Below, piece after piece: positions 1-64,000 of a DNA stretch of 64,000 nt. The notes beneath the pieces were generated by a model that did not search any database, had not been told where the DNA came from, and was given only the letters and a program-made list of their open reading frames with translations. The stretch comes from Actinomycetes bacterium (GTDB taxonomy: Bacteria; Actinomycetota; Acidimicrobiia; Acidimicrobiales; Acidimicrobilacustridaceae), in assembly GCA_029782025.1 (NCBI GenBank), contig JAKOVR010000219.1, forward strand, positions 1 to 64,000. Direction: 5' to 3'. How positions within the stretch are numbered: the first letter of the stretch is position 1; every line of letters starts with the position of its first letter. Made by a program: the position numbers and the translations under genes.

Positions 1-21
1 ATTTTTTCGCTACGGCTAAAT

Positions 22-39
22 ATCCCCACCCACGGGGAT
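22..39 (-). terminator. hairpin downstream of the first gene
   Basis: ATCCCC and GGGGAT form a perfect 6-bp stem around a 6-base loop, just past the stop codon of the leftward gene. In the leftward direction it is followed by ATTTAG, so the U tract is weak. It is probably the terminator of the hydrolase gene, inferred from position and structure only. Confidence 0.45.
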
Positions 40-42
40 CGG

Positions 43-894
43 TCAGAGGGCGAGGGCGGCGGCGATGGCGGCGGCGATCCGGGGCGGGTCCTCGAGTGGG
101 CCGAAGTGGCCGAGCTCGGGGTGCTCCTCGAGCCGACCGTGCGGCAGGGCCTCGGCGATGCGGGGCGCGAACGACGCCGGACCCATCAGGTCGTCGCGGC
201 CCCGGGCGACGACCACCGGGCAGGCCACCTCACCCAGCCGGGCGAACCCCCCGTGGTGCCCGCCCATCTCGTAGCAGCGGGCCTCGGTCTCGGGTCGGCA
301 CTTCAGCTCGACCGTGCCGTCGGCGGTGGGCCGGAACCCGTGGCGCACGTAGGCGTCGAGGGCGTCGGGGGCGAGGGCGTTCAGGGGCGGCTTGCTGGCG
401 AAGTTGGCGATGGCGTCGTCGAACGAAGGGAACGACGGTCGGCGGCGGCGGGCCGATTCGGCCAAGGGGTTGCCGGAGGCGATCACGCCTTCGGGGATCG
501 GCGGGAACACGATGGGCTCGAAGCAGTAGAGCGAGGAGAAGGTGCCGGGCCGCAGGATCTCCGCCAGGAGGAGCGACGCGCCTCCCTTCGAGTGGCCGGC
601 GGCGACGCCGCCCTGCAGGCCGAGGGCGTCGACGACAGCGAGGACGTCGTGGGCGAAGCCCCACCAGTCCATGGCGAACCCCTCCGGGACGGGCGAGTCG
701 CCGTGGCCCCGGAGGTCGGGGGCGAACGCGTGGGCCCGAGGGCCGAGGGCCCGGGCCACGGGGAGCCACACCCGCCCGTGGAACCCGGTGGCGTGGCACA
801 ACAGCAGCGGCGGCCCGTCGCCGCCGAGGTCGTGGACGGCGATCGTGATCCCGTCGGTAGAGGCGACCGTCGTCGAGGGCGGGGGGAGGCTCAC
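43..894 (-). CDS. alpha/beta-hydrolase fold protein
   Basis: This 283-residue protein has the complete alpha/beta-hydrolase layout. The oxyanion stretch LLCHATGFHGRVW is near residue 35. The nucleophile elbow is GHSKGG, the acid is in ARGRDDL and the histidine is in ELGHFGPLEDP near the C-terminus. These give a Ser-Asp-His triad. The substrate is unknown; soluble members of this size are usually esterases, epoxide hydrolases or haloperoxidase-like enzymes. I chose the GTG at 894 because homology begins a few residues later; the open frame continues far upstream but looks non-coding. The next gene upstream ends 11 bases away on the same strand, so the two may be cotranscribed. Confidence 0.8.
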   Translation of the reverse strand: MSLPPPSTTVASTDGITIAVHDLGGDGPPLLLCHATGFHGRVWLPVARALGPRAHAFAPDLRGHGDSPVPEGFAMDWWGFAHDVLAVVDALGLQGGVAAGHSKGGASLLLAEILRPGTFSSLYCFEPIVFPPIPEGVIASGNPLAESARRRRPSFPSFDDAIANFASKPPLNALAPDALDAYVRHGFRPTADGTVELKCRPETEARCYEMGGHHGGFARLGEVACPVVVARGRDDLMGPASFAPRIAEALPHGRLEEHPELGHFGPLEDPPRIAAAIAAALAL

Positions 895-905
895 CCCGCG
901 AGTAT

Positions 906-1448
906 TCAGCCGCGGGGCAGGGCGTTGCGAGCCGAGTCGGACAGGTCGATCGTGTCGCCCGGCAGGCAGAACGCCCACGAGCCGAAGCGGTCTTCGCGGA
1001 GCAGCTGACGGACGGCGGCGAGCTGGCGCTCGCTGACGGCCGGGCGGCCCTCCACCAGGGTGGAGCGGACGAGGTCGAGCGGCACCGTGGTGACCGCGGC
1101 CGGTGTGCGGCCGAGCTGTTGCTCCACCACGAAGAGCGAGTCGACGAACGGACCCCAGCCGAGGTGGTCGGCCAGCAGGTTCCGGGTGTCGCCGGCGGCC
1201 TTGGCCAGCATGAAGGCGACGAGATCGGCGTCGAGCGGTTCGCCGTCGTCGACGGCCCGGGCCTGGTCGGAGGAGAGGACGAACACCCCGCTCGGGCCTA
1301 CGGCCAGACGGAGGACGCCCTGGCAGGCGACGCAGAACGCCGGGGGGAGATCGTCGAGGATCCGGTCGAGCAGGGGCAGCGCGCTCACCGCCGGGAGCGG
1401 GGCTCCGGGGTGCTCGGTGGGGGGCTGCTCGGGGCTCTTCACGTTCAT
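906..1448 (-). CDS. conserved hypothetical protein
   Basis: This 180-residue soluble protein has no family I recognise. The segment GVLRLAVGPSGVFVLSSDQ resembles the beta-hairpin start of NERD/nuclease-related modules, but the catalytic residues of that family are not evident. Two cysteines lie close together (FCVACQG, near residue 40). A proline-rich N-terminus precedes the folded part. The start is the ATG at 1448. It lies just downstream of a cluster of palindromes, including an inverted repeat that also occurs in front of the CAP lipoprotein gene at 39.1 kb. This suggests dedicated regulation. Confidence 0.55.
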   Translation of the reverse strand: MNVKSPEQPPTEHPGAPLPAVSALPLLDRILDDLPPAFCVACQGVLRLAVGPSGVFVLSSDQARAVDDGEPLDADLVAFMLAKAAGDTRNLLADHLGWGPFVDSLFVVEQQLGRTPAAVTTVPLDLVRSTLVEGRPAVSERQLAAVRQLLREDRFGSWAFCLPGDTIDLSDSARNALPRG

Positions 1449-1468
1449 CGATATCGTCGGGTCCGGCG

Positions 1469-1558
1469 TAGGCCTTTAGGCCTATTCTGGGTCGTACGAC
1501 CCAGAGCCTACCTGGGACGGTCCCACTCGTAAAGGGGTGAACCTGAGCGGGGTTCAGG
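1469..1558. promoter_or_regulatory. cluster of three palindromes between divergent genes
   Basis: Three inverted repeats fill the divergent intergenic space. They are TAGGCCT-nn-AGGCCTA at 1469-1484 (minus-strand sense), the perfect 20-bp palindrome TCTGGGTCGTACGACCCAGA at 1486-1505, and CCTGA-N7-TCAGG at 1542-1558. They look like binding sites for dimeric regulators. The first repeat recurs at 39173-39190 in front of another leftward gene. Confidence 0.6.
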
Positions 1559-1606
1559 ACTCGGGGCGGCGGCGCCCGGTCCTGCGCCGGACCGCAGCGG
1601 GATAGC

Positions 1607-2047
1607 GTGCCCCCCATCGACGCCGACCCGCCCCGACGACCCGAACCGTCCGCCTCCGGGCCGGACGACGACGCGGCGCGCGATGGCGTGCTGGCCGCCA
1701 ACGCCGCCTTCTACGCCGCGTTCGAGGCCGGCGACCTCGACGCCATGTCCGACGTGTGGGAGCACAGCGACCGGGTCACCTGCGTGCACCCGGGCTGGGC
1801 CGTGCTGCGGGGCTGGGGGGCGGTGGCGGCGAGTTGGGCCGCCATCTTCTCGAGCGGGCAGCAGCTCCAGTTCATCCTGACCAACGAGGCGGTGTCGATG
1901 GCCGGTGACGTCGCCTGGGTGACCGTCGACGAGAACGTCCTCGACGCCCGGGGGAGCGGCACCGTCACCGCGCTCAACGCCTTCGTCCGGCGGGACGCCG
2001 GCTGGGCCATGGTCGCCCACCACGGGTCCCCCGTCGTCGGCTCCTGA
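1607..2047 (+). CDS. SnoaL/NTF2-like family protein
   Basis: This 146-residue protein is a nuclear-transport-factor-2-like cone-fold protein of the SnoaL_3/DUF4440 kind. It shows the family pattern: an N-terminal helix (VLAANAAFYAAFEAGDLDAMSDVW), then VTCVHPGWAVLRGW, and strands ending in TALNAFVRRDAGWAMVAHHGS. Such proteins are small ketosteroid-isomerase-like enzymes or binding domains; the substrate cannot be read from sequence. The start is uncertain. GTG 1607 overlaps a TAGCGT hexamer (1603-1608) that would itself suit a -10 box, so the true start could be slightly downstream. It is divergent from the preceding gene. Confidence 0.75.
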   Translation: MPPIDADPPRRPEPSASGPDDDAARDGVLAANAAFYAAFEAGDLDAMSDVWEHSDRVTCVHPGWAVLRGWGAVAASWAAIFSSGQQLQFILTNEAVSMAGDVAWVTVDENVLDARGSGTVTALNAFVRRDAGWAMVAHHGSPVVGS

Positions 2048-2081
2048 TCGGGCGCGGCCCCGCTGACCGTCGGGGCCGGCA

Positions 2082-2110
2082 GTGACAGGGGCCGGTCCCC
2101 GGCCTAGCCT
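2082..2110 (+). promoter_or_regulatory. promoter of the next gene, probably leaderless
   Basis: GTGACA at 2082-2087 and TAGCCT at 2105-2110 are separated by 17 bases, a good actinobacterial housekeeping promoter. The -10 box ends 9 bases before the ATG at 2120, so the transcript would start at or within a few bases of the start codon. No Shine-Dalgarno sequence is present. Confidence 0.6.
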
Positions 2111-2119
2111 GATGGGCGG

Positions 2120-2995
2120 ATGGAGGACCCCTTCGATCGGCCGACGGCGACGCCGTGGAACATGGGCCCGTGGCTGGCCGAGCTCGGTCGCGTCCCGGTT
2201 GGCCTGGTCGACGCCTACCTCCCCGGACGGGTGATCGCCGGACGGGACCGGGAGCAGCTGATCCTGGCCGTCACCGAGGTCAACGGGTGCCGGTGGTCGG
2301 CGTGGGTCCACGGTCACTGGCTCGACTTCATCGGCGCCCGCGACCCCGAGGAGTTCATGGAGCCGCTCCTCGCCTACGCCCGGTCCTGCGCCGAGGAGGG
2401 CCGCCCCCTCGACACCACCGTCCTCGACGCCGCCTATCCGCCCGAGCTGGTGCGGTCCGTCCGCGCCGTGGTGGCCCGCACCGAGCTGGCCAACCTCGTC
2501 GGCAACACCGCCGACGGCGTGCTGGAGCGCCTCCTCGGCCGCCGGCCGCCGGCCCCGGTGGTGGCGCTGCAGGAGGTGGCCACGGTGGTCGGTGCGCTGC
2601 CCTTCGTCGCCCCCGCCATCGGCGCCGCCGCCCTCATGCGCACCCTGACCTCGCTCGCCCCCCGGTTGCCCGAGGCCGAGTTCGTCGCCGAGGAGGAGGG
2701 CGACGACGAACCGAACCTCGTCGCCCACCTGCTGGTCGAGGCCGTCCCTACCTACCTGGGACACACGCTGGTGCGCACCGGCCTGCTCCTCGCCCCGTTC
2801 ACGATCGCCGTCGCCGTGCGCATGGAGGGCCGCTCGGCCACGCTGCGGGTGGGGCGGCGGCGGGTGTCGGTGAGCAACGGGGTGAGCCGCGACGCGCTGA
2901 TCGTGCTCGAGGGCGGGGCCGAGCCGCTGCTCAAGGTCGTCGCCGGGTCCATCGTGCGCGACGTCCGCACGGGCCGCCCGCTCCGCCGCCGGTAG
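2120..2995 (+). CDS. AhpD-like protein with C-terminal SCP2-like region
   Basis: This is a 291-residue protein in two parts. Residues ~15-170 are helical and resemble AhpD/carboxymuconolactone-decarboxylase proteins: the segment EVNGCRWSAWVHGHWLDFIGA matches the region that normally carries CxxC plus a histidine. Here the second cysteine is a serine, so peroxidase chemistry is doubtful. Residues ~225-290 (FTIAVAVRMEGRSATLRVGRRRVSVSNG...) look like an SCP2 sterol-carrier fold, which often binds lipids. A glycine- and alanine-rich segment around residues 150-180 could be membrane-associated. The function is inferred only; a lipid-linked redox or carrier role is possible. Confidence 0.5.
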   Translation: MEDPFDRPTATPWNMGPWLAELGRVPVGLVDAYLPGRVIAGRDREQLILAVTEVNGCRWSAWVHGHWLDFIGARDPEEFMEPLLAYARSCAEEGRPLDTTVLDAAYPPELVRSVRAVVARTELANLVGNTADGVLERLLGRRPPAPVVALQEVATVVGALPFVAPAIGAAALMRTLTSLAPRLPEAEFVAEEEGDDEPNLVAHLLVEAVPTYLGHTLVRTGLLLAPFTIAVAVRMEGRSATLRVGRRRVSVSNGVSRDALIVLEGGAEPLLKVVAGSIVRDVRTGRPLRRR

Positions 2996-3068
2996 CGGGG
3001 TCGCCCCGGCCGGGGGCCGCCCGATATTCGTGGCCGGTCGGCCCAGGACGGCCGGTACCGTCACCGTC

Positions 3069-3377
3069 ATGGAACGCGAGGTCCAACGCCAGATCGACGA
3101 CGCCGTGCGCCCCGGCGCGGGTCGGCCCGACCTCGGCCTCTTGCGCCTCGGCGCCCGGCGTCACCCCGACCCATCGGTCCGGACGCAGTGCCTCGACCTG
3201 CTCGATCGGCTCGAGCGCCGCGCCGCGGGGCGGGTCGAGGCCGTCGCCGTGATCGCCCAGTCGGCGGAGCAGGACCCCGACCCCACCGTGCGCGACACCG
3301 CGGCGTCGCTGCTCGTCGCCCACCTGCCCCACCCGAGCGCCGCCCGGGTGCTCGACCGCCTGACCCGCGCCGCCTGA
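3069..3377 (+). CDS. small HEAT-repeat-like protein
   Basis: This 102-residue protein consists of helix pairs such as HPDPSVRTQCLDLLDRLERR and QDPDPTVRDTAASLLVAHLPH. The spacing and D-P-x-V-R signature are those of HEAT/PBS-type repeats. It is probably a short protein-interaction module. The start is ATG 3069; a TACCGT hexamer at 3056-3061 ends 7 bases before it, consistent with a leaderless mRNA. It ends 3 bases from the convergent acyl-CoA dehydrogenase. Confidence 0.55.
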   Translation: MEREVQRQIDDAVRPGAGRPDLGLLRLGARRHPDPSVRTQCLDLLDRLERRAAGRVEAVAVIAQSAEQDPDPTVRDTAASLLVAHLPHPSAARVLDRLTRAA

Positions 3378-3380
3378 CCC

Positions 3381-4580
3381 TCAGCGGAAGGCGTTGAGGC
3401 CCGTGATGGCCTGGCCCAGCACGAGGGTGTGCACCTCGTTGGTGCCCTCGTAGGTGTAGACCGATTCGAGGTTGTTCATGTGGCGGATCACGGGGTACTC
3501 CAGCGTGATGCCGTTGGCCCCGAGCACCGATCGGGCCTCGCGGGCGATCCAGAGCGCCTCGCGAACGTTGTCCATCTTGCCGAAGCTCACCTGGGCCGAG
3601 CTGAGCCGGCCCTCGTCCTTCATGCGGCCGAGGTGCAGGGCGAGGAGGGTGCCCTTGTTGACCCGCACCATCATCTCGACCAGCTTGCGCTGGGTGAGCT
3701 GGAACGAGGCGATCGGGGTGCCGAACTGCACCCGCTCCTTGCTGTACTCGAGCGCCGCCTCGTAGCAGGCCCGGCCGGCACCGACCGCGCCCCACAGGAT
3801 GCCGAAGCGGGCCTCGTTGAGGCACGAGAGCGGGCCCCGCATCGAGGTGACCTCGGGCAGGCGCAGCGACTCGGGCAGGCGCACGTCGTCGAGGACGAGC
3901 TCGCTCGTGATCGACGCCCGCAGCGACAGCTTCTTGTGGATGACCGGGGCCGAGAACCCGGGGGTGTCGGTCGGCACGATGAAGCCGCGGATGCCCTCGT
4001 CGGTGCGGGCCCACACGACGGCGACATCGGCGATGCTGCCGTTGGTGATCCACATCTTGGAGCCGTTGAGGATCCAGTCGCCGCCGGGCTCGCGCTTGGC
4101 CGTGGTGCGCATCGAGGACGGGTCGCTGCCCGAGTCGGGCTCGGTGAGCCCGAAGCACCCGATCACCTCGCCGGCCGCCATGCGGGGGAGCCACTCCTGC
4201 TTCTGCTCCTCGGATCCGAACTTCCAGATCGGGAACATGGCCAGCGACCCCTGGACCGACACGAACGACCGGGCGCCGCTGTCGCCGGCCTCCAGCTCGA
4301 GGCAGGCCAGCCCGTAGGCGACCGCGCTGGTGCCGGCGCAGCCGTAGCCCTCGAGGTGCATGCCGAGCAGCCCGAGGGCGCCCATCTCCCGGGCCATCTC
4401 CTTCGGGAAGGTGCCGGCCTCGAACCAGTCGGCCACGTCGGGGAGGATCTTGTCGCCGACGAACTGGCGGACGGTGTCGCGCAGGAGGCGTTCCTCCTCC
4501 GAGAGCAGCACGTCGATGTCGAGGAAGTCGTGGGGGTCGCCCTCGCCGAACTTCCGGGCCTGGTCGGGATGGGTGCTCAC
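3381..4580 (-). CDS. gcdH: glutaryl-CoA dehydrogenase
   Basis: This is a 399-residue acyl-CoA dehydrogenase. It resembles glutaryl-CoA dehydrogenase along its length and would convert glutaryl-CoA to crotonyl-CoA with FAD in lysine/tryptophan breakdown. Visible signatures are RSFVSVQGSLAMFPI (the arginine region that holds the distal carboxylate), CFGLTEPDSGSDPSSM (flavin/substrate loop), WITNGSIADVAVVWAR, and NLESVYTYEGTNEVHTLVLGQAITG, where the glutamate of YEGT is the catalytic base. GTG 4580 fits the family N-terminus; an upstream in-frame ATG would add an unlikely proline-rich tail. It is divergent from the phosphatase gene. Confidence 0.9.
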   Translation of the reverse strand: MSTHPDQARKFGEGDPHDFLDIDVLLSEEERLLRDTVRQFVGDKILPDVADWFEAGTFPKEMAREMGALGLLGMHLEGYGCAGTSAVAYGLACLELEAGDSGARSFVSVQGSLAMFPIWKFGSEEQKQEWLPRMAAGEVIGCFGLTEPDSGSDPSSMRTTAKREPGGDWILNGSKMWITNGSIADVAVVWARTDEGIRGFIVPTDTPGFSAPVIHKKLSLRASITSELVLDDVRLPESLRLPEVTSMRGPLSCLNEARFGILWGAVGAGRACYEAALEYSKERVQFGTPIASFQLTQRKLVEMMVRVNKGTLLALHLGRMKDEGRLSSAQVSFGKMDNVREALWIAREARSVLGANGITLEYPVIRHMNNLESVYTYEGTNEVHTLVLGQAITGLNAFR

Positions 4581-4673
4581 GGGAACAGGATGGACGGGTC
4601 CCGGCGGGCCCCCCAAATCCCTGGTGGGCCGTCAGGTGCGGTGGGCCCGGGTGCCAGCGGCAAGACTCCAGCC

Positions 4674-5687
4674 ATGGACGCAGCGGCCGCCGGCGCATGG
4701 ATGGGGAGGCACTGGCCCAAGGTGCTCGTCGCCGTGGCCGTCGTGCTCGTCGGCTCCAGCGTGCTGCTCTCGGGCCCCCGGGTCGACCGGGGCAAGGAGC
4801 CGAGCAACGCCACCGTGCCGGCGTTGCCTGACCGCACCGGCCGGGTGTCGCCCGTGGTGGTGGCCGTCGGCGATCTCGCCTGCGCTCCGGGCAGCGACGA
4901 GGCCCGCACCCGCCGCGACGACCACGGCGACGCCTGCCGTGACGCCGACACGGCGGCCCTCGTCGATGCCCTCGATCCCGTCGCCATCCTCGCCCTCGGC
5001 GACCTGCAGTACGAGGCGGGCACGGCCGAGCAGTTCCGGTCCGGCTACGCCACGACCTGGGGTCGCTTCAAGGACCGCACCCGTCCCGTGCCCGGTAACC
5101 ACGAGTACGACAGCGGGGGGAGCGGCTACTTCGAGTACTTCGGCACCGCCGCCGGCGACCCGACCGAAGGCTGGTACAGCTTCGACCTCGGCCCGTGGCA
5201 CCTCGTGGCCCTCAACTCCAACTGCGGCGCCGTCGGCGGCTGCGCCGAAGGGTCGGCCCAGCTCCGCTGGCTGCGGGCCGACCTGGCCGCCCACACCGCC
5301 GCCCGGTGCACCCTCGCCTACATGCACCACCCCCGCCTGTCGTCGGGGGAGAACGGTCATGCCAAGGCGATCGATCCGCTGTGGGAGACCCTCGTCGCCG
5401 GCGGGGTCGATGTCCTGCTCGTCGGGCACGATCACGACTACGAGCGGTTCGCGCCGGCCGATGCCGCTGGTGCGCGGGACGACGCCCGAGGGGTGCGCGA
5501 GTTCGTGGTGGGGTCCGGCGGGCGCAACCACTACGACCTCCCGGCCGAGGCGCCGCTGCGGGAAGCGTCGAACACCACCGACTTCGGCGTGCTCAGCCTG
5601 ACCCTCGCCCTCGACTCCTACGACTGGGAGTTCGTGCCGGCCGGTGGCCGGCCGTCACCGGACTCCGGCCGCGGCTCGTGCCACTGA
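4674..5687 (+). CDS. exported metallophosphoesterase (purple acid phosphatase-like)
   Basis: This 337-residue protein has an N-terminal membrane segment (KVLVAVAVVLVGSSVLL, residues ~17-33) and a calcineurin-like phosphoesterase domain. The metal-binding blocks appear in order: VGDLAC, LALGDLQYE, PVPGNHEYD, AYMHHPRLS and LVGHDHDYERF. These are the DxH/GD/GNHE/H/GHxH motifs of the superfamily. In LVGDLAC the usual DxH reads D-L-A, as in some purple-acid-phosphatase-like members. It probably hydrolyses phosphate esters outside the membrane; the substrate is unknown. Confidence 0.85.
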   Translation: MDAAAAGAWMGRHWPKVLVAVAVVLVGSSVLLSGPRVDRGKEPSNATVPALPDRTGRVSPVVVAVGDLACAPGSDEARTRRDDHGDACRDADTAALVDALDPVAILALGDLQYEAGTAEQFRSGYATTWGRFKDRTRPVPGNHEYDSGGSGYFEYFGTAAGDPTEGWYSFDLGPWHLVALNSNCGAVGGCAEGSAQLRWLRADLAAHTAARCTLAYMHHPRLSSGENGHAKAIDPLWETLVAGGVDVLLVGHDHDYERFAPADAAGARDDARGVREFVVGSGGRNHYDLPAEAPLREASNTTDFGVLSLTLALDSYDWEFVPAGGRPSPDSGRGSCH

Positions 5688-5710
5688 CCGACGCTCAGCG
5701 GGATCGGCCG

Positions 5711-6148
5711 TCAGCGGGGACGGCTGAGGTGGGCGGGCCGCCGGCGGGGTGACGGGGGAGTGGGCACAGCGGCGTGGTCGACCGGCTCGGCGTTGAGCTT
5801 GTCGAGCAGGCGGAGGAGCTCGGCCTGCTCGGCGGCGGTGAGCGGGTCGAGCGCGACGCGGGCGACCAGCTGGATCTCGTGGAGCACGCCGTCGAGCAGG
5901 TCCTGGGCCTCGGGGGTGATGTCGATGCGCACCTTGCGTCGGTCGTCGGGGTCGGGGACGCGGGTGACGAGGCCGCGCTTCTCCAGCGTGTCGACGAGGC
6001 TGGTGATGCTCCCACTCGTGATGTGCATGGCGGTGACCAGGTCGCCGGGGGTGATGGGACCACCCGCCCCCTCGATCACGGCCAGGGCGTTGAGGGCGGC
6101 GTGGGAGAGGCCGGCGCGGCGGCAGGGCTCGGCGATGGCGGCGGTCAT
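5711..6148 (-). CDS. MarR-family transcriptional regulator (start uncertain)
   Basis: The 145-residue frame from ATG 6148 contains a winged helix-turn-helix: GLSHAALNALAVIEGAGGPITPGDLV, then SGSITSLVDTLEKRGLVTRVPDPDDRRKVRIDITPE, the classic MarR DNA-contact and wing regions. The open frame continues upstream with FENEYPGATYLASRAARTLERAGAR, which reads as the missing MarR dimerisation helix. No ATG, GTG or TTG precedes it in frame, so the start may lie upstream with a frameshift or an unusual start codon. It follows the monooxygenase gene and is the obvious candidate to bind the phased operator array at 6660-6734. Confidence 0.8.
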   Translation of the reverse strand: MTAAIAEPCRRAGLSHAALNALAVIEGAGGPITPGDLVTAMHITSGSITSLVDTLEKRGLVTRVPDPDDRRKVRIDITPEAQDLLDGVLHEIQLVARVALDPLTAAEQAELLRLLDKLNAEPVDHAAVPTPPSPRRRPAHLSRPR

Positions 6149-6255
6149 CCGGGCCCCGGCCCGTTCGAGGGTGCGGGCGGCCCGGGAGGCGAGGTAGGTG
6201 GCGCCGGGGTACTCGTTCTCGAACGCCCGGGCCTCGTCGTCACCGCCGGCCGGAC

Positions 6256-6292
6256 GCGAAGCCGCACCACCCCGGGAGGTGGTGCGCTTCGA
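6256..6292. repeat. inverted repeat (possible stem-loop) before marR
   Basis: CGAAGC-CGCACCACC and GGTGGTGCG-CTTCG pair almost perfectly (one bulged base) around CCGGGA. If marR starts at 6148 this is intergenic and could attenuate or separate the two messages. If marR starts further upstream it lies in coding sequence. Confidence 0.4.
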
Positions 6293-6333
6293 GGCCCGGG
6301 CGGCGGCCCGGCCGGCGGATGGCCGGGTGGCGG

Positions 6334-6627
6334 TCAGCTCGCTGCCCCTGCGGCGACGGGCGCGTCCTCGAGGAAGCGGATGTCGGGAGCGCCGACCACG
6401 CCGGCCTTGCCCATGGTCTCCTTCAGCGACGGGTCCGAGGCGAAGGCCTGGGCGGCCTCGAGGGACGGGAACCCGAGCACGGCGGTGATGGCGTTGGGAT
6501 CGCCGGCGGCCCGGAGGACCTGCTCGCTGGTGCAGCCGTGGCGCTGCCGGGTGGCGCCGTGCTCCTGGAAGAACGGGAGCCAGGTGTCGAAGTCGGCGAC
6601 GGTGTGGTGGACGATCACGGTGGTCAT
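6334..6627 (-). CDS. small dimeric alpha/beta-barrel monooxygenase-like protein
   Basis: This 97-residue protein of the antibiotic-biosynthesis-monooxygenase (ABM) type has MTTVIVHHTVADFDTWLPFF, a central helix, the strand-forming NAITAVLGFPSLEAAQAFASDPSLKETM, and a terminal strand PDIRFLED. Members are cofactor-free oxygenases or quinol-detoxifying enzymes acting on aromatic compounds. Pairing with MarR and MarR-type operators fits an inducible response to quinones or phenolics, which is an inference. The start is ATG 6627, with the operator array beginning 32 bases upstream. Confidence 0.7.
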   Translation of the reverse strand: MTTVIVHHTVADFDTWLPFFQEHGATRQRHGCTSEQVLRAAGDPNAITAVLGFPSLEAAQAFASDPSLKETMGKAGVVGAPDIRFLEDAPVAAGAAS

Positions 6628-6659
6628 GGTAGGTGTGCCTCCTGAGGCGAGTTGTTCAT

Positions 6660-6734
6660 CCCGAGATACTCGAAATCAAGAACCTTGATCCAAAGAACCT
6701 TGATTCCAAGTATCTTGAGGTCAAGATAAAGACG
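6660..6734. promoter_or_regulatory. tandem 15-bp-phased MarR-type operator array
   Basis: Five 15-bp units run end to end. At 6675 the unit is ATCAAGAACCTTGAT, at 6690 CCAAAGAACCTTGAT, at 6705 TCCAAGTATCTTGAG; the flanking units (6660, 6720) are more degenerate. CTTGA half-sites fall at 6684, 6699 and 6714, and CAAG-type half-sites at 6676, 6691, 6706 and 6721. The last junction also makes TATCTTGA-gg-TCAAGATA (6711-6728), the spacing and sequence style of MarR/MhqR-type boxes. The array is AT-rich in a GC-rich setting and lies between divergent genes. Confidence 0.75.
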
Positions 6735-6776
6735 ATCGCCCGACGTGTCAAGGGGTCGATCCGCGAAACTGCGCCC

Positions 6777-8336
6777 ATGACGGTGACCGATCCCTACCAC
6801 CCCGCCACCGACGCCCACGCCGCCGACGTGGCCCGGGCCGAGGCGGCGCTGCTCGATCCGGCGATGGCTCACATCGTCGACGTGGTCCTGCGAGCCGCCG
6901 ACGAGCCCGACACCTACGAGGCCGCGGCGGTCGACGGGCGGGTCCGCTTCCGCCGCCGACCCGACGGTCCGGGCTGGGCCTTCGACGCCGTGCGGGTGGA
7001 GGGCCGCAACCCGCTGGCCGACCAGGCCGCCGACCGGTTCAGCCCGCTGGCCGAGGAGCGGGCCAACCCCCATCCCGACCGCACGACCACGTCCTACCCC
7101 TTCGCCTACGAGCAGGTCGCCCAGCTCTTCGACGCCCCCGCCGCCCCCGACCTGATCGCCATCCACACCGCCGCCCACAACTGGGCCGACCAGGGCGGGC
7201 ACCTCGGCGAGCACGGCTCGATCGGCGTGGTGCAGGCCCGCGCCCCGTTCATCGTCGCCGGTGCCGGCGCGGCCCAGCGAGGGATCGTCCCCGAGAGCTG
7301 CCGGCTGGTCGACGTCGCCCCGACCGTGCTGTCGCTCCTCGGCATCGAGTCCCGCCCCGGCGGCGGCACGGGAGCCAACGGTGCCCACCGCGACGACGCC
7401 TTGCTGGCCCGCCAGGACGGCGACGCCCAGGAGGTCGCCCTGGACCGTGGCGCCCCGCCGGCCCGACACGTCGTCGGGTTCCTGCTCGACGGCGCCAACG
7501 CCAACGTGCTGTACGACCTCGCCGGCCGGGGCGAGGCCCCCAACGTCGCCCGGCTGATGGCGATGGGCACCACGTTCGGGCACGGCGCCATGTCGTCGCT
7601 GCCCACCGTCACCCTGGCCAACCACACCTCGATCCTCACCGGCGCCCACCCGGGGCACCACGGGATCCTGCACAACGCCTGGTGGGACCGGCGCGACGGC
7701 GAGCAGGTGATCACCAACTCGCCCGCCCACTGGATCACGGCCATGGACCGTCTCGACCCGGGGGTCGAGACGGTGTTCTCGGCTGTTCGCCGGGCTCGCC
7801 CGGGGTCGGTGAACATCAGCCTCAACGAGCCGTGCGACGCCGGTGCCGACTTCTCGGTGTTCGACCTCATGCGGCGGGGCGAGATGATCGACCGCCCGCC
7901 CCACGCCGAGGAGCTGCCCCACGCCACCCTTCGCTTCGTGCGGCCGGTGAAGGAGTACAAGTGGTCGTCGCTGGTCGACCACACCGCAGTCGAGCAGTTC
8001 TGCGGGATCTGGTCCGGCTCCTACCGGGGCACGGCGTGGCCGGTCCCCACCTTCTCGTGGGTCAACTTCTCCCTGACCGACGCCGCCTTCCACGAGGGCG
8101 GGCCGTACTCGGAGATCGCGGCCGCCGCCGTCCACGACACCGACGCCCGCATCGGCGAGGTGCTGGCCGCGGTGGAGCGGGCCGGGGTCTTCGACCAGAC
8201 CGCCTTCTTCCTCGTGGCCGACCACGGCATGGAGGAGAGCGACCCGGGCTGCACCGGCAACTGGGCCGACGCCCTCGACGATGCCGGGGTGGCCTACCGC
8301 GACGAGGGCTACTCGTTCATCTACGTGAACCCGTAG
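6777..8336 (+). CDS. alkaline-phosphatase-superfamily phosphodiesterase/nucleotide pyrophosphatase
   Basis: This 519-residue soluble protein has AlkP-superfamily metal motifs in an unusual order. Residues ~134-200 hold ADQGGHLGEHGSIGVVQAR followed by VDVAPTVLSLLGI, normally the C-terminal half. Residues ~232-290 hold GFLLDGANANVLYDL and TVTLANHTSILTG (metal Asp and nucleophile Thr), and residues ~478-486 hold FFLVADHGMEE. The enzyme probably hydrolyses a phosphodiester or phosphonate. It is divergent from the ABM/MarR pair across the operator array, so it may belong to the same regulon. ATG 6777 lacks a Shine-Dalgarno sequence. Confidence 0.75.
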   Translation: MTVTDPYHPATDAHAADVARAEAALLDPAMAHIVDVVLRAADEPDTYEAAAVDGRVRFRRRPDGPGWAFDAVRVEGRNPLADQAADRFSPLAEERANPHPDRTTTSYPFAYEQVAQLFDAPAAPDLIAIHTAAHNWADQGGHLGEHGSIGVVQARAPFIVAGAGAAQRGIVPESCRLVDVAPTVLSLLGIESRPGGGTGANGAHRDDALLARQDGDAQEVALDRGAPPARHVVGFLLDGANANVLYDLAGRGEAPNVARLMAMGTTFGHGAMSSLPTVTLANHTSILTGAHPGHHGILHNAWWDRRDGEQVITNSPAHWITAMDRLDPGVETVFSAVRRARPGSVNISLNEPCDAGADFSVFDLMRRGEMIDRPPHAEELPHATLRFVRPVKEYKWSSLVDHTAVEQFCGIWSGSYRGTAWPVPTFSWVNFSLTDAAFHEGGPYSEIAAAAVHDTDARIGEVLAAVERAGVFDQTAFFLVADHGMEESDPGCTGNWADALDDAGVAYRDEGYSFIYVNP

Positions 8337-8347
8337 GCTCCGCCCCC

Positions 8348-10714
8348 ATGGGGGACATCACGACGGCGGTCGGCTCGGCCGCGTACGAAGCCACGATCAC
8401 CTGGACCACCCACGGGGTGGCCCACGTCACCGGCGCCGACCTCGGCCACCTCGGCTTCGGTCAGGGGTGGGCCTGCGCCCGCGACCACTACGCCGCCATG
8501 TGCGATCACGCCACCAAGGTGGCGTCGGAGCGCAGCCGGCACCTCGGCCGCGGCGGGGCCGACCAGCACCTCCACACCGACCTCGGCTACCTCGGGCTCG
8601 GCATGCGGGAGCGGGCCACCGCCATGGCCGCGGCCCAGCCCGAGGAGATCCGGGCCCTCGTCGCCGGCTACGCCGCCGGCGCCTCGGCGTGGTTCGCCGC
8701 TCACGGCCGCGAGGCCCTGCCGGCGTGGTGCCGCGACGCGTCGTGGATCCGACCGCTGACGGCCGACGACCTGTGGCGCGTGTACCTCGACCTCACCCTC
8801 ATGGCCAGCGGCCGCAACCTCGTCGACTACATCGGCTCGGCCGTCGCCCCGGGCGACGGCGAGCCCGCCCCCGTCCCGCCCCTCGATCCCGACGCCACAC
8901 CGGGTTCCAACGCCTGGGCCTTCGGCCACGACGCCACCGCCGACGGCCGCGGCATCGTGATGGGCAACCCGCACTTCCCGTGGTACGGCGAGGGCCGCTT
9001 CTGGGAGTGTCACCTGCGGGTGCCCGGCGACCTCGACGTGTACGGGGTGTCGCTGGTGGGCACCCCGCTCGTGCAGATCGGGTTCAACCGCGACGTGGCC
9101 TGGAGCCACACCTTCTCCCGCGGCCACCGCTTCACCGTCTACAGCCTCGAGCTCCCGCCCGGCCGGCCCACCACCTACCGCTACGGCGACGAGGAGCGGG
9201 CCATGGTCGGTACCGACCACGAGGTCGCGGTGCTCGGGGCCGACGGCGAGCTCACGTCGGTGCGCCGGCAGCTGTGGGCCACCCACTACGGCCCGATGCT
9301 CAACCTGCCGCTCCTCGGCTGGAACGACGGGTTCGGCTTCACCTACCGCGACGCCAACCTCGACAACACCCGCTTCTTCCGCACCTTCCTGGCCATGAAC
9401 CGCTCCCGGTCGATGGACGACTTCCAGGCGGCCATCCGCCACAACGACGGCATCCCGTGGGCCAACACCCTCGCCGCCGACCGCACGGGCCGCTGCTGGT
9501 ACATCGACGCCAGCGCCACGCCCAACCTCCGGCCCGAGGCCAGCGCCGCTTTCGAGGAGCGGGTGGCCACCGACCCGATCACGGCCATGGCCTTCGCCCT
9601 TCGGGTGGCGCTGCTCCCGGGGTCGGACCCGTCGTTCGAATGGGTCGACGACCCGGCGGCCTCGTCGCCCGGGCTCGTGCCCGTGGCCCAGCTCCCCCAG
9701 GTGGAGCGCCGCGACCACCTCTTCAACGCCAACGACCCCTACTGGTTCGTGCACCGCGACGACCAGATCGAGGCTCACTCGGCCATGTGCGGCCTGCACC
9801 ACGCGCCCATCGGCCCCCGCAGCCGCATGAACGCTCTGCTGGCCTCGGCCGAGGGGCCGGTGGCGCCGAGCGGCGACGACGGGCGGCTCACCCGGGCCGA
9901 CGTCGCCGCGTCGCTCCTCGGCAACCACGGGGTGATCGCCGAGCTGCTCCTCGACGACCTGCTGGCCCGCTTCGAGCTGCTGCTGGCCGACCCGGTGGCC
10001 TCGGACCGCCCCGACCGCCACCGGCTCGTGACCGCGGTCGACGTCCTCCGCGGCTGGGACCGCCGGCTCGACGTGGGCTCGGTGGGGGCCGTGGTGTTCC
10101 GTGAGTTCCTGGCCTCGCTCCCGGACGGGGCCACGGCCGAGGCCGGCGTGCTGTGGGACCAGGCCTACGACCCCGAGCGCCCGGTCGACACCCCGGCCGG
10201 GCTGGCTCCCGCGCCGCCGGCCGGGCCCGACCCGCTCTTCCTCGCGCTGGCCGCCGCGGTCGACACCCTCGACCGGGCCGGCGTCCCCCTCGACGCCCCG
10301 CTGGGCGAGGTGCAGTTCGTCGACCGGGCCGGCCGCCACTGGCCGATGCACGGGGGCTTCGAGCTCGAGGGGGTGGCCAACGTCAACGCGTCGCTGGGCA
10401 CCCTGGCCCGCGCCGATCTCGAGCCGTCGCCCGACCAGGGCGAGGCCATCCCCGGCCGCACCGAAAAGACCGGCATCCGGGTCGGCGGCTACCCGGTGAT
10501 CTACGGCGTGAGCTTCGTGATGATCGTCGGCTTCGACGACGACGGCCCGGTGGGCGAGGGGCTGCTGGTGTACGGCCAGTCGCAGGACCCGGCCTCCCCC
10601 CGCCACGTCGACCAGCTCGAGGCCTACGCGGCCAAGCGCCTCCGCCCCTTCGCCTTCCACCAGGCCGCCATCGACGCCGACCCGCAGGTCGAGACGGTGG
10701 TGGTCGCGGGCTGA
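8348..10714 (+). CDS. penicillin-acylase-family (Ntn) hydrolase
   Basis: This 788-residue protein belongs to the penicillin amidase/acyl-homoserine-lactone acylase family of self-cleaving Ntn hydrolases. The motif PGSNAWAFG places the N-terminal nucleophile at Ser187, after which the precursor would split into alpha and beta chains. Downstream blocks are MGNPHFPWYGEGRFWECHLR, GVSLVGTPLVQIGFNRDVAWSHT and a late asparagine-rich NANDPYWF region, matching the beta chain. No signal peptide is visible, unlike periplasmic homologues, so it may be cytoplasmic. TAGGCT at 8334-8339 ends 8 bases before the ATG, suggesting a leaderless transcript. The substrate amide is unknown. Confidence 0.85.
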   Translation: MGDITTAVGSAAYEATITWTTHGVAHVTGADLGHLGFGQGWACARDHYAAMCDHATKVASERSRHLGRGGADQHLHTDLGYLGLGMRERATAMAAAQPEEIRALVAGYAAGASAWFAAHGREALPAWCRDASWIRPLTADDLWRVYLDLTLMASGRNLVDYIGSAVAPGDGEPAPVPPLDPDATPGSNAWAFGHDATADGRGIVMGNPHFPWYGEGRFWECHLRVPGDLDVYGVSLVGTPLVQIGFNRDVAWSHTFSRGHRFTVYSLELPPGRPTTYRYGDEERAMVGTDHEVAVLGADGELTSVRRQLWATHYGPMLNLPLLGWNDGFGFTYRDANLDNTRFFRTFLAMNRSRSMDDFQAAIRHNDGIPWANTLAADRTGRCWYIDASATPNLRPEASAAFEERVATDPITAMAFALRVALLPGSDPSFEWVDDPAASSPGLVPVAQLPQVERRDHLFNANDPYWFVHRDDQIEAHSAMCGLHHAPIGPRSRMNALLASAEGPVAPSGDDGRLTRADVAASLLGNHGVIAELLLDDLLARFELLLADPVASDRPDRHRLVTAVDVLRGWDRRLDVGSVGAVVFREFLASLPDGATAEAGVLWDQAYDPERPVDTPAGLAPAPPAGPDPLFLALAAAVDTLDRAGVPLDAPLGEVQFVDRAGRHWPMHGGFELEGVANVNASLGTLARADLEPSPDQGEAIPGRTEKTGIRVGGYPVIYGVSFVMIVGFDDDGPVGEGLLVYGQSQDPASPRHVDQLEAYAAKRLRPFAFHQAAIDADPQVETVVVAG

Positions 10715-10731
10715 GCCGAGGGGCGGTCGGG

Positions 10732-11478
10732 TCAGCCGCGGGTGAGGCTGCGGATCTTCTCCTCCGACGGGCGTCCGTCGTAGACCACCTCGCCGTCGCG
10801 CAGGCCCACGCACCGGGTGGCGATCTCGAGGAGGTCGAGCTGGTGGGTGGACACGACGACGGCGGCGCCGTCGCTGGCGATGTCGCCGAGCACCTGCACC
10901 AGCATCTCCTGGGCCGGGCGGTCGAGGCCGGCGAACGGCTCGTCGATGAGCAGCAGGTCGAAGGGCCGGATGAGCCCGCACAGGAGGGCGGTCTTCTGCT
11001 TCAGGCCCCGCGAGAACGTGTTGGGGAGGTCGTCGGCCCGGTCGGTGAGGTTGAACATCTCGAGCAGGTCGTCGGCGTACTCCTCCCAGTCCTCGGTGCC
11101 GTGGACCCGGGCGATGTAGGCGAGGTGCTCGTTGACCGAGAGATCGTCGTAGAGCACCGGGTGGTCGGGCAGGTAGGTGGTGGCGGCCCGGGCACCGATG
11201 GTGCCGGCCTCGTGCCCGCCCACCCACACGCTCCCCTCGGTGGGGTTGATGAGCCCGGCGCAGCAGCCGAGGAAGGTGGACTTCCCGGCGCCGTTGGGGC
11301 CGACGAGCATGATCACCTCGCCGGCGTCGACGGCGAGGTCGACCCCCATGACGCCGAGGCCGTCGCCGTAGTCCTTCACCAACTCGTGAGCGAGCAGCGT
11401 GTGGTCGTCGGCCCCGGGGGGCCGCACCGTGGGCTCGGCCGCGGCGCGGGCCTGGTCGAGGATGCCTCCGGAAGCCAT
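10732..11478 (-). CDS. ABC transporter ATP-binding protein
   Basis: This 248-residue nucleotide-binding domain carries Walker A GPNGAGKST, a Q-loop-like LPDHPVLYD stretch, a signature segment NTFSRGLKQKTALLCGL (degenerate LSGGQ), Walker B LLLIDEPFAGLD and switch histidine STHQLD. It would power export together with the membrane protein encoded next (stop 11525), which lies upstream on the same strand 46 bases away. The degenerate signature and DEPFAGLD are common in ABC-2-type exporters of lipids, peptides or antibiotics. The cargo is unknown. Confidence 0.9.
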   Translation of the reverse strand: MASGGILDQARAAAEPTVRPPGADDHTLLAHELVKDYGDGLGVMGVDLAVDAGEVIMLVGPNGAGKSTFLGCCAGLINPTEGSVWVGGHEAGTIGARAATTYLPDHPVLYDDLSVNEHLAYIARVHGTEDWEEYADDLLEMFNLTDRADDLPNTFSRGLKQKTALLCGLIRPFDLLLIDEPFAGLDRPAQEMLVQVLGDIASDGAAVVVSTHQLDLLEIATRCVGLRDGEVVYDGRPSEEKIRSLTRG

Positions 11479-11524
11479 CAGCGGGCGTCCTTTCGGGGGA
11501 GGGCCGGGGGGGCGGGACGGGCGG

Positions 11525-13156
11525 TCACACCCGGCTCGGCTTCCGGTAGCGGACGTAGAGGAAGGCCAGGATCCAGGCCATGATCGGCCAGGTGGTGAGG
11601 TTGCTCATGCGCTGGGTGTTGAGGTGGTCGGGGTCGACGCCGAGCGCCATCATCGGGGCCAGGGCACCCACCACCAGCCCGGGGGGGATGGCCATGCGCA
11701 GCACCGTGAAGGTGCCCATCACGTCCATGCCCATGGCGTCGGCGCCGGTCACGCCCGACAGCGACGATCCGGCACCCACGCTGCCCATCGTGGTGCTGAG
11801 GGCGGCCCCGGCGACGGCCGAAGCCGTGACGGAGAGGAACAGCGGGGCGACGGCCTGGGCCACGACGGTGGTGGGGACGAAGCACCAGGCCGTGAGGGTG
11901 GCCACGCCGGTGGGGACCACCATGAGCACGAACGCGGCGTACAGGTGGCTGAGCAGGATGCGCCCCTCGTCGCCGGCCAGGGCGTCCCAGCGGGTGGGGT
12001 GGTCGACCTCCTGGGCGATGGGCTCGACGGCGTCGTAGGCGGCGAGGAAGAGGGCCAGCCCGGCCAGCACGAAGGCGGGGTAGGCGCCGCGCCACGTGAA
12101 CCCGATGGCCACGCCGGCGGCGACCCCCAGCAGCACCATCCGCAGCAGGCGGGTGGCCGGGAAGCGGAAGTAGCACTGCCAGTCGCGCCGCCAGGTGGGG
12201 ATGGAGGACCGGCGGCCGGTGGTGCGGCCCCGACCGAGGCGGATCCACGGGGTGGCGCGGGCCCGCTCCTGGCTGAGCTGGCGCCGCAGCAGCACCACCG
12301 TGCGCACATCCTGCATGGTGGCGGCGAAGCGGAGCTGGGCCACGAGGCCGGCCCGTTGGAGGGCCCGCTCGATCGAGATGTGCTCGAGCCCGGCGAGGGC
12401 GGCGACGACGGCCAGGGGCACGGCCACGACGCCGGCGACCACGATCGGCGTGAAGCCGAGGGGCAGGAAGGTGATGGCGCCGAGGCCGGTGAGCGGCGAG
12501 GTGGACACGCCGGCCACGACATCGGCGACGGACCAGCTGATGACGGCGAAGCCGAGGAGCACGGCCACGACCTTGCCCAGGCGCCGGCCGCAGGCGACGA
12601 GGGCCACGGCGTTGGCCAGCACGGCGAGGGCGGCGAAGGACGCGGCGCAGGCCACCGCAGCGACGATCGGTCCGACGTCGACCCGCCGCGACGCGACCAC
12701 CCCGACGACGCCGCCGACCATCGATCCGGCGAAGGCGCTGAAGCGGAGGTTCTGCAGGGCCGGCCCCCGCAGCACGGCGGCGCGGGGGACCGGGGCCATC
12801 AGCTCGTACTGGATGGCCGGGGCCTCGATGGCCAGCGGGCCGCCGCGCGACCCGGTGCGCAACCCGATGAACACGGCCACGGCGCCGAGCAGGCCGAGCC
12901 ACCGCGGGCCCTGTTCGAGCAGCTGCTGCTGGGTGGCGGCGTCGATCTTGGCGTCGGGGAAGTAGCTGGCGCCGAACCAGATGGCGGCGCCGGCGATGAG
13001 CCCGGTCATGTAGGCCTTGTAGAGGGCGTCGACCCAGTGGACCTTGGAGCGGTGGTTGCTCCGCCGGGCCTGGCGCAGCGCCGTCAGCCCCGCCGTGCCC
13101 CGCGCGATGTCGGCCTCGGTGACCGTCGGCAGGTCGGCGGTGGAGGGCTCGGACAC
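11525..13156 (-). CDS. ABC-2-type exporter membrane subunit
   Basis: This 543-residue protein has about ten hydrophobic segments, among them LIAGAAIWFGASYF, LGLLGAVAVFIGL, IVAAVACAASFAALAVLANAVAL, MVLLGVAAGVAIGFTW and LFLSVTASAVAGAALS, with a large basic cytoplasmic loop near residues 290-350. It is the presumed permease for the ATPase encoded just downstream. GTG 13156 is preceded by TACCAT (13170-13165) 8 bases away, so the mRNA is probably leaderless. It is divergent from the ABC-F gene. Confidence 0.75.
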   Translation of the reverse strand: MSEPSTADLPTVTEADIARGTAGLTALRQARRSNHRSKVHWVDALYKAYMTGLIAGAAIWFGASYFPDAKIDAATQQQLLEQGPRWLGLLGAVAVFIGLRTGSRGGPLAIEAPAIQYELMAPVPRAAVLRGPALQNLRFSAFAGSMVGGVVGVVASRRVDVGPIVAAVACAASFAALAVLANAVALVACGRRLGKVVAVLLGFAVISWSVADVVAGVSTSPLTGLGAITFLPLGFTPIVVAGVVAVPLAVVAALAGLEHISIERALQRAGLVAQLRFAATMQDVRTVVLLRRQLSQERARATPWIRLGRGRTTGRRSSIPTWRRDWQCYFRFPATRLLRMVLLGVAAGVAIGFTWRGAYPAFVLAGLALFLAAYDAVEPIAQEVDHPTRWDALAGDEGRILLSHLYAAFVLMVVPTGVATLTAWCFVPTTVVAQAVAPLFLSVTASAVAGAALSTTMGSVGAGSSLSGVTGADAMGMDVMGTFTVLRMAIPPGLVVGALAPMMALGVDPDHLNTQRMSNLTTWPIMAWILAFLYVRYRKPSRV

Positions 13157-13259
13157 GGCCTGCGATGGTACGCGCCTCCCGGTCCCCTTCCCGCATCGCG
13201 CCGCCCGCCCGTCTGTCCGGGGTCGCGCCGCCGGGGCACCGGCCCGTAGCCTCGCGGGG

Positions 13260-15133
<1,874 letters not shown>

Positions 15134-15137
<4 letters not shown>

Positions 15138-16273
15138 GCGGCGACCGCGGCGCCGTCTCGGTGGTGGGGGCCTTCGCCGCGGTGGGCGCGGCCGTGTGGG
15201 GCGTCGCCCGGTACGCGGCGGGGGCGATGGCCCGCCAGGAGTCCTACCGGGTGCCGCTCGACACCGTGGGCGGGCCGTGGACCGAGGCCTGGGACCGCTG
15301 GGACGGCCACTGGTACCTGAGCATCGCCCGGGAGGGCTACGCCGTGCACCAGGGCCGCCCGACCAACGTCGTGTACTTCCCCGCCTACCCGCTGTTGGCG
15401 CGATGGGTGGGCCGGCTGGTGGGCGATCCGTTGCCGGCGGCGCTGGCCGTCGCCGCCGTCGCCGGGCTGGCGGCCGCGCTGGCCCTGTGGTGGTGGGCGC
15501 CGCGGGTCGGGGTCACCGGCCCGGCCCGGTGGTGCACCCTGGGGGCGCTGTTCCTCTGGCCGTGGGCCTACCACCTCTACGGCTCGGTGTACGCCGAGTC
15601 GCTGTTCCTCGCCCTCGCCGTCGGGGCCTTCCTGTGCCTCGAGCGCGATCGGTTGGCCGCGGCGGCGGTCCTGGCGGCGGTGGCCTCGGCCACGCGCCCG
15701 GTGGGGCTGGCCGTCACCATCGGGCTCGCCGTCGAGGTGGTGCGCCGCCGGGGCGGGTGGCGGCACCTCCGCCGGGGCGATGCCGTGCTGGCCGTGGGGC
15801 CGCTCGGCCTGCTCGGCTACCTCGCCTTCTGTGCCGCCGCCTTCGGCGACCCGCTCCTCCCCTTCACCGGGCAGGGGGCGCCGGGGTGGGAACAGGGGCT
15901 GTCCGTCCGCAACGCGCTGAAGCTCCCGCTGTGGGAGGACCTCGCCGCCGGCGGCGACGTGCTCCCGGTCCGGCTCCTCCTGCTGTGCGGGATCCTGACC
16001 CTCGGCGCCATCGCCCTCCTCCCCGTGGTGTGGCGCCGCTTCGGCCCGGGCTACGGCGCGTACAGCGCCGTGGTCGTGCTCGTCCCGGCGGTGGCCAGCA
16101 AGGACTTCCAGGGGATGGGCCGCTACCTGCTGCTCGCCTTCCCCGCCTTCGCCGTGGTGGGCGAGGCGGTGGCGCGCCGTTCGCCGGTGGTGCGCCTGGC
16201 CGTGGTCGGCCTGTCGTCGGCCTTCCTCCTCACGTTCACCGCCCTCTTCGCCACCGGCCACTACACCTCCTGA
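15134..16273 (+). CDS. PIG-V-like polyprenol-dependent mannosyltransferase
   Basis: This 379-residue integral membrane glycosyltransferase (GT-C type) has WDGHWYLSIAREGY after the first membrane segment; the W-D and acidic residues are characteristic of PIG-V/GPI-mannosyltransferase-2-like enzymes. PAYPLLARWVGRL follows, with about nine further hydrophobic segments and the motif ASATRPVGLAV. It probably transfers mannose from a lipid-linked donor to an extracytoplasmic acceptor. GTG 15134 overlaps the stop of the ABC-F gene (GTGA), indicating translational coupling. Confidence 0.75.
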
Positions 16274-16367
16274 GGGCGGAGCCGAGGGAATGGTCGGGAC
16301 GGGGGATGGGTTGGAGGAGGAGCGCCGGGTACGCTGACCAGCGCATTCCACCGGCCCCGGAGGACCC

Positions 16368-17018
16368 ATGGCTGCGCCACCCCCCGATTCCACGACCGCC
16401 GAGGCCTTGCGCCTCGTCGACGACCCGGTGGTGATCATCACCGAGGCCGCGCTCGACACGATCGCCGGGATCCGCGCCGGGGAGGACGACCCCGACGCGT
16501 TGGTGCTGCGCATCGCCGTCAACGGCGTCAACGGGGTGGAGTACGCCTACGACCTCTCGTTCGAGCCCCGGGGCGAGGTCGGCGAGGGCCATGTTGGCTA
16601 CGTGGTCGGCGACCTGACGGTGGTGATCCCGGAGGACTCCGTCGACGCCCTGCGCCTCGCCACCCTCGACCTCCCGTCGAACCCGGCCCAGACCGGCCTG
16701 GTGATCCGCAACCCCAACCGGCCGAACCCGCTCGCCGGCAAGACCCTCCACCTCACCGGCGATCTGTCCGAGAAGGTGCAGCAGCTGCTGGTCGAGAGCG
16801 TCAACCCCAGCCTGGCCAGCCATGGCGGCTTCGCCGAGCTGGTGGGCGTGGAGGGCGACGACGTCTACGTCCGCATGGGTGGCGGCTGCCAGGGCTGCGC
16901 CATGAGCCAGGCCACCCTGGTCGAGGGCATCGCCCGGTCGATCAAGGACGCCATCCCCGAGGTCGGCGAGGTCATCGACGTCACCGACCACGCCTCGGGC
17001 GAGAACCCCTTCTACTGA
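16368..17018 (+). CDS. nfuA: Fe-S cluster carrier protein, NfuA-like
   Basis: This 216-residue protein has an A-type (HesB/IscA-like) N-terminal domain (residues ~20-115) with the usual cysteines missing, and a C-terminal NifU domain with GGGCQGCAMSQATLVEGI. The CxxC at residues ~174-177 would hold a bridging 4Fe-4S cluster in the dimer. This domain order is the NfuA arrangement that delivers clusters to apo-enzymes, including Dxs-pathway and radical SAM enzymes. The Shine-Dalgarno sequence GGAGG (16358-16362) lies 5 bases before ATG, with a TACGCT -10-like hexamer at 16330. Confidence 0.88.
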   Translation: MAAPPPDSTTAEALRLVDDPVVIITEAALDTIAGIRAGEDDPDALVLRIAVNGVNGVEYAYDLSFEPRGEVGEGHVGYVVGDLTVVIPEDSVDALRLATLDLPSNPAQTGLVIRNPNRPNPLAGKTLHLTGDLSEKVQQLLVESVNPSLASHGGFAELVGVEGDDVYVRMGGGCQGCAMSQATLVEGIARSIKDAIPEVGEVIDVTDHASGENPFY

Positions 17019-17029
17019 CCCAGCGGCGA

Positions 17030-17061
17030 CCGGTCCGCCCGGCTACCGGTCCGCCCGGCTA
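17030..17061. repeat. two tandem 16-bp repeats at the dxs stop codon
   Basis: CCGGTCCGCCCGGCTA occurs twice in a row (17030-17045, 17046-17061) with a third partial copy (CTGGTCG) inside dxs. The repeat spans the convergent gap and contains the dxs stop codon. It probably arose by slippage. Confidence 0.85.
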
Positions 17062-18960
17062 CTGGTCGTTGGAGCGGTCGCTCGGGTCGGACCCGAGCTG
17101 TGCCGTCTGCTCGGCCCCGATGAGGGCGAGCGCCGACGCCGCGATCCCGGGAGCGTCGAGGCCGAGCTCGGTCAGGATGCTGTCGGGGCGGCCGTGGGGG
17201 ATGAAGGCGACGGGCGTGCCGAGGACCCGCACCCGCGGCGCCGGCACCCCGGCCGTGAGCTCGGCCAGCTGGTCGGCGATGGCCGACCCGACCCCGCCCT
17301 CTCGGACGCCGTCCTCGGCGGTGACCACGAACCGGTGCCCGGCGGCGTCGGCCAGCATGGCGTGGTCGAGGGGGCGGATGACCCGCGGGTCCCAGACCGT
17401 GACGCCGTAGCCGTCGCTGGCGAGGATCTCGGCCGCCTGCTCGCACGCCTCGAGGAGCTTGCCCACACCGATGAGGCACACGTCGCGACGGTCGGCCGGG
17501 GCCGCCCGCACCTGGCGGCCGGCCAGGCCGGCGCCGACCTCTTCGGGGTCGACGTGGCGGGCCGCGGTCTTGGGCCAGCGGATCATCACCGGCCCGTCGG
17601 TGCAGTCGATGGCGTCGTGGAGCATCTGCTGGAGCTCCTGGTAGGACGACGGCGCGAACATCGTGATGCCCGGCACCTTCGAGAACAGCGCCATGTCCAT
17701 CACGCCGTGGTGGCTGGCGCCGTCGTCGCCGGTGATGCCGGCCCGGTCGAGGCAGAAGATCACGGGCTGGCCGTGGAGGCCGACGTCGTAGAGGACCTGG
17801 TCGAAGGCCCGGCTCATGAAGGTGGCGTAGACGGCCACGACCGGGCGCAGCCCACCCATGGCCATGCCGGTGGCGGCGGTGACGGCGTGCTGCTCGGCGA
17901 TCCCGACGTCGAAGAAGCGCTGCGGGAAGCGGTCCTTGAAGGCGAGCAGGCCGGTGGAGTCGGGCATGGCGGCGGTGATGGCCACCAGCTCGGGGTGGAC
18001 GGCCGCCTCCTTGAGCAGGGCCTCGGTGAACCCGGCGGTGTAGGAGCCGGGCTTGGACTCGCTCGTGTCGTGGAGGCGCTTGATCGGGTCGTTCTCGGCC
18101 GGGGCGTACCCCCGGCCCTTCTGGGTGAGCACGTGGATCACGTGGGGGCCGCCCAGCTCGGCGGCATCGCGCAGCGCCGCCTCCAGGCCGGCCAAGTCGT
18201 GACCGTCGAAGGGGCCGGTGTAGCGCACGCCCAGCGTCTCGAAGAAGGCCGGCGGCTCCCACATCTCGCGGATGGCGGCCTTGGCCGCCTCGACGCCCCG
18301 CTCGAGCCGGTCACCGAAGAGGGGGACCTCGCCGACCAGCTTCTCCAGGCGGGCCTGGCGGCGCAGGTAGACGGGGTTGTTGCGGATGCGGGCCAGGGTG
18401 TCGCCGAGCTTGGAGATGGTGGGGGCGTAGGAGCGGCCGTTGTCGTTGAGGATGATGACGCAGTTGGTACCGGAGTGGCCGAGGTTGTTGAGCCCCTCGA
18501 AGGCCATGCCGCCCGTCATCGACCCGTCGCCGATGACGGCGATCACCCGCCGCCCTTCGCCGCCCTCCATCTGCTGTGCGGTGGCGAGCCCGTGGGCGTA
18601 GCTGAGGATCGTGGAGGCGTGGCTGTTCTCGATCCAGTCGTAGGGGGACTCGGCGCGGCTGGGGTAGCCGGAGAGGCCGCCGGCCTCCCGGAGGTGGGAG
18701 AACTCGGCCTGCCGGCCGGTGACGATCTTGTGGACGTAGGCCTGATGGCCGGTGTCCCACAGGACGATGTCGTCGGGCGTGTCGAAGACCCGGTGGATGG
18801 CCAGGGTGAGCTCGACGACCCCGAGGTTCGAGCCGAGGTGCCCGCCGTGCTCGGTGACGGCATCGACGATGAACTGGCGGATCTCGAAGGCGAGGATCTC
18901 GAGCTGCTCGGGGGAGAGGCCCCTGAGGTCGGCCGGGCTGGTGATGGATTCGAGGATCAT
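17059..18960 (-). CDS. dxs: 1-deoxy-D-xylulose-5-phosphate synthase
   Basis: This 633-residue thiamine-diphosphate enzyme condenses pyruvate and glyceraldehyde-3-phosphate, the first step of the MEP isoprenoid pathway. It has HLGSNLGVVELTLAIH, WDTGHQAYVHK, the ThDP motif GDGSMTGGMAFEGLNN...NDN, GPFDGHDL, DVGIAEQHAVTAATGMA (catalytic Glu) and a transketolase C-terminal domain with GVREGGVGSA. Full length for the family. ATG 18960 matches the usual N-terminus; a TACCGT hexamer (18975-18970) ends 9 bases upstream, suggesting a leaderless message. Confidence 0.97.
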   Translation of the reverse strand: MILESITSPADLRGLSPEQLEILAFEIRQFIVDAVTEHGGHLGSNLGVVELTLAIHRVFDTPDDIVLWDTGHQAYVHKIVTGRQAEFSHLREAGGLSGYPSRAESPYDWIENSHASTILSYAHGLATAQQMEGGEGRRVIAVIGDGSMTGGMAFEGLNNLGHSGTNCVIILNDNGRSYAPTISKLGDTLARIRNNPVYLRRQARLEKLVGEVPLFGDRLERGVEAAKAAIREMWEPPAFFETLGVRYTGPFDGHDLAGLEAALRDAAELGGPHVIHVLTQKGRGYAPAENDPIKRLHDTSESKPGSYTAGFTEALLKEAAVHPELVAITAAMPDSTGLLAFKDRFPQRFFDVGIAEQHAVTAATGMAMGGLRPVVAVYATFMSRAFDQVLYDVGLHGQPVIFCLDRAGITGDDGASHHGVMDMALFSKVPGITMFAPSSYQELQQMLHDAIDCTDGPVMIRWPKTAARHVDPEEVGAGLAGRQVRAAPADRRDVCLIGVGKLLEACEQAAEILASDGYGVTVWDPRVIRPLDHAMLADAAGHRFVVTAEDGVREGGVGSAIADQLAELTAGVPAPRVRVLGTPVAFIPHGRPDSILTELGLDAPGIAASALALIGAEQTAQLGSDPSDRSNDQ

Positions 18961-19044
18961 CGTGCTGTCACGGTACCGCGCCGCGGGTGTGCGGCCGCGC
19001 CGTCCCCCGGTCCCTGCACGGGATCCGCACACTCGGGCTCGGCC

Positions 19045-20148
19045 TCACGCCGCGGCGTGCCGCTGACCGGCGGCGAAGGCCGGAGCCCCCAGCAGGGAGG
19101 CCACGACGTTGAGCAGGTAGAGGAGCAGGCCGAGGGCCACGGCCTTCTCGCCGGGCACCCCCAGGGTGCCGAGGAACAGCACGAAGGAGGCCTCCCGGAC
19201 GCCCAGCCCCGAGATGCCCGGCGACAGGACCTGGGCGATCAGGACCGGCGGGTAGAAGGCGAGGACGGCGGGGAGGCCGACGGTGTCGATGCCAGCGACC
19301 CGGGCCGCGGCGTAGGCGGCGAGGCACATGGTGAGCTGGAAGGCCAGGCCGGCGCCCACCACCGCCGCCGTGGGACCCGGCCGGCGCCGCAGCCGCTCGA
19401 TCCCGAGGTGCACGGCCCCGAGGAACCGGCGCACGCCGGCCGAGGACACCAGGCGGCCGCCCAGCCCCGGGTGCCCGGCGGCCACCAGGATGGCGACCAG
19501 GCCGGTCAGGGTGATGCCGTCGACGGTCAGCGCCACCGAGGTGGCGTGGCCCAACTCCCGGAGGGAGCCGTCGAGCGCGAACCCGACGCCGGAGATGAGC
19601 GGCAGCACGAGCCAGCCGGTGAGCCGTTCGAGCGACACCGACGCGAAGGCCTCGGGGGCGTCGCCGGTGCGTCGGGCCAGCCGGGTGACCCGGAGCACGT
19701 CGCCGCCGATGGTGGTGGGCAGCACGTTGGAGACGAACTGGCCGGCGAAGGTCATCGGCACCAGGTCGGTGAGGGGCACGGCGCGGCCCATGCCGCGCAG
19801 CACCCGGTGCCAGCGGGCCGCCGACAGCGCCACGGCGGCGGCCGACAGCGCGACCGAGACCGCGGCCCAGGCGAAGGTGGCGCCGGACCGGTCCGGCACG
19901 AGCTCGCTCCACGAGAACTGGGGGATGCGGGCGAAGAGGACGCCGAGCATGGCGATGCTCAGGCCGATGCGCAGCGGCAGGACCCACCAGCGTCGGCGGG
20001 TGTGCTGCTCGGGCACGTCGGCCAGGGGGACGCCCTCGGCCAGCGACAAGAGGACCGTGGCGTCGAGGGTGGCGGCGTGGGCCAGGGCCGCTTCCTCCGG
20101 GTCGCCGGTGGGGTCGGGGGCGGGGGTGGGGGAGGCGTGATCGGTCAT
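19045..20148 (-). CDS. lysylphosphatidylglycerol synthase-like membrane protein (UPF0104)
   Basis: This 367-residue protein has eight or so membrane segments and the UPF0104/LPG_synthase_TM signatures: FVSNVLPTTIGGDVLRVTRLAR, ASVSLERLTGWLVLPL, FYPPVLIAQVLSPGISGLGVREASFVLFLG and the final helix LLLYLLNVVASLLGAPAF. Stand-alone versions without the transferase domain are thought to flip or transport lipid-linked substrates. The first ~55 residues are hydrophilic. It lies just upstream of dxs on the same strand, but dxs appears to have its own promoter. The start is ATG 20148. Confidence 0.8.
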   Translation of the reverse strand: MTDHASPTPAPDPTGDPEEAALAHAATLDATVLLSLAEGVPLADVPEQHTRRRWWVLPLRIGLSIAMLGVLFARIPQFSWSELVPDRSGATFAWAAVSVALSAAAVALSAARWHRVLRGMGRAVPLTDLVPMTFAGQFVSNVLPTTIGGDVLRVTRLARRTGDAPEAFASVSLERLTGWLVLPLISGVGFALDGSLRELGHATSVALTVDGITLTGLVAILVAAGHPGLGGRLVSSAGVRRFLGAVHLGIERLRRRPGPTAAVVGAGLAFQLTMCLAAYAAARVAGIDTVGLPAVLAFYPPVLIAQVLSPGISGLGVREASFVLFLGTLGVPGEKAVALGLLLYLLNVVASLLGAPAFAAGQRHAAA

Positions 20149-20240
20149 GGTGGGACCGGGCACCGGTCGGGGCGGGCGGCGACGCCCGGGCGGACGGGCG
20201 GTTACGGTCGGCTGGGCGAGTGTACGGCGGGAAGATGTCA

Positions 20241-20268
20241 CAGCCCGTGACGCGGTAACCGCGGGCTG
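20241..20268. promoter_or_regulatory. nested palindromes upstream of the lipoprotein gene
   Basis: CGCGGT-A-ACCGCG (20251-20263) overlaps outer arms CAGCCCG (20241) and CGGGCTG (20262-20268). A TACACT hexamer at 20278-20283 could be the -10 box of the lipoprotein gene, which would place these palindromes over its -35 region like an operator. Confidence 0.45.
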
Positions 20269-20310
20269 GAGGTGCCGTACACTTGGGTGTCCCCGACGGA
20301 GGTGTCTCCC

Positions 20311-21321
20311 GTGATCGTCACCCGTTCCCGCCGCGTCCTCGCCACCACGGCCGGTCTACTCGTGCTCGGCGTCGCCGCCTCGTCGTGCGCCAAGGGCGCC
20401 GATGTGGCCATCGGCTCGTCGAAGGCGGAGATGGACTCCGACGGCAAGGGGGCCGGCAAGGCCACCGACAGCAGCACCACTCCCACGTCGGCCTCGAAGG
20501 GCCCGACAGCGGGCGGCAAGGTCGGCAAGATCCAGCCCGCGGCTACGGCCAAGTTCGTGCAGGAGTCGGCCCAGCGCACCCGTGAGGCCAACTCGATGAA
20601 GATGGCGATGTCGATGGACGGCATGCCCCAGGCGCAGAACTTCACCATGGACATGGCCGTCGACGTCAAGAAGAACCTGATGAGCCTCAACATGGACGCG
20701 GCGGGCCAGAAGATCGAGATGATCGTCGACGGCGCCACCGCCTACATGAAGCTGGCCGGTCTGGGCGACCTCGGCAGCCTCGGCGGCCTCGGGGGCGGCA
20801 AGGACTGGATCAAGTTCACCGACCCCGAGATGATCAAGTCGTTCACCGGCGGCCAGGGCGGGTTCGGCGCCGGGATGAACGCCAAGGGCTTCCTCGACGG
20901 GTTCCTGGGGGCCGGCGGCACCGTCGAGGACCTCGGCATGGAGGACGTCCGCGGCGTCCCCACCCACCACTACAAGGGCACCATCTCGGCCAGCGCCGCC
21001 GCCGCCTCGTCGGGCTCCACGCTCACCCCCGAGGAGAAGAAGCAGATGGAGGCCTCGCTCGGGAAGATGGGCGACATCCCCGTCGAGGTATGGATCGACG
21101 ACGACGGCCTGATGCGCAAGATGAAGATGTCGATGGACGGCTCGGCCTACGGCGCCTCGGGTTCCATCGGCCTCGTCATGGAGCTCTACGACGTCGGCCA
21201 GCCGGTGGAGATCAAGGTGCCCTCGCCCGACAAGGTGATGGACCTGGGCGCCCTCGGTGACCTGGGCGGGCTCGGCGGCGGCACGCCGAAGAAGACGCCC
21301 ACCACCACCGCCGCGGCCTAG
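20311..21321 (+). CDS. LppX/LprAFG-like lipoprotein
   Basis: This 336-residue predicted lipoprotein has a hydrophobic signal (VLATTAGLLVLGVAASSC) ending in a cysteine at residue ~26; the lipobox ASSC is slightly off consensus. The mature part has the LppX/LprG features: QESAQRTREANSMKMAMSMDG, repeated beta strands, EDVRGVPTHHYKGTI, and VEVWIDDDGLMRKMKMSM near the end. Such proteins hold lipids in a hydrophobic cavity and help move them across the cell wall. The Shine-Dalgarno sequence GGAGG sits about 8 bases before GTG 20311. The mature sequence is unusually rich in methionine and glycine. Confidence 0.8.
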   Translation: MIVTRSRRVLATTAGLLVLGVAASSCAKGADVAIGSSKAEMDSDGKGAGKATDSSTTPTSASKGPTAGGKVGKIQPAATAKFVQESAQRTREANSMKMAMSMDGMPQAQNFTMDMAVDVKKNLMSLNMDAAGQKIEMIVDGATAYMKLAGLGDLGSLGGLGGGKDWIKFTDPEMIKSFTGGQGGFGAGMNAKGFLDGFLGAGGTVEDLGMEDVRGVPTHHYKGTISASAAAASSGSTLTPEEKKQMEASLGKMGDIPVEVWIDDDGLMRKMKMSMDGSAYGASGSIGLVMELYDVGQPVEIKVPSPDKVMDLGALGDLGGLGGGTPKKTPTTTAAA

Positions 21322-21328
21322 CGGCCCC

Positions 21329-22162
21329 GTGGCCACCGACCGCGACATCGCGCTGGGCGCGCTGCGCCTGACCGTGACCGAGGCGGGGGCGGGGGGCCGC
21401 CCGCTGCTCCTGCTGCACGGGTTCACCGGCGCCCGGACCGACTTCGAGCACTGGATCGACCCGCTGGCCGAGCTCGGCTACCACGTCGTCGCGCCCGACC
21501 AGCGGGGGCACGGCGCCAGCGACCAGCCCGACGACGAGGCGGCGTACTCCTTCGAGGCCTTCCGTGACGACGCGCTGGCCCTGGCCGACGCGCTGGGGTG
21601 GGACCGCTTCGCCCTCCTCGGCCACTCGATGGGCGGGATGATCGCCCAGCACGTCGCCATCGCCGCCCCGGAGCGGCTGGCCGCCCTCGTCCTCATGGAC
21701 ACCGGCGCCGGGCCCCTGTCCGTCGACCCTGCCCTGCGCGACATGGGCATCGAGGTCGCCCGATCGCAGGGCACCGGGGTGATCGCCGACCTGACGGCCG
21801 GCCAGGACGGCCCGCTCACCAACGAGGCCTACCTGCGGGCCTGCGCCGAGGACCCCACCTACGCCGCCCGCGGCGAGCGCAACCTGCGGGCCGCGTCGGG
21901 AGCGATGTACGCCGCGATGCTCCTGGCCATCACCGAGGGCGAGGAGCGCTACGGCGCCCTCGGGGCCGCCGTGACCTGCCCGACCCTGGTGATCGTGGGC
22001 TCCTTCGACGAGCCTTTCATCGAGCCCAGCGCCCGCATGGCCGCCGTGATCGACGGCGCCGAGCTGGCGGTGATCCCCGACGGGGGCCACAGCCCCCAGT
22101 TCGAGGCCCCCGCCGCCTGGTGGTCCGCCCTCTCCGGCTTCCTCCGTCCCTTGGGTGCGTAA
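21329..22162 (+). CDS. alpha/beta-hydrolase
   Basis: This 277-residue hydrolase has LLLLHGFTGARTDFEHW (oxyanion hole), RGHGASDQP, nucleophile elbow GHSMGG, acid in VIVGSFDEPFIEPS and histidine in PDGGHSPQFEAP. The GTG at 21329 is 7 bases after the lipoprotein stop, so the two genes form an operon. It closely follows the haloperoxidase/epoxide-hydrolase-like branch; the substrate is unknown. Its TAA stop lies inside the stem of a strong terminator. Confidence 0.82.
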   Translation: MATDRDIALGALRLTVTEAGAGGRPLLLLHGFTGARTDFEHWIDPLAELGYHVVAPDQRGHGASDQPDDEAAYSFEAFRDDALALADALGWDRFALLGHSMGGMIAQHVAIAAPERLAALVLMDTGAGPLSVDPALRDMGIEVARSQGTGVIADLTAGQDGPLTNEAYLRACAEDPTYAARGERNLRAASGAMYAAMLLAITEGEERYGALGAAVTCPTLVIVGSFDEPFIEPSARMAAVIDGAELAVIPDGGHSPQFEAPAAWWSALSGFLRPLGA

Positions 22163-22196
22163 GGGCGCGCATAGCGCACCCTTACGCACCCAAGGG
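22148..22196. terminator. strong bidirectional terminator between convergent genes
   Basis: Two 23-base arms (22148-22170 and 22174-22196) pair with one mismatch around the loop ATA; the outer 18 pairs are perfect. The left arm includes the last codons and stop codon of the hydrolase gene. The right arm ends two bases before the stop of the convergent GH43 gene. It can serve both messages. Confidence 0.85.
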
Positions 22197-22198
22197 AT

Positions 22199-25100
22199 TC
22201 AGCCGGCGGACTCGGTGAGGTAGTACCCGCTGAGGTCGAGGAGGGCGTGGGCCGTCCCCTGCTGGTTGCGGACGGTCACGGCGGCCGTGCCGGCGCCCGG
22301 CAGGGTGCTCCCGGCCGCCACGTGGACGTCGAAGCCGTTGGCCCGGGTGCGCCCGGCGGTGGTGTTGACGTTGGAGGTGCCCGGTGCGGCCGCGTCGTCG
22401 GGCCACAGCGTGAGGTGGGTGGCGGTGCTGGGCTGGTCGACGGTGATGGTGCCGGTGACGGCTGACGCCTCGGCGCCGGCGAGGTAGCCGGCGATGTCCG
22501 GGGTGGCCGTGGCCACGCCGCCCGGCCCCAGCGTCGCCGCGGGACGGGTGTCGAGGAACCGGCCGGGCGGCAGCGGCACGAAGGCGGCGCCGTCGACGCC
22601 GTTCACCGGCCCGAACCAGCCCACGAGGTCGGCGATGACGTGGGCGCTCCCGCTGTTGTTGAAGATCCGGAAGCTGCCGTCAGGGGCGACGGGCACGACC
22701 GCCAGGTTGGCCGCGTCGCGACCGGGGTCGGTGTTCACGACCGACGTCGGCGGGGCGGTCGCGGGCACGCCGGACCACGCCCGCAGGTGGGTCACCGTCG
22801 TCGAGTTGGCGACCGTCAGGTTCACCACGACCGCGCTGAACGCGCCGGCCGCGGGCAGTCCGCCCACCCCGGCGGCGTCGACGCGGATCGAGGCGCCACC
22901 GGCCACCGGTCCGGCCGGGGCACCGGTGCCGTCCCGCGTGTCGACGATGCGCACCGGGGCGACGGCGTGATGACCACCGCCCGGGCCCACGGCGTAGTAC
23001 CCGACGACGTCGGCGACCACGTTGGTCCACCCGGCGTTGTTGTAGATGCGGATCTTGCCGTCGGGGCTGGTGCGCACCACGGTCGAAGCGGCCCGCGTCT
23101 CACCGGCCCGGAAGTTGAGGACGCTGGCGTCGGGTGGGACGCCCACGTCGGCCGGCCACACCCGGAGGTGCGACTCCTCACCCACGCCCGGCACCACCCC
23201 GGTGACCGTGAGGTTGAGCGCCACCGCGCCCATCTGGGCCGCCGGCGGCAGGCCGGCGACCGCCGTCAGGTCGAGGGTGAGCGCCGTGCGGGGCGCGAGC
23301 GGGAAGGCGACGTGCCCGACGACGCCGGTCCCGTCGCGCGTGTCGAGGGCGCGGGCCGGCACGATCGGCGTGTACCGGAGCGCCGGCGTACCGGTGGTGG
23401 CGACGGTGAGGGGACTGGCCGGGCCGAGCCGGCCGTTCGGCCCCGCCGCCCGCACCGCGACGGCACACGTGGCCCCGTCCGCCATCCCGCCGATGCTCCA
23501 CTGGTGCGGACCGTCGGCCGGGAAGCGGGTGATGTGGAGTGTGGCGGCCGGGAGCTCGACCACGGTCACCTCGTAGCCGGTCACGGGTACGTCGCCCGGG
23601 GCGTCGGACCACCACACGCTGCACCCGTGGGGGAGGCCCGATGCGCCGACGGCCGACGGGGCGACGCTGGGGTAGCCGAGGGCCTCGGTGAACGGGGTGG
23701 TGGCGTCGAGGTGGGGCCCGGAGGGGTCGAAGCGGAGGCGTTGGATGAACAGCGACCGGACACCCCCGTCGGCCGCATCCCGCCCGTCGTACCAGCCGTG
23801 GTAGGCGAGCCAGGTGTTGCCGGCGACGTCCACCAGCACGTCCTGCCCGCCGGGGCCGAGGGCATAGGGGTCCGAGCCCTTCCACGGTGCGCCGACCGAC
23901 GTCTTGATGCACGGGCCGGCGGGCGAGCTGCAGAACCCGTTGCCGATGGCGTAGGAGCCGTCGGCGTAGGAGCCGCCCGAGTAGAAGAGCCAGTCGACGC
24001 CGCCGTTGCGCACCATCGTCGGCGCCTCGATCGTGGGCTGCTCCCACGCCTGGTCGCGGGACAACAGGGCCACGGGCGGGCCGATGGTGAAGGTCGCGTC
24101 CGAGGACAGCTCCACCGACCACAGCGTGGACGGCGCCCCGATCGAGTTGCCGTCGTTCTTGACCAGCATCCGGGTGACGCCGTTCCCGTCGACCAGCAGC
24201 TCGGGGTCGATGTCGCCGCCCAGCCCTGGCCGGCAGAAGAACGGTTGGGCCGACGCGTCCACGAACGGCCCTTGCGGTGACCCTGCCTGCGCCCGACCGA
24301 TGCACATGTGGCCGGCGATCGAGCCCGTCCCGGGCTTGCCCATCGCGGCGTAGAGCATCACCCAGGTCGGCCCCATCTGCCGGACCGAGGGCGCCCACAC
24401 GTGCCCGGTGCCCGGCGTGGCCCAGGCCGGGAGGGACGGCAGGGCATCGACCGGTGCCTCCCAGTGGGCGAGGTCGACGCTCTGACGCACCGGCACGTTG
24501 GCCCAGCCGAAGGGGATGAAGGTGTTGGTGGCGTACACGTAGAACCGGTCCCCGTCCCGCACGATGTCGGGGTCGGCGACGTCCAGGCCCGGGGTCACGC
24601 TCGGCGTGCCCGTGTCGGCGGCCCGCCCGGCGGCGCGACCGCCGAGCCAAAGGCCGGCGGGGCAGCCCGACGCGCGGAAGCGCTGCACCGGCCCGCTCCC
24701 GCGCTCGGCGACCTGCTGCGCGGCGAGGTCGGCCACCCCGTCGCCGTCGAGGTCCCACGAGTCGCGCAGGCGCACGGGGCCGGCCGCGATCGAGGGGTCG
24801 AGCGGGGCGGCCAGGACGGGGCGGCGGTCGGGGAGCGGGCCGGGCTGCACGCGGACCTTGCCGTCGGCGACGGTGGCCAGGTCGGCCACGCCGTCCCCGG
24901 TGACCTCGGCCAGCACGAGCGTGTCGACGGTCGCCCCGGGCACGCTGAGCGTCCCCGTGGCCCACCGGACCGTGGCCCCGGCGGCGTCGAAGGCCACGAG
25001 GTCGGCCTGCCCGTCCCCGTCGACGTCCCACGTCCGGTGGCGGGACTCGACCCACCCCGCCGGTCGGGCGCCCTCGGCGCCGGGCACCAGGCCGAGGCGG

Positions 25101-25249
25101 CTGACGGGGGTGACGGCGGTGGGAACGGTCGGGCAGGCGACCGTGGCCGCCACGGCCTGCGCCGGCACGGCGGCGGCCCCGGGGCCGAGGGCGGCGATCA
25201 CCACCGCGGCGATGAGGCGGACCGATCCGCCCCGGAACCCCCCGCCCAT
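22199..25249 (-). CDS. secreted GH43-family glycoside hydrolase with FG-GAP, FN3-like and three LDTR repeats
   Basis: This is a 1016-residue exported protein. It has a signal peptide (SVRLIAAVVIAALGPGAAAVPAQAVAA), then FG-GAP/VCBS-like repeats (TWDVDGDGQADL, SWDLDGDGVADL). The GH43 five-bladed propeller has VADPDIVRDGD near residue 223 (base), GGDIDPELLVDG near 345 (pKa-modulating Asp) and TIEAPTMV near 405 (acid Glu). A fibronectin-III-like stretch follows (~520-620). Three ~130-residue repeats begin at about 630, 766 and 896, opening with ARALDTRDGTG, RIVDTRDGTG and RFLDTRPAAT. It probably cleaves arabinan or xylan side chains. The terminal repeats likely anchor or project it at the cell surface. 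Confidence 0.82.
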   Translation of the reverse strand: MGGGFRGGSVRLIAAVVIAALGPGAAAVPAQAVAATVACPTVPTAVTPVSRLGLVPGAEGARPAGWVESRHRTWDVDGDGQADLVAFDAAGATVRWATGTLSVPGATVDTLVLAEVTGDGVADLATVADGKVRVQPGPLPDRRPVLAAPLDPSIAAGPVRLRDSWDLDGDGVADLAAQQVAERGSGPVQRFRASGCPAGLWLGGRAAGRAADTGTPSVTPGLDVADPDIVRDGDRFYVYATNTFIPFGWANVPVRQSVDLAHWEAPVDALPSLPAWATPGTGHVWAPSVRQMGPTWVMLYAAMGKPGTGSIAGHMCIGRAQAGSPQGPFVDASAQPFFCRPGLGGDIDPELLVDGNGVTRMLVKNDGNSIGAPSTLWSVELSSDATFTIGPPVALLSRDQAWEQPTIEAPTMVRNGGVDWLFYSGGSYADGSYAIGNGFCSSPAGPCIKTSVGAPWKGSDPYALGPGGQDVLVDVAGNTWLAYHGWYDGRDAADGGVRSLFIQRLRFDPSGPHLDATTPFTEALGYPSVAPSAVGASGLPHGCSVWWSDAPGDVPVTGYEVTVVELPAATLHITRFPADGPHQWSIGGMADGATCAVAVRAAGPNGRLGPASPLTVATTGTPALRYTPIVPARALDTRDGTGVVGHVAFPLAPRTALTLDLTAVAGLPPAAQMGAVALNLTVTGVVPGVGEESHLRVWPADVGVPPDASVLNFRAGETRAASTVVRTSPDGKIRIYNNAGWTNVVADVVGYYAVGPGGGHHAVAPVRIVDTRDGTGAPAGPVAGGASIRVDAAGVGGLPAAGAFSAVVVNLTVANSTTVTHLRAWSGVPATAPPTSVVNTDPGRDAANLAVVPVAPDGSFRIFNNSGSAHVIADLVGWFGPVNGVDGAAFVPLPPGRFLDTRPAATLGPGGVATATPDIAGYLAGAEASAVTGTITVDQPSTATHLTLWPDDAAAPGTSNVNTTAGRTRANGFDVHVAAGSTLPGAGTAAVTVRNQQGTAHALLDLSGYYLTESAG

Positions 25250-25260
25250 GCCGACGGCGC

Positions 25261-25638
25261 TCAGCGGGTGCGGTCGAGGAACCGCTCGGTGTCCACGACG
25301 ACCCGGGTGACCCGGCCCACGGCCACCAGGCCGCGCTCGTCGTTCACCGACACCGTGAAGGTGATGCGCCGGCCGGTGACCTTCTCCACCGTCGCCTCGG
25401 CCGTGACCCGGTGGCCGACCGCGGTGGGGGCCAGGTGGTCGATCTGCACCTTCATGCCGACCGTGGTCTCCCGGGGCGCCAGTTGGTGCAGGAGCGCCTT
25501 CACCGTCGCCTCCTCGCACAGCGCGATCAGGCGCGGCGTGGCCAGCACCGGGACGCTGCCGGATCGCAGCGCGATGGCGGTGTCGTCGTCGGTGACGAGC
25601 AGGTCGACTTCGGCGGTCGCACCAGGGCGGATGGCCAC
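25261..25638 (-). CDS. FlK-like hotdog thioesterase
   Basis: This 125-residue hotdog protein resembles fluoroacetyl-CoA thioesterase FlK: VLATPRLIALCEEATVKAL carries the active-site threonine/glutamate region, and TTVGMKVQIDHLAPTAVGHRVTAEATVEKVTGRRITFTVSVND the core strands. Family members often act on toxic or stalled acyl-CoAs. TATCCT (25653-25648) ends 9 bases before GTG 25638, suggesting a leaderless transcript. The GH43 gene starts only 11 bases after its stop, so the pair is probably cotranscribed. Confidence 0.72.
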   Translation of the reverse strand: MAIRPGATAEVDLLVTDDDTAIALRSGSVPVLATPRLIALCEEATVKALLHQLAPRETTVGMKVQIDHLAPTAVGHRVTAEATVEKVTGRRITFTVSVNDERGLVAVGRVTRVVVDTERFLDRTR

Positions 25639-25803
25639 GGGGTCCGAGGATACGGTCAGGCGACGGGCTCGGCCCAAAATCCACGGCGCGGTGCCCGGTC
25701 GCCCGGCCCGGACCTCAGCCGGTGGGCGGGCCGGTAACCTGCCCCTGCCCTTCCGGCCGGCCCGTTCGGCCGCGACCGTCCCCAGCGACCCGCGGGAGCC
25801 TCC

Positions 25804-27195
25804 GTGATCGAAGAACCGGTCCTCACCAAGGTCTTGGCCCACGCCATGGCCACCGGCGCCGAGTTCGCCGAGATCTTCGCCGAGGACAAGCGGTCCTCCT
25901 CCGCCCACCTCGACGACGGCAAGGTCGAGGAGCTCAGCTCCGGCCGCGACCGTGGGGCGGGCATCCGGGTCGTGGCCGGCGAGACCACGGGCTACGCCCA
26001 CACCGCCGACCTGAGCGAGGCGGGGCTGCTCGCCGCGGCCGGGGCCGCGGCGGCCGTGGCCCGCGGCGGCGGCGGTGGCGTCCGCACGGTGGCGCTCACC
26101 CCGGTGGCGGCCGACCGCGGCTACGCCTACGAGGTGCTGCCCGAGGACGTCCCCAAGGCCACGAAGGTGGAGCTGCTCACCCGGGCCAACGACGTGGCCC
26201 GCAGCGCCGGCTCCTCGATCACCCAGGTCTCCGCCTCCTACGCCGACAGTCGGCGCCGCATCCTCGTGGCCAACTCCGACGGTGTGCTCGCCACCGACGA
26301 CGCCGTGCGCACCCTCTTCTCGGTGAGCTGCGTCGCCACGGGCGACACCGGCATGCAGACCGGCCGCCAGGCCATCGGCCACACCATGGGCTACGAGCTC
26401 TTCGACCGCTACGACGTGGAGGAGCTCGCCGGCGAGGCGGCGCAGCGGGCCCTCACCAAGCTCGGCGCCCGCCCGGCCCCGAGCGGGCAGATGCCGGTGG
26501 TCATCGCCTCGGGCGGCGGCGGCGTGCTGTTCCACGAGGCTTGCGGTCACGGCCTCGAAGCCGACCTCATCGCCAAGGGCGCGTCGGTGTTCAAGGGCCG
26601 TGTCGGCGAGCAGGTCGCCTCGCCGCTCGTCACCCTCGTCGACGACGGCACCATGGCCCGGGAGTGGGGGTGCTTCGCCATCGACGACGAGGGCCGGCCG
26701 GCCCAGCGCAACGTCCTCATCCAGGACGGCGTGCTCACCGACTACATGTACGACTACCTCCGCGCCCGCAAGGAGGGTCGGCCCTCGTCGGGCAACGGCC
26801 GGCGGCAGAGCTACCAGTACCTGCCCATGGTGCGGATGACCAACACCTACCTGCTGGCCGGCACCGACGAGCCCGACGACATCATCGCCTCCACCGAGAA
26901 GGGCGTGTACGTGAAGCACCTCGGCGGCGGCCAGGTCAACACGGCCACCGGCGACTTCGTGTTCGGGATGACCGAGGCCTACCTCATCGAGGGCGGCCGG
27001 ATCACCGAGCCGCTGCGGGAGGGCAACCTGATCGGCAACGGCCCCGAGGTGCTCCGCATGATCGACGCCGTGGGCCACGACTTCGCCATGGGCCCGCCCG
27101 GCACGTGTGGCAAGGACGGCCAGGGGGTCCCCGTCGGCGACGGGGTGCCGACCCTGCGGGTCACGTCCCTCACCATCGGCGGCACGGCGGCGTGA
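25804..27195 (+). CDS. tldD: TldD-family metalloprotease
   Basis: This 463-residue protein is the zinc-bearing subunit of the TldD/TldE protease, which unfolds and degrades small peptides and matures some ribosomal peptides. The zinc motif HEACGHGLE (HExxxH) lies near residue 245 in VVIASGGGGVLFHEACGHGLEAD. Other conserved parts are VTLVDDGTM, PMVRMTNTYLLAG and the C-terminal PGTCGKDGQGVPVGDG. The GTG start is at 25804. Its stop overlaps the GTG of the first tldE (GTGA), so they are translationally coupled. Confidence 0.93.
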   Translation: MIEEPVLTKVLAHAMATGAEFAEIFAEDKRSSSAHLDDGKVEELSSGRDRGAGIRVVAGETTGYAHTADLSEAGLLAAAGAAAAVARGGGGGVRTVALTPVAADRGYAYEVLPEDVPKATKVELLTRANDVARSAGSSITQVSASYADSRRRILVANSDGVLATDDAVRTLFSVSCVATGDTGMQTGRQAIGHTMGYELFDRYDVEELAGEAAQRALTKLGARPAPSGQMPVVIASGGGGVLFHEACGHGLEADLIAKGASVFKGRVGEQVASPLVTLVDDGTMAREWGCFAIDDEGRPAQRNVLIQDGVLTDYMYDYLRARKEGRPSSGNGRRQSYQYLPMVRMTNTYLLAGTDEPDDIIASTEKGVYVKHLGGGQVNTATGDFVFGMTEAYLIEGGRITEPLREGNLIGNGPEVLRMIDAVGHDFAMGPPGTCGKDGQGVPVGDGVPTLRVTSLTIGGTAA

Positions 27196-28550
27196 CCGGC
27201 CCGGGCGCCGATGCCGACCTCCTCGCCGTGGTCGACCGGGTGGTGGGCTGGGCCGCCGACGGGGAGCAGGTCGAGGCGGTCGCCGTGCGGGGCACCGACA
27301 CCGAGATCCGGGTGTACGAGGGCGAGGTGGAGTCGCTGTCCTCGGCCCAGTCCCAGGGGGTCGGCATCCGGGTGATCAGCGGCGGCCGCCAGGGCTTCGC
27401 CTACGCCGCCACCTTCGACCCCGACGTCCTCGGCGAAGCGCTCCGGGAGGCGCGCGACAACGCCTCCTTCGCCACCGTCGACGAGCACCAGGCGCTGGCC
27501 GAGCCCGACGGTGTGCCCCTGCCCGACCTCGACCTCTACCGCCCGAGCCTCGACGCCTTCGCCACCGAGGGCAAGATCGAGCTGGCCCTGGAGCTGGAGC
27601 GGGCGGTGCGGGCCGGCGATCCCCGCATCGTGGGCCTCGAGTCCTCCGAGTACGCCGACACGCGCTTCGAGGGGGCCATCGCCTCCACCACCGGGGTGCG
27701 CAATGCCGGCCGGGAGACGAGCTGCTTCCTCGCCACCTACGTGCTGGCCGGCGAGGACGAGACCCGCACCGGCTTCGGCTTCGGCGTGGCGCGGGAGCCG
27801 GGCGAGCTCGATCCCGGCCGGGTCGCCGCCGACGCCGTCGGCCGGGCCACCCGGCTGCTCGGCGCCCGCAAGCCGCCGTCGCAGAAGCTCACGGTGGTGC
27901 TCGAGCCCTGGGTCACGGCCCAGCTCATCGGCATCGTCGGCTCCGTGCTCGACGGTGAGTCCGTGCTCAAGGGCCGGTCGCTCTTCGCCGACCGCCACGG
28001 TGAGCAGGTGGCGTCGCCCCTGCTCACGCTGGTCGACGACCCCACCGATCCCGCCGCCTTCACGGCGACCGACAGCGACGGCGAGGGCCTGGCCACGCGC
28101 CGCAACGTGCTGATCGAGGACGGGATGCTGCGGGGCTTCCTCCACAACGCGTACACCGCCCGCCGGGCCGGCACGGTCTCGACCGGCTCGGCCGTGCGGG
28201 GCAGCTTCAAGCACGTGCCCGGGGTGGGGATCCAGGCGGTGTCCGTGGTGCCCGGCACCGCCAGCCGCGACGACCTCGTCGCCGCCATCGACGACGGCGT
28301 GCTCGTGCAGGACGTCGCCGGGCTGCACTCCGGCGTCAACCCCGTGAGCGGCGACTTCTCCACCGGGGCCGACGGCCTGCGCATCCGCGGCGGCAGCCTG
28401 GCCGAGCCGCTCCGGGAGTTCACCATCGGCTCCACCCTCCAACGCATGCTGCTCGACGTGGCCGCGGTGGGGAACGACCTCGAGTGGTTGCCCATGAGCG
28501 CGTCGGGGGTCACCCTCGTGATCCACGACGTCATGGTGTCGGGCACGTGA
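27192..28550 (+). CDS. tldE: TldE/PmbA-family protein, first copy
   Basis: This 452-residue partner of TldD lacks the zinc HExxxH motif, as expected for TldE. Conserved signatures are GEVESLSSAQSQGVGIRVI, TRFEGAIASTTGVRNAGRETSC, LFADRHGEQVASPLLTLVDDPT, LRGFLHNAYTARRAG and GLHSGVNPVSGDFSTGADG. It would form a TldD-TldE heterodimer in the cytoplasm. GTG 27192 overlaps the tldD stop. The next gene is a second copy of the same family, so which copy partners TldD cannot be told from sequence. Confidence 0.9.
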   Translation: MTGPGADADLLAVVDRVVGWAADGEQVEAVAVRGTDTEIRVYEGEVESLSSAQSQGVGIRVISGGRQGFAYAATFDPDVLGEALREARDNASFATVDEHQALAEPDGVPLPDLDLYRPSLDAFATEGKIELALELERAVRAGDPRIVGLESSEYADTRFEGAIASTTGVRNAGRETSCFLATYVLAGEDETRTGFGFGVAREPGELDPGRVAADAVGRATRLLGARKPPSQKLTVVLEPWVTAQLIGIVGSVLDGESVLKGRSLFADRHGEQVASPLLTLVDDPTDPAAFTATDSDGEGLATRRNVLIEDGMLRGFLHNAYTARRAGTVSTGSAVRGSFKHVPGVGIQAVSVVPGTASRDDLVAAIDDGVLVQDVAGLHSGVNPVSGDFSTGADGLRIRGGSLAEPLREFTIGSTLQRMLLDVAAVGNDLEWLPMSASGVTLVIHDVMVSGT

Positions 28551-29908
28551 GCGCGGCCCACCTCGACACCGACGAGCTCCTGGCGCTCGCCCGTCGCGTC
28601 GCCGACCGGGCGCGGCCCGGCGAGGAGATCGAGGTGTTCGTCGGCCGCGGCGTGACCACCTCGGTCAAGGCCTACGGCGGCGAGGTGGAGTCGATCTCGT
28701 CGGCCCAGAGCCAGGGCGTGGGCATCCGGGTGGTGGCCGACCACCGGCAGGGCTTCGCCCATTGCGGCACCCTCGACGAGACGGTGGTGGCCGAGACGTT
28801 GGCCGACGCCCGCGACAACGTCCGGTTCGGCGAGGTCGACGAACACCTCGGCCTCGCCCGCCCCGACGGGGTGGCCGCGGTCGAGCAGGACCTGTGGAAC
28901 GAGGCCGTCGTGTCGTTCGCGTCGGCCGACAAGGTGGCGATGGCCCTCGAGCTCGAGCGGGTGGTGAAGGGCCTCGACCCCCGCGTCACCGGCGTGCGCA
29001 CCGCGACCTTCGCCGACGGCGCCGGCGAAGCCGCGATCGCCACCAGCACGGGCATCGCCGCCGCCGCCCGCTCCACCACCTGCTCGCTGTCGGTGCTGGC
29101 CCTGGCGACGGACGGTTCCGAGACCAAGACCGGTGGGGGGGTCGACATCGGCCGCGACCCCGCCGCGCTCGACGTGGGCCGCGCCGCGGCCGACGCCGTC
29201 GACCGGGCCGTCCGGCTGTTCGGGGCGCGGCCGGTGCCCTCGCAGACCGTGTCGGTCTTCCTCGAACCGCGGATGGCGGCGACCCTCCTGGCCCTGGCCA
29301 CCGCCACCCTCAACGGCGAGTCGGTGCAGAAGGGGCGCTCGCCGTTCGCCGACCGGGTGGGCGAGCCCATCGCCGCGCCGGCGCTCACCATCGTCGACGA
29401 CCCGACCGATCCGGCCTCGCTCGGCGCCAGCTCCTTCGACGGTGAAGGCCTGGCGTGCCGCCGCACCCCGCTCGTGGTCGACGGCGTGCTCCAGGGCTTC
29501 CTCCACAACAGCTACACCGCCCGCAAGGCCGGGGTCGGGTCCACCGGTTCGGCGGTGCGGGGCTACCGGTCCACGCCCGGCGTCGGGCCCCAGGTGCTGG
29601 TCGTGGCGCTCGGGCACCAGGGCCACGACGAGCTCCTCGCCGGGGTCGGCACGGGCGTGTACGTCCAGTCCTTCAGCGGGCTCCACTCCGGGGTCAACCC
29701 GGTCTCGGGTGACTTCTCGGTGGGGGTCGAGGGCCTTATGATCCGCGACGGCGCCTTGGCCGAGCCCGTCCGCGAGGTCACGCTCGGGTCCACCATCCAG
29801 AAGCTCCTCCTCGGCGTGCGGGCGGTCGGCAACGATCGTGAGTGGCTGCCGGGAGGGACCGGCAGCGCCAGCATCCTCATCGACGACGTGCGCCTCTCCG
29901 GCACCTGA
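28547..29908 (+). CDS. TldE/PmbA-family protein, second copy
   Basis: This 453-residue paralogue of the preceding protein has matching blocks GEVESISSAQSQGVGIRVV, PFADRVGEPIAAPALTIVDDPT, LQGFLHNSYTARKAG and GLHSGVNPVSGDFSVGVEG. Divergence between the copies is substantial outside these blocks, so the duplication is old. GTG 28547 overlaps the previous stop by the GTGA pattern, making a three-gene coupled operon of tldD and two tldE genes. The two TldE proteins may give the protease alternative substrate choices; this is an inference. Confidence 0.85.
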   Translation: MSAAHLDTDELLALARRVADRARPGEEIEVFVGRGVTTSVKAYGGEVESISSAQSQGVGIRVVADHRQGFAHCGTLDETVVAETLADARDNVRFGEVDEHLGLARPDGVAAVEQDLWNEAVVSFASADKVAMALELERVVKGLDPRVTGVRTATFADGAGEAAIATSTGIAAAARSTTCSLSVLALATDGSETKTGGGVDIGRDPAALDVGRAAADAVDRAVRLFGARPVPSQTVSVFLEPRMAATLLALATATLNGESVQKGRSPFADRVGEPIAAPALTIVDDPTDPASLGASSFDGEGLACRRTPLVVDGVLQGFLHNSYTARKAGVGSTGSAVRGYRSTPGVGPQVLVVALGHQGHDELLAGVGTGVYVQSFSGLHSGVNPVSGDFSVGVEGLMIRDGALAEPVREVTLGSTIQKLLLGVRAVGNDREWLPGGTGSASILIDDVRLSGT

Positions 29909-29951
29909 ACGTCACCCGCATCGCCCTGTCCCCGAGCCGGAAAGGCCGACC

Positions 29952-31028
29952 GTGACCGACCCCTCCCTTCCCGTGCCCGCCCGCCCGGGCGCGCTCCGCC
30001 GATTGCTCCTCGCCGCCGGTTTCGTGGTCCTCGGTCTCGTCCTGCTCCACCCCCGGGCGGTGGCGGCCCAGCCCGGCACCACGACCACGACCGCACGCCC
30101 GGCGCCGTCCGGTCCGTCCATCACCACCAACGACGCGCCCACGCTCGATGCCGCCCGCTCCGAGCTCACCCCGGCCAAGGCGGTGGTGCTCGGCGTGGTG
30201 GAGGGGGTGACCGAGTTCCTCCCCGTCAGCTCCACTGGCCACCTCCTGGTGGTGGACGACCTCCTCGGCATCGGCAAGACCGACGCCACCAAGGAGGCGG
30301 CCGACGCCTACGACGTGGTGATCCAGGGCGGGGCCATCGTGGCGGTGCTGCTGGTCTACTGGCCCCGGGTCGTGCAGATGGTCAAGGCCGTCCCGTACGT
30401 GGCCAACCGGAACCGCACCCCGCCGGACGAGGCCACCGACGCCGGTCGCCGGCTCCTCGTCGCCATCGTCGTGGCCTTCCTCCCCGCCGCCGTGGTCGGT
30501 GCCCTGTTCGAGAAGAAGATCAAGGGTGCGCTGTTCGCGCCGTGGCCGATCGTGGTGGCCTGGGTGGTCGGTGGCCTGGCCCTGATCCTGCTCGCGCGGT
30601 CGGGTCGGCTGGCCCCCGACCGCCGGGGCGCCGCCCTCACCACCCTCACCTACCGCCAGGCCGCCATCATCGGCGGGGCGCAGTGCCTGGCCCTCTGGCC
30701 CGGCACCTCGCGGTCGCTGGTCACGATCATCGCGGCGACGCTGCTCGGGTTGACGCTCTCCGCTGCGGTCGAGTTCTCGTTCCTCCTGGGGCTGATCACC
30801 CTGGGTGCCGCCACCGCCTTCGACGCGGCCAAGAGCGGCCGGCACATCGTGGAGAACTACGGCGTCGTGAGCCCGGCCATCGGCTTCGCGGTGGCGGCGG
30901 GTTCGGCCTTCGTGGCCGTGCGCTGGATGGTGGGCTACCTCCAGCGCCACGACGTGGCGGTCTTCGGCTACTACCGCCTGGCCGTGGCGGCGGGCACCGC
31001 GGCGCTGCTGCTCACCAACGTGATCTGA
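29952..31028 (+). CDS. uppP: undecaprenyl-diphosphatase with N-terminal extension
   Basis: This 358-residue integral membrane phosphatase recycles undecaprenyl diphosphate for cell-wall synthesis. BacA/UppP motifs are VLGVVEGVTEFLPVSSTGHLLVV (active-site Glu and Ser), and CLALWPGTSRSLVTI (catalytic Arg). Eight hydrophobic segments fit the family. The odd part is residues 1-75: a signal-like segment (LRRLLLAAGFVVLGLVLLHPRAVAAQ) and a Thr/Pro-rich linker precede the enzyme, which usually starts almost at once. GTG 29952 follows the tldE stop by 43 bases. Confidence 0.92.
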   Translation: MTDPSLPVPARPGALRRLLLAAGFVVLGLVLLHPRAVAAQPGTTTTTARPAPSGPSITTNDAPTLDAARSELTPAKAVVLGVVEGVTEFLPVSSTGHLLVVDDLLGIGKTDATKEAADAYDVVIQGGAIVAVLLVYWPRVVQMVKAVPYVANRNRTPPDEATDAGRRLLVAIVVAFLPAAVVGALFEKKIKGALFAPWPIVVAWVVGGLALILLARSGRLAPDRRGAALTTLTYRQAAIIGGAQCLALWPGTSRSLVTIIAATLLGLTLSAAVEFSFLLGLITLGAATAFDAAKSGRHIVENYGVVSPAIGFAVAAGSAFVAVRWMVGYLQRHDVAVFGYYRLAVAAGTAALLLTNVI

Positions 31029-31044
31029 CCCGCCGGTCGCCTCC

Positions 31045-31773
31045 TCAGCCGTTGGGGTGCACGGCGACCACCACCACCCCGGTGGCGATGGCGGCCGCGG
31101 TGGCGGCCAGGTCGTCGGGAGCGATCGACAACGTGACGTCGCCCTCGTCGTCGACGGCCAGCACGACGGCGTCGCGGGCCACGACGCTGGCTCGACCCTC
31201 GACCGTGGTCACCCCCACCAGATCGGCGCCGTCGCCGGGCCGGGCCGGGATCCGCTGGTGCCGGCCGGGCACGGTGACGGCGCGCCGGCCGGCGGCGAGG
31301 AGCGCCTGTTCGGGGCTGACGCCGGCGGGGGAGAGCCGGGGTTCGACCAGGACCTCGCGCCGACCGACGGCGGCGCGGGTGACGCGCCCGTCGGGTGGCC
31401 CGCCGACCGCGCCCTCGGGGAGGAGGTCGACCGGGACGGCGACGGCCTCGAGGTCGGTGCCGGCGAGGACGTGGCCCGGGGGGAGCGCGGCGACGGTGCG
31501 GTAGGCCACGCGGGTGGGGCCGAGGCGGGTCACCGTGTCGTGGGCCTCCTCCACGGCGGCCGAGACCGACGTCGCCGCCAGCGTCGCTGCCGCGGCCACG
31601 GCGAGCCAGGCGGCGATCGTGCGTCGTCGGGCCGCCGCCGGCCGCAGGGGCCGGCGGCGCCGGGGCAGGCGCCGGGGCGGAGCGGGCCGGCGGAACGGGT
31701 CGCGTGGGTGGGGCGCGGGGCGGTCGGGCGGGCCGGAGAGCTCGGGCGCCACGGGGAACGGGTCGGACGGCAT
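31045..31773 (-). CDS. membrane-anchored SAF-domain protein
   Basis: This 242-residue protein has a basic proline-rich cytoplasmic tail (residues 1-50), one membrane segment (TIAAWLAVAAAATLAATSVSAA) and an extracytoplasmic SAF domain (YRTVAALPPGHVLAGTDLEAVAVPVDLLPEG..., then GRREVLVEPRLSPAG). SAF domains of this size occur in CpaB/RcpC pilus-assembly proteins and in antifreeze-like proteins. A role in Flp-pilus secretion is possible, but no pilus genes are nearby. It is convergent with uppP. Confidence 0.6.
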   Translation of the reverse strand: MPSDPFPVAPELSGPPDRPAPHPRDPFRRPAPPRRLPRRRRPLRPAAARRRTIAAWLAVAAAATLAATSVSAAVEEAHDTVTRLGPTRVAYRTVAALPPGHVLAGTDLEAVAVPVDLLPEGAVGGPPDGRVTRAAVGRREVLVEPRLSPAGVSPEQALLAAGRRAVTVPGRHQRIPARPGDGADLVGVTTVEGRASVVARDAVVLAVDDEGDVTLSIAPDDLAATAAAIATGVVVVAVHPNG

Positions 31774-31852
31774 GCGGGTCTCGCTCGGTCGATCGGTCGA
31801 GGATGACGGCGATCGCCGCGAGCCCGGCCGGAGCGGCCCGGGTGGGGGCAGG

Positions 31853-32521
31853 CTACCCCTCGGCGGGGGCGGTGAGCACGAGGCGGAACAGAGCCCGGAG
31901 GTCGGCGGCGGCGGCCTCGAAGGTCTGCCCGTTCTGGTGGCGCCGGATGCGCCAGGTGAGCGGATCCATCTCCACCTCGAGGATCCGGACGACCACGTCG
32001 GCATGGCCGGGCTCGGCGGCGTCGAGGGCGGCCAGCTCGGGCGCGAAGACCCCGAGCAGGCGCTCGCGCATGAGGTCGCGCATGAACTGCACGCCGAGGA
32101 TCCCGAAGCGCTGGCCGGCCGGGTGGGTGAGCACCGCCCAGCGGATGTGCATCGAGTCCTCGTTGATGGCGGTGGCCCGTTCGCAGAAGTACTCGATCCG
32201 GGCGTCGACCGGCCCATCGGTGACGACCTCGGGCACCAGTGGGAGGATGTGCTCGCCGTTGCGGGTCATGACCGCCGTCATCAGCGTGTGCATGTCGCTG
32301 AAGTGGTTGAACACGGTGCGCTGCGTGACCCCGGCGCGCTCGGCGATCTCGGTGCTCGACGGCGCGGTGTTGCCCGACCGGAGCAGCTCGAGCATGGCGT
32401 CGACGATGGCGGCGCGGGAGCGCTCGCTGCGCAGGTGGCGGCCGTCGACCGCCTTCTTCTCGCCCCCGCCCCCCTTGGCGCCGGCCGCCGCGGAGGCATC
32501 TTCGGCGGCCGGGGCGTCCAT
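31853..32521 (-). CDS. TetR-family transcriptional regulator
   Basis: This 222-residue regulator's DNA-binding domain is RSERSRAAIVDAMLELLRSGNTAPSSTEIAERAGVTQRTVFNHFSDMHTLM, with the recognition helix in VTQRTVFNHF. The remaining ~140 residues form a helical ligand-binding region. The first ~30 residues are a low-complexity alanine/glycine stretch. ATG 32521 lies directly after the FmdB stop (32523), so the two are cotranscribed and may share the heat-shock operator at 32931. Confidence 0.85.
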   Translation of the reverse strand: MDAPAAEDASAAAGAKGGGGEKKAVDGRHLRSERSRAAIVDAMLELLRSGNTAPSSTEIAERAGVTQRTVFNHFSDMHTLMTAVMTRNGEHILPLVPEVVTDGPVDARIEYFCERATAINEDSMHIRWAVLTHPAGQRFGILGVQFMRDLMRERLLGVFAPELAALDAAEPGHADVVVRILEVEMDPLTWRIRRHQNGQTFEAAAADLRALFRLVLTAPAEG

Positions 32522-32522
32522 C

Positions 32523-32858
32523 TCAGCTGGCGGCGGTGGCCGGGGTGGCGGCGCTGCTGCTGGCGCTGCTGTCGCTCTTCTTGGTGTCCCCGCCCGACCC
32601 ACCGGAGGAGGTCGACGACGAGGTGGAGCTCTCCGAGCCCGAGCTGCTCGAGCTCGACGAGGAGGAGCTCGTCGAGCTGCTCGAGCGGCTGTCGGTCTTG
32701 TAGAAGCCGCCGCCCTTGAACGAGATGCCGACGGCGCTGAACTTCTTCTTCACGGTGCCGCCGCACGAGGGGCATTCGGTGAGCGGGTCGTCGGTGAAGG
32801 ACTGGACGGCCTCGAACTCGTGGTCGCAGTCCTTGCATCGGTACTGGTAGGTGGGCAT
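32523..32858 (-). CDS. FmdB-family zinc ribbon protein with polyserine tail
   Basis: This 111-residue protein begins MPTYQYRCKDCDHEFE and continues LTECPSCGGTVKKKFSAVGISFKGGGFYKTD, the four-cysteine zinc ribbon of the FmdB/CxxC regulator family. The last ~55 residues are almost all serine with Thr, Gly, Lys and Asp, a disordered tail. The function of the family is unclear; it is often near stress genes. A consensus CIRCE operator lies 73 bases upstream, so the gene is probably repressed by HrcA and induced by heat. Confidence 0.88.
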   Translation of the reverse strand: MPTYQYRCKDCDHEFEAVQSFTDDPLTECPSCGGTVKKKFSAVGISFKGGGFYKTDSRSSSSTSSSSSSSSSSGSESSTSSSTSSGGSGGDTKKSDSSASSSAATPATAAS

Positions 32859-32930
32859 CGGTGCGGATCCTGTGGTTGACGGGACTCGACGGAGCGGGGG
32901 GTGCGGAGAGGTGCCGGCAGGGGCGCCCGC

Positions 32931-32957
32931 CTGGCACTCGACCGCGGAGAGTGCCAG
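32931..32957. promoter_or_regulatory. CIRCE element (HrcA binding site)
   Basis: CTGGCACTC-N9-GAGTGCCAG is a perfect 9-bp inverted repeat with exactly nine bases between the arms, identical in form to the HrcA operator. It sits between the leftward fmdB-like gene (ATG 32858) and rightward galU (ATG 33007). Confidence 0.9.
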
Positions 32958-33006
32958 TGTACCGCCGCTCCCCGGTCGGCGCCCCACCCGCTAGGGTCGC
33001 GCGCCG

Positions 33007-33897
33007 ATGCAGCGCACCGTCACGAAGGCCGTCATCCCCGCCGCCGGGCTCGGCACCCGCTTCCTGCCCGCCACCAAGGCCCAGCCGAAAGAGATGCTGC
33101 CGGTGGTCGACAAGCCGGCCATCCAGTACGTGGTCGAGGAGGCCGTGCGGGCCGGGATCACCGACATCCTCATCATCACCGGCCGGGGCAAGCGCTCCCT
33201 CGAGGACCACTTCGACCGGGCGTTCGAGCTGGAGTACTACCTGCGGGAGAAGGGCAAGCTCGACGACCTCGCCGAGATCCAGGCCCTGGCCGAGATGGCC
33301 GACATCCACTACGTGCGCCAGGGCGAGCCGCTGGGGCTGGGCCACGCCGTGTCCGTCGCCCGCAAGCACGTCGGCGACAACCCGTTCGTCGTGATGCTCG
33401 GCGACGACATCATGGACGAGCGGGCCCCCGTGCTCGAGGGCATGATCCGCACCTTCGAGCAGTACGGCCGGTCGGTGGTGGCACTCAAGGAGTTCCCGCT
33501 GGAGGAGATCTCGGCCTACGGCTGCGTGAAGCCCGAGGTGGTCAGCGACCAGCTGGTCCGCGTCCTCGACATCGTGGAGAAGCCGGCGCCTGCCGCTGCC
33601 CCCTCCTCGCTGGCCGTGATGGGGCGCTACATCTTCACGCCGGAGATCTTCGAGGAGATCGAGCGCGTCACGCCGGGGGTCGGGGGCGAGATCCAGCTCA
33701 CCGACGCCATCGCCCTCCTGCTGCGGGAGCAGACGGTCTACGGGTACGTCTTCGACGAGGGACGCTTCGACGTCGGCAAGAAGATCGACTACCTGCGGGC
33801 CACGGTCGAGATCGCCATCGACCGTGAGGACCTCGGCCCGGAGTTCCGCCAGTTCCTGGTCGACCTGCTGCGCCGCCGCAACCTCCTCGACGGCTGA
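33007..33897 (+). CDS. galU: UTP-glucose-1-phosphate uridylyltransferase
   Basis: This 296-residue nucleotidyltransferase makes UDP-glucose from UTP and glucose-1-phosphate. It has IPAAGLGTRFLPATKAQPKEMLPVVDKPAIQYVVEEA (nucleotide loop and catalytic lysine), GLGHAVSVARKHVGDNPFVVMLGDDIM (metal Asp) and GGEIQLTDAIALLL. Full length. A TAGGGT hexamer (32992-32997) ends 9 bases before the ATG, so the transcript is probably leaderless. That -10 box is about 35 bases downstream of the CIRCE site. moeA starts 12 bases after its stop. Confidence 0.96.
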   Translation: MQRTVTKAVIPAAGLGTRFLPATKAQPKEMLPVVDKPAIQYVVEEAVRAGITDILIITGRGKRSLEDHFDRAFELEYYLREKGKLDDLAEIQALAEMADIHYVRQGEPLGLGHAVSVARKHVGDNPFVVMLGDDIMDERAPVLEGMIRTFEQYGRSVVALKEFPLEEISAYGCVKPEVVSDQLVRVLDIVEKPAPAAAPSSLAVMGRYIFTPEIFEEIERVTPGVGGEIQLTDAIALLLREQTVYGYVFDEGRFDVGKKIDYLRATVEIAIDREDLGPEFRQFLVDLLRRRNLLDG

Positions 33898-33909
33898 AGG
33901 CCGAGCCCG

Positions 33910-35172
33910 GTGGCCCTGCGATCGCTCGAAGACGCGAGGGCGGAGGTGCTGGCGGCCTGCCCGCCCCGGCCGCCCGTCACCGTCGCCGTCGCCGACGCCC
34001 TCGGGCTTGTGCTGGCCGCCCCGGTGGTGGCCGCGGTCGACGTGCCCGCCTTCCCCAACACGGCGATGGACGGCTTCGCCGTGCGAGCGGTCGACACCGC
34101 CGGCGCCACCGAGGCCGGCCCGGTGTCGCTCCGCATCGCCGGCACGATCCGCGCCGGCCAGGCGCCCGATCCGCCCGTGGGTCCGGGCGAGGCCGTGCGC
34201 ATCATGACCGGCGCGCCGATGCCGCCGGGCGCCGACGCCGTGGTGATGGTCGAACGCACCGCGGTGGCGCCCGATGATCCGGACCATGTGCGCATCGCCG
34301 CCGTCGCCGCGCCCGGCGACCACGTGCGGGTGCCCGGCGACGACGTGGCCGGCGGGGCCGAGGTGTTCGCCGCCGGCGAGGTGCTCGGCCCTGGGCACCT
34401 CGGCGTCCTCGCCGCCGTCGGCGTCCCGTCGGTGCTGGTCGGCCCCCGGCTCCGGGTGGGCGTGTTCAGCACCGGCGACGAGCTCGTCCCCGCGGGTCAG
34501 CCGCTCGGTCCCGGTCAGATCCACGACTCGAACCGGGTGGCCCTCCTCTCGCTGGTGGCCCGCACCGGCGCCGTCCCCGTCGACCTCGGCCTCGTGCGCG
34601 ACGACGAGGACGCGATCGCCGCCGCCATCCTCGACGGCGCCGCCCGGTGCGACGCCCTGCTCACGAGCGGCGGGGTGAGCATGGGCGACTTCGACTACGT
34701 GAAGGTGGTGCTCGACCGCCTCGCCGAGATGACGTGGATGCAGATCGCCATCAGGCCGGCCAAGCCCTTCGCCTTCGGCGTGGTCGGCCGGGGCGGCGGC
34801 GCGACGGAGGCCGCCGGCGTGCCGGTGTTCGGCCTGCCCGGCAACCCGGTGTCGTCGATGGTGTCCTTCGAGCTGTTGGCCCGCCCGGCCCTGGCCCGGA
34901 TGGCCGGCGTCCCCGACGATCGGGTCGTGCCCCGACCCCGCCGAGCGGTGGCCGCCGAGCCGCTGCGGCGCCGGCCCGACGGCAAGGTCCACTACGTCCG
35001 CGTCCGCCTCGAGGCCGACCCGGACGACGGCCGGCTGCACGCCCGGTCGGCGGGCGGGCAGGGCTCCCACCAGCTCCTCGGGATGGCCCGGGCCGACGCC
35101 CTGGCCGTGCTGCCCGACGGCAACGGCGTCGGCGCCGGGGACCCGGTCGACGTGCTCCTGCTCCTGGATTGA
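33910..35172 (+). CDS. moeA: molybdopterin molybdenumtransferase
   Basis: This 420-residue MoeA inserts molybdate into adenylylated molybdopterin. Conserved motifs are PAFPNTAMDGFAVRA, EAVRIMTGAPMPPGADAVVMVE, VGVFSTGDELV, TSGGVSMGDFDYVK (the molybdopterin-binding MoCF domain) and FGLPGNPVSSMVSFELLARPAL. The GTG start follows galU closely and probably shares its transcript. It heads a molybdenum-cofactor group continued by moaA and moaC; moaB, moaD and moaE are not in the window. Confidence 0.95.
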   Translation: MALRSLEDARAEVLAACPPRPPVTVAVADALGLVLAAPVVAAVDVPAFPNTAMDGFAVRAVDTAGATEAGPVSLRIAGTIRAGQAPDPPVGPGEAVRIMTGAPMPPGADAVVMVERTAVAPDDPDHVRIAAVAAPGDHVRVPGDDVAGGAEVFAAGEVLGPGHLGVLAAVGVPSVLVGPRLRVGVFSTGDELVPAGQPLGPGQIHDSNRVALLSLVARTGAVPVDLGLVRDDEDAIAAAILDGAARCDALLTSGGVSMGDFDYVKVVLDRLAEMTWMQIAIRPAKPFAFGVVGRGGGATEAAGVPVFGLPGNPVSSMVSFELLARPALARMAGVPDDRVVPRPRRAVAAEPLRRRPDGKVHYVRVRLEADPDDGRLHARSAGGQGSHQLLGMARADALAVLPDGNGVGAGDPVDVLLLLD

Positions 35173-35225
35173 CGCGGCCCGGGCCCGATGGGCCGTTCGG
35201 CCCAGCTGTCGCTAGCCTGGCGCAG

Positions 35226-35768
35226 GTGGCCCCCGAACCCGTCTCCGGCGCAGTGGTGGTGCTCCGCCCCACCTCGGCGCAGCGCGTCGTCGGGGCGCTG
35301 AGTCGGGCCGCGTGCGCCACGCCGCTCCTCCTCGGGGCGTTGCTGGGCGGAGGGATGGTGGTCACGGCCCTGGCCGCCATGGTCATCGCCGGGTCGGTGG
35401 TGTTCGTGCTCGACCTGCTCGTGCGGCGCGACCAGGAGGTCCAGCTCGGCGTCGATCACCTCGTCGCCCGCGGCCGCACCTACCCGTGGTGGGCGATCGA
35501 CACCTTGGTGGTGCGTGAGCGCCGCGGCCGGCGCGACGTGCTCGTGGGCGCCTTCGGCCTGCCGCCGTTCCCCCTCGACGCGCCCTCCAGCAGTGTGGTG
35601 GCGCCGCGCCGCGAGTTCGACCGGGAGGTGGCCCTCCTGCTCTCGGTGTGGGAGCGCCTCCGGTCGCGGGAGCCGGGCGAGCCGGTCCCGGCCATCGATC
35701 TCACCGGCGACGCGACCGGCGATGCGGGGACGATCCCCGATGTGCCCACCGGCGAGCGGACCGAGTGA
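35226..35768 (+). CDS. hypothetical two-helix membrane protein
   Basis: This 180-residue protein has two adjacent membrane segments (ACATPLLLGALLGGGMVVTALAAMVIAGSVVFVLDLLV, residues ~30-66) and then a cytoplasmic part with PWWAIDTLVVRERRGRRDVLVGAFG, resembling PH-like (bPH) membrane proteins. The acidic C-terminus ends TGERTE. TAGCCT (35213-35218) ends 7 bases before GTG 35226, so it has its own, probably leaderless, promoter. Its position between moeA and moaA may be incidental. Confidence 0.6.
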   Translation: MAPEPVSGAVVVLRPTSAQRVVGALSRAACATPLLLGALLGGGMVVTALAAMVIAGSVVFVLDLLVRRDQEVQLGVDHLVARGRTYPWWAIDTLVVRERRGRRDVLVGAFGLPPFPLDAPSSSVVAPRREFDREVALLLSVWERLRSREPGEPVPAIDLTGDATGDAGTIPDVPTGERTE

Positions 35769-35770
35769 GC

Positions 35771-36781
35771 ATGCCGTCCTGGCCGCTCGACCTGGCCGAC
35801 GGGTTCGGTCGCGTCCACCGAGACCTCCGGATCTCCGTCACCGACCGCTGCAACCTGCGCTGCCGCTACTGCATGCCCGAGGAGGGGATGCCGTGGGTCC
35901 ACCGCGACGAGATCCTCACGTTCGAGGAGATCGAGCGCGTCGCCACCCTGTTCGTCCGTCGCTACGGGTTCACGGGGATCCGGCTCACCGGTGGTGAGCC
36001 CACCGTGCGTTCCCATCTGCCGTTGCTGGTCGGGAAGCTGGCCCGGCTCGGGGTCGACCTCGCCCTCACCACCAACGGCTCGACCTTGGCCACCACCGCC
36101 GGCGACCTCGCGGCGGCGGGACTGCGCCGGGTGAACGTGTCGATCGACTCGCTGCGACGCGACCGGTTCGCCGAGATCACCAAGCGCGACGTGCTCCCGC
36201 AGGTGCTCGCCGGCATCGACGCGGCGCGGGCCGCCGGGCTGGGCCCGGTCAAGGTCAACATGGTCGTGATGCGCGGCGTCAACGACGACGAGATTGTCGA
36301 CATGGCGGGCTTCGGCCGCGCCGCCGGGGTCGAGGTGCGCTTCATCGAGTACATGCCGCTCGACGCCCAGCACGCCTGGACAGGCGACGCCGTGGTCTCC
36401 CGGGCCGAGATCGTGGCGCGGGTCGCCGCCGCCTTCCCCCTCCTCGACGCGTCGGTGGCCGGGGAGGAGCACGACGCCGCCGAACCGGCGGAACGGTTCC
36501 GCTACGCCGACGGGCTCGGCGGGTTCGGCGTGATCGCCAGCGTCACGGAGGCGTTCTGCGACCGGTGCGATCGGGTCCGGCTCACGGCGGAGGGGAAGCT
36601 GCGGTCCTGCCTGTTCGCCCTCGAGGAGACCGACCTGCGTGGCCCGCTGCGGTCCGGTGCCTCCGACGACGACCTGGCCGCGCTGATCGAGGCGGCGGTG
36701 GCGGCGAAGTGGGCCGGCCACGCCATCGGCCAGCCGGTGTTCGTCCAGCCGACCCGCGGCATGAGCCAGATCGGCGGCTGA
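35771..36781 (+). CDS. moaA: GTP 3',8-cyclase
   Basis: This 336-residue radical SAM enzyme starts molybdopterin synthesis from GTP. Its N-terminal 4Fe-4S motif is CNLRCRYC in RISVTDRCNLRCRYCMPEEGM. The second cluster cysteines are in FCDRCDRVRLTAEGKLRSC, and GIRLTGGEPTVR is the SAM-binding GGE motif. The C-terminal GG needed for activity is present. ATG 35771 is used here; GTG 35765 overlaps the previous stop (GTGA) and is an equally plausible start. Confidence 0.96.
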   Translation: MPSWPLDLADGFGRVHRDLRISVTDRCNLRCRYCMPEEGMPWVHRDEILTFEEIERVATLFVRRYGFTGIRLTGGEPTVRSHLPLLVGKLARLGVDLALTTNGSTLATTAGDLAAAGLRRVNVSIDSLRRDRFAEITKRDVLPQVLAGIDAARAAGLGPVKVNMVVMRGVNDDEIVDMAGFGRAAGVEVRFIEYMPLDAQHAWTGDAVVSRAEIVARVAAAFPLLDASVAGEEHDAAEPAERFRYADGLGGFGVIASVTEAFCDRCDRVRLTAEGKLRSCLFALEETDLRGPLRSGASDDDLAALIEAAVAAKWAGHAIGQPVFVQPTRGMSQIGG

Positions 36782-36797
36782 TCTACACTCCGGCGCC

Positions 36798-37325
36798 ATG
36801 TCCGACCGCGGCCTCACCCACATCGATCCGCTGGGCCGGGCCCGCATGGTCGACGTCACTCCCAAGGAGCCCACGCACCGTCGGGCCGTGGCCCGGGGCC
36901 GGGTGTACATGCATCCCGACACCACGGCGCTCGTGGCCCGGGGCGCCATCGCCAAGGGCGACGTGCTGGCGGTGGCCCGGGTGGCGGGGATCCAGGCCGC
37001 CAAGCGCACGCCCGATCTGATCCCGCTGTGCCACCCGCTCCTGATCGGGTCGGTCCTGGTGAACTTCCGGATCGAGGACACCTTCATCGAGGTCGAGGCC
37101 CACGTCGACACGATCGACCGCACCGGGGTCGAGATGGAAGCGCTCACCGCCTGCTCGGTGGCCTGCCTCACCATCTACGACATGTGCAAGTCGGCCGACC
37201 GGTCCATGGTGATCGGCGATCTCACCCTGTGGGAGAAGACCGGGGGCCGCTCCGGGGCCTACCGCCGCGATCCCACCGAGGGGCTCGACCTCGGCGACGG
37301 GGCCGGTTCCACCTTCGGCCACTGA
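36798..37325 (+). CDS. moaC: cyclic pyranopterin monophosphate synthase
   Basis: This 175-residue MoaC acts directly after MoaA to form cyclic pyranopterin monophosphate. Motifs: RARMVDVTPKEPTHRRAVARGRV, KRTPDLIPLCHPLLIGSV, GVEMEALTACSVACLTIYDMCKS and the KTGGRSG loop. It lies 16 bases after moaA. A TACACT hexamer (36784-36789) in that short gap ends 8 bases before the ATG, so an internal leaderless promoter is possible in addition to readthrough. Confidence 0.96.
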   Translation: MSDRGLTHIDPLGRARMVDVTPKEPTHRRAVARGRVYMHPDTTALVARGAIAKGDVLAVARVAGIQAAKRTPDLIPLCHPLLIGSVLVNFRIEDTFIEVEAHVDTIDRTGVEMEALTACSVACLTIYDMCKSADRSMVIGDLTLWEKTGGRSGAYRRDPTEGLDLGDGAGSTFGH

Positions 37326-37344
37326 GGTTCGGGGTGGCGGGAAC

Positions 37345-37379
37345 GTTGCGTTTGTAGTAAAACCGTAACAGTACGCAAC
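37345..37379. promoter_or_regulatory. inverted repeat in the promoter region of the next gene
   Basis: GTTGCGT (37345-37351) and ACGCAAC (37373-37379) flank an AT-rich core. The right half reads GTAACAGTACGCAAC, which resembles tandem GTAAC-type sites of the actinobacterial response regulator MtrA. It lies ~120 bases before the next gene's GTG. Confidence 0.4.
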
Positions 37380-37495
37380 AGGACCAGACCACGGCCTCGA
37401 CGGCGGGAATCTCCGTTCCCGGCGGGGCCGACCATCCACCGCTCCCCGTGGTGGCATGACTACGGTCACGGAACAGCAAAGGTAGGCACCGGAGC

Positions 37496-37984
37496 GTGAG
37501 ATTCGTGCTGTTGTTGGCTGTCGCAGTCGGTTGGCTGGTGTACATCGTGATGTGGCTCCGTGACCGCACCGAGTCGCGGCGCAGCAACTCCATCCACTCG
37601 TTCTCCCGCCACCTGTCGGCCCTGGGCCACACCGCCCCGATCCGGTCGGTCGCCCCGTCGGCCACCGTGATCCCCCTCCGCCCCGGCCTCGCCCCCCGCT
37701 CCGCGCCCAACGCGCTGAGCCTGCGCCAGGCCCGCCGTCGCCGCCGCGACGTGCTCACCGGTCTGGCCGCCACCGCCGGCGGCTCGCTCCTGCTCGCCGT
37801 GCTCTTCGGCGGTGCGTTCACCGCCCTGTTCGTCCTCAGCACCGTCGGGCTCGTCGCCTACATCGCCCTGCTCGTGCGGGCCCAGCAGATCGGGACGGAG
37901 CGGCGGGCGAAGGTCCGGTACCTCCCCGGCGCCCGCCTGGCCGACTCGTCGTCGGTGGTCTACCTGGAGAGCTCGGCCAACTGA
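37496..37984 (+). CDS. hypothetical membrane protein
   Basis: This 162-residue protein starts with a membrane segment (FVLLLAVAVGWLVYIVMWL) and has a second long hydrophobic stretch (TGLAATAGGSLLLAVLFGGAFTALFVLSTVGLVAYIALLV), with a basic serine-rich loop between. The topology (N-terminal helix, ~60-residue loop, helical pair) recalls actinobacterial cell-division-associated membrane proteins, but I cannot name a family. The GTG has GGAG only about two bases upstream, a poor spacing, so the start is moderately certain. Confidence 0.6.
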   Translation: MRFVLLLAVAVGWLVYIVMWLRDRTESRRSNSIHSFSRHLSALGHTAPIRSVAPSATVIPLRPGLAPRSAPNALSLRQARRRRRDVLTGLAATAGGSLLLAVLFGGAFTALFVLSTVGLVAYIALLVRAQQIGTERRAKVRYLPGARLADSSSVVYLESSAN

Positions 37985-38001
37985 GGCCGGGCCCCTGACC
38001 G

Positions 38002-38652
38002 ATGGCAGACACGGCGAGCGAGGGCACCCGAGCCCAGCTAGCCGCCCACGTCGCCCCCATCCGCGCCTCCCTCGACGCCGCCCACGCGGCCCGGGAGGTG
38101 GCGTTGCCGGCCTGCCGGCGGGCCATCCGGGCGGCAGGCAGCTCCATCCGGGCGGTGCACCGCCTCGACTTCGCTGCCGCCGCGACGCTGGCCGACGAGT
38201 CCGAGTCCGCCATCCGGGAGGCCCAGCAGGCGCTCGCCGGGTTCCCCCAGGTGGCCTATGCCGGGTTCCTCAACGACGCCGAGAAGGAGATGGTCGAGGC
38301 TCGGGTCTGTGCCGCCCTCATCCGGGGGGAGGCGATCCCAGGGCCGGCCGAGCTCGCCGTCGAGCCCACGGCGTGGATGAAGGGCCTGGCCGAGGCGGCC
38401 AGCGAGCTCCGGCGTCACCTGCTCGATCGGCTCCGGGCCGGTGAGCTCGAGCGGGGCGAGCAGCTCCTCGCCGTGATGGACGACGTGTACGACGCCCTGG
38501 TGGTCGTCGACTACCCCGATGCCCTTACCGCCGGGCTCCGGCGCACCCTCGACGCCTTGCGGGCGGTGCTCGAGCGCACCCGGGGCGACGTCACCACCAC
38601 GGTGCTGCAGACCCGGCTCCAGCGATCGATCGACGCCGCCTCCGGCGCCTGA
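38002..38652 (+). CDS. translin-family protein
   Basis: This 216-residue all-helical protein has the translin/TRAX layout: early helices with ALPACRRAIRAAGSSIRAVHRLDF, a central helix with YAGFLNDAEKEMVEARVCAALIRGEAIP (the acidic residues that form the nuclease site in TRAX-like proteins lie here), then DDVYDALVVVDYPDALTAGLRRTLDALRAVLERTRGDVTTT. Translins form octameric shells that bind or cut RNA/ssDNA. Bacterial members are little studied. It starts 17 bases after the preceding gene. Confidence 0.65.
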   Translation: MADTASEGTRAQLAAHVAPIRASLDAAHAAREVALPACRRAIRAAGSSIRAVHRLDFAAAATLADESESAIREAQQALAGFPQVAYAGFLNDAEKEMVEARVCAALIRGEAIPGPAELAVEPTAWMKGLAEAASELRRHLLDRLRAGELERGEQLLAVMDDVYDALVVVDYPDALTAGLRRTLDALRAVLERTRGDVTTTVLQTRLQRSIDAASGA

Positions 38653-38670
38653 TCCCGGACGCCGCCGGGG

Positions 38671-39147
38671 TCACATCGCCATGAACTCCTGGACGATCCA
38701 GTAGTTCGTGCCGTCGAACACCACGCCCACACCGATGAAGTTGAAGGCGGGATCGACGATGTTGGCGTAGTGGCCGGGCGAGGCGAGGAGGGCGTCGTAG
38801 GCGGCCTGGAGCGAGCCGGCCCGGGCGACGTTCTCGCCGAGCTTGGTCCACGTGCCATACGGGTTGTTGTCCTGGAGGCGGGAGTGCGACAGGAAGCCGT
38901 CCTGGGCCATCTTGGCCGCCCAGCTCTCCGCCTTGAGCGTGAGTGCGACGTTCATCTGGAGGCTCCGGACGCCGACGCTGCTGCGGGTGCCGTTGGTCAT
39001 GTCGATGAACTGCTGCTCGCTCACGTTGCAGGCGGTGAGGGCCAGCACGACGGCGGCGGCGATGCCGACGAGCCCGAGGCGCCGGCGAGTCCGGCGAGTC
39101 GGGCGGACGGGGGAGGGGCTGGCGGCGGTGGTGGCGGTGGTGGTCAC
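38671..39147 (-). CDS. CAP-domain (SCP/PR1-like) lipoprotein
   Basis: This 158-residue protein has a signal sequence LGLVGIAAAVVLALTAC whose LTAC is a good lipobox, followed by a bacterial CAP domain: QFIDMTNGTRSSVGVRSLQMN, AESWAAKMAQDGFLSHS, LGENVARAGS, LASPGHYANIVDPAFNFIGVGV and IVQEFM. The conserved His and Glu of the CAP cavity are present. Proposed roles include lipid binding or protease-like activity at the surface. GTG 39147 is preceded by the inverted repeat at 39173. Confidence 0.85.
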   Translation of the reverse strand: MTTTATTAASPSPVRPTRRTRRRLGLVGIAAAVVLALTACNVSEQQFIDMTNGTRSSVGVRSLQMNVALTLKAESWAAKMAQDGFLSHSRLQDNNPYGTWTKLGENVARAGSLQAAYDALLASPGHYANIVDPAFNFIGVGVVFDGTNYWIVQEFMAM

Positions 39148-39172
39148 GGGGGAATGTTCGGCGCTCCGACGC

Positions 39173-39190
39173 GTAGGCCTTGAGACCTAC
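39173..39190. promoter_or_regulatory. inverted repeat shared with the 1.47-kb site
   Basis: In minus-strand sense this is GTAGGTCT-CA-AGGCCTAC, continuing CGC. The site at 1469 reads TAGGCCT-AA-AGGCCTACGC. Both stand 20-45 bases upstream of a leftward gene. This looks like a common operator or sigma-factor element. Confidence 0.55.
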
Positions 39191-41028
39191 GGCGGGTGAT
39201 AGCTGTCACGTCGCCGGATCGGTACCGCGGGGCGGCGGAACCGGATTCGGGCCGGTCGGGGCGCTCGGCTATCCTGCCCGAACCCTCTGGGGGTGTAGCT
39301 CAGCTGGCTAGAGCGCTTCGGTCGCATCGAAGAGGCCGTGGGTTCGAATCCCATCACCTCCACCATAAGGTCCTTAATCGAACCCCGACCATCGCAACGT
39401 GGTTCGGGGTTCTTCAGTTCTTCCTCCAGGTCGTCCGCGAAGCCGGCTTGGTGGAGAAGCGCGTAGGGCTGCTTGAGCCGGGCGTAGGTGACCCCTTCAG
39501 TGTCGACGTCGATCCGCTCGAAGAAGGCCTTGTTGTGCTGCTTGCGCCCTACGGGACCCGAGCGCCGGTAGGAGTCCTGCGGCCTGTTCAGGCATGCGAG
39601 GCTTTGTTCGAGCGTCTCGCTCGCGTGCCCGAGGTCGATCGTGGCTTGCTTCACGGAACGCTGAGCGTTGTGGATCTGTTGCTCGATCTTGCGCTGCTCG
39701 CGCGCATACAGGTCGGCGGCAAGGTGGCCACCTCGCAATGCGTCGATGAGTCGGTCTTGCTCAGCGAGAAGGTTCTTGGTGATGGCTTGCTGCCGTTCCA
39801 GCTCGAATGATGCAAAGCGGTGCCGATGATCGAAGGCCCGTGCCGCCAGGTGACGGAGCCTGTGCGTCTGTGCTTCGGACAGCGAGAGCACCCCGTAGTA
39901 CGCCTCGATGCCCTGTTCGACCAGTTCGACGGGCAGGTTCGGAAGGTCGCAGTCCGACCGCTTCTGTTGCTTTGCGAGGCAGTAGAAGTAGTCGTACTCG
40001 CCTCCGTGGCGCCCGCGTGATCGAGAGAAGCCGAGGCGACTGCCGCATCGTGCGCAGTGGACGGTTCCCTTGAGGTAGTGCTGGTGCTGTCGTTGACGCT
40101 CGCCGTTGCGTCGTACGTCGAGGATGGCCTGGACCAGATCGAAGGTTTCCCTGTCGATCAGGGCTTCATGTCGGCCTTGGATGATCTGACCTTGGTGGAT
40201 GACGACGCCGGTGTAGTACGGGTTGGTCAGGATCCGATGCAGGTAGCTCATGGTGACGGGGTTGCCGCCCTTCTTGTGGGTCTTGCGCGTCAGAAGCCCT
40301 TTGGTCTCCAGCTCCTCGGAGAGCTGGCGTACCGAGTAGCGGCCAGTGGCGTAGGACTCGAATGCCCACTGGATCGACGGTGCACGCTCCGGATCAAGCT
40401 TGACGGTGGCGACCTTCTTGCCGTCGACGTCTTCGTGCACGTTCAGGTAGCCGATCGGTGCTCTGCCGATCGTGCCGCCTCGCTTGGACTTCTCGCCCAT
40501 CTTCACTCGGACCTCATCGGCCAAGTTGGCTGAGTAGAACTCGGCGATGGTCGCCATCATGTTCTCAATGAGCTGACCGCCTGGGCTGTCGTCGATCCTC
40601 TCGTTGACCGAGATCAACGCGGAGTGGTGCGTGCGAAGTTGTTGGACGATGTTGACGTGGTCGTGCAGGTTGCGTGCGAGGCGGTCGATCTTCATCACGA
40701 TGACGTAGTCGATGTCCTCGTCTGCTTCGATGCGGGCAAGCATGCGCTGCAGCTCGGGTCGATTCGCTTTGCGGGCAGTCTCGCCCCGGTCGATGTACTC
40801 GTCGACGACGATGGCGTTGAGTTCGGCGGCGCTTCGGTAGCAGGCGTCCCGCTGGGCACTGATGGAGAAGCCGTCGAGGTCGATGTCGGTCTCGGCCTGC
40901 CGTGTCGTGGACACTCGAAGGTAAATGACGGCTCGCTTGAGGCCGTCCGCTGCACCGTCGAGTGGTGTCGCTCGTCGTGTGTAGCCGCGCTTGACCACCG
41001 TCGGGGTGGTCGAGGAGGTGTTGCTCAT
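39187..41028 (-). CDS. large serine recombinase (integrase) with read-through C-terminus
   Basis: This is a 613-residue frame. The catalytic domain is AVIYLRVSTTRQ (nucleophile Ser), GFSISAQRDAC, YIDRGETARKANRPELQRML and IDRLARN; then come a recombinase domain (APIGYLNV...), a zinc ribbon with CARCGSRLGF and CDLPNLP, and a coiled-coil stretch. The last ~60 residues (from MVEVMGFEPTASSMRP) are translated antisense from the tRNA gene and the chromosome beyond. The enzyme thus ends near EEELKNPEP in its own DNA and has borrowed a stop codon after integration. AAAGGA lies 8 bases before ATG 41028. Confidence 0.92.
   Translation of the reverse strand: MSNTSSTTPTVVKRGYTRRATPLDGAADGLKRAVIYLRVSTTRQAETDIDLDGFSISAQRDACYRSAAELNAIVVDEYIDRGETARKANRPELQRMLARIEADEDIDYVIVMKIDRLARNLHDHVNIVQQLRTHHSALISVNERIDDSPGGQLIENMMATIAEFYSANLADEVRVKMGEKSKRGGTIGRAPIGYLNVHEDVDGKKVATVKLDPERAPSIQWAFESYATGRYSVRQLSEELETKGLLTRKTHKKGGNPVTMSYLHRILTNPYYTGVVIHQGQIIQGRHEALIDRETFDLVQAILDVRRNGERQRQHQHYLKGTVHCARCGSRLGFSRSRGRHGGEYDYFYCLAKQQKRSDCDLPNLPVELVEQGIEAYYGVLSLSEAQTHRLRHLAARAFDHRHRFASFELERQQAITKNLLAEQDRLIDALRGGHLAADLYAREQRKIEQQIHNAQRSVKQATIDLGHASETLEQSLACLNRPQDSYRRSGPVGRKQHNKAFFERIDVDTEGVTYARLKQPYALLHQAGFADDLEEELKNPEPRCDGRGSIKDLMVEVMGFEPTASSMRPKRSSQLSYTPRGFGQDSRAPRPARIRFRRPAVPIRRRDSYHPP
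39270..39275 (+). promoter_or_regulatory. -10 box of the tRNA gene
   Basis: TATCCT ends 13 bases before the mature tRNA 5' end, the position expected for a tRNA promoter with a short leader. No convincing -35 box is seen. Confidence 0.5.
39289..39365 (+). tRNA. tRNA-Ala (anticodon CGC), integration site
   Basis: This is a complete 77-base cloverleaf with encoded CCA. Acceptor arms are GGGGGTG and CACCTCC, containing the G3:U70 pair that identifies alanine tRNA. The anticodon arm is CTTCG-GTCGCAT-CGAAG, anticodon CGC, which reads GCG. The T arm is GTGGG-TTCGAAT-CCCAT. The mobile element begins at or inside its 3' end, so the tRNA is kept intact by the element's copy of the 3' sequence. Confidence 0.95.
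39380..39412 (+). terminator. hairpin after the tRNA
   Basis: GAACCCCGACCA pairs with TGGTTCGGGGTTC (one bulge), followed by TTCAGTTCTTCC. It suits a terminator for the tRNA. It lies inside the 3' coding end of the oppositely oriented recombinase, so it came with the element. Confidence 0.65.
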
Positions 41029-41041
41029 CGCGTGGTTCCTT

Positions 41042-41683
41042 TCAGGCTGAGGCCAGGGGTGAGAGTTCTCGGTGGTAGAGGGCGTTGTCGCCGGCTTGGC
41101 GTATGGCGCGGATCGCCCAGTCACGTGGCGGACGGCTGCATCGCGGTTGTGGTGCGATGATCCCGGTCTGATTCAGGCGTGTGGTGATCGCGGCGAGGCT
41201 GACGTGGAACTGCTGTGCGAGAGTTGGCAAGTGCTGCGTGCCGCCGGTCCAAGCACGTTTGAGCCAGGGTCGAGGCATCAGGAGGCAGCCGGCGAAGTAG
41301 TCGCAGGTCCGTTCGATGAAGTCGTGGCGGTCGGCTTCGGGGATGCCGCGATACAGCGTGTCGACGAAGGGATGGTCGACGATGTGCTTGAGTTCGTGCG
41401 CGAGGCTGAAGCGTTGCCGAACGAGAGGTTCGGCTCCGTTGAGCACGATGATCCAGCGGCCGTTGACCCAGTGCGTCGCACCGGAGACTGGCCAGGGGCT
41501 CATGCGCTCGACGTGGACGCGAGGCAGCTCGGCGATGATCCGCTCGTGCACTGGTCCGCCAGTGGTCCCGGAGATTTCGAGCAGCTTGAGCGCTTGGCGT
41601 TCAGCTACCGATAGCGCTTCCTGGCGAGTCAGCGGTCGCAGAGGCACGATGTCGCGCAGTTGTGCGAGCGTGCAGCGACTCAT
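41042..41683 (-). CDS. ImmA/IrrE-family metallopeptidase
   Basis: This 213-residue protein has the zinc motif HELKH in RFSLAHELKHIVDHPF and a downstream acidic partner region ERTCDYFAGCLLMPRPWLKRAW, the ImmA/IrrE (M78) pattern. In mobile elements these peptidases cut the element's repressor to start excision and transfer. It overlaps the XRE regulator gene by 4 bases (41680-41683), which would be its substrate. Downstream lies the recombinase, 13 bases away, so regulator, peptidase and integrase form one operon. Confidence 0.88.
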   Translation of the reverse strand: MSRCTLAQLRDIVPLRPLTRQEALSVAERQALKLLEISGTTGGPVHERIIAELPRVHVERMSPWPVSGATHWVNGRWIIVLNGAEPLVRQRFSLAHELKHIVDHPFVDTLYRGIPEADRHDFIERTCDYFAGCLLMPRPWLKRAWTGGTQHLPTLAQQFHVSLAAITTRLNQTGIIAPQPRCSRPPRDWAIRAIRQAGDNALYHRELSPLASA

Positions 41684-42138
41684 GACGCCCTCCAGGGGTG
41701 GTCCTTCGCGTTGACCGCGTCCGCGCTTGGCCTGCTCGTCGACTTCTTCTCGCGAGGCTTGGGTGGGAACACCGGCTGATCGGCGGGGATGTCGTAGTAG
41801 TTGCGAAGCAGATCGAAGTAGCGCTCAAGGTCTGCGACGGCTTCCGGCGGAAGGTCGTGGTAGCGCGATCGCAAGTACGGCGTGAAGCTAGGAAGATCGC
41901 CGTTCGGGAGCTTGTAGCCAGCGAGGGCATAAAGATCGTTCAGGGGAGCATCGAGCACCTCAGCGATTCGCTGCAGGTACTTCGGTGACGGCGATTCGTA
42001 CTGCCCGGCTTCGAGCTTCCACCAGTAGGTGGCGTCGATGCCCGCCTGTTCGGCTGCAGTTCGCACATCGAGCTGACGCGACAGGCGTCGAGTCTTGATG
42101 TAGCGGGCAAGAGTCTGATTTCGGGTATCTGTAGTCAT
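41680..42138 (-). CDS. XRE-family repressor of the element
   Basis: This 152-residue protein has an N-terminal helix-turn-helix (TLARYIKTRRLSRQLDVRTAAEQAGIDATYWWKLEAGQYESPSPKYLQRIAEVLDAPLNDLYALAG), followed by a charged ~70-residue tail. Pairing with ImmA makes it the likely ImmR-type repressor controlling excision. It is preceded by an AT-rich promoter region. Confidence 0.88.
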   Translation of the reverse strand: MTTDTRNQTLARYIKTRRLSRQLDVRTAAEQAGIDATYWWKLEAGQYESPSPKYLQRIAEVLDAPLNDLYALAGYKLPNGDLPSFTPYLRSRYHDLPPEAVADLERYFDLLRNYYDIPADQPVFPPKPREKKSTSRPSADAVNAKDHPWRAS

Positions 42139-42180
42139 TACATTATATCTCCAGTTACTTTATATTATCCCATTCCAATT
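42139..42180 (-). promoter_or_regulatory. AT-rich promoter region of the regulator-integrase operon
   Basis: An AT-rich patch in otherwise GC-rich DNA holds a perfect TATAAT in leftward sense (42147-42142) and further TATA-like runs upstream. TATAAT lies only 3 bases before the ATG, so it may not be the active -10 box; the exact promoter is unresolved. Confidence 0.4.
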
Positions 42181-42265
42181 GACGGCGATCAATGGGTTCG
42201 GACGATGGAAGTTGAGAATTGGGGCGGTTCCTCCGGGGTTAGCCGGAGGAACCGCCGTCGCCGGA

Positions 42266-42559
42266 TCACTCGGCGTCGGGCTGCTTGCGACTCCGGCTGG
42301 GTCGCTTCGGCGCGGTTGCCGGTTCGTCGTTGGTGAACAGCGTCTCGATGGCGGCTTGCCGGTTGGCGGCGTCGGCTTCGATCTGCTGGCGGATGCCGTC
42401 GGCCTTGGCTGCCAGCTCGGGGTCGGTGCGCTTGGACTCGACGTAGGTGTCGATCGCCGTGCGGATGAGCTCCGTGAGCGAGACGTCGAGCAGCTGGGCC
42501 ATGAGGCTTGCCTGGGCGTGCAGCGCGTCGTCCAGGCGGATGGCAAGGGTCTTCGGCAT
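42266..42559 (-). CDS. ribbon-helix-helix-like small protein
   Basis: This 97-residue protein's MPKTLAIRLDDALHAQASLMAQLLDVSLTELIRTAIDTYVESKR has the strand-helix-helix pattern of CopG/Arc-type RHH proteins (LAIRLDD for the strand, DVSLTELIRTAI for helix B). The rest is a charged helix and a basic tail. It may be an autoregulator or a relaxosome accessory protein, given the nearby conjugation genes. A strong Shine-Dalgarno sequence GAGGAGG precedes ATG 42559. Confidence 0.65.
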   Translation of the reverse strand: MPKTLAIRLDDALHAQASLMAQLLDVSLTELIRTAIDTYVESKRTDPELAAKADGIRQQIEADAANRQAAIETLFTNDEPATAPKRPSRSRKQPDAE

Positions 42560-42675
42560 GGGAGCCTCCTCGGTGGTGATGCGACTGACCATCCCGGGGT
42601 GGGATGGCTGGTGCAGCCGCATGGCACCGATGAGGCGTTGCCCGCCTGGCCCCGATGGGGCCAGGCGGTGCCGAG

Positions 42676-43215
42676 TCAGTCGAAGAACACATAGAGGCGT
42701 CCTTCGAACCAACTGTGCTGTGTCGTGTCGGACCAGCTGCGCCCGATCGCCTCGACGTCGATGGTGATGTGGGGTCGGATGGCTTCGGGTAGGTCGAAGC
42801 TGTCGATGTCGACGTCGAACATCTCCAGCAGCTGGTTGCCGAAGTCTTCGTGCGAGTCGTAGACGCCCTCGAAGTGGTCCTCGAACTCGGCGAGCTGTTC
42901 GTTCCATTCGGCGGGGTTCAACAGGCTGGCCCAGACAGCGAACGCGATCCCGTGGTCAGCGATGCCGGCGGCGACTTGGCAGACGTGGCCGATGGTCTCG
43001 TACTCGTCGAGGCGGAGCGGTCCGAAGCCTTCGTAGTCGTGGATGGCCCATTCCTCAGCGGGATGGATCGGCGATCGGCGCAGCATGCGATGGATCTGGT
43101 GCATCACGTCGACTTCGCTGAGAGTGGCGTCGATCCATGCGCCGTGCAGTTCGCCGTTGTTGTAGGCGGCGAGGCTTGCGACGTAGATCCGCGGGCGCGG
43201 CGACTGGCCGCTCAT
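42676..43215 (-). CDS. ardA: antirestriction protein ArdA
   Basis: This 179-residue acidic protein starts PRIYVASLAAYNNGELHGAWIDA, the ArdA signature, and continues IHDYEGF, AFAVWASLLNP, FEDHFEGVYDSHEDFGNQLLE, matching DNA-mimic antirestriction proteins that block type I restriction when DNA enters a new host. It overlaps the preceding gene by 4 bases. Its presence fits conjugative transfer. Confidence 0.92.
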   Translation of the reverse strand: MSGQSPRPRIYVASLAAYNNGELHGAWIDATLSEVDVMHQIHRMLRRSPIHPAEEWAIHDYEGFGPLRLDEYETIGHVCQVAAGIADHGIAFAVWASLLNPAEWNEQLAEFEDHFEGVYDSHEDFGNQLLEMFDVDIDSFDLPEAIRPHITIDVEAIGRSWSDTTQHSWFEGRLYVFFD

Positions 43216-43493
43216 CGGTAGTCCTGCCAGTAGCCGAGGCGACCGTTGACGAGGCTGAGCAGATCGAACAGGGTCGCGTCCTCATCGACCATGATCGGTC
43301 CGAGCCCGACTTGGTCGATGACGATCATCTCGGACGGGTCGACGCCCGCTCTCCCGACTTGGCAACGCAAGGTGCTGGGGTCGACGTCGAGCCTGAGCCA
43401 ACGTCCGGACGGTTTGCCGACGTCGACACTGATCCGGTCGGCGAAGAACACCATCGGGGTCGACTGGTCGGTCGGTTGCCTGTGAATGTGCAA
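43212..43493 (-). CDS. hypothetical protein with probable TTG start
   Basis: This is a 93-residue protein of unknown function, rich in beta strands ([37 protein letters not shown]..., then [33 protein letters not shown]). I chose TTG 43493 because AAGGAG lies 6 bases upstream; the in-frame ATG at 43517 lacks one. Its start region overlaps the 3' end of the methylase reading frame by 212 bases in another frame, and its own end overlaps ardA by 4 bases. Confidence 0.55.
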
Positions 43494-44547
43494 GGGATGC
43501 TCCTTGGGTAGGGGCATCGCCGTCGTTGGGCCGGTGCGATCGCACCGACGCCGTAGCGGCGATGCGATTGGTAGCGAGGTCCCGGTAGTTCGGGTTGAGC
43601 TCGATGCCGAGCCAGTCACGTCCGTGACGCGTGGCGGCGACACCAGTGGTGCCGGCGCCCATGAACGGGTCGAGCACGAGGCCTGGTTGCCAAGCGGCCT
43701 CACATGAGCAGGCAGCTGCGATCGGCTTTCCGTCCTGTTGGCGCCAGGGCAGTCCGCAGGTCGCGCAGACGCGGGCTGGACATGTCGCGAGCAGGGGTCG
43801 TTCGACGAGGGCTTCGGGGAACACCGCGTGGTGTGCACCTCGGAAGCCAGCGGTCGCGATGGTCCAGACGTCGCCGGGATTCTTGAGGCCCGACGGGTGT
43901 CCGGCTCGGCCTTCGGCTCGAGCTCGTTCGAGGCCGTCGTTGCGTCCGGCGAGCGGACCCGCCCAGCTGGGTCGCTGCGGGCGACGTGCGCTGGTTGCAC
44001 GACTGCCTGTATTCGACATCGCTCTTTGCGGACGAGTTGTCAACCCCCGCGTCGACTTCATCGGCACGCGACAGGTGTCGAGGTCGTAGAAGTACCGGCG
44101 CTCGCGTACGGCGTGCAGCACTGTCTCGTGCGTAGCAGTCATGCGGTCGGTGACGCTGGCGGGCGTGGGGTTCGGCTTGGCCCAGACGATGTGGTTGCGA
44201 ATCGTCCATCCGCGATCGGCGAGGCCCAGCGCGAGGCGTTGAGGCACGAGAAGGAGCCCCTTTGGTGGCGCACCGAATCGGTCGTGCCGGGAGTAGCTGT
44301 CGGCCACGTTGATGAACAGGCTGCCGGTGGGCTTGAGGACGCGAGCGATCTCGTCGCAGACGTCGAGGAGCCGCGTGAGGTACTCGGCCACCGTGGGCTC
44401 GGCGCCGACTTCGTCGGTGCCGGCGTGGTAACGCCGGAGCAGGAAGTACGGCGGGCTCGTGATGACGGTGTCGATGGAATTGTCAGGGATGGTGGCGAGA
44501 ACCGTGCGTGCGTCGCCGTCGAGGACGGTGTTGCGGGGCGAGTTCAT
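43282..44547 (-). CDS. DNA (N4/N6) methyltransferase, beta-class
   Basis: This is a 421-residue frame. Motif IV TSPPYF comes first (residues ~31-36) and motif [10 protein letters not shown] later (~295), the beta-class order of N6-adenine or N4-cytosine methylases. A central Cys-rich stretch ([13 protein letters not shown]...CSCEAAW) may hold zinc. Enzyme homology ends around [16 protein letters not shown]; the following ~80 residues look like the shadow of the overlapping small gene. No cognate nuclease lies beside it, so it is probably an orphan methylase protecting the element. It overlaps the replication-relaxation gene by ATGA. Confidence 0.85.
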
Positions 44548-45335
44548 GTCTGGTCCTCGCTCATGAGGCCGATGAACTCGTCGACGGTGCTCAACTCGAA
44601 CCCGAAGCTGCCGAGTGACTGCAGTGCTCGACTGATGACCCGGGTTCGTTCGGTGCTGTTAGCGACCCAGATCACCACCGGGAAGACGCCGACCCTGCGT
44701 TGTTCGAGTCGCGTGGCGTGGTAGTCGATGTAGGACTGCCCCTTCACGGCGAGCCGCCTCGATGAGGTGGTCCCGAGGTCGACTTCGATGAAGGCGTGCT
44801 GCTCGAACTCGCCGGTGCCGACGACTGCGTAGGCATCGGGCTTGAGCATCACCGCCTGCCCTCCGTGGTCATGGAATGGGCGCCATGCCGTCGGCTCGGC
44901 CTGGAAGTCAACTAGTTCGAGTCGTCCAGTGGCGTCGGCTTCTCGAAGCCGGACGTACAACTCGGTGATGGTGAGCGTGTGCGTGATGAACGGGGTGGAC
45001 GGCGTGCTTGGTCGCCGCTTGCGTCCGTCCCAGGACTCGGCCAGTCGTTGGCCAGCGATATCGAGCGCGTAGACGGTGGAGACCGAACCGGCTTCGAGGC
45101 CTCCGACGCGGCGTTGCAGTGGCGTGGTCAGGCCGAGGCGGGTCAGGCGCTTGAGCTGGCGGAGTCGCCGGTAACGAGCGGCTTCGTCATCGACGGGCCC
45201 GTGGTGGAGTCGTTGGAGTTGCAGCCCGGTAGCCAGTCGGACACGAGCGAGATCCGAAAGGACCTGACGATCCCGATCGTCGATGCGAGCTGAAAGCTCG
45301 GAGAGACGGGCGGGATGGGAGTATTGGCGGGTCAT
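44544..45335 (-). CDS. replication-relaxation family protein
   Basis: This 263-residue protein has a winged-helix-like N-terminus ([27 protein letters not shown]...[18 protein letters not shown]) and a nuclease-like C-terminal part ([43 protein letters not shown]), with an E-V-D and K arrangement. This matches the replication-relaxation family found on actinobacterial plasmids and conjugative elements, probably the relaxase or initiator. It overlaps the methylase gene by 4 bases. Confidence 0.8.
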
Positions 45336-45382
45336 GGGCGGGCGCCTCCGGCGCACGGCCATGACCCGTTGAGAGTCGATGG

Positions 45383-45408
45383 CAGATAGGTACAGATCTG
45401 CCTATCTG
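45383..45408. repeat. nested palindrome near the transfer genes
   Basis: CAGATAGG (45383) and CCTATCTG (45401) are perfect arms around an inner palindrome CAGATCTG. It lies in the 127-base gap upstream of the replication-relaxation gene and after the coupling ATPase. It is a candidate operator, origin or nick-region element; nothing further can be shown. Confidence 0.45.
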
Positions 45409-45462
45409 GGCAGGTCGTTCGCGAATCGACTTGTGAGGCGACCGTGCGCCCGATCGTGCGGG

Positions 45463-47754
45463 TCATGACGCCCTCCGCTTCCGGCCAGCTCTGCCTGAAC
45501 CGTCTCCGCTTTCGTCGGCTGTTGCACTCGGCTCTGAGCCTCCGATCCGAGTCGCGATGAACTCCTCGACCTCGTCGCCCAATGCGCCCCATCGCACGGC
45601 CGAGTCGGCTCGCAGCGACGCTGCGTCACCTGTCGCCGGCGGCAGGTTCCGACTTCGGAGCGTGCATGCCCGTTGGGTGGTGCCGCCGCCGTAGATCCTG
45701 GCGAGCATCTCCCAGGCGTCGAGGCCCTGGAGGTCTTCGGCGTCGACGACGCCGCCGAGCTCCCGGGCGAGGATGCGCGCATCTGCGGAGTTGAGCTGAA
45801 ATGCCAGGAGGCTTCGTACGTTCTGCACCACGCCTTGGCGGACGTCGGTGGGCAGCTGGTCGAGGTACTGCAGGGCCACCGTGACGCCGACCTTGTAGCC
45901 GCGTGCGAGAGCCAGCATGGCTTCCAGGGGTACGGGCAGGCCGGCGTAGCGGGAGAACTCGTCGAGGTAGGCCATCAGCGGCCGACGTCGTGCCGCTGGC
46001 AGTGTGGCTCGTGCCTGGATTGTGTTCCATAGGAGACCGAGCAGGATTGAGCCGTAGAGGTTGGCTGCCTCGTCGCCGAGGGTGCCCGGGCGGACGCTGG
46101 CGATCACGATGCCGCCGCGGTTGAGGTGGTTGGCCAGATCGAAGGACGGGTTCGGCTGGGCGAAGACCCGTCGGAGGCTGGGCCGTCCGAAGATGGCCCG
46201 CAGCCGTGAGAGCAGCGGCGCTGCGCGAAGAGTCTGCTCAGCGGCGCTCAGGGAGTTGAACTGGGTCCAGAACGATTTGGTGATCGGGTCGGTCTGCGCA
46301 GAGACGATTCGTGCTCGGAACGCGGGGTCGCCGTAGAGCGGGATGAGGTCGACCAGCGTTGCCAGCGGGTCGACCAGGAGACTGCGCAGGCCGAAGCGCA
46401 GCAGCTCGTCGGTCCAGATGCCGTAGTCGCCGACGAACACGCGCCGGCAGATCGACACGAGGTGTTCGACGGACGCCTCGTTTCGGTGACCGCCGATGGC
46501 CAGTGGCTGGATCCCGACCGGGCGCGACGCATCAGAAGGATCGAGCACCACCACATCAGCCCGTCGTCGATCCGGAACGAGCGCCAGAACGTCGTCGGCG
46601 AGGTCCTTAGGATCGAGGACGAAGACGCCGTGACCGTCATCGAGGTCCTGGCGAATCATGTTGGCCATGAGGGTGCTCTTGCCGGTCCCGGTAGGCGCGA
46701 CGATCCCGAGATGCCTGACTCGGCTTTCAACGTCCATCGCGGCGATTCGGTCGACGCCGTGAGCGAACCCGTCGCCGATGACGGTCCCGGCGGTCGGGAC
46801 ACCGCTCGGTACGGGAAGCTGCCGACAACCCGCGAGGCTGACGCCTGGAACCTCGACGGCGTCGATGGGCCACGCCAAGAGTTGTCCCAACTCGGCAGCG
46901 TTGACCGTCACCGGCCATGCACTCAACGGCGTCAATCGGCGCTCGAGCGCCCACGCGACCCATCGCTGCGGCAGCCAGCGGCGACGGAACTGCACGCCGG
47001 GGTTGCTGACGGGGTGTAGGGCCGTCTCAAGTCGACGTAGAAGGCTTCGCTCACGTTCGACGGTCGCGGCAGTTGCCCCGACTCGAAGGGTCGCGTGTGA
47101 TTGCGGTAGCCGCAGCTTGGTACGCCAAGCTGCGAGTTCGCCGCTGTCACGAGCCTCGTCTCGATGAGGCGAACTCGCGAGTGGCCAGCCGGTCGACGGC
47201 TTCGACTTGGTCGGTGCTGAGTGCGGCGGTGCTGCCACGCCTGCGGGGGTGACGATCCACTGCAGGACCAACTGCTCGCCGTCATCGAGCGGCCCGAGCC
47301 CATGCAGCAATCCACCGCTGATCTGAGTCGGGTTGATGCGCACTTCTCGGCGCGCCGAAGTCAATTTGTAGGTAGTGGCAGTCTCGACGTCGAGCATCCG
47401 TGCCGGTGCCTGTTCGTATCGGACCTGCGGCAGGTGTGCCCGAAGCATCTGCTCGACCCGAGCCTGACGTCGTTCGTTGACTGCCACCCAGAACTCGACA
47501 CCCGCCGGTGTGGCGACTGCTTCGAAGCAGATGATCGGGCTGACATACAGGCGGGCTTTCCACCACGGAAGGCGCAAGCCGCTTGTTGCGGCGAGGAAGT
47601 CGGTGATCGCATCGGCCGGTAGCCGTCGCGGGAACGTCAACCGCAACCCGACGAGGTTGCGGCGCTCGTCAGCCGCGTAGGTCGCTCGCCACCAGATCGT
47701 GCCGGCGAGCCACAGCAGAGCGATGATGAGGAGGAGTGCGACGATGGTCAGCAC
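45463..47754 (-). CDS. conjugative coupling / DNA-transfer ATPase (TraG/VirD4-like)
   Basis: This 763-residue ATPase has one N-terminal membrane helix (MLTIVALLLIIALLWLAGTIWW). The motor domain has Walker A APTGTGKST near residue 355, VFVLDPKDLADDV, Walker B LMAYLDEFSRYAG, and the sensor region VTVALQYLDQLPTDVRQGVVQNVRSLLAFQ. It would pump element DNA through a transfer channel. Preceding genes overlap it (47748-47754). The residues around 60-340 form a large variable domain. No VirB4 or channel subunits are visible, so the element may be mobilizable or use a simple actinobacterial system. Confidence 0.88.
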   Translation of the reverse strand: MLTIVALLLIIALLWLAGTIWWRATYAADERRNLVGLRLTFPRRLPADAITDFLAATSGLRLPWWKARLYVSPIICFEAVATPAGVEFWVAVNERRQARVEQMLRAHLPQVRYEQAPARMLDVETATTYKLTSARREVRINPTQISGGLLHGLGPLDDGEQLVLQWIVTPAGVAAPPHSAPTKSKPSTGWPLASSPHRDEARDSGELAAWRTKLRLPQSHATLRVGATAATVERERSLLRRLETALHPVSNPGVQFRRRWLPQRWVAWALERRLTPLSAWPVTVNAAELGQLLAWPIDAVEVPGVSLAGCRQLPVPSGVPTAGTVIGDGFAHGVDRIAAMDVESRVRHLGIVAPTGTGKSTLMANMIRQDLDDGHGVFVLDPKDLADDVLALVPDRRRADVVVLDPSDASRPVGIQPLAIGGHRNEASVEHLVSICRRVFVGDYGIWTDELLRFGLRSLLVDPLATLVDLIPLYGDPAFRARIVSAQTDPITKSFWTQFNSLSAAEQTLRAAPLLSRLRAIFGRPSLRRVFAQPNPSFDLANHLNRGGIVIASVRPGTLGDEAANLYGSILLGLLWNTIQARATLPAARRRPLMAYLDEFSRYAGLPVPLEAMLALARGYKVGVTVALQYLDQLPTDVRQGVVQNVRSLLAFQLNSADARILARELGGVVDAEDLQGLDAWEMLARIYGGGTTQRACTLRSRNLPPATGDAASLRADSAVRWGALGDEVEEFIATRIGGSEPSATADESGDGSGRAGRKRRAS

Positions 47755-47927
47755 GGGCGCTCCTCCTCGTCCTCCGTTGGCGTTGGTTGAGCGACCGGAC
47801 CCGTCTCCTGTGGGTGCTCGACTTCGGCCTCGTTGTCGTCGAGCATCAACATGACGGCCACGACGAGTGCGTCGAGGTCGGGTTCGGTCCGCAGGTGCGG
47901 GGTGATACGGATCCGGCCGCTCGGCAT
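47748..47927 (-). CDS. small acidic protein with EPDLDALVVAVMLMLDD motif
   Basis: This 59-residue protein begins MPSGRIRITPHLRTEPDLDALVVAVMLMLDD; the rest is an acidic, proline-rich tail. The 17-residue block EPDLDALVVAVMLMLDD recurs exactly in a 78-residue protein at 59101-59337, although the two genes use different codons. The block looks like an amphipathic or membrane-skimming helix. A near-ideal Shine-Dalgarno sequence AAAGGAGGTGG precedes ATG 47927. The end overlaps the ATPase start by 7 bases, indicating coupled expression with conjugation. Confidence 0.7.
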   Translation of the reverse strand: MPSGRIRITPHLRTEPDLDALVVAVMLMLDDNEAEVEHPQETGPVAQPTPTEDEEERPC

Positions 47928-48032
47928 GGATCCACCTCCTTTCTTGGTTGGTTGATTAGTTCTTGTGCGGGCGCGCGGAACCAGGACCTCGAAGGTCAAG
48001 CGATCCGCCGCCCGTACTCACGCCTTCGCATA

Positions 48033-48063
48033 GGCGGTGCGTCGCCGTCAACAGGCGACCGCC
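48033..48063 (-). terminator. hairpin after the small membrane-protein operon
   Basis: GTCGCC and GGCGAC pair around GTCAACA, and flanking GGCGG/CCGCC can extend the stem. It lies just past the stop of the last small gene in leftward sense, with no U tract. It may separate that operon from the downstream ATPase operon. Confidence 0.45.
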
Positions 48064-48071
48064 ACGTTGGA

Positions 48072-48242
48072 TTAGGAGCGGCTGTCCTTCTTCCCGCGAA
48101 TGCTGGTGAATCCCTCGACGAGCACGAGGCAAAGCAAGAACATCGCGAGCGGCATCAGCAACAACTTGAGCAACTCGCCAAGCAACACGACGGCGATGCT
48201 GGCAAGCAGCGTGAGCGCCACAGCGCCGATGAGGCGCCTCAT
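48072..48242 (-). CDS. small membrane protein
   Basis: This 56-residue protein is almost entirely one or two membrane helices (LIGAVALTLLASIAVVLLGELLKLLLMPLAMFLLCLVLVEGF) with a basic tail. Its ATG overlaps the stop of the upstream gene (ATGA). It is the last of five small overlapping genes. A role in a transfer channel is inferred only from context. Confidence 0.55.
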   Translation of the reverse strand: MRRLIGAVALTLLASIAVVLLGELLKLLLMPLAMFLLCLVLVEGFTSIRGKKDSRS

Positions 48243-48460
48243 GGTTCGCTCGGCTCGGACGCGGGACGGAACAGAGCGAGGATGGCTTGCCCGCCCAGTG
48301 AGGTCCACCGGACCAGAGCGCAACCCAGGATCCACGTGACCTGCAGGCGCAGGGCGATGCGTTGGATTCCGTCGAGCCGGAACATGCCCCCGGTGATCAT
48401 GGCGAACAGCGCCCACACGTCGACCGCGACCACGACGAAGATGATGTCGAAGCTACTCAC
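48239..48460 (-). CDS. small membrane protein
   Basis: This 73-residue protein from GTG 48460 (VSSFDIIFVVVAVDVWALFAMITGG...) has a membrane segment at each end (also LQVTWILGCALVRWTSLGGQAILALF). It overlaps both neighbours (8 and 4 bases). Family unknown; it is part of the same coupled micro-operon. Confidence 0.55.
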   Translation of the reverse strand: MSSFDIIFVVVAVDVWALFAMITGGMFRLDGIQRIALRLQVTWILGCALVRWTSLGGQAILALFRPASEPSEP

Positions 48461-48683
48461 GGGGCTTACCTCGCAGTTCGCGGAACAGTTCACGTCGCAC
48501 CTGTTCGGCCTGCACCTTCCCGTCCGCTTGGTACGTGAGCCGGTCGAGCTCGCCCCGCAACTCGTGCAAGGCGATCCGCTGTGCCGACGTCGCCTCATCG
48601 TCGTAGTGCCACATCCACCGAGTAGCGGCGATGCCGAGCAGCACCAAGATTCCCAACACCGAGAGGCAGATCACGAAGTCCAT
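48453..48683 (-). CDS. small membrane-anchored protein
   Basis: This 76-residue protein has an N-terminal membrane helix (MDFVICLSVLGILVLLGIAA) and a charged helix (SAQRIALHELRGELDRLTYQADGKVQAEQVRRELF) that could form a coiled coil. It overlaps the upstream gene in another frame by 13 bases. Unknown function; the layout is typical of small channel or holin-like accessory proteins. Confidence 0.55.
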   Translation of the reverse strand: MDFVICLSVLGILVLLGIAATRWMWHYDDEATSAQRIALHELRGELDRLTYQADGKVQAEQVRRELFRELRGKPRE

Positions 48684-48955
48684 CGACGCCACCCCCTTCG
48701 ACCACGGCGTCGGCTCGTGACCCGCTGTGCCGCATCGAGCGCCTGCCACTTGCGAGCCATCAGCGGGCCCATCTCGGGCTGCCCTCGCTCGGCAGCGACA
48801 CGTTCAAAGTGATCGAACATCGCGTCTGGCACAAGCACTCCGTCCGCCTCGTCGAGGTGGCGCGGTTCGCGGTGGCCGCGGCTGCGGAGTTGATCGACTC
48901 TGGTCACCATGACGCCACCGAGGGCGCCGGCGCAGAAGGCGAAGATGAGATCCAT
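48671..48955 (-). CDS. small membrane-anchored protein
   Basis: This 94-residue protein starts MDLIFAFCAGALGGVMVTRV, a membrane or signal-like helix, then a soluble part ending in a very basic tail (SRRRGRRGWRRW). ATG 48955 forms a TGATG overlap with the previous stop, the best start; an ATG at 48970 is an alternative. Unknown function. Confidence 0.55.
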   Translation of the reverse strand: MDLIFAFCAGALGGVMVTRVDQLRSRGHREPRHLDEADGVLVPDAMFDHFERVAAERGQPEMGPLMARKWQALDAAQRVTSRRRGRRGWRRWTS

Positions 48956-49254
48956 CACCCTCGCCTCCATGCCAGCTTCTGCAGCCGGACGTTGTTGGCC
49001 GCGTTCAGATCGACGGTCTTGCGGCGAGTGATCTCCTCGAGGAAGCGGTCACCTCCGGCGAGGCACATCCCGTAGGCGTAGGTCCCGGCCTCTTCCTCCA
49101 GGTCTGCCTGCGCGACGTCGGAGAGGACCTGGCCGTCGATGAGTGCCTTCGTGCGGTCCTCATGGGCGATCAGCGCGTGCCGTTTGATCTCCCGTGCCGA
49201 CTGCCGTTCGAGTCGAGCTGGCGAGTTCGGTCGGTAAGGGACTGGTGATGTCAT
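48955..49254 (-). CDS. hypothetical soluble protein heading the micro-operon
   Basis: This is a 99-residue, mostly helical protein (SARLERQSAREIKRHALIAHEDRTKALIDGQVLSDVAQADLEEEAGTYAYGMCLAGGDRFLEEITRRKTVDLNAANNVRL) without membrane segments. It is the first of five overlapping genes leading toward the conjugation ATPase. No family recognised. Confidence 0.6.
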   Translation of the reverse strand: MTSPVPYRPNSPARLERQSAREIKRHALIAHEDRTKALIDGQVLSDVAQADLEEEAGTYAYGMCLAGGDRFLEEITRRKTVDLNAANNVRLQKLAWRRG

Positions 49255-49419
49255 CGGCTCTCCAATCAGCCTCAGGGGCGGGATGCTCCTGTGTCAGCGA
49301 TCAGAGATACGGCGACAACGCAAGCGAGTTCAACGGGTTCGTGTCCTCCGCCCGTGAAGATCACCACATGCGCGACACCGTCGAACCGGCTGGTGAAGAT
49401 CGGTGAAGACAAGCACAAC

Positions 49420-49451
49420 ATATTGACGAACATCAATATATGTGGTACCGT
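49420..49451 (+). promoter_or_regulatory. promoter with operator palindrome over the -35 box
   Basis: TTGACG (49423-49428) and TACCGT (49446-49451) are 17 bases apart. ATATTGA-N6-TCAATAT (49420-49439) is a perfect inverted repeat covering the -35 box. This is a repressible promoter for the rightward gene at 49526, leaving a ~70-base leader. Confidence 0.7.
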
Positions 49452-49466
49452 TGTTTGGTTAGCAGA

Positions 49467-49483
49467 GCCCGCGTGAAGCGGGC
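49467..49483 (+). terminator. leader hairpin 1
   Basis: GCCCGC-GTGAA-GCGGGC forms a 6-bp GC stem right after the transcription start region. The leader of the gene at 54589 has the same kind of stem (GCCCGCT-CC-AGCGGGC). It may stabilise or attenuate the leader. Confidence 0.45.
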
Positions 49484-49502
49484 CTGCGGCTCGTGGAACT
49501 CG

Positions 49503-49521
49503 GGCTCCTTCGAAAGGAGCC
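49503..49521 (+). promoter_or_regulatory. leader hairpin 2 containing the Shine-Dalgarno sequence
   Basis: GGCTCCTT-CGA-AAGGAGCC is a perfect 8-bp stem whose right arm holds the AAGGAG ribosome-binding site of GTG 49526. The site is sequestered when folded, so translation is probably controlled by this structure. Confidence 0.7.
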
Positions 49522-49525
49522 AAGA

Positions 49526-49882
49526 GTGGTCCACGACCAGTCGGCGGCTCCGCAGCCGCCGTTTCGCCCGCCGCCGAGTTATCCGGCGGCCGACCCCGAC
49601 GAACCCGTGAAGGTGTTCGTCATCTACATCCAGCACTCGACCACCAGTGACGCCGTGCTGGCGTGGGCGCTCGAGCTTGTCGCCCGCGGCGTCGATGTGA
49701 CCATCTGGGACTACGACGCCGAACCCCTCAACTTCAGTGAGGGCATGGGCTACGAACGAACCGGGGTGCCGATCATCACCGTCGAGTACATCAACGACGG
49801 CGGGCACCTGGAGATCATCGAGGACGTCGGCGTCACGGCCGACATCCTCAACGAGTACCGCGAGATGTTTCCCGCCCCGTGA
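49526..49882 (+). CDS. thioredoxin/glutaredoxin-fold-like protein lacking cysteines
   Basis: This 118-residue protein has a proline-rich N-terminus followed by KVFVIYIQHSTTSDAVLAWALELVARGVDVTIWDYDAEP and GVPIITVEYINDGGHLEIIEDV. The beta-alpha-beta order and the cis-proline-like GVPIITV recall glutaredoxin/NrdH folds. There is no cysteine at all: the CxxC place reads HSTTSD. It is therefore not a redox enzyme, perhaps a binding or decoy version. It has an elaborate promoter, a two-hairpin leader and a strong terminator of its own. I am moderately sure it is real and unsure of the fold. Confidence 0.6.
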   Translation: MVHDQSAAPQPPFRPPPSYPAADPDEPVKVFVIYIQHSTTSDAVLAWALELVARGVDVTIWDYDAEPLNFSEGMGYERTGVPIITVEYINDGGHLEIIEDVGVTADILNEYREMFPAP

Positions 49883-49886
49883 CGCG

Positions 49887-49919
49887 CAGAGCCCCGAGGT
49901 CGATGACCTCGGGGCTCTG
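49887..49919. terminator. strong hairpin terminator
   Basis: A 15-bp perfect stem (49887-49901 with 49905-49919) around GAT, just past the stop of the preceding gene. It could also act leftward for other transcripts. Confidence 0.8.
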
Positions 49920-50037
49920 TCACGTCTGCTGACGTGGCGACCTCCGGAGAAGTCGCGGGCGGGACGTAGTCTCGCCAGGCCGGCACATGGTGCGGACGCT
50001 GTCCGCACCGGGTTCCATCTGCACTTTGTGACACGCA

Positions 50038-50562
50038 CTACGCCGTGGGCGCAGTGCTCAGCTTTGCCAAATCAGGATGCTTCGAAGTGAAGATCCTTTG
50101 CACCGTGAGGTCCATGTAAGCCCGCATCGGGGTCCGATACCACGCCCGGTAATGGGCTTCGGACCCGCCGTCGTCGTAGCCTGACCGCCGCATGATGACC
50201 ATCTGCCTTGTGCGATACCCCTCTTGCGTATCGCCCTGGTGATCGCACTCACCGATGGCGAAGAGGGCGGAGATGATCGTGGCCGCTCGCTCGTCCTCCA
50301 GCCGCAGCTCCTCGACGAGGTGCTTCAGTTGCCAGAGGACATACCCACTAGCCGAGAACCCGGTGGTGGTGCTTGCCGTCTCAATGAAGTGACTGCTCAG
50401 TAGCTTCGGGCATCGCTTCGCGATGTGAGCGACTGATGCACCGACCGGGATGAGGCTCCGCAGCTCCGCTGAGTACACCGCTCGGTCTGCAGAACCGAGC
50501 TGCGAACCCGACGGGGTACTACCGTCGAGAACGCTCATGGCTATGTCGATCCGGCCGCTCAC
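50038..50562 (-). CDS. hypothetical protein
   Basis: This 174-residue protein is mainly helical (LIPVGASVAHIAKRCPKLLSSHFIETA, GYVLWQLKHLVEELRLEDERAATIISALFAIGECDH) with a tail of strands (HYRAWYRTPMRAYMDLTVQRIF). No membrane segments or recognisable motifs. The start is GTG 50562 (GGAGG 13 bases upstream); ATG 50538 is an alternative. It lies beside the restriction cassette on the opposite strand, and its relation to it is unknown. Confidence 0.5.
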   Translation of the reverse strand: MSGRIDIAMSVLDGSTPSGSQLGSADRAVYSAELRSLIPVGASVAHIAKRCPKLLSSHFIETASTTTGFSASGYVLWQLKHLVEELRLEDERAATIISALFAIGECDHQGDTQEGYRTRQMVIMRRSGYDDGGSEAHYRAWYRTPMRAYMDLTVQRIFTSKHPDLAKLSTAPTA

Positions 50563-50795
50563 GAGCGACCGCCTCCGTCTAGCCCGAGGCTCTCATCACC
50601 GCCGCCCGACACGGAGCCGGTTGGCGGAGTGGGTTGCTGGTCATGGTGTGACCTCCTTCTGAGCTCCTTTCTGTTCGTGAGCTAGCTCAGGCCGGCTCGA
50701 AGCCGGCAGCGCCGAGAGTACCGCTCTGCCTCGCAGCGTGCTCGCGTCGGCTGCGCGGGTGCATCGTTCGCCGGAAAGTGCTGAGATCGTTGGTG

Positions 50796-51239
50796 ATGCC
50801 ATCGAAGCCCGCCCTGCCGTCGTACGCCACGGATGCTGCGGTCCGTGAGCGGATGCAGAAGCAGCCGCGCGAGGGCACTCAGCCCGAGTTGGCGCTACGC
50901 CGGGCGCTGCATCGGAGGGGGCTTCGCTATCGACTTCACCGAGCGATCGTCCCTGGCACGAGGCGCAAGGTCGACATCGTGTTTGGACCGGCGAGGGTGG
51001 CCGTCTTCGTCGACGGCTGCTTCTGGCACGGCTGTGCGAAGCACAATCCGAGACCACCGAAGGTCAACACGTGGTACTGGCCAGACAAGATCAAACGGAA
51101 CCGCGATCGCGATGCGGACACTACGGACCGGCTCACGTCGGCAGGCTGGCTCGTCGTGCGCGTGTGGGAACACGAGTCACCAGAGGTCGCCGCTGGACGC
51201 ATCGCTGCATTGGTTGAAGCGCGCCGATCGGCCGTCTGA
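50796..51239 (+). CDS. vsr: very short patch repair (Vsr) endonuclease
   Basis: This 147-residue Vsr family nuclease has AVRERMQKQPREGTQPELALRRALHRRGLRYRLHR, then KVDIVFGPARVAVFVDGCFWHGCAKH (metal Asp and zinc/His residues) and WEHES near the end. Vsr nicks the T:G mismatch made when 5-methylcytosine deaminates, protecting genomes that carry a C5 methylase. The C5 methyltransferase gene follows directly, so both belong to one restriction-modification cassette. Confidence 0.92.
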   Translation: MPSKPALPSYATDAAVRERMQKQPREGTQPELALRRALHRRGLRYRLHRAIVPGTRRKVDIVFGPARVAVFVDGCFWHGCAKHNPRPPKVNTWYWPDKIKRNRDRDADTTDRLTSAGWLVVRVWEHESPEVAAGRIAALVEARRSAV

Positions 51240-51379
51240 GCAGGTCACAGGCCATCCGCGTGCTGGCTAGGGGCGCCCGGTAGCGTCGGTCGAGCGGCCG
51301 CGGCCTGCGTGCTAGGCATCTGGATCGAGCGCGGTTGCCAATCGTACATCTGTTCGATAGGCTGCGGCCGGGAGCACTG

Positions 51380-52423
51380 ATGGCGAAGGACACGACGAAG
51401 ACGCAGCCCAAGGCCAGGCGCCAGCCGAAGAACCCCGCTGTGGCGAAGCCGGAGCAGGGTGCGTTCTTCGATGCTACCGATGAGCCGCGCGTCAAGGTAG
51501 CGAGCTTCTTCGCCGGGATCGGTGGCTTCGATCTCGGTTTCGAGCGAGCTGGAATGGAGTCGGTGTGGCAGTGCGAGAAGAAGTCGTTCTGCCTGGACAT
51601 TCTGGAGCAACACTGGCCGCACGTCCCGAGGGCAGCGGACATCACGGAGGTAGATCCCGATGACATCCCGAACGCAGAAGTCTGGGCGGGCGGGTTCCCG
51701 TGCCAAGACGTCAGCCTCGCCCGCATGGGCCCCCGCAGCGGGCTCCGTGGCAAGCAGTCTGGACTCTTCTACGACTTTGCAGAGCTCATTGGAGACCGTC
51801 GCCCCCCTCTTGTCGTCCTCGAGAACGTTGCAGCTCTCCTCTCTTCCCACGACGGAAGAGATTTCGCAATCCTCCTACGGACGCTGGCCGACTTCGGGTA
51901 TGGCGTCGCATGGCGAGTGCTTGACAGTCGATACTTCGGCGTCCCCCAGAGCCGCAGTCGAGTCTTCATTGTCGGATCTCTTGGAGGGCCCGCCAGTGCC
52001 GGATCGGTACTTTTTGAGTCCGAATGCGGCGACCGGGATTCTGAGAAGAGCCGATCGAATGGGGAGAAACTTGTTTCCCCCTTTCAGATCAGCGTTGGAG
52101 ATTCTCGCAAAGGGTTCGTCAAGAAGCTCGCGCACTGCCTCTACGCCGAGTCAGCCCGCCACACCGGCACGGACTGGTCGCGCAACTATGTCAGCTACCC
52201 GGAAGGCAAAGTCCGCCGGCTGACTCCCCTTGAGACGGAGCGGCTCCAAGGCTTCCCGGACGACTGGACAATGCCGAAGGAAGCGATGGACAACCTCGAC
52301 ATGCTCGATTCGGCTCGTTACCACGCCTGCGGCAACGCCGTTTCGGTTCCGGTGGCCGAGTGGCTCGGTAACCGCATCGTCGAACAGCTCGGCGCCTGGC
52401 TGCTCAAGCAGCAGATCGGCTAA
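51380..52423 (+). CDS. DNA cytosine-5 methyltransferase
   Basis: This 347-residue C5 methylase has motif I FFAGIGGFDLGFERAG, motif IV GGFPCQDVS (nucleophile Cys near residue 107), motif VI LENV, motif VIII-like SRSRVFIVG, and the late motifs LTPLETERLQGFPDDW and YHACGNAVSVPVAEWLG. The target recognition region (~200-255) is short. GGAG precedes ATG 51380. It overlaps the convergent HNH nuclease gene by 4 bases, making a compact type II system with vsr. Confidence 0.95.
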   Translation: MAKDTTKTQPKARRQPKNPAVAKPEQGAFFDATDEPRVKVASFFAGIGGFDLGFERAGMESVWQCEKKSFCLDILEQHWPHVPRAADITEVDPDDIPNAEVWAGGFPCQDVSLARMGPRSGLRGKQSGLFYDFAELIGDRRPPLVVLENVAALLSSHDGRDFAILLRTLADFGYGVAWRVLDSRYFGVPQSRSRVFIVGSLGGPASAGSVLFESECGDRDSEKSRSNGEKLVSPFQISVGDSRKGFVKKLAHCLYAESARHTGTDWSRNYVSYPEGKVRRLTPLETERLQGFPDDWTMPKEAMDNLDMLDSARYHACGNAVSVPVAEWLGNRIVEQLGAWLLKQQIG

Positions 52424-53592
52424 GCGAGCACGATCGACAAGTCGTCGTAGAAGCGCTCCAGGTACTTCTTCTTTGGCCAGTCGTTTCGATCGTCTGGCAA
52501 CCACTCCTCCGGTACTTCAAGGCCGTCTTCGGCGAGAAGGTAAGCGCGGGCATCGGCTGTGAGTAGTGCGTTGGCTCGAGTAGTAAACCGGAGGTGGTAC
52601 TTGCCGCCCTGCAGCACTGGCACCATGATCGCCGCATCAAAGGCCCAGTGATGCAGCCGGCACAGCGCCATGCCGTTGCTGACGACGTCGAGGTCGTAGT
52701 TGGTCCAGGCGAGGATATGGGCAGCATCAACACCGGAGGGCAGCCCACCAAAGCCGCCGAGCACCACGCCGCAGAACAAGCAACGGTGCCGATAGGCCTC
52801 CCGTACGGCCTTTGAGAACTCACGGGCCGACGGACCCCGAGCCTTGCTGAGCCGGTAGTCATGCGCTGATCGAACACGAACTTCGACGTCCTCCTCCCCG
52901 ATGTCATCGGGGGGTGGAAGATCAGGCACGTCGGCGATCTGGATGCCAACTCTGCGCTCCAACGCTGGCAGTGGGTCGTGGCCCTCGACGTAGGCCGGGT
53001 CCGCCTCGGCTAGCGCAGCGACGATCCTGTTGACCACATTCGGCAGCGAGGTCGTGATCGGCTCACCGGTGTTGATCTGGTCCTGGTGAAGACGAAGCAA
53101 TGTCGCTACTCGCGCATCCTGTTGCGCAACGGAGGCATAGATCGCCTCGATACGCCGCCAGCGCGCTTCGACGCCGAGCTGCTCCGTGTGCTCTCGGTTC
53201 TCCACCTCTACATAGTTGGGCGTGAACTGCACCGATTCGGGCGGTGATGCAAACGAGGTGCCAGGCCCGAAGCCGACCTTCTTCAGGAAGTATTCGCCCT
53301 GGCGGATGACCGGCAGCCCCACGGCCGACGCGGGTAGCTCGCGCCGCGGTGCCGGCAGTAAGAGCATCGACGCCACCATCCGACCGATCTGAAACTCCGG
53401 CTTGACGAGCGAGCGAAGTCGAGGTTTGCCGCTGTCGCCAGGGTCGAGCCACAACTGAGTGTCACGCAGCTTGCCGTCGGGCCAGAGCATGTGGAAGGTC
53501 CAGCCTTCGAGGTCGCTCGCAGACTGACCGCTCGCCCCGCTGACGATCTCGTACTCGCCGCGTCCACCCGACGTCCGGAAGCCGATGTGCAC
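52420..53592 (-). CDS. HNH restriction endonuclease
   Basis: This 390-residue protein has a C-terminal HNH domain CLFCGVVLGGFGGLPSGVDAAHILAWTNYDLDVVSNGMALCRLHHWAFD, with the paired cysteines and catalytic histidine of McrA-like enzymes. The N-terminal ~220 residues are probably the DNA-recognition part. It is convergent with and touching the C5 methylase gene, so it is most likely the nuclease of that system. Confidence 0.85.
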   Translation of the reverse strand: MHIGFRTSGGRGEYEIVSGASGQSASDLEGWTFHMLWPDGKLRDTQLWLDPGDSGKPRLRSLVKPEFQIGRMVASMLLLPAPRRELPASAVGLPVIRQGEYFLKKVGFGPGTSFASPPESVQFTPNYVEVENREHTEQLGVEARWRRIEAIYASVAQQDARVATLLRLHQDQINTGEPITTSLPNVVNRIVAALAEADPAYVEGHDPLPALERRVGIQIADVPDLPPPDDIGEEDVEVRVRSAHDYRLSKARGPSAREFSKAVREAYRHRCLFCGVVLGGFGGLPSGVDAAHILAWTNYDLDVVSNGMALCRLHHWAFDAAIMVPVLQGGKYHLRFTTRANALLTADARAYLLAEDGLEVPEEWLPDDRNDWPKKKYLERFYDDLSIVLA

Positions 53593-53651
53593 AACGACAG
53601 GCTATGCGGCATCAGGCAGCTGGCACCGGATGCCAGATGTCAGATGCCAGA

Positions 53652-53939
53652 TCACCCCGGATCGGGTGGGACATCCCCGCCATCCGCAGCCCGCTTCCGT
53701 TGCTTCCACTCGCGACTGCGCTTGTTCTTGGCCTCTCGGCACTTGTTGCAGCGGCAGCCAGTGTCGTAGCGATAGGTCGTGCCGTGCTTGCCTCTGCCGC
53801 CTTCGGCTTGGTACCGAGCGATCAGCTCACGGTGCGCCGCAGCGTTCGCTGCACGGCACTCGGCGCAACGACAGCCGCCGTACTGGTACTCGTAGATCGA
53901 TCCGTGACCTCGGGGTCGCGCCTTCTTCTTCCCGGCCAT
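53652..53939 (-). CDS. two-repeat zinc-finger-like protein
   Basis: This 95-residue basic protein contains the same module twice: HGSIYEYQYGGCRCAECRAANAAAHRE and HGTTYRYDTGCRCNKCREAKNKRSRE. Each has GCRCxxC, probably zinc-binding together with the histidine. This module is common in actinophages and mobile elements. It is probably a small nucleic-acid-binding protein. Just upstream lies the palindrome ATAGGC-C-GCCTAT (53953-53965). Confidence 0.7.
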   Translation of the reverse strand: MAGKKKARPRGHGSIYEYQYGGCRCAECRAANAAAHRELIARYQAEGGRGKHGTTYRYDTGCRCNKCREAKNKRSREWKQRKRAADGGDVPPDPG

Positions 53940-53952
53940 GCGGCCCACGACT

Positions 53953-53965
53953 ATAGGCCGCCTAT
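53953..53965. promoter_or_regulatory. 13-bp palindrome upstream of the zinc-finger gene
   Basis: ATAGGC-C-GCCTAT begins 13 bases upstream of ATG 53939, overlapping where its promoter should be. It is a likely operator; the regulator is unknown. Confidence 0.45.
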
Positions 53966-54169
53966 GCCTGACTACGATGGAGGGTGCTGAGCATCTTGGT
54001 GGCGCCCCAGGGCTCGCCGACGAGTCGGATGTGGACGCCAACACGATCAATCAACGGAAGGCGCGCTACCCAACTTCCCGAAGCCAGTACGCGCGTCCTG
54101 GAGGCAGGAAGCGTGGGTGCGACACGAATGCTTGCCCCCCGCACGGGGGCGCACCCCTTGGCTTAACTT

Positions 54170-54406
54170 CTAGCGCCGACCACCCGAACGCTGTGTCCCG
54201 GCAAGAAGCGTCAGCGGGTCGACGTCCAGAGCCTCGGCAAGTCGCTCCACGCTCCGAAGGCTGAGGTTGCGTTCGCCTCGTTCGATGCCGCCCATGTAGG
54301 TGCGGTGGACGCCCACGAGGTCGGCCAGGGCCTCTTGGGAGATCCCGCGCTCTTCCCGCCACGCCCGAACGTTGCGGCCGACGGTCTTCTGGAGGTCACC
54401 TTCCAC
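54170..54406 (-). CDS. small XRE-family regulator
   Basis: This 78-residue protein is just a Cro/CI-type helix-turn-helix: VGRNVRAWREERGISQEALADLVGVHRTYMGGIERGERNLSLRSVERLAEALDVDPLTLL. Such minimal XRE proteins often control restriction-modification cassettes (C proteins) or toxin genes. It is divergent from the gene at 54589, with an inverted repeat between them. Confidence 0.85.
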   Translation of the reverse strand: MEGDLQKTVGRNVRAWREERGISQEALADLVGVHRTYMGGIERGERNLSLRSVERLAEALDVDPLTLLAGTQRSGGRR

Positions 54407-54428
54407 GCACGGACCTTGTCCGTTGTGG

Positions 54429-54474
54429 TACTTATTGGTCTACATACTGATAAGTAGCGCCCGCTCCAGCGGGC
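54429..54474. promoter_or_regulatory. divergent operator and leader hairpin
   Basis: TACTTAT (54429-54435) and ATAAGTA (54450-54456) form a perfect inverted repeat in an AT-rich patch between the XRE gene and the rightward gene. GCCCGCT-CC-AGCGGGC (54459-54474) follows, a GC stem like that in the leader of the gene at 49526. Confidence 0.55.
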
Positions 54475-54588
54475 CCGGCGGACGAACAGGTCGCTGATCC
54501 ACGCCCGACGGGCCTAAAGACCGCGGTTGGCCCCGGCGAGGCAGTCACCTCCCGGGGCCTGGCCATCACCCCCAAGGAGGGCGATGAC

Positions 54589-54957
54589 ATGATCCACGAT
54601 ACGCAGCAAGATCTACAAGCCACGCGGTTGAGCATTGATGATCGGCTGGCGGCGTGCGAAGCCGCCATCAACGAGCTCCGCGGCGGCACGCTTACGGTGC
54701 GCCGCCTGTCGATCTGCGACGACCACGGCATCGAGCGTGCCGCCATCGACGTCAGCAAGGACTCGGCTGTGCTCAAGCTTTCCACCATCGAGCCCGGTCC
54801 CACCTGCGTCGAGCTGTTCGCTCACGAGCCGTGCGACGGTGAAGGCCCCCACATTGGGGTCGCCATCACTCGGGACGGCGACGTCGTCGGTGAGTTCGGT
54901 TTCGTCGGCGACAACGAACCAAGGGTTTGGCTCGACGTGACGCGGAACGAGGCGTAA
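54589..54957 (+). CDS. hypothetical protein
   Basis: This 122-residue protein has a short N-terminal coiled helix (TRLSIDDRLAACEAAINELRGG) followed by regular beta strands (LTVRRLSICDDHGIERAAIDVSKDSAVLKLSTI..., GVAITRDGDVVGEFGFVGDNEPRVWLDVT). The strand-turn repeats recall beta-helix or tail-fibre-like modules, but no family is certain. The Shine-Dalgarno sequence AAGGAGGG precedes the ATG; an upstream CCTCC (54549) could pair with it. Its TAA overlaps the ATG of the next gene (TAATG). Confidence 0.6.
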   Translation: MIHDTQQDLQATRLSIDDRLAACEAAINELRGGTLTVRRLSICDDHGIERAAIDVSKDSAVLKLSTIEPGPTCVELFAHEPCDGEGPHIGVAITRDGDVVGEFGFVGDNEPRVWLDVTRNEA

Positions 54958-55994
54958 TGCGCCGCCTCGCCTTGGCGTGCTGCGGCATGCTCGCGCTCGC
55001 GGCGTGCGGCTCGACCGCCAGCACGAGTACGGCAGCTGGTGGCACGACCCAGCCCTCCGCCACCGCACCGGGCACGACCGATAGGTGCAAGGCGCTGGAG
55101 ACGACTGGCTGTGGCGCGTTCACGACCACAACGGCTGGCCGATCAGGCAACAGCGCAACGGGGACGTTTCGTTCGACGACGGGCTACGACTACGCAGTCG
55201 CTATTGAGGTCGGTACCCCGACCGCGGTGGTGAGTGAGCTGAAAGCGAAGTGCGGTGCACCGCCACGTCCGAACGAGGTGCTCGTGCCGTTCAGTGTCAG
55301 TGTCCGCAACCCGTCGTCGGGAACCGAGCCCACAACGGGACTCTCAGCCAAGGTCATGATGCGCTCCGCGAGCGGTTGGGCAGTCCAGCCATCCGAAGCC
55401 GTCAACTACTACGACCCCAGCACCTCGATCTGCACCCAGAGCGGGTACCAGAACTCGATCGGCATGAACACGACGCTCGATCCAAGCGACACGATCACCT
55501 ATGACGCCAGGATCGCCCGCAGCTTCACGCGAGCCGACCTGTCCAAGTGGGCGCTGCTGGTCACCGCTGGCGACGGTAAGGCGATAGCTGGCATCACGCT
55601 GGATGGCATGCCACTCGGTGCTTCCGACATGGCGAACGTCGGTTCGGGCGGACCGACGCGGTTCCAGGGCACTTGGAGCGGTCCGGTCCACATGCTGTCA
55701 GGTGGCAAGTCCTTCGACGGTGTACTGGCGCTCAGCCTCGTCAATTGCGGGGAGGCCGGCTGCACCGCTGGAGCATCGATCACTGGTGGATCACCGGACA
55801 GCCCGGTCATGGGATCGGACTTCCAACTTGAGGGGGAGAAGCTGACCAGCAAACGATTCACAACCTGCCATTCAGGCCCCTTCGCAACCTTCACGACGAC
55901 TCTCGCGATCCAACCTGACGGCGGGCTCGCCGTGTCGAGCACGTCACCTGAGTGCCCCGACGTCAAATTGTCGGCAGTGCTCACGAAGTCGTGA
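54957..55994 (+). CDS. lipoprotein of unknown function
   Basis: This 345-residue protein has signal LALACCGMLALAACGS with lipobox LAAC, a Ser/Thr/Ala-rich linker (residues ~22-75) and then a beta-rich domain resembling DUF4352/immunoglobulin-like lipoproteins (YAVAIEVGTPTAVVSE..., VLVPFSVSVRNPSSG, DPSDTITYDARIARSFTRADLSKWALLVTAGDG). A second half has paired cysteines. It is surface-exposed; in a mobile element, surface exclusion or defence is possible. Translationally coupled to the previous gene. Confidence 0.7.
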   Translation: MRRLALACCGMLALAACGSTASTSTAAGGTTQPSATAPGTTDRCKALETTGCGAFTTTTAGRSGNSATGTFRSTTGYDYAVAIEVGTPTAVVSELKAKCGAPPRPNEVLVPFSVSVRNPSSGTEPTTGLSAKVMMRSASGWAVQPSEAVNYYDPSTSICTQSGYQNSIGMNTTLDPSDTITYDARIARSFTRADLSKWALLVTAGDGKAIAGITLDGMPLGASDMANVGSGGPTRFQGTWSGPVHMLSGGKSFDGVLALSLVNCGEAGCTAGASITGGSPDSPVMGSDFQLEGEKLTSKRFTTCHSGPFATFTTTLAIQPDGGLAVSSTSPECPDVKLSAVLTKS

Positions 55995-56122
55995 GACGAG
56001 GTAGCGAAGCGGGAGCGCCGAGCCCGAGTCACGTCCCGACGAGTGGTCTCACGCTCGAAGCGGCCGGGAAGCACGGGGCCATGATCCAGCCCATCTACGA
56101 CAACCCGTTCGCGCTCGAGTAA
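55991..56122 (+). CDS. possible 43-residue protein or gene remnant
   Basis: A GTG at 55991 overlaps the lipoprotein stop (GTGA) and opens a 43-codon frame ending HGAMIQPIYDNPFALE. The overlap pattern matches real gene pairs in this window, but the peptide has no recognisable domain. It may equally be the residue of a decayed gene. Confidence 0.3.
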   Translation: MRRGSEAGAPSPSHVPTSGLTLEAAGKHGAMIQPIYDNPFALE

Positions 56123-56161
56123 GGGACCATCGAGTAGCAACCGACCCCTGTCCCTTCTGGT

Positions 56162-56183
56162 GGGCACTCACATGTGGGTGCCC
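56162..56183 (+). terminator. hairpin in the intergenic space
   Basis: GGGCACTCAC and GTGGGTGCCC form a 10-bp stem (one G-T pair) around AT. It probably ends the lipoprotein transcript. Confidence 0.5.
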
Positions 56184-56300
56184 GCCACTTTGCGTTCGAC
56201 GGCATTGTCCATCCGATGTAGCAACTCGACTGAACGCTTCGGCGCAGCCGATGCTCGGCGCGAGGCGCTGCGCCAGGCCGAAGACGGCGACCGCCGAAAT

Positions 56301-56349
56301 CCTGAGATCAACTTATGATCGTCCCAGCGCGACAATGGTTGATCTCAGG
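56301..56349. repeat. 12-bp inverted repeats with 25-base spacer
   Basis: CCTGAGATCAAC (56301-56312) and GTTGATCTCAGG (56338-56349) are perfect arms. The right arm continues into a second small palindrome CAGGA-CTA-TCCTG (56346-56358). The region is ~50 bases before the next gene's ATG and is a likely operator pair or a recombination site. The rest of 56184-56396 holds no gene I can support. Confidence 0.65.
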
Positions 56350-56396
56350 ACTATCCTGTGATTTACTGGTGATTGACGACACCAGAAGGAGGACTT

Positions 56397-56888
56397 ATGC
56401 CAACCGTAACCATGACCCTGACAATCAACCTGCCGGAGGGCGCCAGCCTGGACGTGGCGGTGGAACGCCACGAGGTCGACGGCGCTGCTAACCGCGGGGC
56501 CGGCCCAGCCCTTTATCCGCCGGAAGTGGCAGAAGCGATCGAAGCACTGACACCATCTCGGTACCAGAAGCATGTTCGGAGCTATCTGGAAGCAGCTGTG
56601 GCTGATCTCGGATGCTCAGTAGAGGTGCCGGGCGGCAACCGGACCGACTACTTCAACGTGTTCGCGCCGCCACGGTGCAGGCGTGCCCGAGTGGCAGGCA
56701 TCACGTACAAGAGCAGCCGAACCGCGGTATTCGCTGGCGAGGTCGACCTGTCGAGATTCGACCATGCTGTCGAGACGTTGAACAGCGGCAGGTACGCCTA
56801 CCCGAAGCTGCCTCACCTCGACAGCGATGGGGCGGTGCATGAAGCGTTGGAACTCACGAGGATCGCGATCGAGCGATTCGAGCGATGA
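56397..56888 (+). CDS. hypothetical protein, partner of the AbiGi-like gene
   Basis: This 163-residue protein begins MPTVTMTLTINLPEGASLDVAVERHEV, a strand pair, then has a helix (YPPEVAEAIEALTPSRYQKHVRSYLEAAVADLGCSV) and strands with VAGITYKSSRTAVFAGEVDLS. A very good Shine-Dalgarno sequence AAGGAGG precedes ATG 56397. It ends 7 bases before the AbiGi-like gene, so the two form an operon and may act as a pair. No family recognised. Confidence 0.6.
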   Translation: MPTVTMTLTINLPEGASLDVAVERHEVDGAANRGAGPALYPPEVAEAIEALTPSRYQKHVRSYLEAAVADLGCSVEVPGGNRTDYFNVFAPPRCRRARVAGITYKSSRTAVFAGEVDLSRFDHAVETLNSGRYAYPKLPHLDSDGAVHEALELTRIAIERFER

Positions 56889-56895
56889 GGCGTCC

Positions 56896-57564
56896 ATGAT
56901 CACGGTTCATCCGCTTCGTTCGTACAACGTCCCCGATATTGGGGATCATTTGATCCACTTCACCGGGCGTACTGGTCAGCGAGTGAACGTTGACGACAAC
57001 GTTGCGACGCTTTCGCCGGAGGACCGCCTGTGGGCGATCTTGCTCCATCACGCGATCCGCGGGTTTGCCACGTTCGGCGCGCTGTCTCCTGTGTCCTGCT
57101 TTACGGAGAGCACGAAGGCGGCGGTCGCTCGATTGGTCGGCGACAGACGCTACGCGCCCTGGGGCATCGGCTTCACAAAGCAGTTCGTGTTCGACAACAA
57201 CGGCGCGCCGGTCATGTACGTGAGGGGTGACGAGTGGGCTCACGTTGAGCGCATCGGGGATCCTCTTCGGAGTCGAACCGTTCGATTCTGGCCGGGCGCT
57301 GGTGGTGAATTGCTCCCGACCTACATGGCAACGCCCTCGGAGTGGCTGCATGAACGGGAATGGCGTGTTCTTGGCGACCTTCGGTTCGGCTGGGACGATG
57401 TCGCATTCCTGATCGTTGGCGACGAGTGGTGGCAGTACCAACGGTCAACCGTGCTCGCAGGGATCGGGGCGGAGTCTCTGGGCGCCTTGCTCGAGCTCAT
57501 TCCTGTTGTCGTGCTGAGCGATGCGGGCGAGGTGGTCGAAGACTCAAGCGGAGTCTGGGCGTGA
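56896..57564 (+). CDS. AbiGi-like abortive-infection protein
   Basis: This 222-residue protein matches the pattern of AbiGi/DUF2971-like phage-resistance proteins: DHLIHFTG near the start, LWAILLHHAIRG, VSCFTES, YAPWGIGFTKQFVFDNNGAPVMYV, and a late ATPSEWLHEREWRVLGDLRF. In lactococcal AbiG such a protein partners a toxin-like subunit. The upstream gene, 7 bases away, could be that partner. The family call rests on these sequence features only. Confidence 0.55.
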   Translation: MITVHPLRSYNVPDIGDHLIHFTGRTGQRVNVDDNVATLSPEDRLWAILLHHAIRGFATFGALSPVSCFTESTKAAVARLVGDRRYAPWGIGFTKQFVFDNNGAPVMYVRGDEWAHVERIGDPLRSRTVRFWPGAGGELLPTYMATPSEWLHEREWRVLGDLRFGWDDVAFLIVGDEWWQYQRSTVLAGIGAESLGALLELIPVVVLSDAGEVVEDSSGVWA

Positions 57565-57590
57565 GCTCGAAGCCCGAACGAAGGCCGGAG

Positions 57591-58004
57591 TCACGTCCGT
57601 CCTCGGCGTGGGCGTGTAGGCACTCCGGCCTTGCGGAACTCCCGAAGCACTGTCGAGTCGTAAACACCAAAGCGCTTGCCGATTGTCGCGAGCGACTCGC
57701 CCGAGCTGTAGAGCGAAGCAGCGAGTCGGACGTCTTCGTCTGTCATGCGGCGATGCACCACTCGCGTCTCCACGCCGCGTCTGCGGAGGAGGCCCGGCAC
57801 GGTCGTGCGGTGGATGCCGAACTCCGACACGAGGTCTTGGACGGTGCAACCGGCTTTGTAGCGCGCGACAAGGTCGTCGATCTGTTCGTCGGTCAACCGG
57901 CGCTGGATCTGGCGTCGGCGATGGTCAGGGGGTGCGTCGGTTGTCTCCGGGCCTGACGAGACGTCATTCAAGGGGTTCGAGTACCGCCCACTAAGGGCCA
58001 CCAT
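57591..58004 (-). CDS. double helix-turn-helix protein, copy A
   Basis: This 137-residue protein begins MVALSGRYSNP, then a variable linker, then two resolvase-like HTH units: RRLTDEQIDDLVARYKAGCTVQDLVSEFGIHRTTVPGLLRRRGVETR and RRMTDEDVRLAASLYSSGESLATIGKRFGVYDSTVLREFRKAGVPTRPRRGR. It is paralogous to the gene at 59984, same length and orientation. These HTH units resemble Hin/Tc3-type recombinase DNA-binding domains without a catalytic domain. It flanks the left side of the AT-rich cassette. GTG 58001 is an alternative start. Confidence 0.8.
   Translation of the reverse strand: MVALSGRYSNPLNDVSSGPETTDAPPDHRRRQIQRRLTDEQIDDLVARYKAGCTVQDLVSEFGIHRTTVPGLLRRRGVETRVVHRRMTDEDVRLAASLYSSGESLATIGKRFGVYDSTVLREFRKAGVPTRPRRGRT
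57973..58003. repeat. 31-bp repeat, copy A
   Basis: Matches 60369-60399 at 29 of 31 positions. It covers the start codon region and first ~9 codons of copy A. Surrounding linker codons are not conserved between the copies. Confidence 0.8.
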
Positions 58005-58024
58005 GAATTACATACGTGTAACTT

Positions 58025-58055
58025 AAACCACCACTCTTTACAGATAGGGTGGTTT
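58025..58055 (+). promoter_or_regulatory. inverted repeat over the ribosome-binding region
   Basis: AAACCACC (58025-58032) and GGTGGTTT (58048-58055) are perfect arms 15 bases apart. The right arm includes the only Shine-Dalgarno-like GGTGG before ATG 58060, so folding would block translation. It could also be a protein operator. Confidence 0.55.
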
Positions 58056-58059
58056 ATTG

Positions 58060-58266
58060 ATGCCTAACTACTACTTCTTACACACTGCGCTCAGTGTCAA
58101 TGCCGCACAGCTCATTGAAGTAGAAATTCCTCCTTGCCAATTCGTTCCAATCGATCAGTGCCGGAAGGCAGATGATGGAGATCTGCAATTAGAACGATTA
58201 GAGCTGAGTAAACTTCTCCGAAGATGTGGGCTTCAAGCTGACAATCCCGTTGTTACTCACGCCTAG
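58060..58266 (+). CDS. small hypothetical protein in the AT-rich cassette
   Basis: This is a 68-residue protein of unknown function (MPNYYFLHTALSVNAAQLIEVEIPP...LSKLLRRCGLQADNPVVTHA). Codon use is AT-rich, unlike the flanking genes. ATG 58060 follows the inverted repeat; TTG 58057 is possible. It is the first gene of the low-GC cassette. Confidence 0.45.
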   Translation: MPNYYFLHTALSVNAAQLIEVEIPPCQFVPIDQCRKADDGDLQLERLELSKLLRRCGLQADNPVVTHA

Positions 58267-58316
58267 GCCGCCGTAAGTTGCTTTTCTTGGTGGATTCAAG
58301 GTAGCCGATCATGGGT

Positions 58317-58988
58317 TCATGAGACCTCAAACATACCCCGATATCCGGGAGGAGTCTCAAGAGGCTCGTATTTGTTGATTACTTTAGATAGTGTATGCAA
58401 ATTTACCAATTCAATGTTCGCAAAGTTCGCGAAGTTTGCGTTGGAGAGTGCCATAGAGTCCAGCTCTGACTGCGAAATCAAGTCATTTGCGTGTACGAGG
58501 TATAGCTTCTCCGTTCTTGGATAGTCGCTATACTGGGTCAGTTTCATACGGACCATCTTCGCGCAGTTGCGCTTGTCTTCGGTATAAAAGACCTCGACCC
58601 CGAAGTTCTTGTTGTGAGTATAAACAAAGTAGTCCACTCTGCTTCGACTATGAGGGACGTAGTGTGCCTCTTGATGAACAAATAGCGCACCAAATCGGCG
58701 AATTAGTAAATCGCCAACAACAGTTTCGGCTCTCCTACCTGTTTTGGATATTTGCGAAACAATTTTTCGCCTATAGTCGCCCCTACCAAAATCGACGTCC
58801 TCATAACCCAACTCAGCCCTGACATTTCTTAGCCCACCAAATGCCCTTTGAATCTGCCTTGCTGACGGAAGGTACTCACAGTCATCAATTTCTGTGGCTG
58901 TAGGTAGGTGACCGTGCTCTTCGACGTATCGGTCGAATGCGATACGCAGTCGTTCTACGGTCCATGGGTTTGGATATCGATTTGGCAT
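58317..58988 (-). CDS. possible nuclease with homing-endonuclease-type repeat
   Basis: This is a 223-residue protein. Residues 1-62 (WTVERLRIAFDRYVEEHGHLPTATEIDDCEYLPSARQIQRAFGGLRNVRAELGY) match the ~50-residue DNA-binding repeat found in HNH and homing endonucleases. Residues 85-160 resemble a PD-(D/E)xK core: RAETVVGDLL, RSRVDYFV (D119), GVEVFYTEDK (E132, K139); the E-x-K spacing is imperfect. TAGAAT (59003-58998) ends 9 bases before the ATG, suggesting a near-leaderless mRNA. AT-rich codons mark it as foreign to its surroundings. Confidence 0.55.
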   Translation of the reverse strand: MPNRYPNPWTVERLRIAFDRYVEEHGHLPTATEIDDCEYLPSARQIQRAFGGLRNVRAELGYEDVDFGRGDYRRKIVSQISKTGRRAETVVGDLLIRRFGALFVHQEAHYVPHSRSRVDYFVYTHNKNFGVEVFYTEDKRNCAKMVRMKLTQYSDYPRTEKLYLVHANDLISQSELDSMALSNANFANFANIELVNLHTLSKVINKYEPLETPPGYRGMFEVS

Positions 58989-59074
58989 GCTACATACATT
59001 CTAAACCTTGGTGAGTAGATTGGGAATGCTGTTGCGTCGAATACCTGGCGCGGGAGCTCAATCGGCGCGATAAT

Positions 59075-59090
59075 CCTTGTGTAAACAAGG
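59075..59090 (+). promoter_or_regulatory. short hairpin containing the Shine-Dalgarno sequence
   Basis: CCTTGT-GTAA-ACAAGG is a perfect 6-bp stem; its right arm runs into AAGGGA, the ribosome-binding site of ATG 59101. This repeats the design seen before 49526 and 58060. Confidence 0.5.
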
Positions 59091-59100
59091 GAACTCACAA

Positions 59101-59337
59101 ATGCCAAGTAAGAAACCTAAGGCCAACAAAGCTGGCTACTATATCTACAAATGGTATGAGGACGTCTACTATATAGCTGACGTCTGGAAAGGTATAGAAT
59201 ATGTAACCAAACAGCCACAGTTGTTCTACACTCGAAAGGCCGATATCTCAATTAGCCCAGTCTTGCGTAAAGAGCCCGACCTAGATGCTCTTGTTGTGGC
59301 TGTAATGCTTATGCTAGATGACATTGGTGAGAAATGA
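59101..59337 (+). CDS. small protein with EPDLDALVVAVMLMLDD motif
   Basis: This 78-residue protein has a basic, tyrosine-rich N-terminal part (GYYIYKWYEDVYYIADVWKG...) that looks like a small beta domain, followed by RKEPDLDALVVAVMLMLDD and a short tail. The 17-residue block is identical to that in the 59-residue protein at 47748-47927, though codons differ strongly. It stands 12 bases before the HEPN-like gene and is probably cotranscribed, so it may be its partner or antitoxin; this is an inference. Confidence 0.65.
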   Translation: MPSKKPKANKAGYYIYKWYEDVYYIADVWKGIEYVTKQPQLFYTRKADISISPVLRKEPDLDALVVAVMLMLDDIGEK

Positions 59338-59349
59338 GATAATTAGTAC

Positions 59350-59979
59350 ATGAAGCAAGTGTGCTATGAGCAAGAAGCAAAGCCCGAATACATCCGAAAA
59401 GCCTTCGGGAAGGACGATGTCTACGACTCTTGGTTGAGGAGAATCGATAGCATCGAACGGTTTACTATTGAGTCGAAGACCCCCGGCGACTCACTTTCTA
59501 TCGGATATATGCTATTTCCGCTGATTGACTCGATTGCGTTGAATCTTGGCATGTCATTCCGCCGCTACTTGGAGAAGTTGGGAATCGAACGAGCAGACAT
59601 CCTATATAAGATATTCCGGAACGGACACTTACATAATGCCGCCAACTATCGGCTTAGATATGACAATGAAGATGAAGTCGGATGGTCAATGATGTCAAGT
59701 GGTGGTAGTAGCGGATTCCACGACTATGATCCAGGATATGTTGATGAGGTGGATCCTGAAGATAGTATGCCAGCGGAGGAGGTATTCTCTTACGAGCAGT
59801 ATCAAAGTGGTGAAGTTATGGCTTACTTGAAAGTCGACAGGCTTGCAGCGTGCGTTCGACACGACCTTCTACTACGCAAAAAGAAGGACAATCGAGAAGA
59901 AATTGATGTTGTTATAGGACAGCGCATCCCTGGGAAGCGACCATCTGCTCGTCCAGCCAAGGTGATTGATCTTGGTTAG
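59350..59979 (+). CDS. possible HEPN-like RNase
   Basis: This is a 209-residue protein. The helical core holds FPLIDSIALNLGMSFRRYLEKLGIERADILYKIFRNGHLHNAANYRL. R90-N-G-H-L-H95 fits the R-x4-6-H catalytic motif of HEPN ribonucleases, and 'FRNG-LHN' is a frequent form of it in phage-defence proteins. The C-terminal third is acidic, then basic. It lies directly after the motif protein, in AT-rich DNA, and is convergent with copy B of the HTH gene (5 bases apart). Confidence 0.5.
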   Translation: MKQVCYEQEAKPEYIRKAFGKDDVYDSWLRRIDSIERFTIESKTPGDSLSIGYMLFPLIDSIALNLGMSFRRYLEKLGIERADILYKIFRNGHLHNAANYRLRYDNEDEVGWSMMSSGGSSGFHDYDPGYVDEVDPEDSMPAEEVFSYEQYQSGEVMAYLKVDRLAACVRHDLLLRKKKDNREEIDVVIGQRIPGKRPSARPAKVIDLG

Positions 59980-59983
59980 CTTC

Positions 59984-60397
59984 CTAACGCGAGCCTCGTC
60001 GAGGTCGAGTCTGAATACCCACCTTCTTGAACTCCCGATAGACAGTGGTGTCGTACACACCGAAGTGCTTGGCCACTTGAGCCAGTGACTGGCCGGTCGA
60101 GTAGAGATCGGCAGCCTTGGTGACATCCGTGTCGGACAATCGACGTTCGACGACCCTGGTAGCCACGCCACGGCGCTTCAGGTGATCGGACACTGTCGTC
60201 TTGTGAACCCCAAAGTGTTCGACTAGCTGTCGGATCGTCTGGCCTTGCTGGTACATAGACACAAGCTCATCAACTTGCGGTTGACTAAGTCTGACCTGCT
60301 TCTGACGCGACTCTCTGAGGTGCAGGGGCCTGCTACCAGGACTTTCGTCCGTTGCCGGATCTACAACAGGGTTCGAGTAGTGCCCACTAAGGGCCAC
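59984..60397 (-). CDS. double helix-turn-helix protein, copy B
   Basis: This 137-residue paralogue of the gene at 57591 starts MALSGHYSNP, then has a divergent linker and two HTH units VRLSQPQVDELVSMYQQGQTIRQLVEHFGVHKTTVSDHLKRRGVATR and RRLSDTDVTKAADLYSTGQSLAQVAKHFGVYDTTVYREFKKVGIQTRPRRG. It closes the right side of the AT-rich cassette and returns to normal G+C. GTG start. It may bind DNA at the cassette ends or repress the genes between. Confidence 0.8.
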   Translation of the reverse strand: MALSGHYSNPVVDPATDESPGSRPLHLRESRQKQVRLSQPQVDELVSMYQQGQTIRQLVEHFGVHKTTVSDHLKRRGVATRVVERRLSDTDVTKAADLYSTGQSLAQVAKHFGVYDTTVYREFKKVGIQTRPRRGSR

Positions 60398-60399
60398 CA
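60369..60399. repeat. 31-bp repeat, copy B
   Basis: Second copy of the repeat at 57973-58003 (29 of 31 identical), again over the start of an HTH gene. The two copies are in direct orientation and delimit the AT-rich cassette. Confidence 0.8.
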
Positions 60400-60591
60400 G
60401 AGTTGACCTGCGGCCTCGTGCCGTGGCCGCGGGCGGTCTCCCAGGAGCGGGGCTTGCTGGGAGTAGTCGTGGGAGTAGTCGGGGTCACTCGGCGAGGATT
60501 CGTTGCGCGATCAGTGGGCTTGGCCGGCCGGACTACTGGGAGGGCCTCCGGTTGGCGGGCAAGACCGCCCACGACCCAGCGGCGCGCGGCT

Positions 60592-61212
60592 CTAGGGCTC
60601 GAAGGGGTTCGAACCCAGGGCGTCGATCACGGCGGATTGCAGGGCATCGTCAGCGCGGCGAATCGAGTCAACCGCTGCAAGCAGCGGAGCCGCCGCCTTG
60701 CCTGCTGGACCGGGGTCAAACGAGCCAGATGCCTCTCGGAAGTCGGCACATGCCTTGGGCTCCACCTTGGCGGCCTGGCGTAGGCGTTCAATCCAATCGC
60801 CCCACGAGGTATCGACGGCGGCGTCCGGCGCAGGCCGCAGCTGATCGGCGTCGTTGGCCACTGCCGCGAGCCCGGCGAGTGAGCTGCCTTGGCACGGCGC
60901 GCGACCGAACGACGCGAGCACGGCCGAACCCCGGCGGTGAAGAAGATTGGCCTTGAGGGCCCAACGACGAAGGGCCTCAGCATTGTCGTGTGGCGTCGTT
61001 GTTGAATCACCTGAAGCAGGGGTAGGCGTGCTCAGAGCGGTGGTGCCCGAAATCGAAGCCGCCTCCGGCACGGCGTTCGGGGCCGATTGTGGGCGAGTCG
61101 CGATCAGGAAGCCGACGAGTGCAAGGAGGCCAAGAATCACGACGCACCCGCCAAGCGCAATGCCGATCCATGCGCTCGGCCGATTGCTTGCCTCCCCTCC
61201 CGAAGGTTCCAC
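60592..61212 (-). CDS. single-pass membrane protein of unknown function
   Basis: This 206-residue protein has a short cytoplasmic N-terminus, one membrane helix (IGIALGGCVVILGLLALVGFLIAT), a Thr/Ser/Pro-rich linker and a helical extracytoplasmic domain with two cysteines (APCQG, KACADF) likely to be disulfide-bonded. GTG 61212 is the only plausible start. The preceding 194-base gap (60398-60591) holds only a short direct repeat GGGAGTAGTCGT/GGGAGTAGTCGG near 60458. No family recognised. Confidence 0.6.
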   Translation of the reverse strand: MEPSGGEASNRPSAWIGIALGGCVVILGLLALVGFLIATRPQSAPNAVPEAASISGTTALSTPTPASGDSTTTPHDNAEALRRWALKANLLHRRGSAVLASFGRAPCQGSSLAGLAAVANDADQLRPAPDAAVDTSWGDWIERLRQAAKVEPKACADFREASGSFDPGPAGKAAAPLLAAVDSIRRADDALQSAVIDALGSNPFEP

Positions 61213-61221
61213 GCATTGAGC

Positions 61222-61380
61222 CTAGCCCAGTGCAAAGGGCCGGGGAATGGGACTCAGGGCGGCCGAGACGGTGGGTGTCACTCGGTCGCGGCATATCGTC
61301 TCGATCATGCGAGTGGTCGTGTGGCCGGCGATCTGATCAATCGGGACTCCTGCGTCCGACAGGGGGCCAACGGCATGTGC
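61222..61380 (-). pseudogene. C-terminal remnant of a tyrosine recombinase
   Basis: The leftward frame reads HAVGPLSDAGVPIDQIAGHTTTRMIETICRDRVTPTVSAAL, which lines up with the usual end of phage-type integrases (LSDAGVP-x-E-x-IADLLGH-x-TTRM-x-E-x-x-Y-R-H-R-x-x-P). The IADLLGH segment is shortened to IAGH and the active-site tyrosine position holds cysteine (ETICRDR). The upstream catalytic domain is absent. It is a dead fragment, evidence of an earlier integration at this place. Confidence 0.6.
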
Positions 61381-61402
61381 CAGGGCCACGTAGATTCGTG
61401 GG

Positions 61403-64000
61403 ATGGGAATCTCAGGGTCGGTGGACCTCGACCACATCGTGTCGCTGCTCGCTGATCGCGCTCGGGCGGGGCGGACAGAGTCGACGGTCCAGTCGTCCAT
61501 ACACACCTTGCTCCTAGCGGCTCAGATCGGCTTGAACGCAGATGACTTGCAGGAGGAGGTCGTTCTCGAGTCGCCCGTAAAGGGCGGCCGAATCGACATT
61601 GAACTAGGTGGCCTGGTGATCGAGGTCAAGAAGGACCTGCGCGTGGGCAGTGTCCGATCCGACGCCATCGCGCAGCTCGCGGGATACGTGCGGTCACGGG
61701 CCAAGTCGACTGGCCGGAGATACGTGGGGGTCCTAACCGATGGCGCTGAGTGGGACCTCTACTACTTGCAGCCAGATGGACTGCTAGCGAAGGTGTCTGC
61801 CTTCGTCGCGGACCCGGCGGCACCAGATCCACGGGCGTTGTGCGACTGGTTGGACTCGGTCGTCTCCGTTCGTGGTGCGATCATGCCGACGCCGGACGAG
61901 ATTCGCCACCGCCTCGGATCGGAGAGTCCCGCCTTTCGGCTCGACATGGCTGAGATGCGGGCCGTTTACGAAAAGTGCAGGGATCTACCAGAGGTCAAGC
62001 TGAAGCGGGAGCTGTGGGCGAAGCTGCTTCGGCTTGCTTTTGGCGAGGGCTTCGTTGACGACACGGAGTTGTTCCTTGAGCACACCTATCTCGTTCTTTC
62101 GGCCGAAGCGATCGCACACGCGGTAGTTGGCTTCGACCTCGCGCTACTGGCGAGCGAGCCAGCGAGGCTTCTCAGCGGTGCCGAGTTCGTCGAGCGGGGA
62201 ATCGCTGGGGTCGTCGAATCCGACTTCTTCGATTGGCTTTGCCAATCGGAGGATGGGCTGAGTCTCGTGACCGCCATCACGCGCCGGCTTGCTCACTTCG
62301 ACTGGAGCGCCACTATCGAGCATGACTTGTGCAAGGTGCTCTACCAAGCGGTGATCCCCGATGCCGAGCGCAAGCGGCTTGGCGAGTACTACACACCTGA
62401 CTGGCTTGCATCCCGGATGGTCTCGGAGATCATCACAGAACCAACCACCCAGCGAGTGCTCGATCCGTCCTGTGGGAGCGGAACCTTCCTCTTCCACGCC
62501 GTAACGAGGTGCATGGATGCGGTACTCGCTCAGGGCAAGAGCGTTGGTGACGCGATCGATGACGTGTGCGGCCGAGTGCTGGGCGTGGACATTCATCCGG
62601 TCGCGGTAACCCTTGCGCGGGTGACCTACTTGTTGGCTCTTGGCACAGCTCGCCTCGTGGAGCGCAACGGTCCGTTGGCTCTGCCCGTGTACCTCGGCGA
62701 CAGCCTGTTGCTCGACCAGGAGGGGGAGTTGTGGGACCACGGAGGCATTCGGGTGGAGACTCGCGATCACACGCTGCTGGCCGATGACTTGGTGTTTCCT
62801 AGTTCGCTATTGAGCGACGCCGGTCAGTTTGACCGATTGATTGCGCAACTGGCGAGTCGAGCAACCAATCGACCTAAGGATCACTCAAAGGTTGGGAAGG
62901 TCCCGCCTATCAAGGGCATCCTTGACAAGTACGGCGTGCAGGAGGAAGACCGAGAGGTCCTAACGAGTACCTTCGCTGTCTGGTGTGGACTGCACGACCT
63001 CGGGCGCAACCACATCTGGGGCTACTACATCCGCAATCGGGCGCGGCCTCACTGGTTGTCTCGTTCGGAGAATCGGGTTGACTGTCTCATTGGGAATCCG
63101 CCGTGGCTGTCGTATCGATTCATGCCCGAGGACTTCCGAAAGCGATTCGTGGCGATGTCTAAGGCCCGAGGCCTTTGGGGCAGTTCCTCGATTGCCACGA
63201 ACATGGACCTGTCGGGGCTCTTTGTCGCCCGATCGGTGCAGATGTACCTCCGCCAAGGCGGCCGCTTCGGTTTCGTGATGCCGCACGCTGCTCTCGGTCG
63301 TCCTCAGTTCGAAGGCTTCCGCACCGGCACCTGGCCGGCTACGAACGAGGAGCCAGCGTTCGCCAAGTTCGAGACTCCCTGGGACATGGACAAGGTCCAG
63401 TCAGTACCGGCCTACTTCCCAGTGCCAGCGTGCGTTGTCAAGGGCGTGCGCGTGAGTGGGACGGTGGAGGAGCCTTCCTCGGGGTTGGCGGGAGAGGTGG
63501 ATGTGTGGTCAGGCCAGTTGCCGGCGCCGGACTGCACATGGGCCGAGGCCGAGGCCTCCGTTGCTGTCGTCACGACCGAACTTGCGTTGCCAGGCGGAGT
63601 GGTCTCTCCGTATCTCGACAGGTTCAAGCAGGGCGCGGCACTCGTGCCGAGAGTCTTGGTGTGTGTTGAGGAGGTGTCGGCCGGCCCATTGGGGGGCGTC
63701 CCAGGGAGCAAGCGCGTCCGAAGCCACAGAACGAATCAGGAGAAGGCCCCGTGGAAGGGCGTAGCGAGCCTGCAGCGCGATGTAGAGGTCGAGTTTGTGC
63801 GGCCGATGCACCTAGGGCTGTCCGTGGCCCCCTTTCGACTGCTTGAACCGTGGAGTGTCGTGATTCCGTGGCTGGGGGATCGGCCTTTGTCTGTCGATGA
63901 GTTCGACCTGTACCCCGGAATCGATGGCTGGTGGGAAGAGGCGTCGGAGCTGTGGCACAGCAATGGAGGATCGTCGATGTCGCTCATGGAGCAGCTGGAC
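61403..64000 (+). CDS. single-chain restriction-modification enzyme (type IIG-like), truncated by the window end
   Basis: An open frame runs 866 codons to the last base. The N-terminal nuclease is GGRIDIELGGLVIEVKKDLR, with D65 and E74-V-K76, a clean PD-(D/E)xK site. The methylase core is RLGEYYTPDWLASRMV, motif I VLDPSCGSGTF near residue 352, VDIHPVAVTLARV, and motif IV NPPWLSY near 564, an N6-adenine type. The rest is probably target recognition. A stop codon four codons upstream and ATG 61403 fix the start closely. One chain would both cut and methylate, as in Eco57I/MmeI-like or BREX-associated PglX-like enzymes; the former is favoured by the nuclease motif. Confidence 0.85.
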   Translation, partial: MGISGSVDLDHIVSLLADRARAGRTESTVQSSIHTLLLAAQIGLNADDLQEEVVLESPVKGGRIDIELGGLVIEVKKDLRVGSVRSDAIAQLAGYVRSRAKSTGRRYVGVLTDGAEWDLYYLQPDGLLAKVSAFVADPAAPDPRALCDWLDSVVSVRGAIMPTPDEIRHRLGSESPAFRLDMAEMRAVYEKCRDLPEVKLKRELWAKLLRLAFGEGFVDDTELFLEHTYLVLSAEAIAHAVVGFDLALLASEPARLLSGAEFVERGIAGVVESDFFDWLCQSEDGLSLVTAITRRLAHFDWSATIEHDLCKVLYQAVIPDAERKRLGEYYTPDWLASRMVSEIITEPTTQRVLDPSCGSGTFLFHAVTRCMDAVLAQGKSVGDAIDDVCGRVLGVDIHPVAVTLARVTYLLALGTARLVERNGPLALPVYLGDSLLLDQEGELWDHGGIRVETRDHTLLADDLVFPSSLLSDAGQFDRLIAQLASRATNRPKDHSKVGKVPPIKGILDKYGVQEEDREVLTSTFAVWCGLHDLGRNHIWGYYIRNRARPHWLSRSENRVDCLIGNPPWLSYRFMPEDFRKRFVAMSKARGLWGSSSIATNMDLSGLFVARSVQMYLRQGGRFGFVMPHAALGRPQFEGFRTGTWPATNEEPAFAKFETPWDMDKVQSVPAYFPVPACVVKGVRVSGTVEEPSSGLAGEVDVWSGQLPAPDCTWAEAEASVAVVTTELALPGGVVSPYLDRFKQGAALVPRVLVCVEEVSAGPLGGVPGSKRVRSHRTNQEKAPWKGVASLQRDVEVEFVRPMHLGLSVAPFRLLEPWSVVIPWLGDRPLSVDEFDLYPGIDGWWEEASELWHSNGGSSMSLMEQLD

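Follow-up and report, generated by a model that had tools for sequence, protein, structure and literature searches.

A large serine integrase gene probably divided at its own attP by integration at a tRNA gene

In the archaeal suicidal integrases (SSV1, pTN3 and pT26-2; PMC8371274), attP lies within the integrase gene and integration at a tRNA gene divides that gene, and a 2021 review describes this self-splitting design as exclusive to archaea. For the bacterial phage Mx8 of Myxococcus, integration is described as altering the C-terminus of the integrase IntP, the gene of which extends across attP (Tojo 1996, as cited in PMC4383910). With these precedents, an integration-altered C-terminus is not new in principle. 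Mycobacteriophages with integration-dependent immunity carry attP inside the repressor gene, and their viral and prophage repressors differ at the C-terminus; some of these phages integrate at tRNA 3′ ends (PMC8092301). Large serine integrases typically do not use tRNA genes (PMC4383910, PMC8092301). Here we characterize an integrase gene at tRNA-Ala(CGC) of an Actinomycetes bacterium (GCA_029782025.1), within a window of 64,000 nucleotides (contig JAKOVR010000219.1, positions 1 to 64,000; Table 1). The locus is probably an integrative element that carries attP inside its own large serine integrase gene, which integration would cut at the core.

Table 1. Features of the tRNA-Ala(CGC) locus, in window coordinates.
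Feature	Position	Strand	Remarks
Large serine integrase, integrated form (613 aa)	39187..41028	minus	554 element codons, then core, antisense tRNA-Ala and chromosome
tRNA-Ala(CGC), integration target	39289..39365	plus	ARAGORN; T-arm constitutes the attB half-site motif, TCGAA 12 bp from the core
Terminator-like hairpin just 3′ of tRNA-Ala	39380..39412	plus	z-score -3.7 against 200 shuffles
att core ATGGTGG at attL	39360..39366	minus	Antisense to the 3′ end of the tRNA; codes for Met-Val when read with the integrase; exact crossover bases inferred
Putative P′ arm of attP, within the integrase CDS	39367..39390	minus	GGTCGGGGTTCGATTAAGGACCTT; relatives have conserved P′ arms; symmetrical to the P arm
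Putative P arm of attP	57973..57997	minus	TCGAACC motif at 17 bp from the core (5 bp more than the attB distance); repeat D14
att core ATGGTGG at the far element end	57998..58004	minus	Starts the HTH ORF in the integrase phase used at 39366
C-terminal module: linker and tandem HTH	57591..58004	minus	HTH_38 and HTH_7; continues the integrase frame through the core
Serine element A, ~18.6 kb	39360..58004		Boundaries inferred from the cores
HTH1, a second HTH module that begins mini-element X and has a core and P arm of its own	59984..60400	minus	HTH profile, att arms

The integrase ORF (39187–41124, minus strand) is free of stops up to the tRNA gene, crosses the whole of it in antisense and ends at a TAG (39189–39187) about 100 bases beyond, as an earlier note on this DNA had described; an ORF check agrees. 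Translation most likely starts at ATG 41028, with AAAGGA upstream, to yield 613 amino acids. The final 59 codons, core included, are read from core, tRNA and chromosome, close to the ~60 antisense-tRNA and chromosomal codons of the earlier note. On the basis of its domains, the product is assigned to the large serine recombinases: Pfam Resolvase (PF00239, 2e-32) is followed by Recombinase (PF07508, 3e-15) and Zn_ribbon_recom (PF13408, 3e-9), and a PHROG integrase is matched at 4e-91. Across 33 relatives, the YLRVS motif with the catalytic S40 is nearly invariant, and R90, R116 and R119 are invariant. Sequence matches in the PDB were 3bvp and 6dnw, and the nearest solved relatives include the TP901-1 and A118 integrases. 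In the AlphaFold model of the integrated form, approximately the first 540 residues are folded and residues 560–613 have pLDDT values below 50; the tail read from the tRNA and chromosome is predicted to be disordered. Read on the opposite strand, the 3′ coding part at 39380–39412 also provides the tRNA with a strong terminator-like hairpin.

As a control, we read the three antisense phases of 32 tRNA genes that lack an integrase of this kind; the 50 codons leading up to the T-loop contained no stop at 10, 6 and 5 of these genes, one count per phase (16–31%). A lone run-through is therefore unremarkable in GC-rich DNA, and the case depends on the integrase family. We searched for relatives in the same order, class and phylum (draft assemblies, some incomplete) with a query that lacked the C-terminal tail, which makes the search unbiased as to run-through. 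It returned about 77 near-full-length integrases, mostly 33–49% identical to the query, the named ones being from Actinomycetota (bacteria). The earlier note had proposed comparing related elements at other tRNA genes, and of the 65 relatives in which a tRNA with a recognisable T-loop was available, 62 read antisense into the T-loop in one and the same phase, with GAA as one codon; by this sequence comparison, the phase lock is far beyond chance. The phase-locked relatives have 32 different distances between the conserved domain and the T-arm (the linker), the family's targets cover 23 anticodons, and target type has switched at least 27 times on the tree. That target and linker changed repeatedly yet a single phase was kept points to selection on translation across the core. 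Within several groups of relatives, differences also fall preferentially on the third position of codons, both before and after the core. Two further relatives (L084 and L089) enter tmRNA genes on the antisense strand with the phase unchanged, which extends the family's target range to ssrA.

The earlier note had considered that a stop codon might have been lost by mutation in this strain; the arrangement is common to the whole integrase family. Could the run-through be nothing out of the ordinary in GC-rich DNA where attP overlaps the end of int, with a tail that has no role in either state? Open antisense frames are indeed common at the control tRNAs, the tail is predicted to be disordered and the frames of some relatives end within the tRNA shortly after the core, but this reading is very improbable given one phase despite so many linker lengths, an HTH partner and fused ORFs (both described below). 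We did not retain selection for the antisense-tRNA peptide as an explanation, because the sequence past G-x-E-P varies with the target and an HTH on the attP side explains the phase better; the tail sequence as a whole differs between relatives. Stops supplied by the antisense anticodon loop account for many ends of integrated forms and not for retention of the frame. Reconstruction of an empty site yielded none, as the family relatives align over the tRNA for the most part and over little of the flanking DNA.

The HTH partner was recognized in two relatives (L030 and L047), in which the integrase tail recurs at the far end of the element as far as ...LV and the frame then continues into an HTH domain. 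A profile built from these two modules detected HTH ORFs in additional elements as well, upstream of the integrase and on its strand, including 58004–57591 and 60400–59984 at our locus. An order-wide search gave 14 integrase/HTH pairs on the same contig, 15–49 kb apart, and in all 14 the two lay on the same strand in the same order, with the HTH ORF upstream. Among 25 elements with upstream DNA read, several over short stretches, no HTH was found in 14, and five (L052, L065, L074, L077 and L090) were read upstream for 40 kb without one. A low-GC clade of relatives keeps the phase and has no detected HTH; it may have another C-terminal module or none. The AF2 model of the 57591–58004 product is folded and contains two HTHs; a fold search with this model gave no PDB match at E <0.001, the best being a CRISPR-repeat binding protein, followed by the bipartite domain of Tc3 transposase. 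The same genome carries two more HTH modules in a region with no tRNA nearby and no integrase detected (L186; G000:C67:82000-93000), one of which has the same P arm.

Joining the element ends in silico produced an uninterrupted 691-codon Int–HTH frame with attP inside it, the sequence at the joint being GGGGTTCGATTAAGGACCTT-ATGGTGG-CCCTTAGTGGGCGGTAC-TCGAACCCC, a plausible serine-integrase attP judging from its core and arms. The circular joint of 39367 and 58004 would read AAGGACCTTATGGTGGCCCTTAGTGG. The tRNA frame is absent from attP—the earlier note had named its presence there as evidence against a change of C-terminus—and the integrated and circular forms must differ at the C-terminus, as that note had claimed. 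Its interpretation holds for the change of C-terminus itself; its stress on the antisense-tRNA tail was misplaced, since the informative part is the tandem HTH (57591–58004) that the tail replaces.

The arm motif on the P side lies 17 bp from the core in 18 of 27 sites (20 with a looser motif), and the attB motif, located in the tRNA T-arm, lies 12 bp from the core in 49 of 53. The structure of the tRNA dictates the 12-bp spacing, so only the 17-bp spacing counts as independent evidence. In work on A118 and LI, the attP motif of large serine integrases reportedly sits 5 bp farther out than that of attB. The corresponding 5-bp difference here suggests that the integrase reads the universal T-arm sequence; if true, such recognition would open many tRNA genes to the family.

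Three elements share tRNA-Ala(CGC): serine element A, mini-element X and an older island with a tyrosine integrase. Element A carries an M78 peptidase, an XRE-type HTH protein, an N6/N4 methylase, Replic_Relax, a T4SS-type ATPase, Vsr, a C5 methylase and HNH, and would be an integrative element, probably one that is conjugative or mobilizable; a tRNA-Ser(CGA) gene (49478–49569) lies within it as cargo. Mini-element X (58005–60400; 2.4 kb, AT-richer at ~46% GC) is bounded by two attP-like cores and has its own HTH; a search of 58005–60400 found no integrase, and X is possibly a cis-mobilizable mini-element moved by the integrase of its neighbour. The older island (contig 60400–69461; L012 1-5461) encodes a tyrosine integrase (64494–65690, PF00589) and an HTH_17 excisionase-like protein. 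A perfect 49-bp direct repeat of the 3′ part of the tRNA gene occurs at 39318–39366 and at contig 69413–69461. Our first model took the whole 30 kb between these repeats as the element, with a circular integrase ending in a 57-residue tail (SREVLTAVV...). For all the perfection of the repeat, this model is scarcely credible, and we dropped it because the far copy has an attB-type rather than an attP-type arm and adjoins the tyrosine integrase and its excisionase; in addition, serine cores are short (5–8 bp; PMC8092301), and the P arm and HTH are found at 58004. Repeats of the 49-bp type are also absent from most integrase relatives. The copy at 69.4 kb marks the end of the older tyrosine-integrase island.

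Partial forms of a joined gene occur elsewhere. In three genomes, a single ORF unites the C-terminal domain of the integrase, the att core and the double HTH (377 aa in L179/L153, 296 aa in L185/L206 and 265 aa in L180/L207). When sought by DNA pattern alone, nine complete attP sites were found in 357 genomes and none with the reversed pattern; all nine lie in ORFs with an integrase tail, in the predicted phase, and six of these ORFs continue into the HTH. The fused ORFs have no integrase N-terminus and look like remnants at old junctions of stacked elements. An intact full-length Int–HTH ORF was found in none of the phage, plasmid or viral collections, and the absence of such a gene is the main gap in the case. 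In L207 and L210, two complete att cores stand just 69 bp apart in one open frame; this double core is a minimal element remnant with one P arm and one P′ arm.

These ORFs also bear on whether the HTH ORF is instead a gene in its own right, encoding a regulator or directionality factor, which lies against attP and has its translation start at an ATG or GTG in the core; the run-through would then arise incidentally, because attP overlaps the 3′ end of int. The core at 58004 does offer ATG GTG as possible starts, HTH ORFs occur as orphans without a nearby integrase (for example, on G000:C67) and mini-element X has an HTH and no integrase. We nevertheless consider a separate gene unlikely, given that the phase shared across the core would have to be a coincidence, that most relatives have no ATG at the core and no conserved start after it, and that integrase domain and HTH are united in single ORFs.

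Returning to a gene that spans attP, the circle would carry, in order, the integrase (catalytic, Zn-ribbon and coiled-coil parts), the P′ arm, the core TGGTGG, the P arm and the tandem HTH, and would make the full 691-aa Int–HTH protein. Recombination at the tRNA 3′ end, where the T-arm matches the GGTTCGA arm motif of attP, would cut the gene at the core: the N-terminal part would stay by the tRNA and gain a short disordered tail read antisense from it, and the HTH part would be left as an orphan ORF at the other element end. Integration at the tRNA thus very likely splits the integrase gene, as far as the sequence can tell. The HTH may be needed for integration or regulate it, and through its loss integration would limit itself until the element is excised, whether by the HTH-less enzyme and a partner or by the enzyme of a related element. 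Integration would presumably alter integrase activity. It might even serve a widespread bacterial family of serine integrases as a direction switch, in which Int–HTH from the circle integrates, removal of the HTH leaves an enzyme of different activity or direction, and the position of attP partly replaces a directionality factor—a tentative proposal to which we give slightly less than an even chance.

If correct, self-splitting integrases extend from archaeal tyrosine to bacterial serine recombinases; as the two classes are unrelated, the design would have arisen convergently. The family would also represent serine integrases that use many tRNA genes, apparently through the universal T-arm, a use that an island-database paper called unknown. 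It would supply a naturally occurring way of controlling direction that can be tested; direction control is a central issue for serine integrases, which are widely used genome-engineering tools. Annotation truncates or misjoins such integrases, for the integrated copy is not the whole protein. In a literature search that covered few subscription journals, we recognised no paper on a serine integrase with attP in its own gene, which leaves priority unproven.

Among the known systems, TP901-1, A118, phiC31 and Bxb1 share with this integrase the Resolvase, Recombinase and Zn-ribbon domains, a short core and the 5-bp offset between attP and attB arms; to our knowledge, attP is not inside the gene in any of the four, and none has a C-terminal HTH. 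In mycobacteriophage immunity, the altered protein is a repressor and the integrase is a tyrosine enzyme. Mx8 IntP resembles the present case in being a bacterial integrase with a C-terminus changed by integration; it is reportedly a single case, a tyrosine integrase from one phage, and we know of no family-wide phase lock or separable domain for it. The archaeal suicidal integrases match the proposed design most directly in their attP-containing, tRNA-divided genes, to which the joined frame and partial fusions described here correspond. Unlike those tyrosine enzymes, which have their catalytic part separated, the bacterial serine enzyme keeps its catalytic domains and would lose a C-terminal HTH; it would work like a suicidal integrase and is not a member of that family.

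Follow-up and report, generated by a model that had tools for sequence, protein, structure and literature searches.

A conserved gene start in paired helix-turn-helix genes is best read as an attachment half-site of serine recombinases that integrate at tRNA 3' ends

Two genes in the window, the 64,000-nucleotide stretch of DNA from an Actinomycetes bacterium that was analyzed here, begin with almost the same DNA. What conserves the start of these genes, and what is the AT-rich interval that separates them? A preliminary description of the locus reported two 137-codon genes for double helix-turn-helix (HTH) proteins on the same strand, and both are called at exactly the positions it gave (HTH1 and HTH2, Table 1); each product matches HTH_38/HTH_7 twice. 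Recounting revealed that the first 31 bp (57973-58003 and 60369-60399) are identical at 29 of 31 positions. The fall in GC content between the genes is equally real, from 0.65 to 0.45-0.47 in the GC profile, and begins at a GTGG sequence in which HTH1 has its GTG start (58001; an in-frame ATG lies just upstream at 58004). The analysis described below indicates that the 31 bp is very probably the P' half-site of a family of large serine recombinases (LSRs) that act at tRNA 3' ends, and that the locus consists of a recombinase-less unit stacked on a main element.

The 31 bp is not accounted for by codons, as a comparison of synonymous codons revealed, which bears out the earlier suspicion that the DNA itself is conserved. 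The first 10 codons of HTH1 and HTH2 are identical at 27/30 nucleotides, whereas the best other 10-codon window reaches 23/30. Codons for the same amino acid are identical in 8/9 cases within the first 10 codons and in 25/69 elsewhere (Fisher p=0.004). Among the family's sites, the start codon is almost always GTG, and leucine codon 3 is CTT or CTA in 26/31, compared with a background usage of 13% (kinship ignored). With at most one mismatch allowed, the genome contains the 16-bp core sequence only three times, in each case at an HTH start. A weight matrix (PWM) built from 36 sites, either at HTH starts or standing alone, gave zero matches above 16 in a control of 818 kb of reversed sequence. 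The matrix picks up the site at the start of most intact HTH genes, as well as on its own. Solo sites occur in direct repeat, with no HTH gene nearby, ahead of ParDE or VapBC-type modules (L031, L117, L119, and L125), the module names being taken from reading of the translations rather than from a family search. We set aside an integron/attC reading of these toxin-antitoxin arrays as less likely: the sites have no consistent fold on either strand, and the linked recombinase is of the serine type. Tandem copies in L072 and L125 start exactly at GTGG.

Table 1. Features of the locus, in order of position (strand +, -, or. for none)
Feature	Coordinates	Strand	Basis or remark
Large serine recombinase (LSR), 645 aa	39187..41124	-	Pfam Resolvase + Recombinase + zinc ribbon
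tRNA-Ala(CGC), putative integration target supplying B' half-site	39289..39365	+	ARAGORN
Putative attL: core GTGG 39360-39363 and P arm GGTTCGA motif 39378-39384	39360..39384	-	Sequence
Main integrative element (predicted), ~18.6 kb	39364..58001	.	att sites; Pfam; left-flank synteny ending at tRNA-Ala
HTH1, double helix-turn-helix	57591..58004	-	HTH_38/HTH_7
Site 1, probable P' half-site, junction of two units	57972..58001	-	PWM score 36.7
Second tandem unit (satellite/CIME-like), AT-rich cargo and HTH2	58002..60397	.	GC profile; site at both ends
Inverted repeat TTACATACGTGTAA, left end of second unit	58008..58021	.	Sequence
Cargo ORF, 69 aa	58057..58266	+	No family match
Cargo ORF, 223 aa, possible nuclease	58317..58988	-	Weak N-terminal HNH_repeat
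Cargo ORF, 78 aa	59101..59337	+	No family match
Cargo ORF, 209 aa	59350..59979	+	RNGHLH motif, HEPN-like pattern (putative)
HTH2	59984..60397	-	57% identical to HTH1; GTG start in att core
Site 2, probable P' half-site, outer end of second unit	60368..60397	-	PWM score 35.4; core GTGG 60394-60397

The enzyme acting on the HTH-start sites is probably an LSR. The one encoded in the window contains the expected domains (PF00239, 2.6e-32; PF07508, 2.7e-15; PF13408, 3.3e-09), and its C-terminal tail is encoded by antisense tRNA-Ala DNA and the sequence beyond. Homologues are present in 26/395 genomes of the class, and a tRNA gene lies at the LSR 3' end in 26/30 homologue loci that were fetched. These tRNAs represent at least nine amino-acid types (Ala, Val, Ser, Arg, Gly, Glu, Met, Lys, and Leu). 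LSR and HTH genes co-occur in 11 genomes where approximately two would be expected (hypergeometric p=4e-7; kinship ignored). They share a contig in 11 instances from 10 genomes and always lie on the same strand, with the LSR gene downstream at a distance of 16 to 50 kb. When viral contigs were searched with the LSR, the one match was merely antisense tRNA. A tyrosine integrase at C123:64.5-65.7 kb was also considered as the enzyme and rejected, since a non-systematic look elsewhere noticed no linkage of such a gene to the sites.

Comparison of the sites at LSR tails, tRNA ends, and HTH starts reveals a common rule. In 17/23 LSR tails, GGTTYGA precedes the core by exactly 14 nt, and the P arm of the putative attL in the window has GGTTCGA at this distance. 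On the other side, the AAC of the tRNA sequence TCGAAC lies 15 nt after the core in 23/23 tRNA ends, and the tRNA-Ala of the window has its TCGAAC motif 15 nt from GTGG. At the HTH and solo sites used for the matrix, the distance from the core to the distal motif is 20 nt (36/36); in site 1, the core occupies 57998-58001 and GGTTCGA, on the plus strand, 57974-57980. The arms are pseudo-palindromic around a short core (GGTTYGA-N14-GTGG-N17-TCRAACC). We rejected the idea of a tRNA gene hidden in the 31 bp, whose spacing exceeds that of a tRNA by 5 nt, and it is this excess that provided the clue. In serine integrases, what sets the half-sites of attP apart from those of attB is a zinc-ribbon motif placed 5 bp further out (Rutherford et al. 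2013, PMC3783163). The difference between 20 and 15 nt equals this shift, so that the HTH start fits P' and the tRNA end fits B'. The 31 bp is therefore best read, on these sequence features, as a DNA site that forms the P' half-site of an LSR. The T-loop sequence that tRNAs have in common is identical to the distal motif (GGTTCGA/TCGAACC), which would explain how one LSR family can use many tRNA genes.

Individual loci also link the sites to tRNA genes. At its upstream end, the L035 unit matches L126 11694-11779 with 89.5% identity, and this homology breaks at GTGG: L035 continues into the site and its HTH gene, L126 into part of a tRNA in antisense. In L083, the site and the 3' end of a tRNA-Val gene 1.4 kb away have 16 nt in common, and a solo site in L116 is located 76 bp from a tRNA-Val end.

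The most serious competitor of the half-site reading is that the 31 bp is an operator through which each HTH protein binds its own gene start for autoregulation, the tandem HTH genes and defense cargo having arisen by gene duplication. Self-binding sites are common for DNA-binding proteins of the HTH kind; HTH1 and HTH2 contain double DNA-binding domains, and the site includes GCCC-N5-GGGC. An operator, however, would not be expected where solo sites, lacking a nearby HTH gene, precede unrelated toxin-antitoxin genes, and it does not predict linkage to LSR genes. Moreover, the motif spacing fits attP versus attB of LSRs, and homology breaks precisely at GTGG beside tRNA 3' ends. We consider an operator improbable. 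Of the two functions that had been proposed for the conserved DNA, binding or recombination, it is the recombination site that is most likely.

The LSR/HTH linkage and the att rule together suggest that the window holds an element of ~18.6 kb that extends from the tRNA-Ala core to the core of site 1. Besides the LSR and HTH1, it encodes an IrrE-type peptidase, an N4/N6 methylase, a Replic_Relax (relaxase-type) protein, a T4SS coupling-protein-like ATPase, Vsr, a C5 methylase, and HNH_2. With a recombinase and a relaxase/coupling protein between its att sites (PF13814, 2.5e-31; PF02534, 4.6e-6), it would by gene content be classed as an integrative and mobilizable element, transfer being a prediction. 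The left flank, moaA-moaC-tRNA-Ala, is common to five relatives that lack the element at this tRNA, and synteny ends there. The right flanks of these five do not match C123, and thus their exact joined empty site could not be shown.

HTH1 is accordingly placed at the end of the 18.6-kb element on its left, whereas HTH2 and the AT-rich cargo form a second unit. The preliminary description had the HTH genes mark the boundaries of one cassette; they do lie at element ends, but the bracketing is asymmetric. It also held that the cassette looks mobile, with which the analysis agrees; att-type sites lie at both ends of the second unit. Two observations had been named as fatal to the cassette: an explanation of the 31 bp by codons, which fails, and unrelated DNA between tandem copies. 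Different cargo between tandem copies, however, proved to be the rule.

Domain and family searches of the second unit found no recombinase domain or transfer gene, and it resembles, as judged from its sequence, a tandem unit of the cis-mobilizable kind. It would be a mobile satellite. Its left arm lacks GGTTYGA at 14 nt and has an inverted repeat instead, which leaves some doubt whether the same LSR would recognize it. Many other satellites contain an inverted repeat (CGTTGTn(4-8)ACAACG) just before GTGG, in the same place as the repeat at 58008-58021. The searched set, in which no other genome of this genus appeared, offered no empty site for the second unit, whose right flank is not syntenic with relatives.

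The cargo is unfamiliar. The searches made for its proteins gave no homologue; for the 209-aa protein, they covered 344 other class genomes, plasmids, and viral contigs. Comparison with PADLOC defense families gave no match at E<=1. The 223-aa protein had been suggested to be a homing-type nuclease; what remains of this is a weak match, below the cut-off, to a homing endonuclease associated repeat (PF18780, E=0.0017). For the 209-aa protein, the HEPN label is based solely on the RNGHLH motif, which is present, and finds no database support. Structure models of the two proteins were unusable (mean pLDDT 45.5, from a single sequence, for the 223-aa protein and 43 for the 209-aa protein).

Could homologous recombination between HTH paralogues instead have introduced the second unit as an independent defense cassette? 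HTH copies offer possible homology arms, and two copies on contig C67 are 82% identical over 307 bp. Apart from the start, however, HTH1 and HTH2 are ~56% identical in DNA, too low for efficient exchange, and the cargo boundary falls at the att core rather than within the HTH genes, which makes this route very improbable. The least probable reading is that the 31 bp is conserved only through constraint on the N-terminal peptide (V)ALSGxYSNP: a pattern V[DEA]LxGxxSN does recur in relatives, but the near-invariant GTG, the rare CTT/CTA leucine codons, a codon identity far above that of the rest of the gene, and the sites outside HTH reading frames, solo sites among them, contradict it.

Building on the site architecture, the LSR/tRNA/HTH linkage, the tandem units, and the reading frame, all of which are observed in sequence, we propose a model for the half-site and its neighbors. 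The LSR would join attP to the tRNA 3' end, producing the order tRNA, LSR, cargo, HTH gene reading inwards from a GTG start in the att core, and flank. New elements would enter beside the tRNA and push older ones outward to generate tandem arrays, in which units without an LSR, whether it was lost or never present, would retain the P' half-site and the HTH gene. The second unit (site-HTH2-cargo) lies at the outer end of the main element, whose LSR probably moved it, acting in cis or in trans.

The model has a further consequence for the LSR gene. LSR and HTH frames join openly across the core in 7/7 reconstructed elements; the core in the LSR frame reads ...L/M-V..., and the HTH gene starts at the same GTG. 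At natural junctions in L077, L079, and L133, a single open frame runs from the LSR C-terminus into the HTH; the LSRs there are degraded, and two of these three junctions are close relatives of one another. Agreement in frame (1/3 by chance) could be inherited from one ancestor. With the frames in register across the core, attP appears to lie inside an LSR-HTH fusion gene, which integration would split. As a circle, the element should encode, and would presumably produce, a single LSR-HTH fusion protein; integration would detach the HTH portion, which then starts at GTG. In three pairs of HTH paralogues, pN/pS is 0.22-0.33, which argues that the detached HTH protein is kept by purifying selection; searches of phage and plasmid collections gave no HTH homologue. 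From its position and this selection, we infer that the HTH module sets the direction of recombination or regulates att-proximal genes. Tentatively, and with slightly more doubt than conviction, we propose that the circular element codes for an LSR ending in a double HTH domain, that integration into a tRNA gene frees the HTH as a separate gene starting at the crossover, which would provide the enzyme with a structural integration/excision switch, and that recombinase-less satellites retain the HTH half and travel with toxin-antitoxin or other cargo.

Several known systems share parts of this arrangement. The ssrA-specific islands of Dehalococcoides use the serine recombinase DsiB, whose end overlaps the att repeat at the 3' end of an RNA gene; the islands occur in tandem, and some that lack the integration module are called possible cis-mobilizable elements moved by accretion (available sections of PMC3146451). 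Those features resemble the ones reported here, but the Dehalococcoides islands have one tmRNA target and a CcrB-like recombinase, and the same sections describe neither an HTH gene starting in the att core nor an LSR-HTH frame fusion. The cis-mobilizable element (CIME) and tandem accretion beside ICEs are concepts of Pavlovic et al. 2004, as cited in those sections. Like a CIME as presented there, the second unit is an att-bounded unit without a recombinase beside a complete element; unlike a CIME, it starts with an HTH gene that overlaps the att half-site, and its mobilization is a conjecture.

Actinobacterial AICEs with serine recombinases also target tRNA genes and carry conjugative-type cargo (PMC3218068). 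In that account, integration of serine recombinases into tRNA genes is called rare, the examples being eight Mycobacterium elements in one tRNA-Leu and phage RSM1 in a tRNA-Ser; here, one LSR family uses the whole range of tRNA types listed above. Use of the common T-loop as a landing motif would allow the family to reach these many genes. A literature search that covered few subscription papers found nothing related that combines a serine integrase, tRNA, and the T-loop, and no description of an LSR-HTH split.

A gene that is divided by its own integration has precedents. In archaeal suicidal (SSV-type) integrases, attP lies in the integrase gene, which is split by integration, as we suppose for the LSR-HTH fusion. 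These enzymes are tyrosine recombinases whose catalytic protein is broken, whereas here the serine domains stay intact and only the C-terminal double HTH is detached; a review regards self-disrupting recombinases as known only in archaea (PMC8371274). In the integration-dependent immunity of mycobacteriophage BPs, attP likewise lies in a coding sequence, and integration yields a shorter protein with altered properties; the gene cut there is the repressor, next to the integrase (PMC4557955), and here it would be the LSR-HTH gene itself. The half-site reading explains a puzzling conserved gene start and defines satellite units that carry toxin-antitoxin genes and other cargo. Should the LSR-HTH gene indeed be split, this would amount to a simple, built-in means of switching direction, and strains that lack genetic tools would gain integrases whose tRNA targets can be predicted.

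A similar layout is found on contig C67 of the same genome, where an OLD-like ATPase/TOPRIM cargo lies between two HTH genes and one of the two sites is degraded.

To the right of the second, recombinase-less unit lie a tyrosine integrase, a tyrosine integrase fragment and a remnant of a large serine recombinase (LSR); these are additional stacked islands. In the fetched locus L133, two att-like junctions (FEYGDLV/VSPGQLSN, followed by GSHTDTLV/VLARLFSN) are stacked no more than ~60 codons apart, an arrangement of sequence which suggests that one att site was hit by repeated insertion. Directly 5' of the GTGG core, tRNA ends and unit junctions carry a conserved inverted repeat, CGTTGTn(4-8)ACAACG (L035, L036, L083, L117, L124, L126 and L128).

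The source genome contains a second set of double helix-turn-helix (HTH) genes on contig C67. Two of its three copies flank an OLD-like ATPase/TOPRIM gene, and a NucC/PD-DExK-like gene and a methylase adjoin the set. HTH-marked units from different genera apparently share the same kind of two-gene cargo, assigned by eye as a ParB-like protein and an adenine methylase. Apparent toxin-antitoxin modules (VapBC, ParDE) form arrays of integron-like appearance in L117, L119, L125 and L031, in which each module is headed by a P' half-site; these half-sites are directly oriented and spaced 0.7-2 kb apart.

Within the main element, the ORF immediately adjoining HTH1 exhibits weak similarity to AbiGi (E=0.04 to 0.26), and a predicted tRNA-Ser(CGA) is possibly cargo or a pseudo-tRNA.

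Locations of features within the window and in fetched loci
Sequence	Positions	Feature
Window	49478-49569	Predicted tRNA-Ser(CGA)
Window	56902-57564	ORF weakly similar to AbiGi
Window	61222-61506	Tyrosine integrase, integrase fragment and LSR remnant (with L094)
L094	4495-6744	Tyrosine integrase, integrase fragment and LSR remnant (with window 61222-61506)
L133	6500-9200	Stacked att-like junctions
L009 (C67)	7475-13757	Second HTH set
L087	10452-12835	Two-gene cargo
L078	8716-11051	Two-gene cargo
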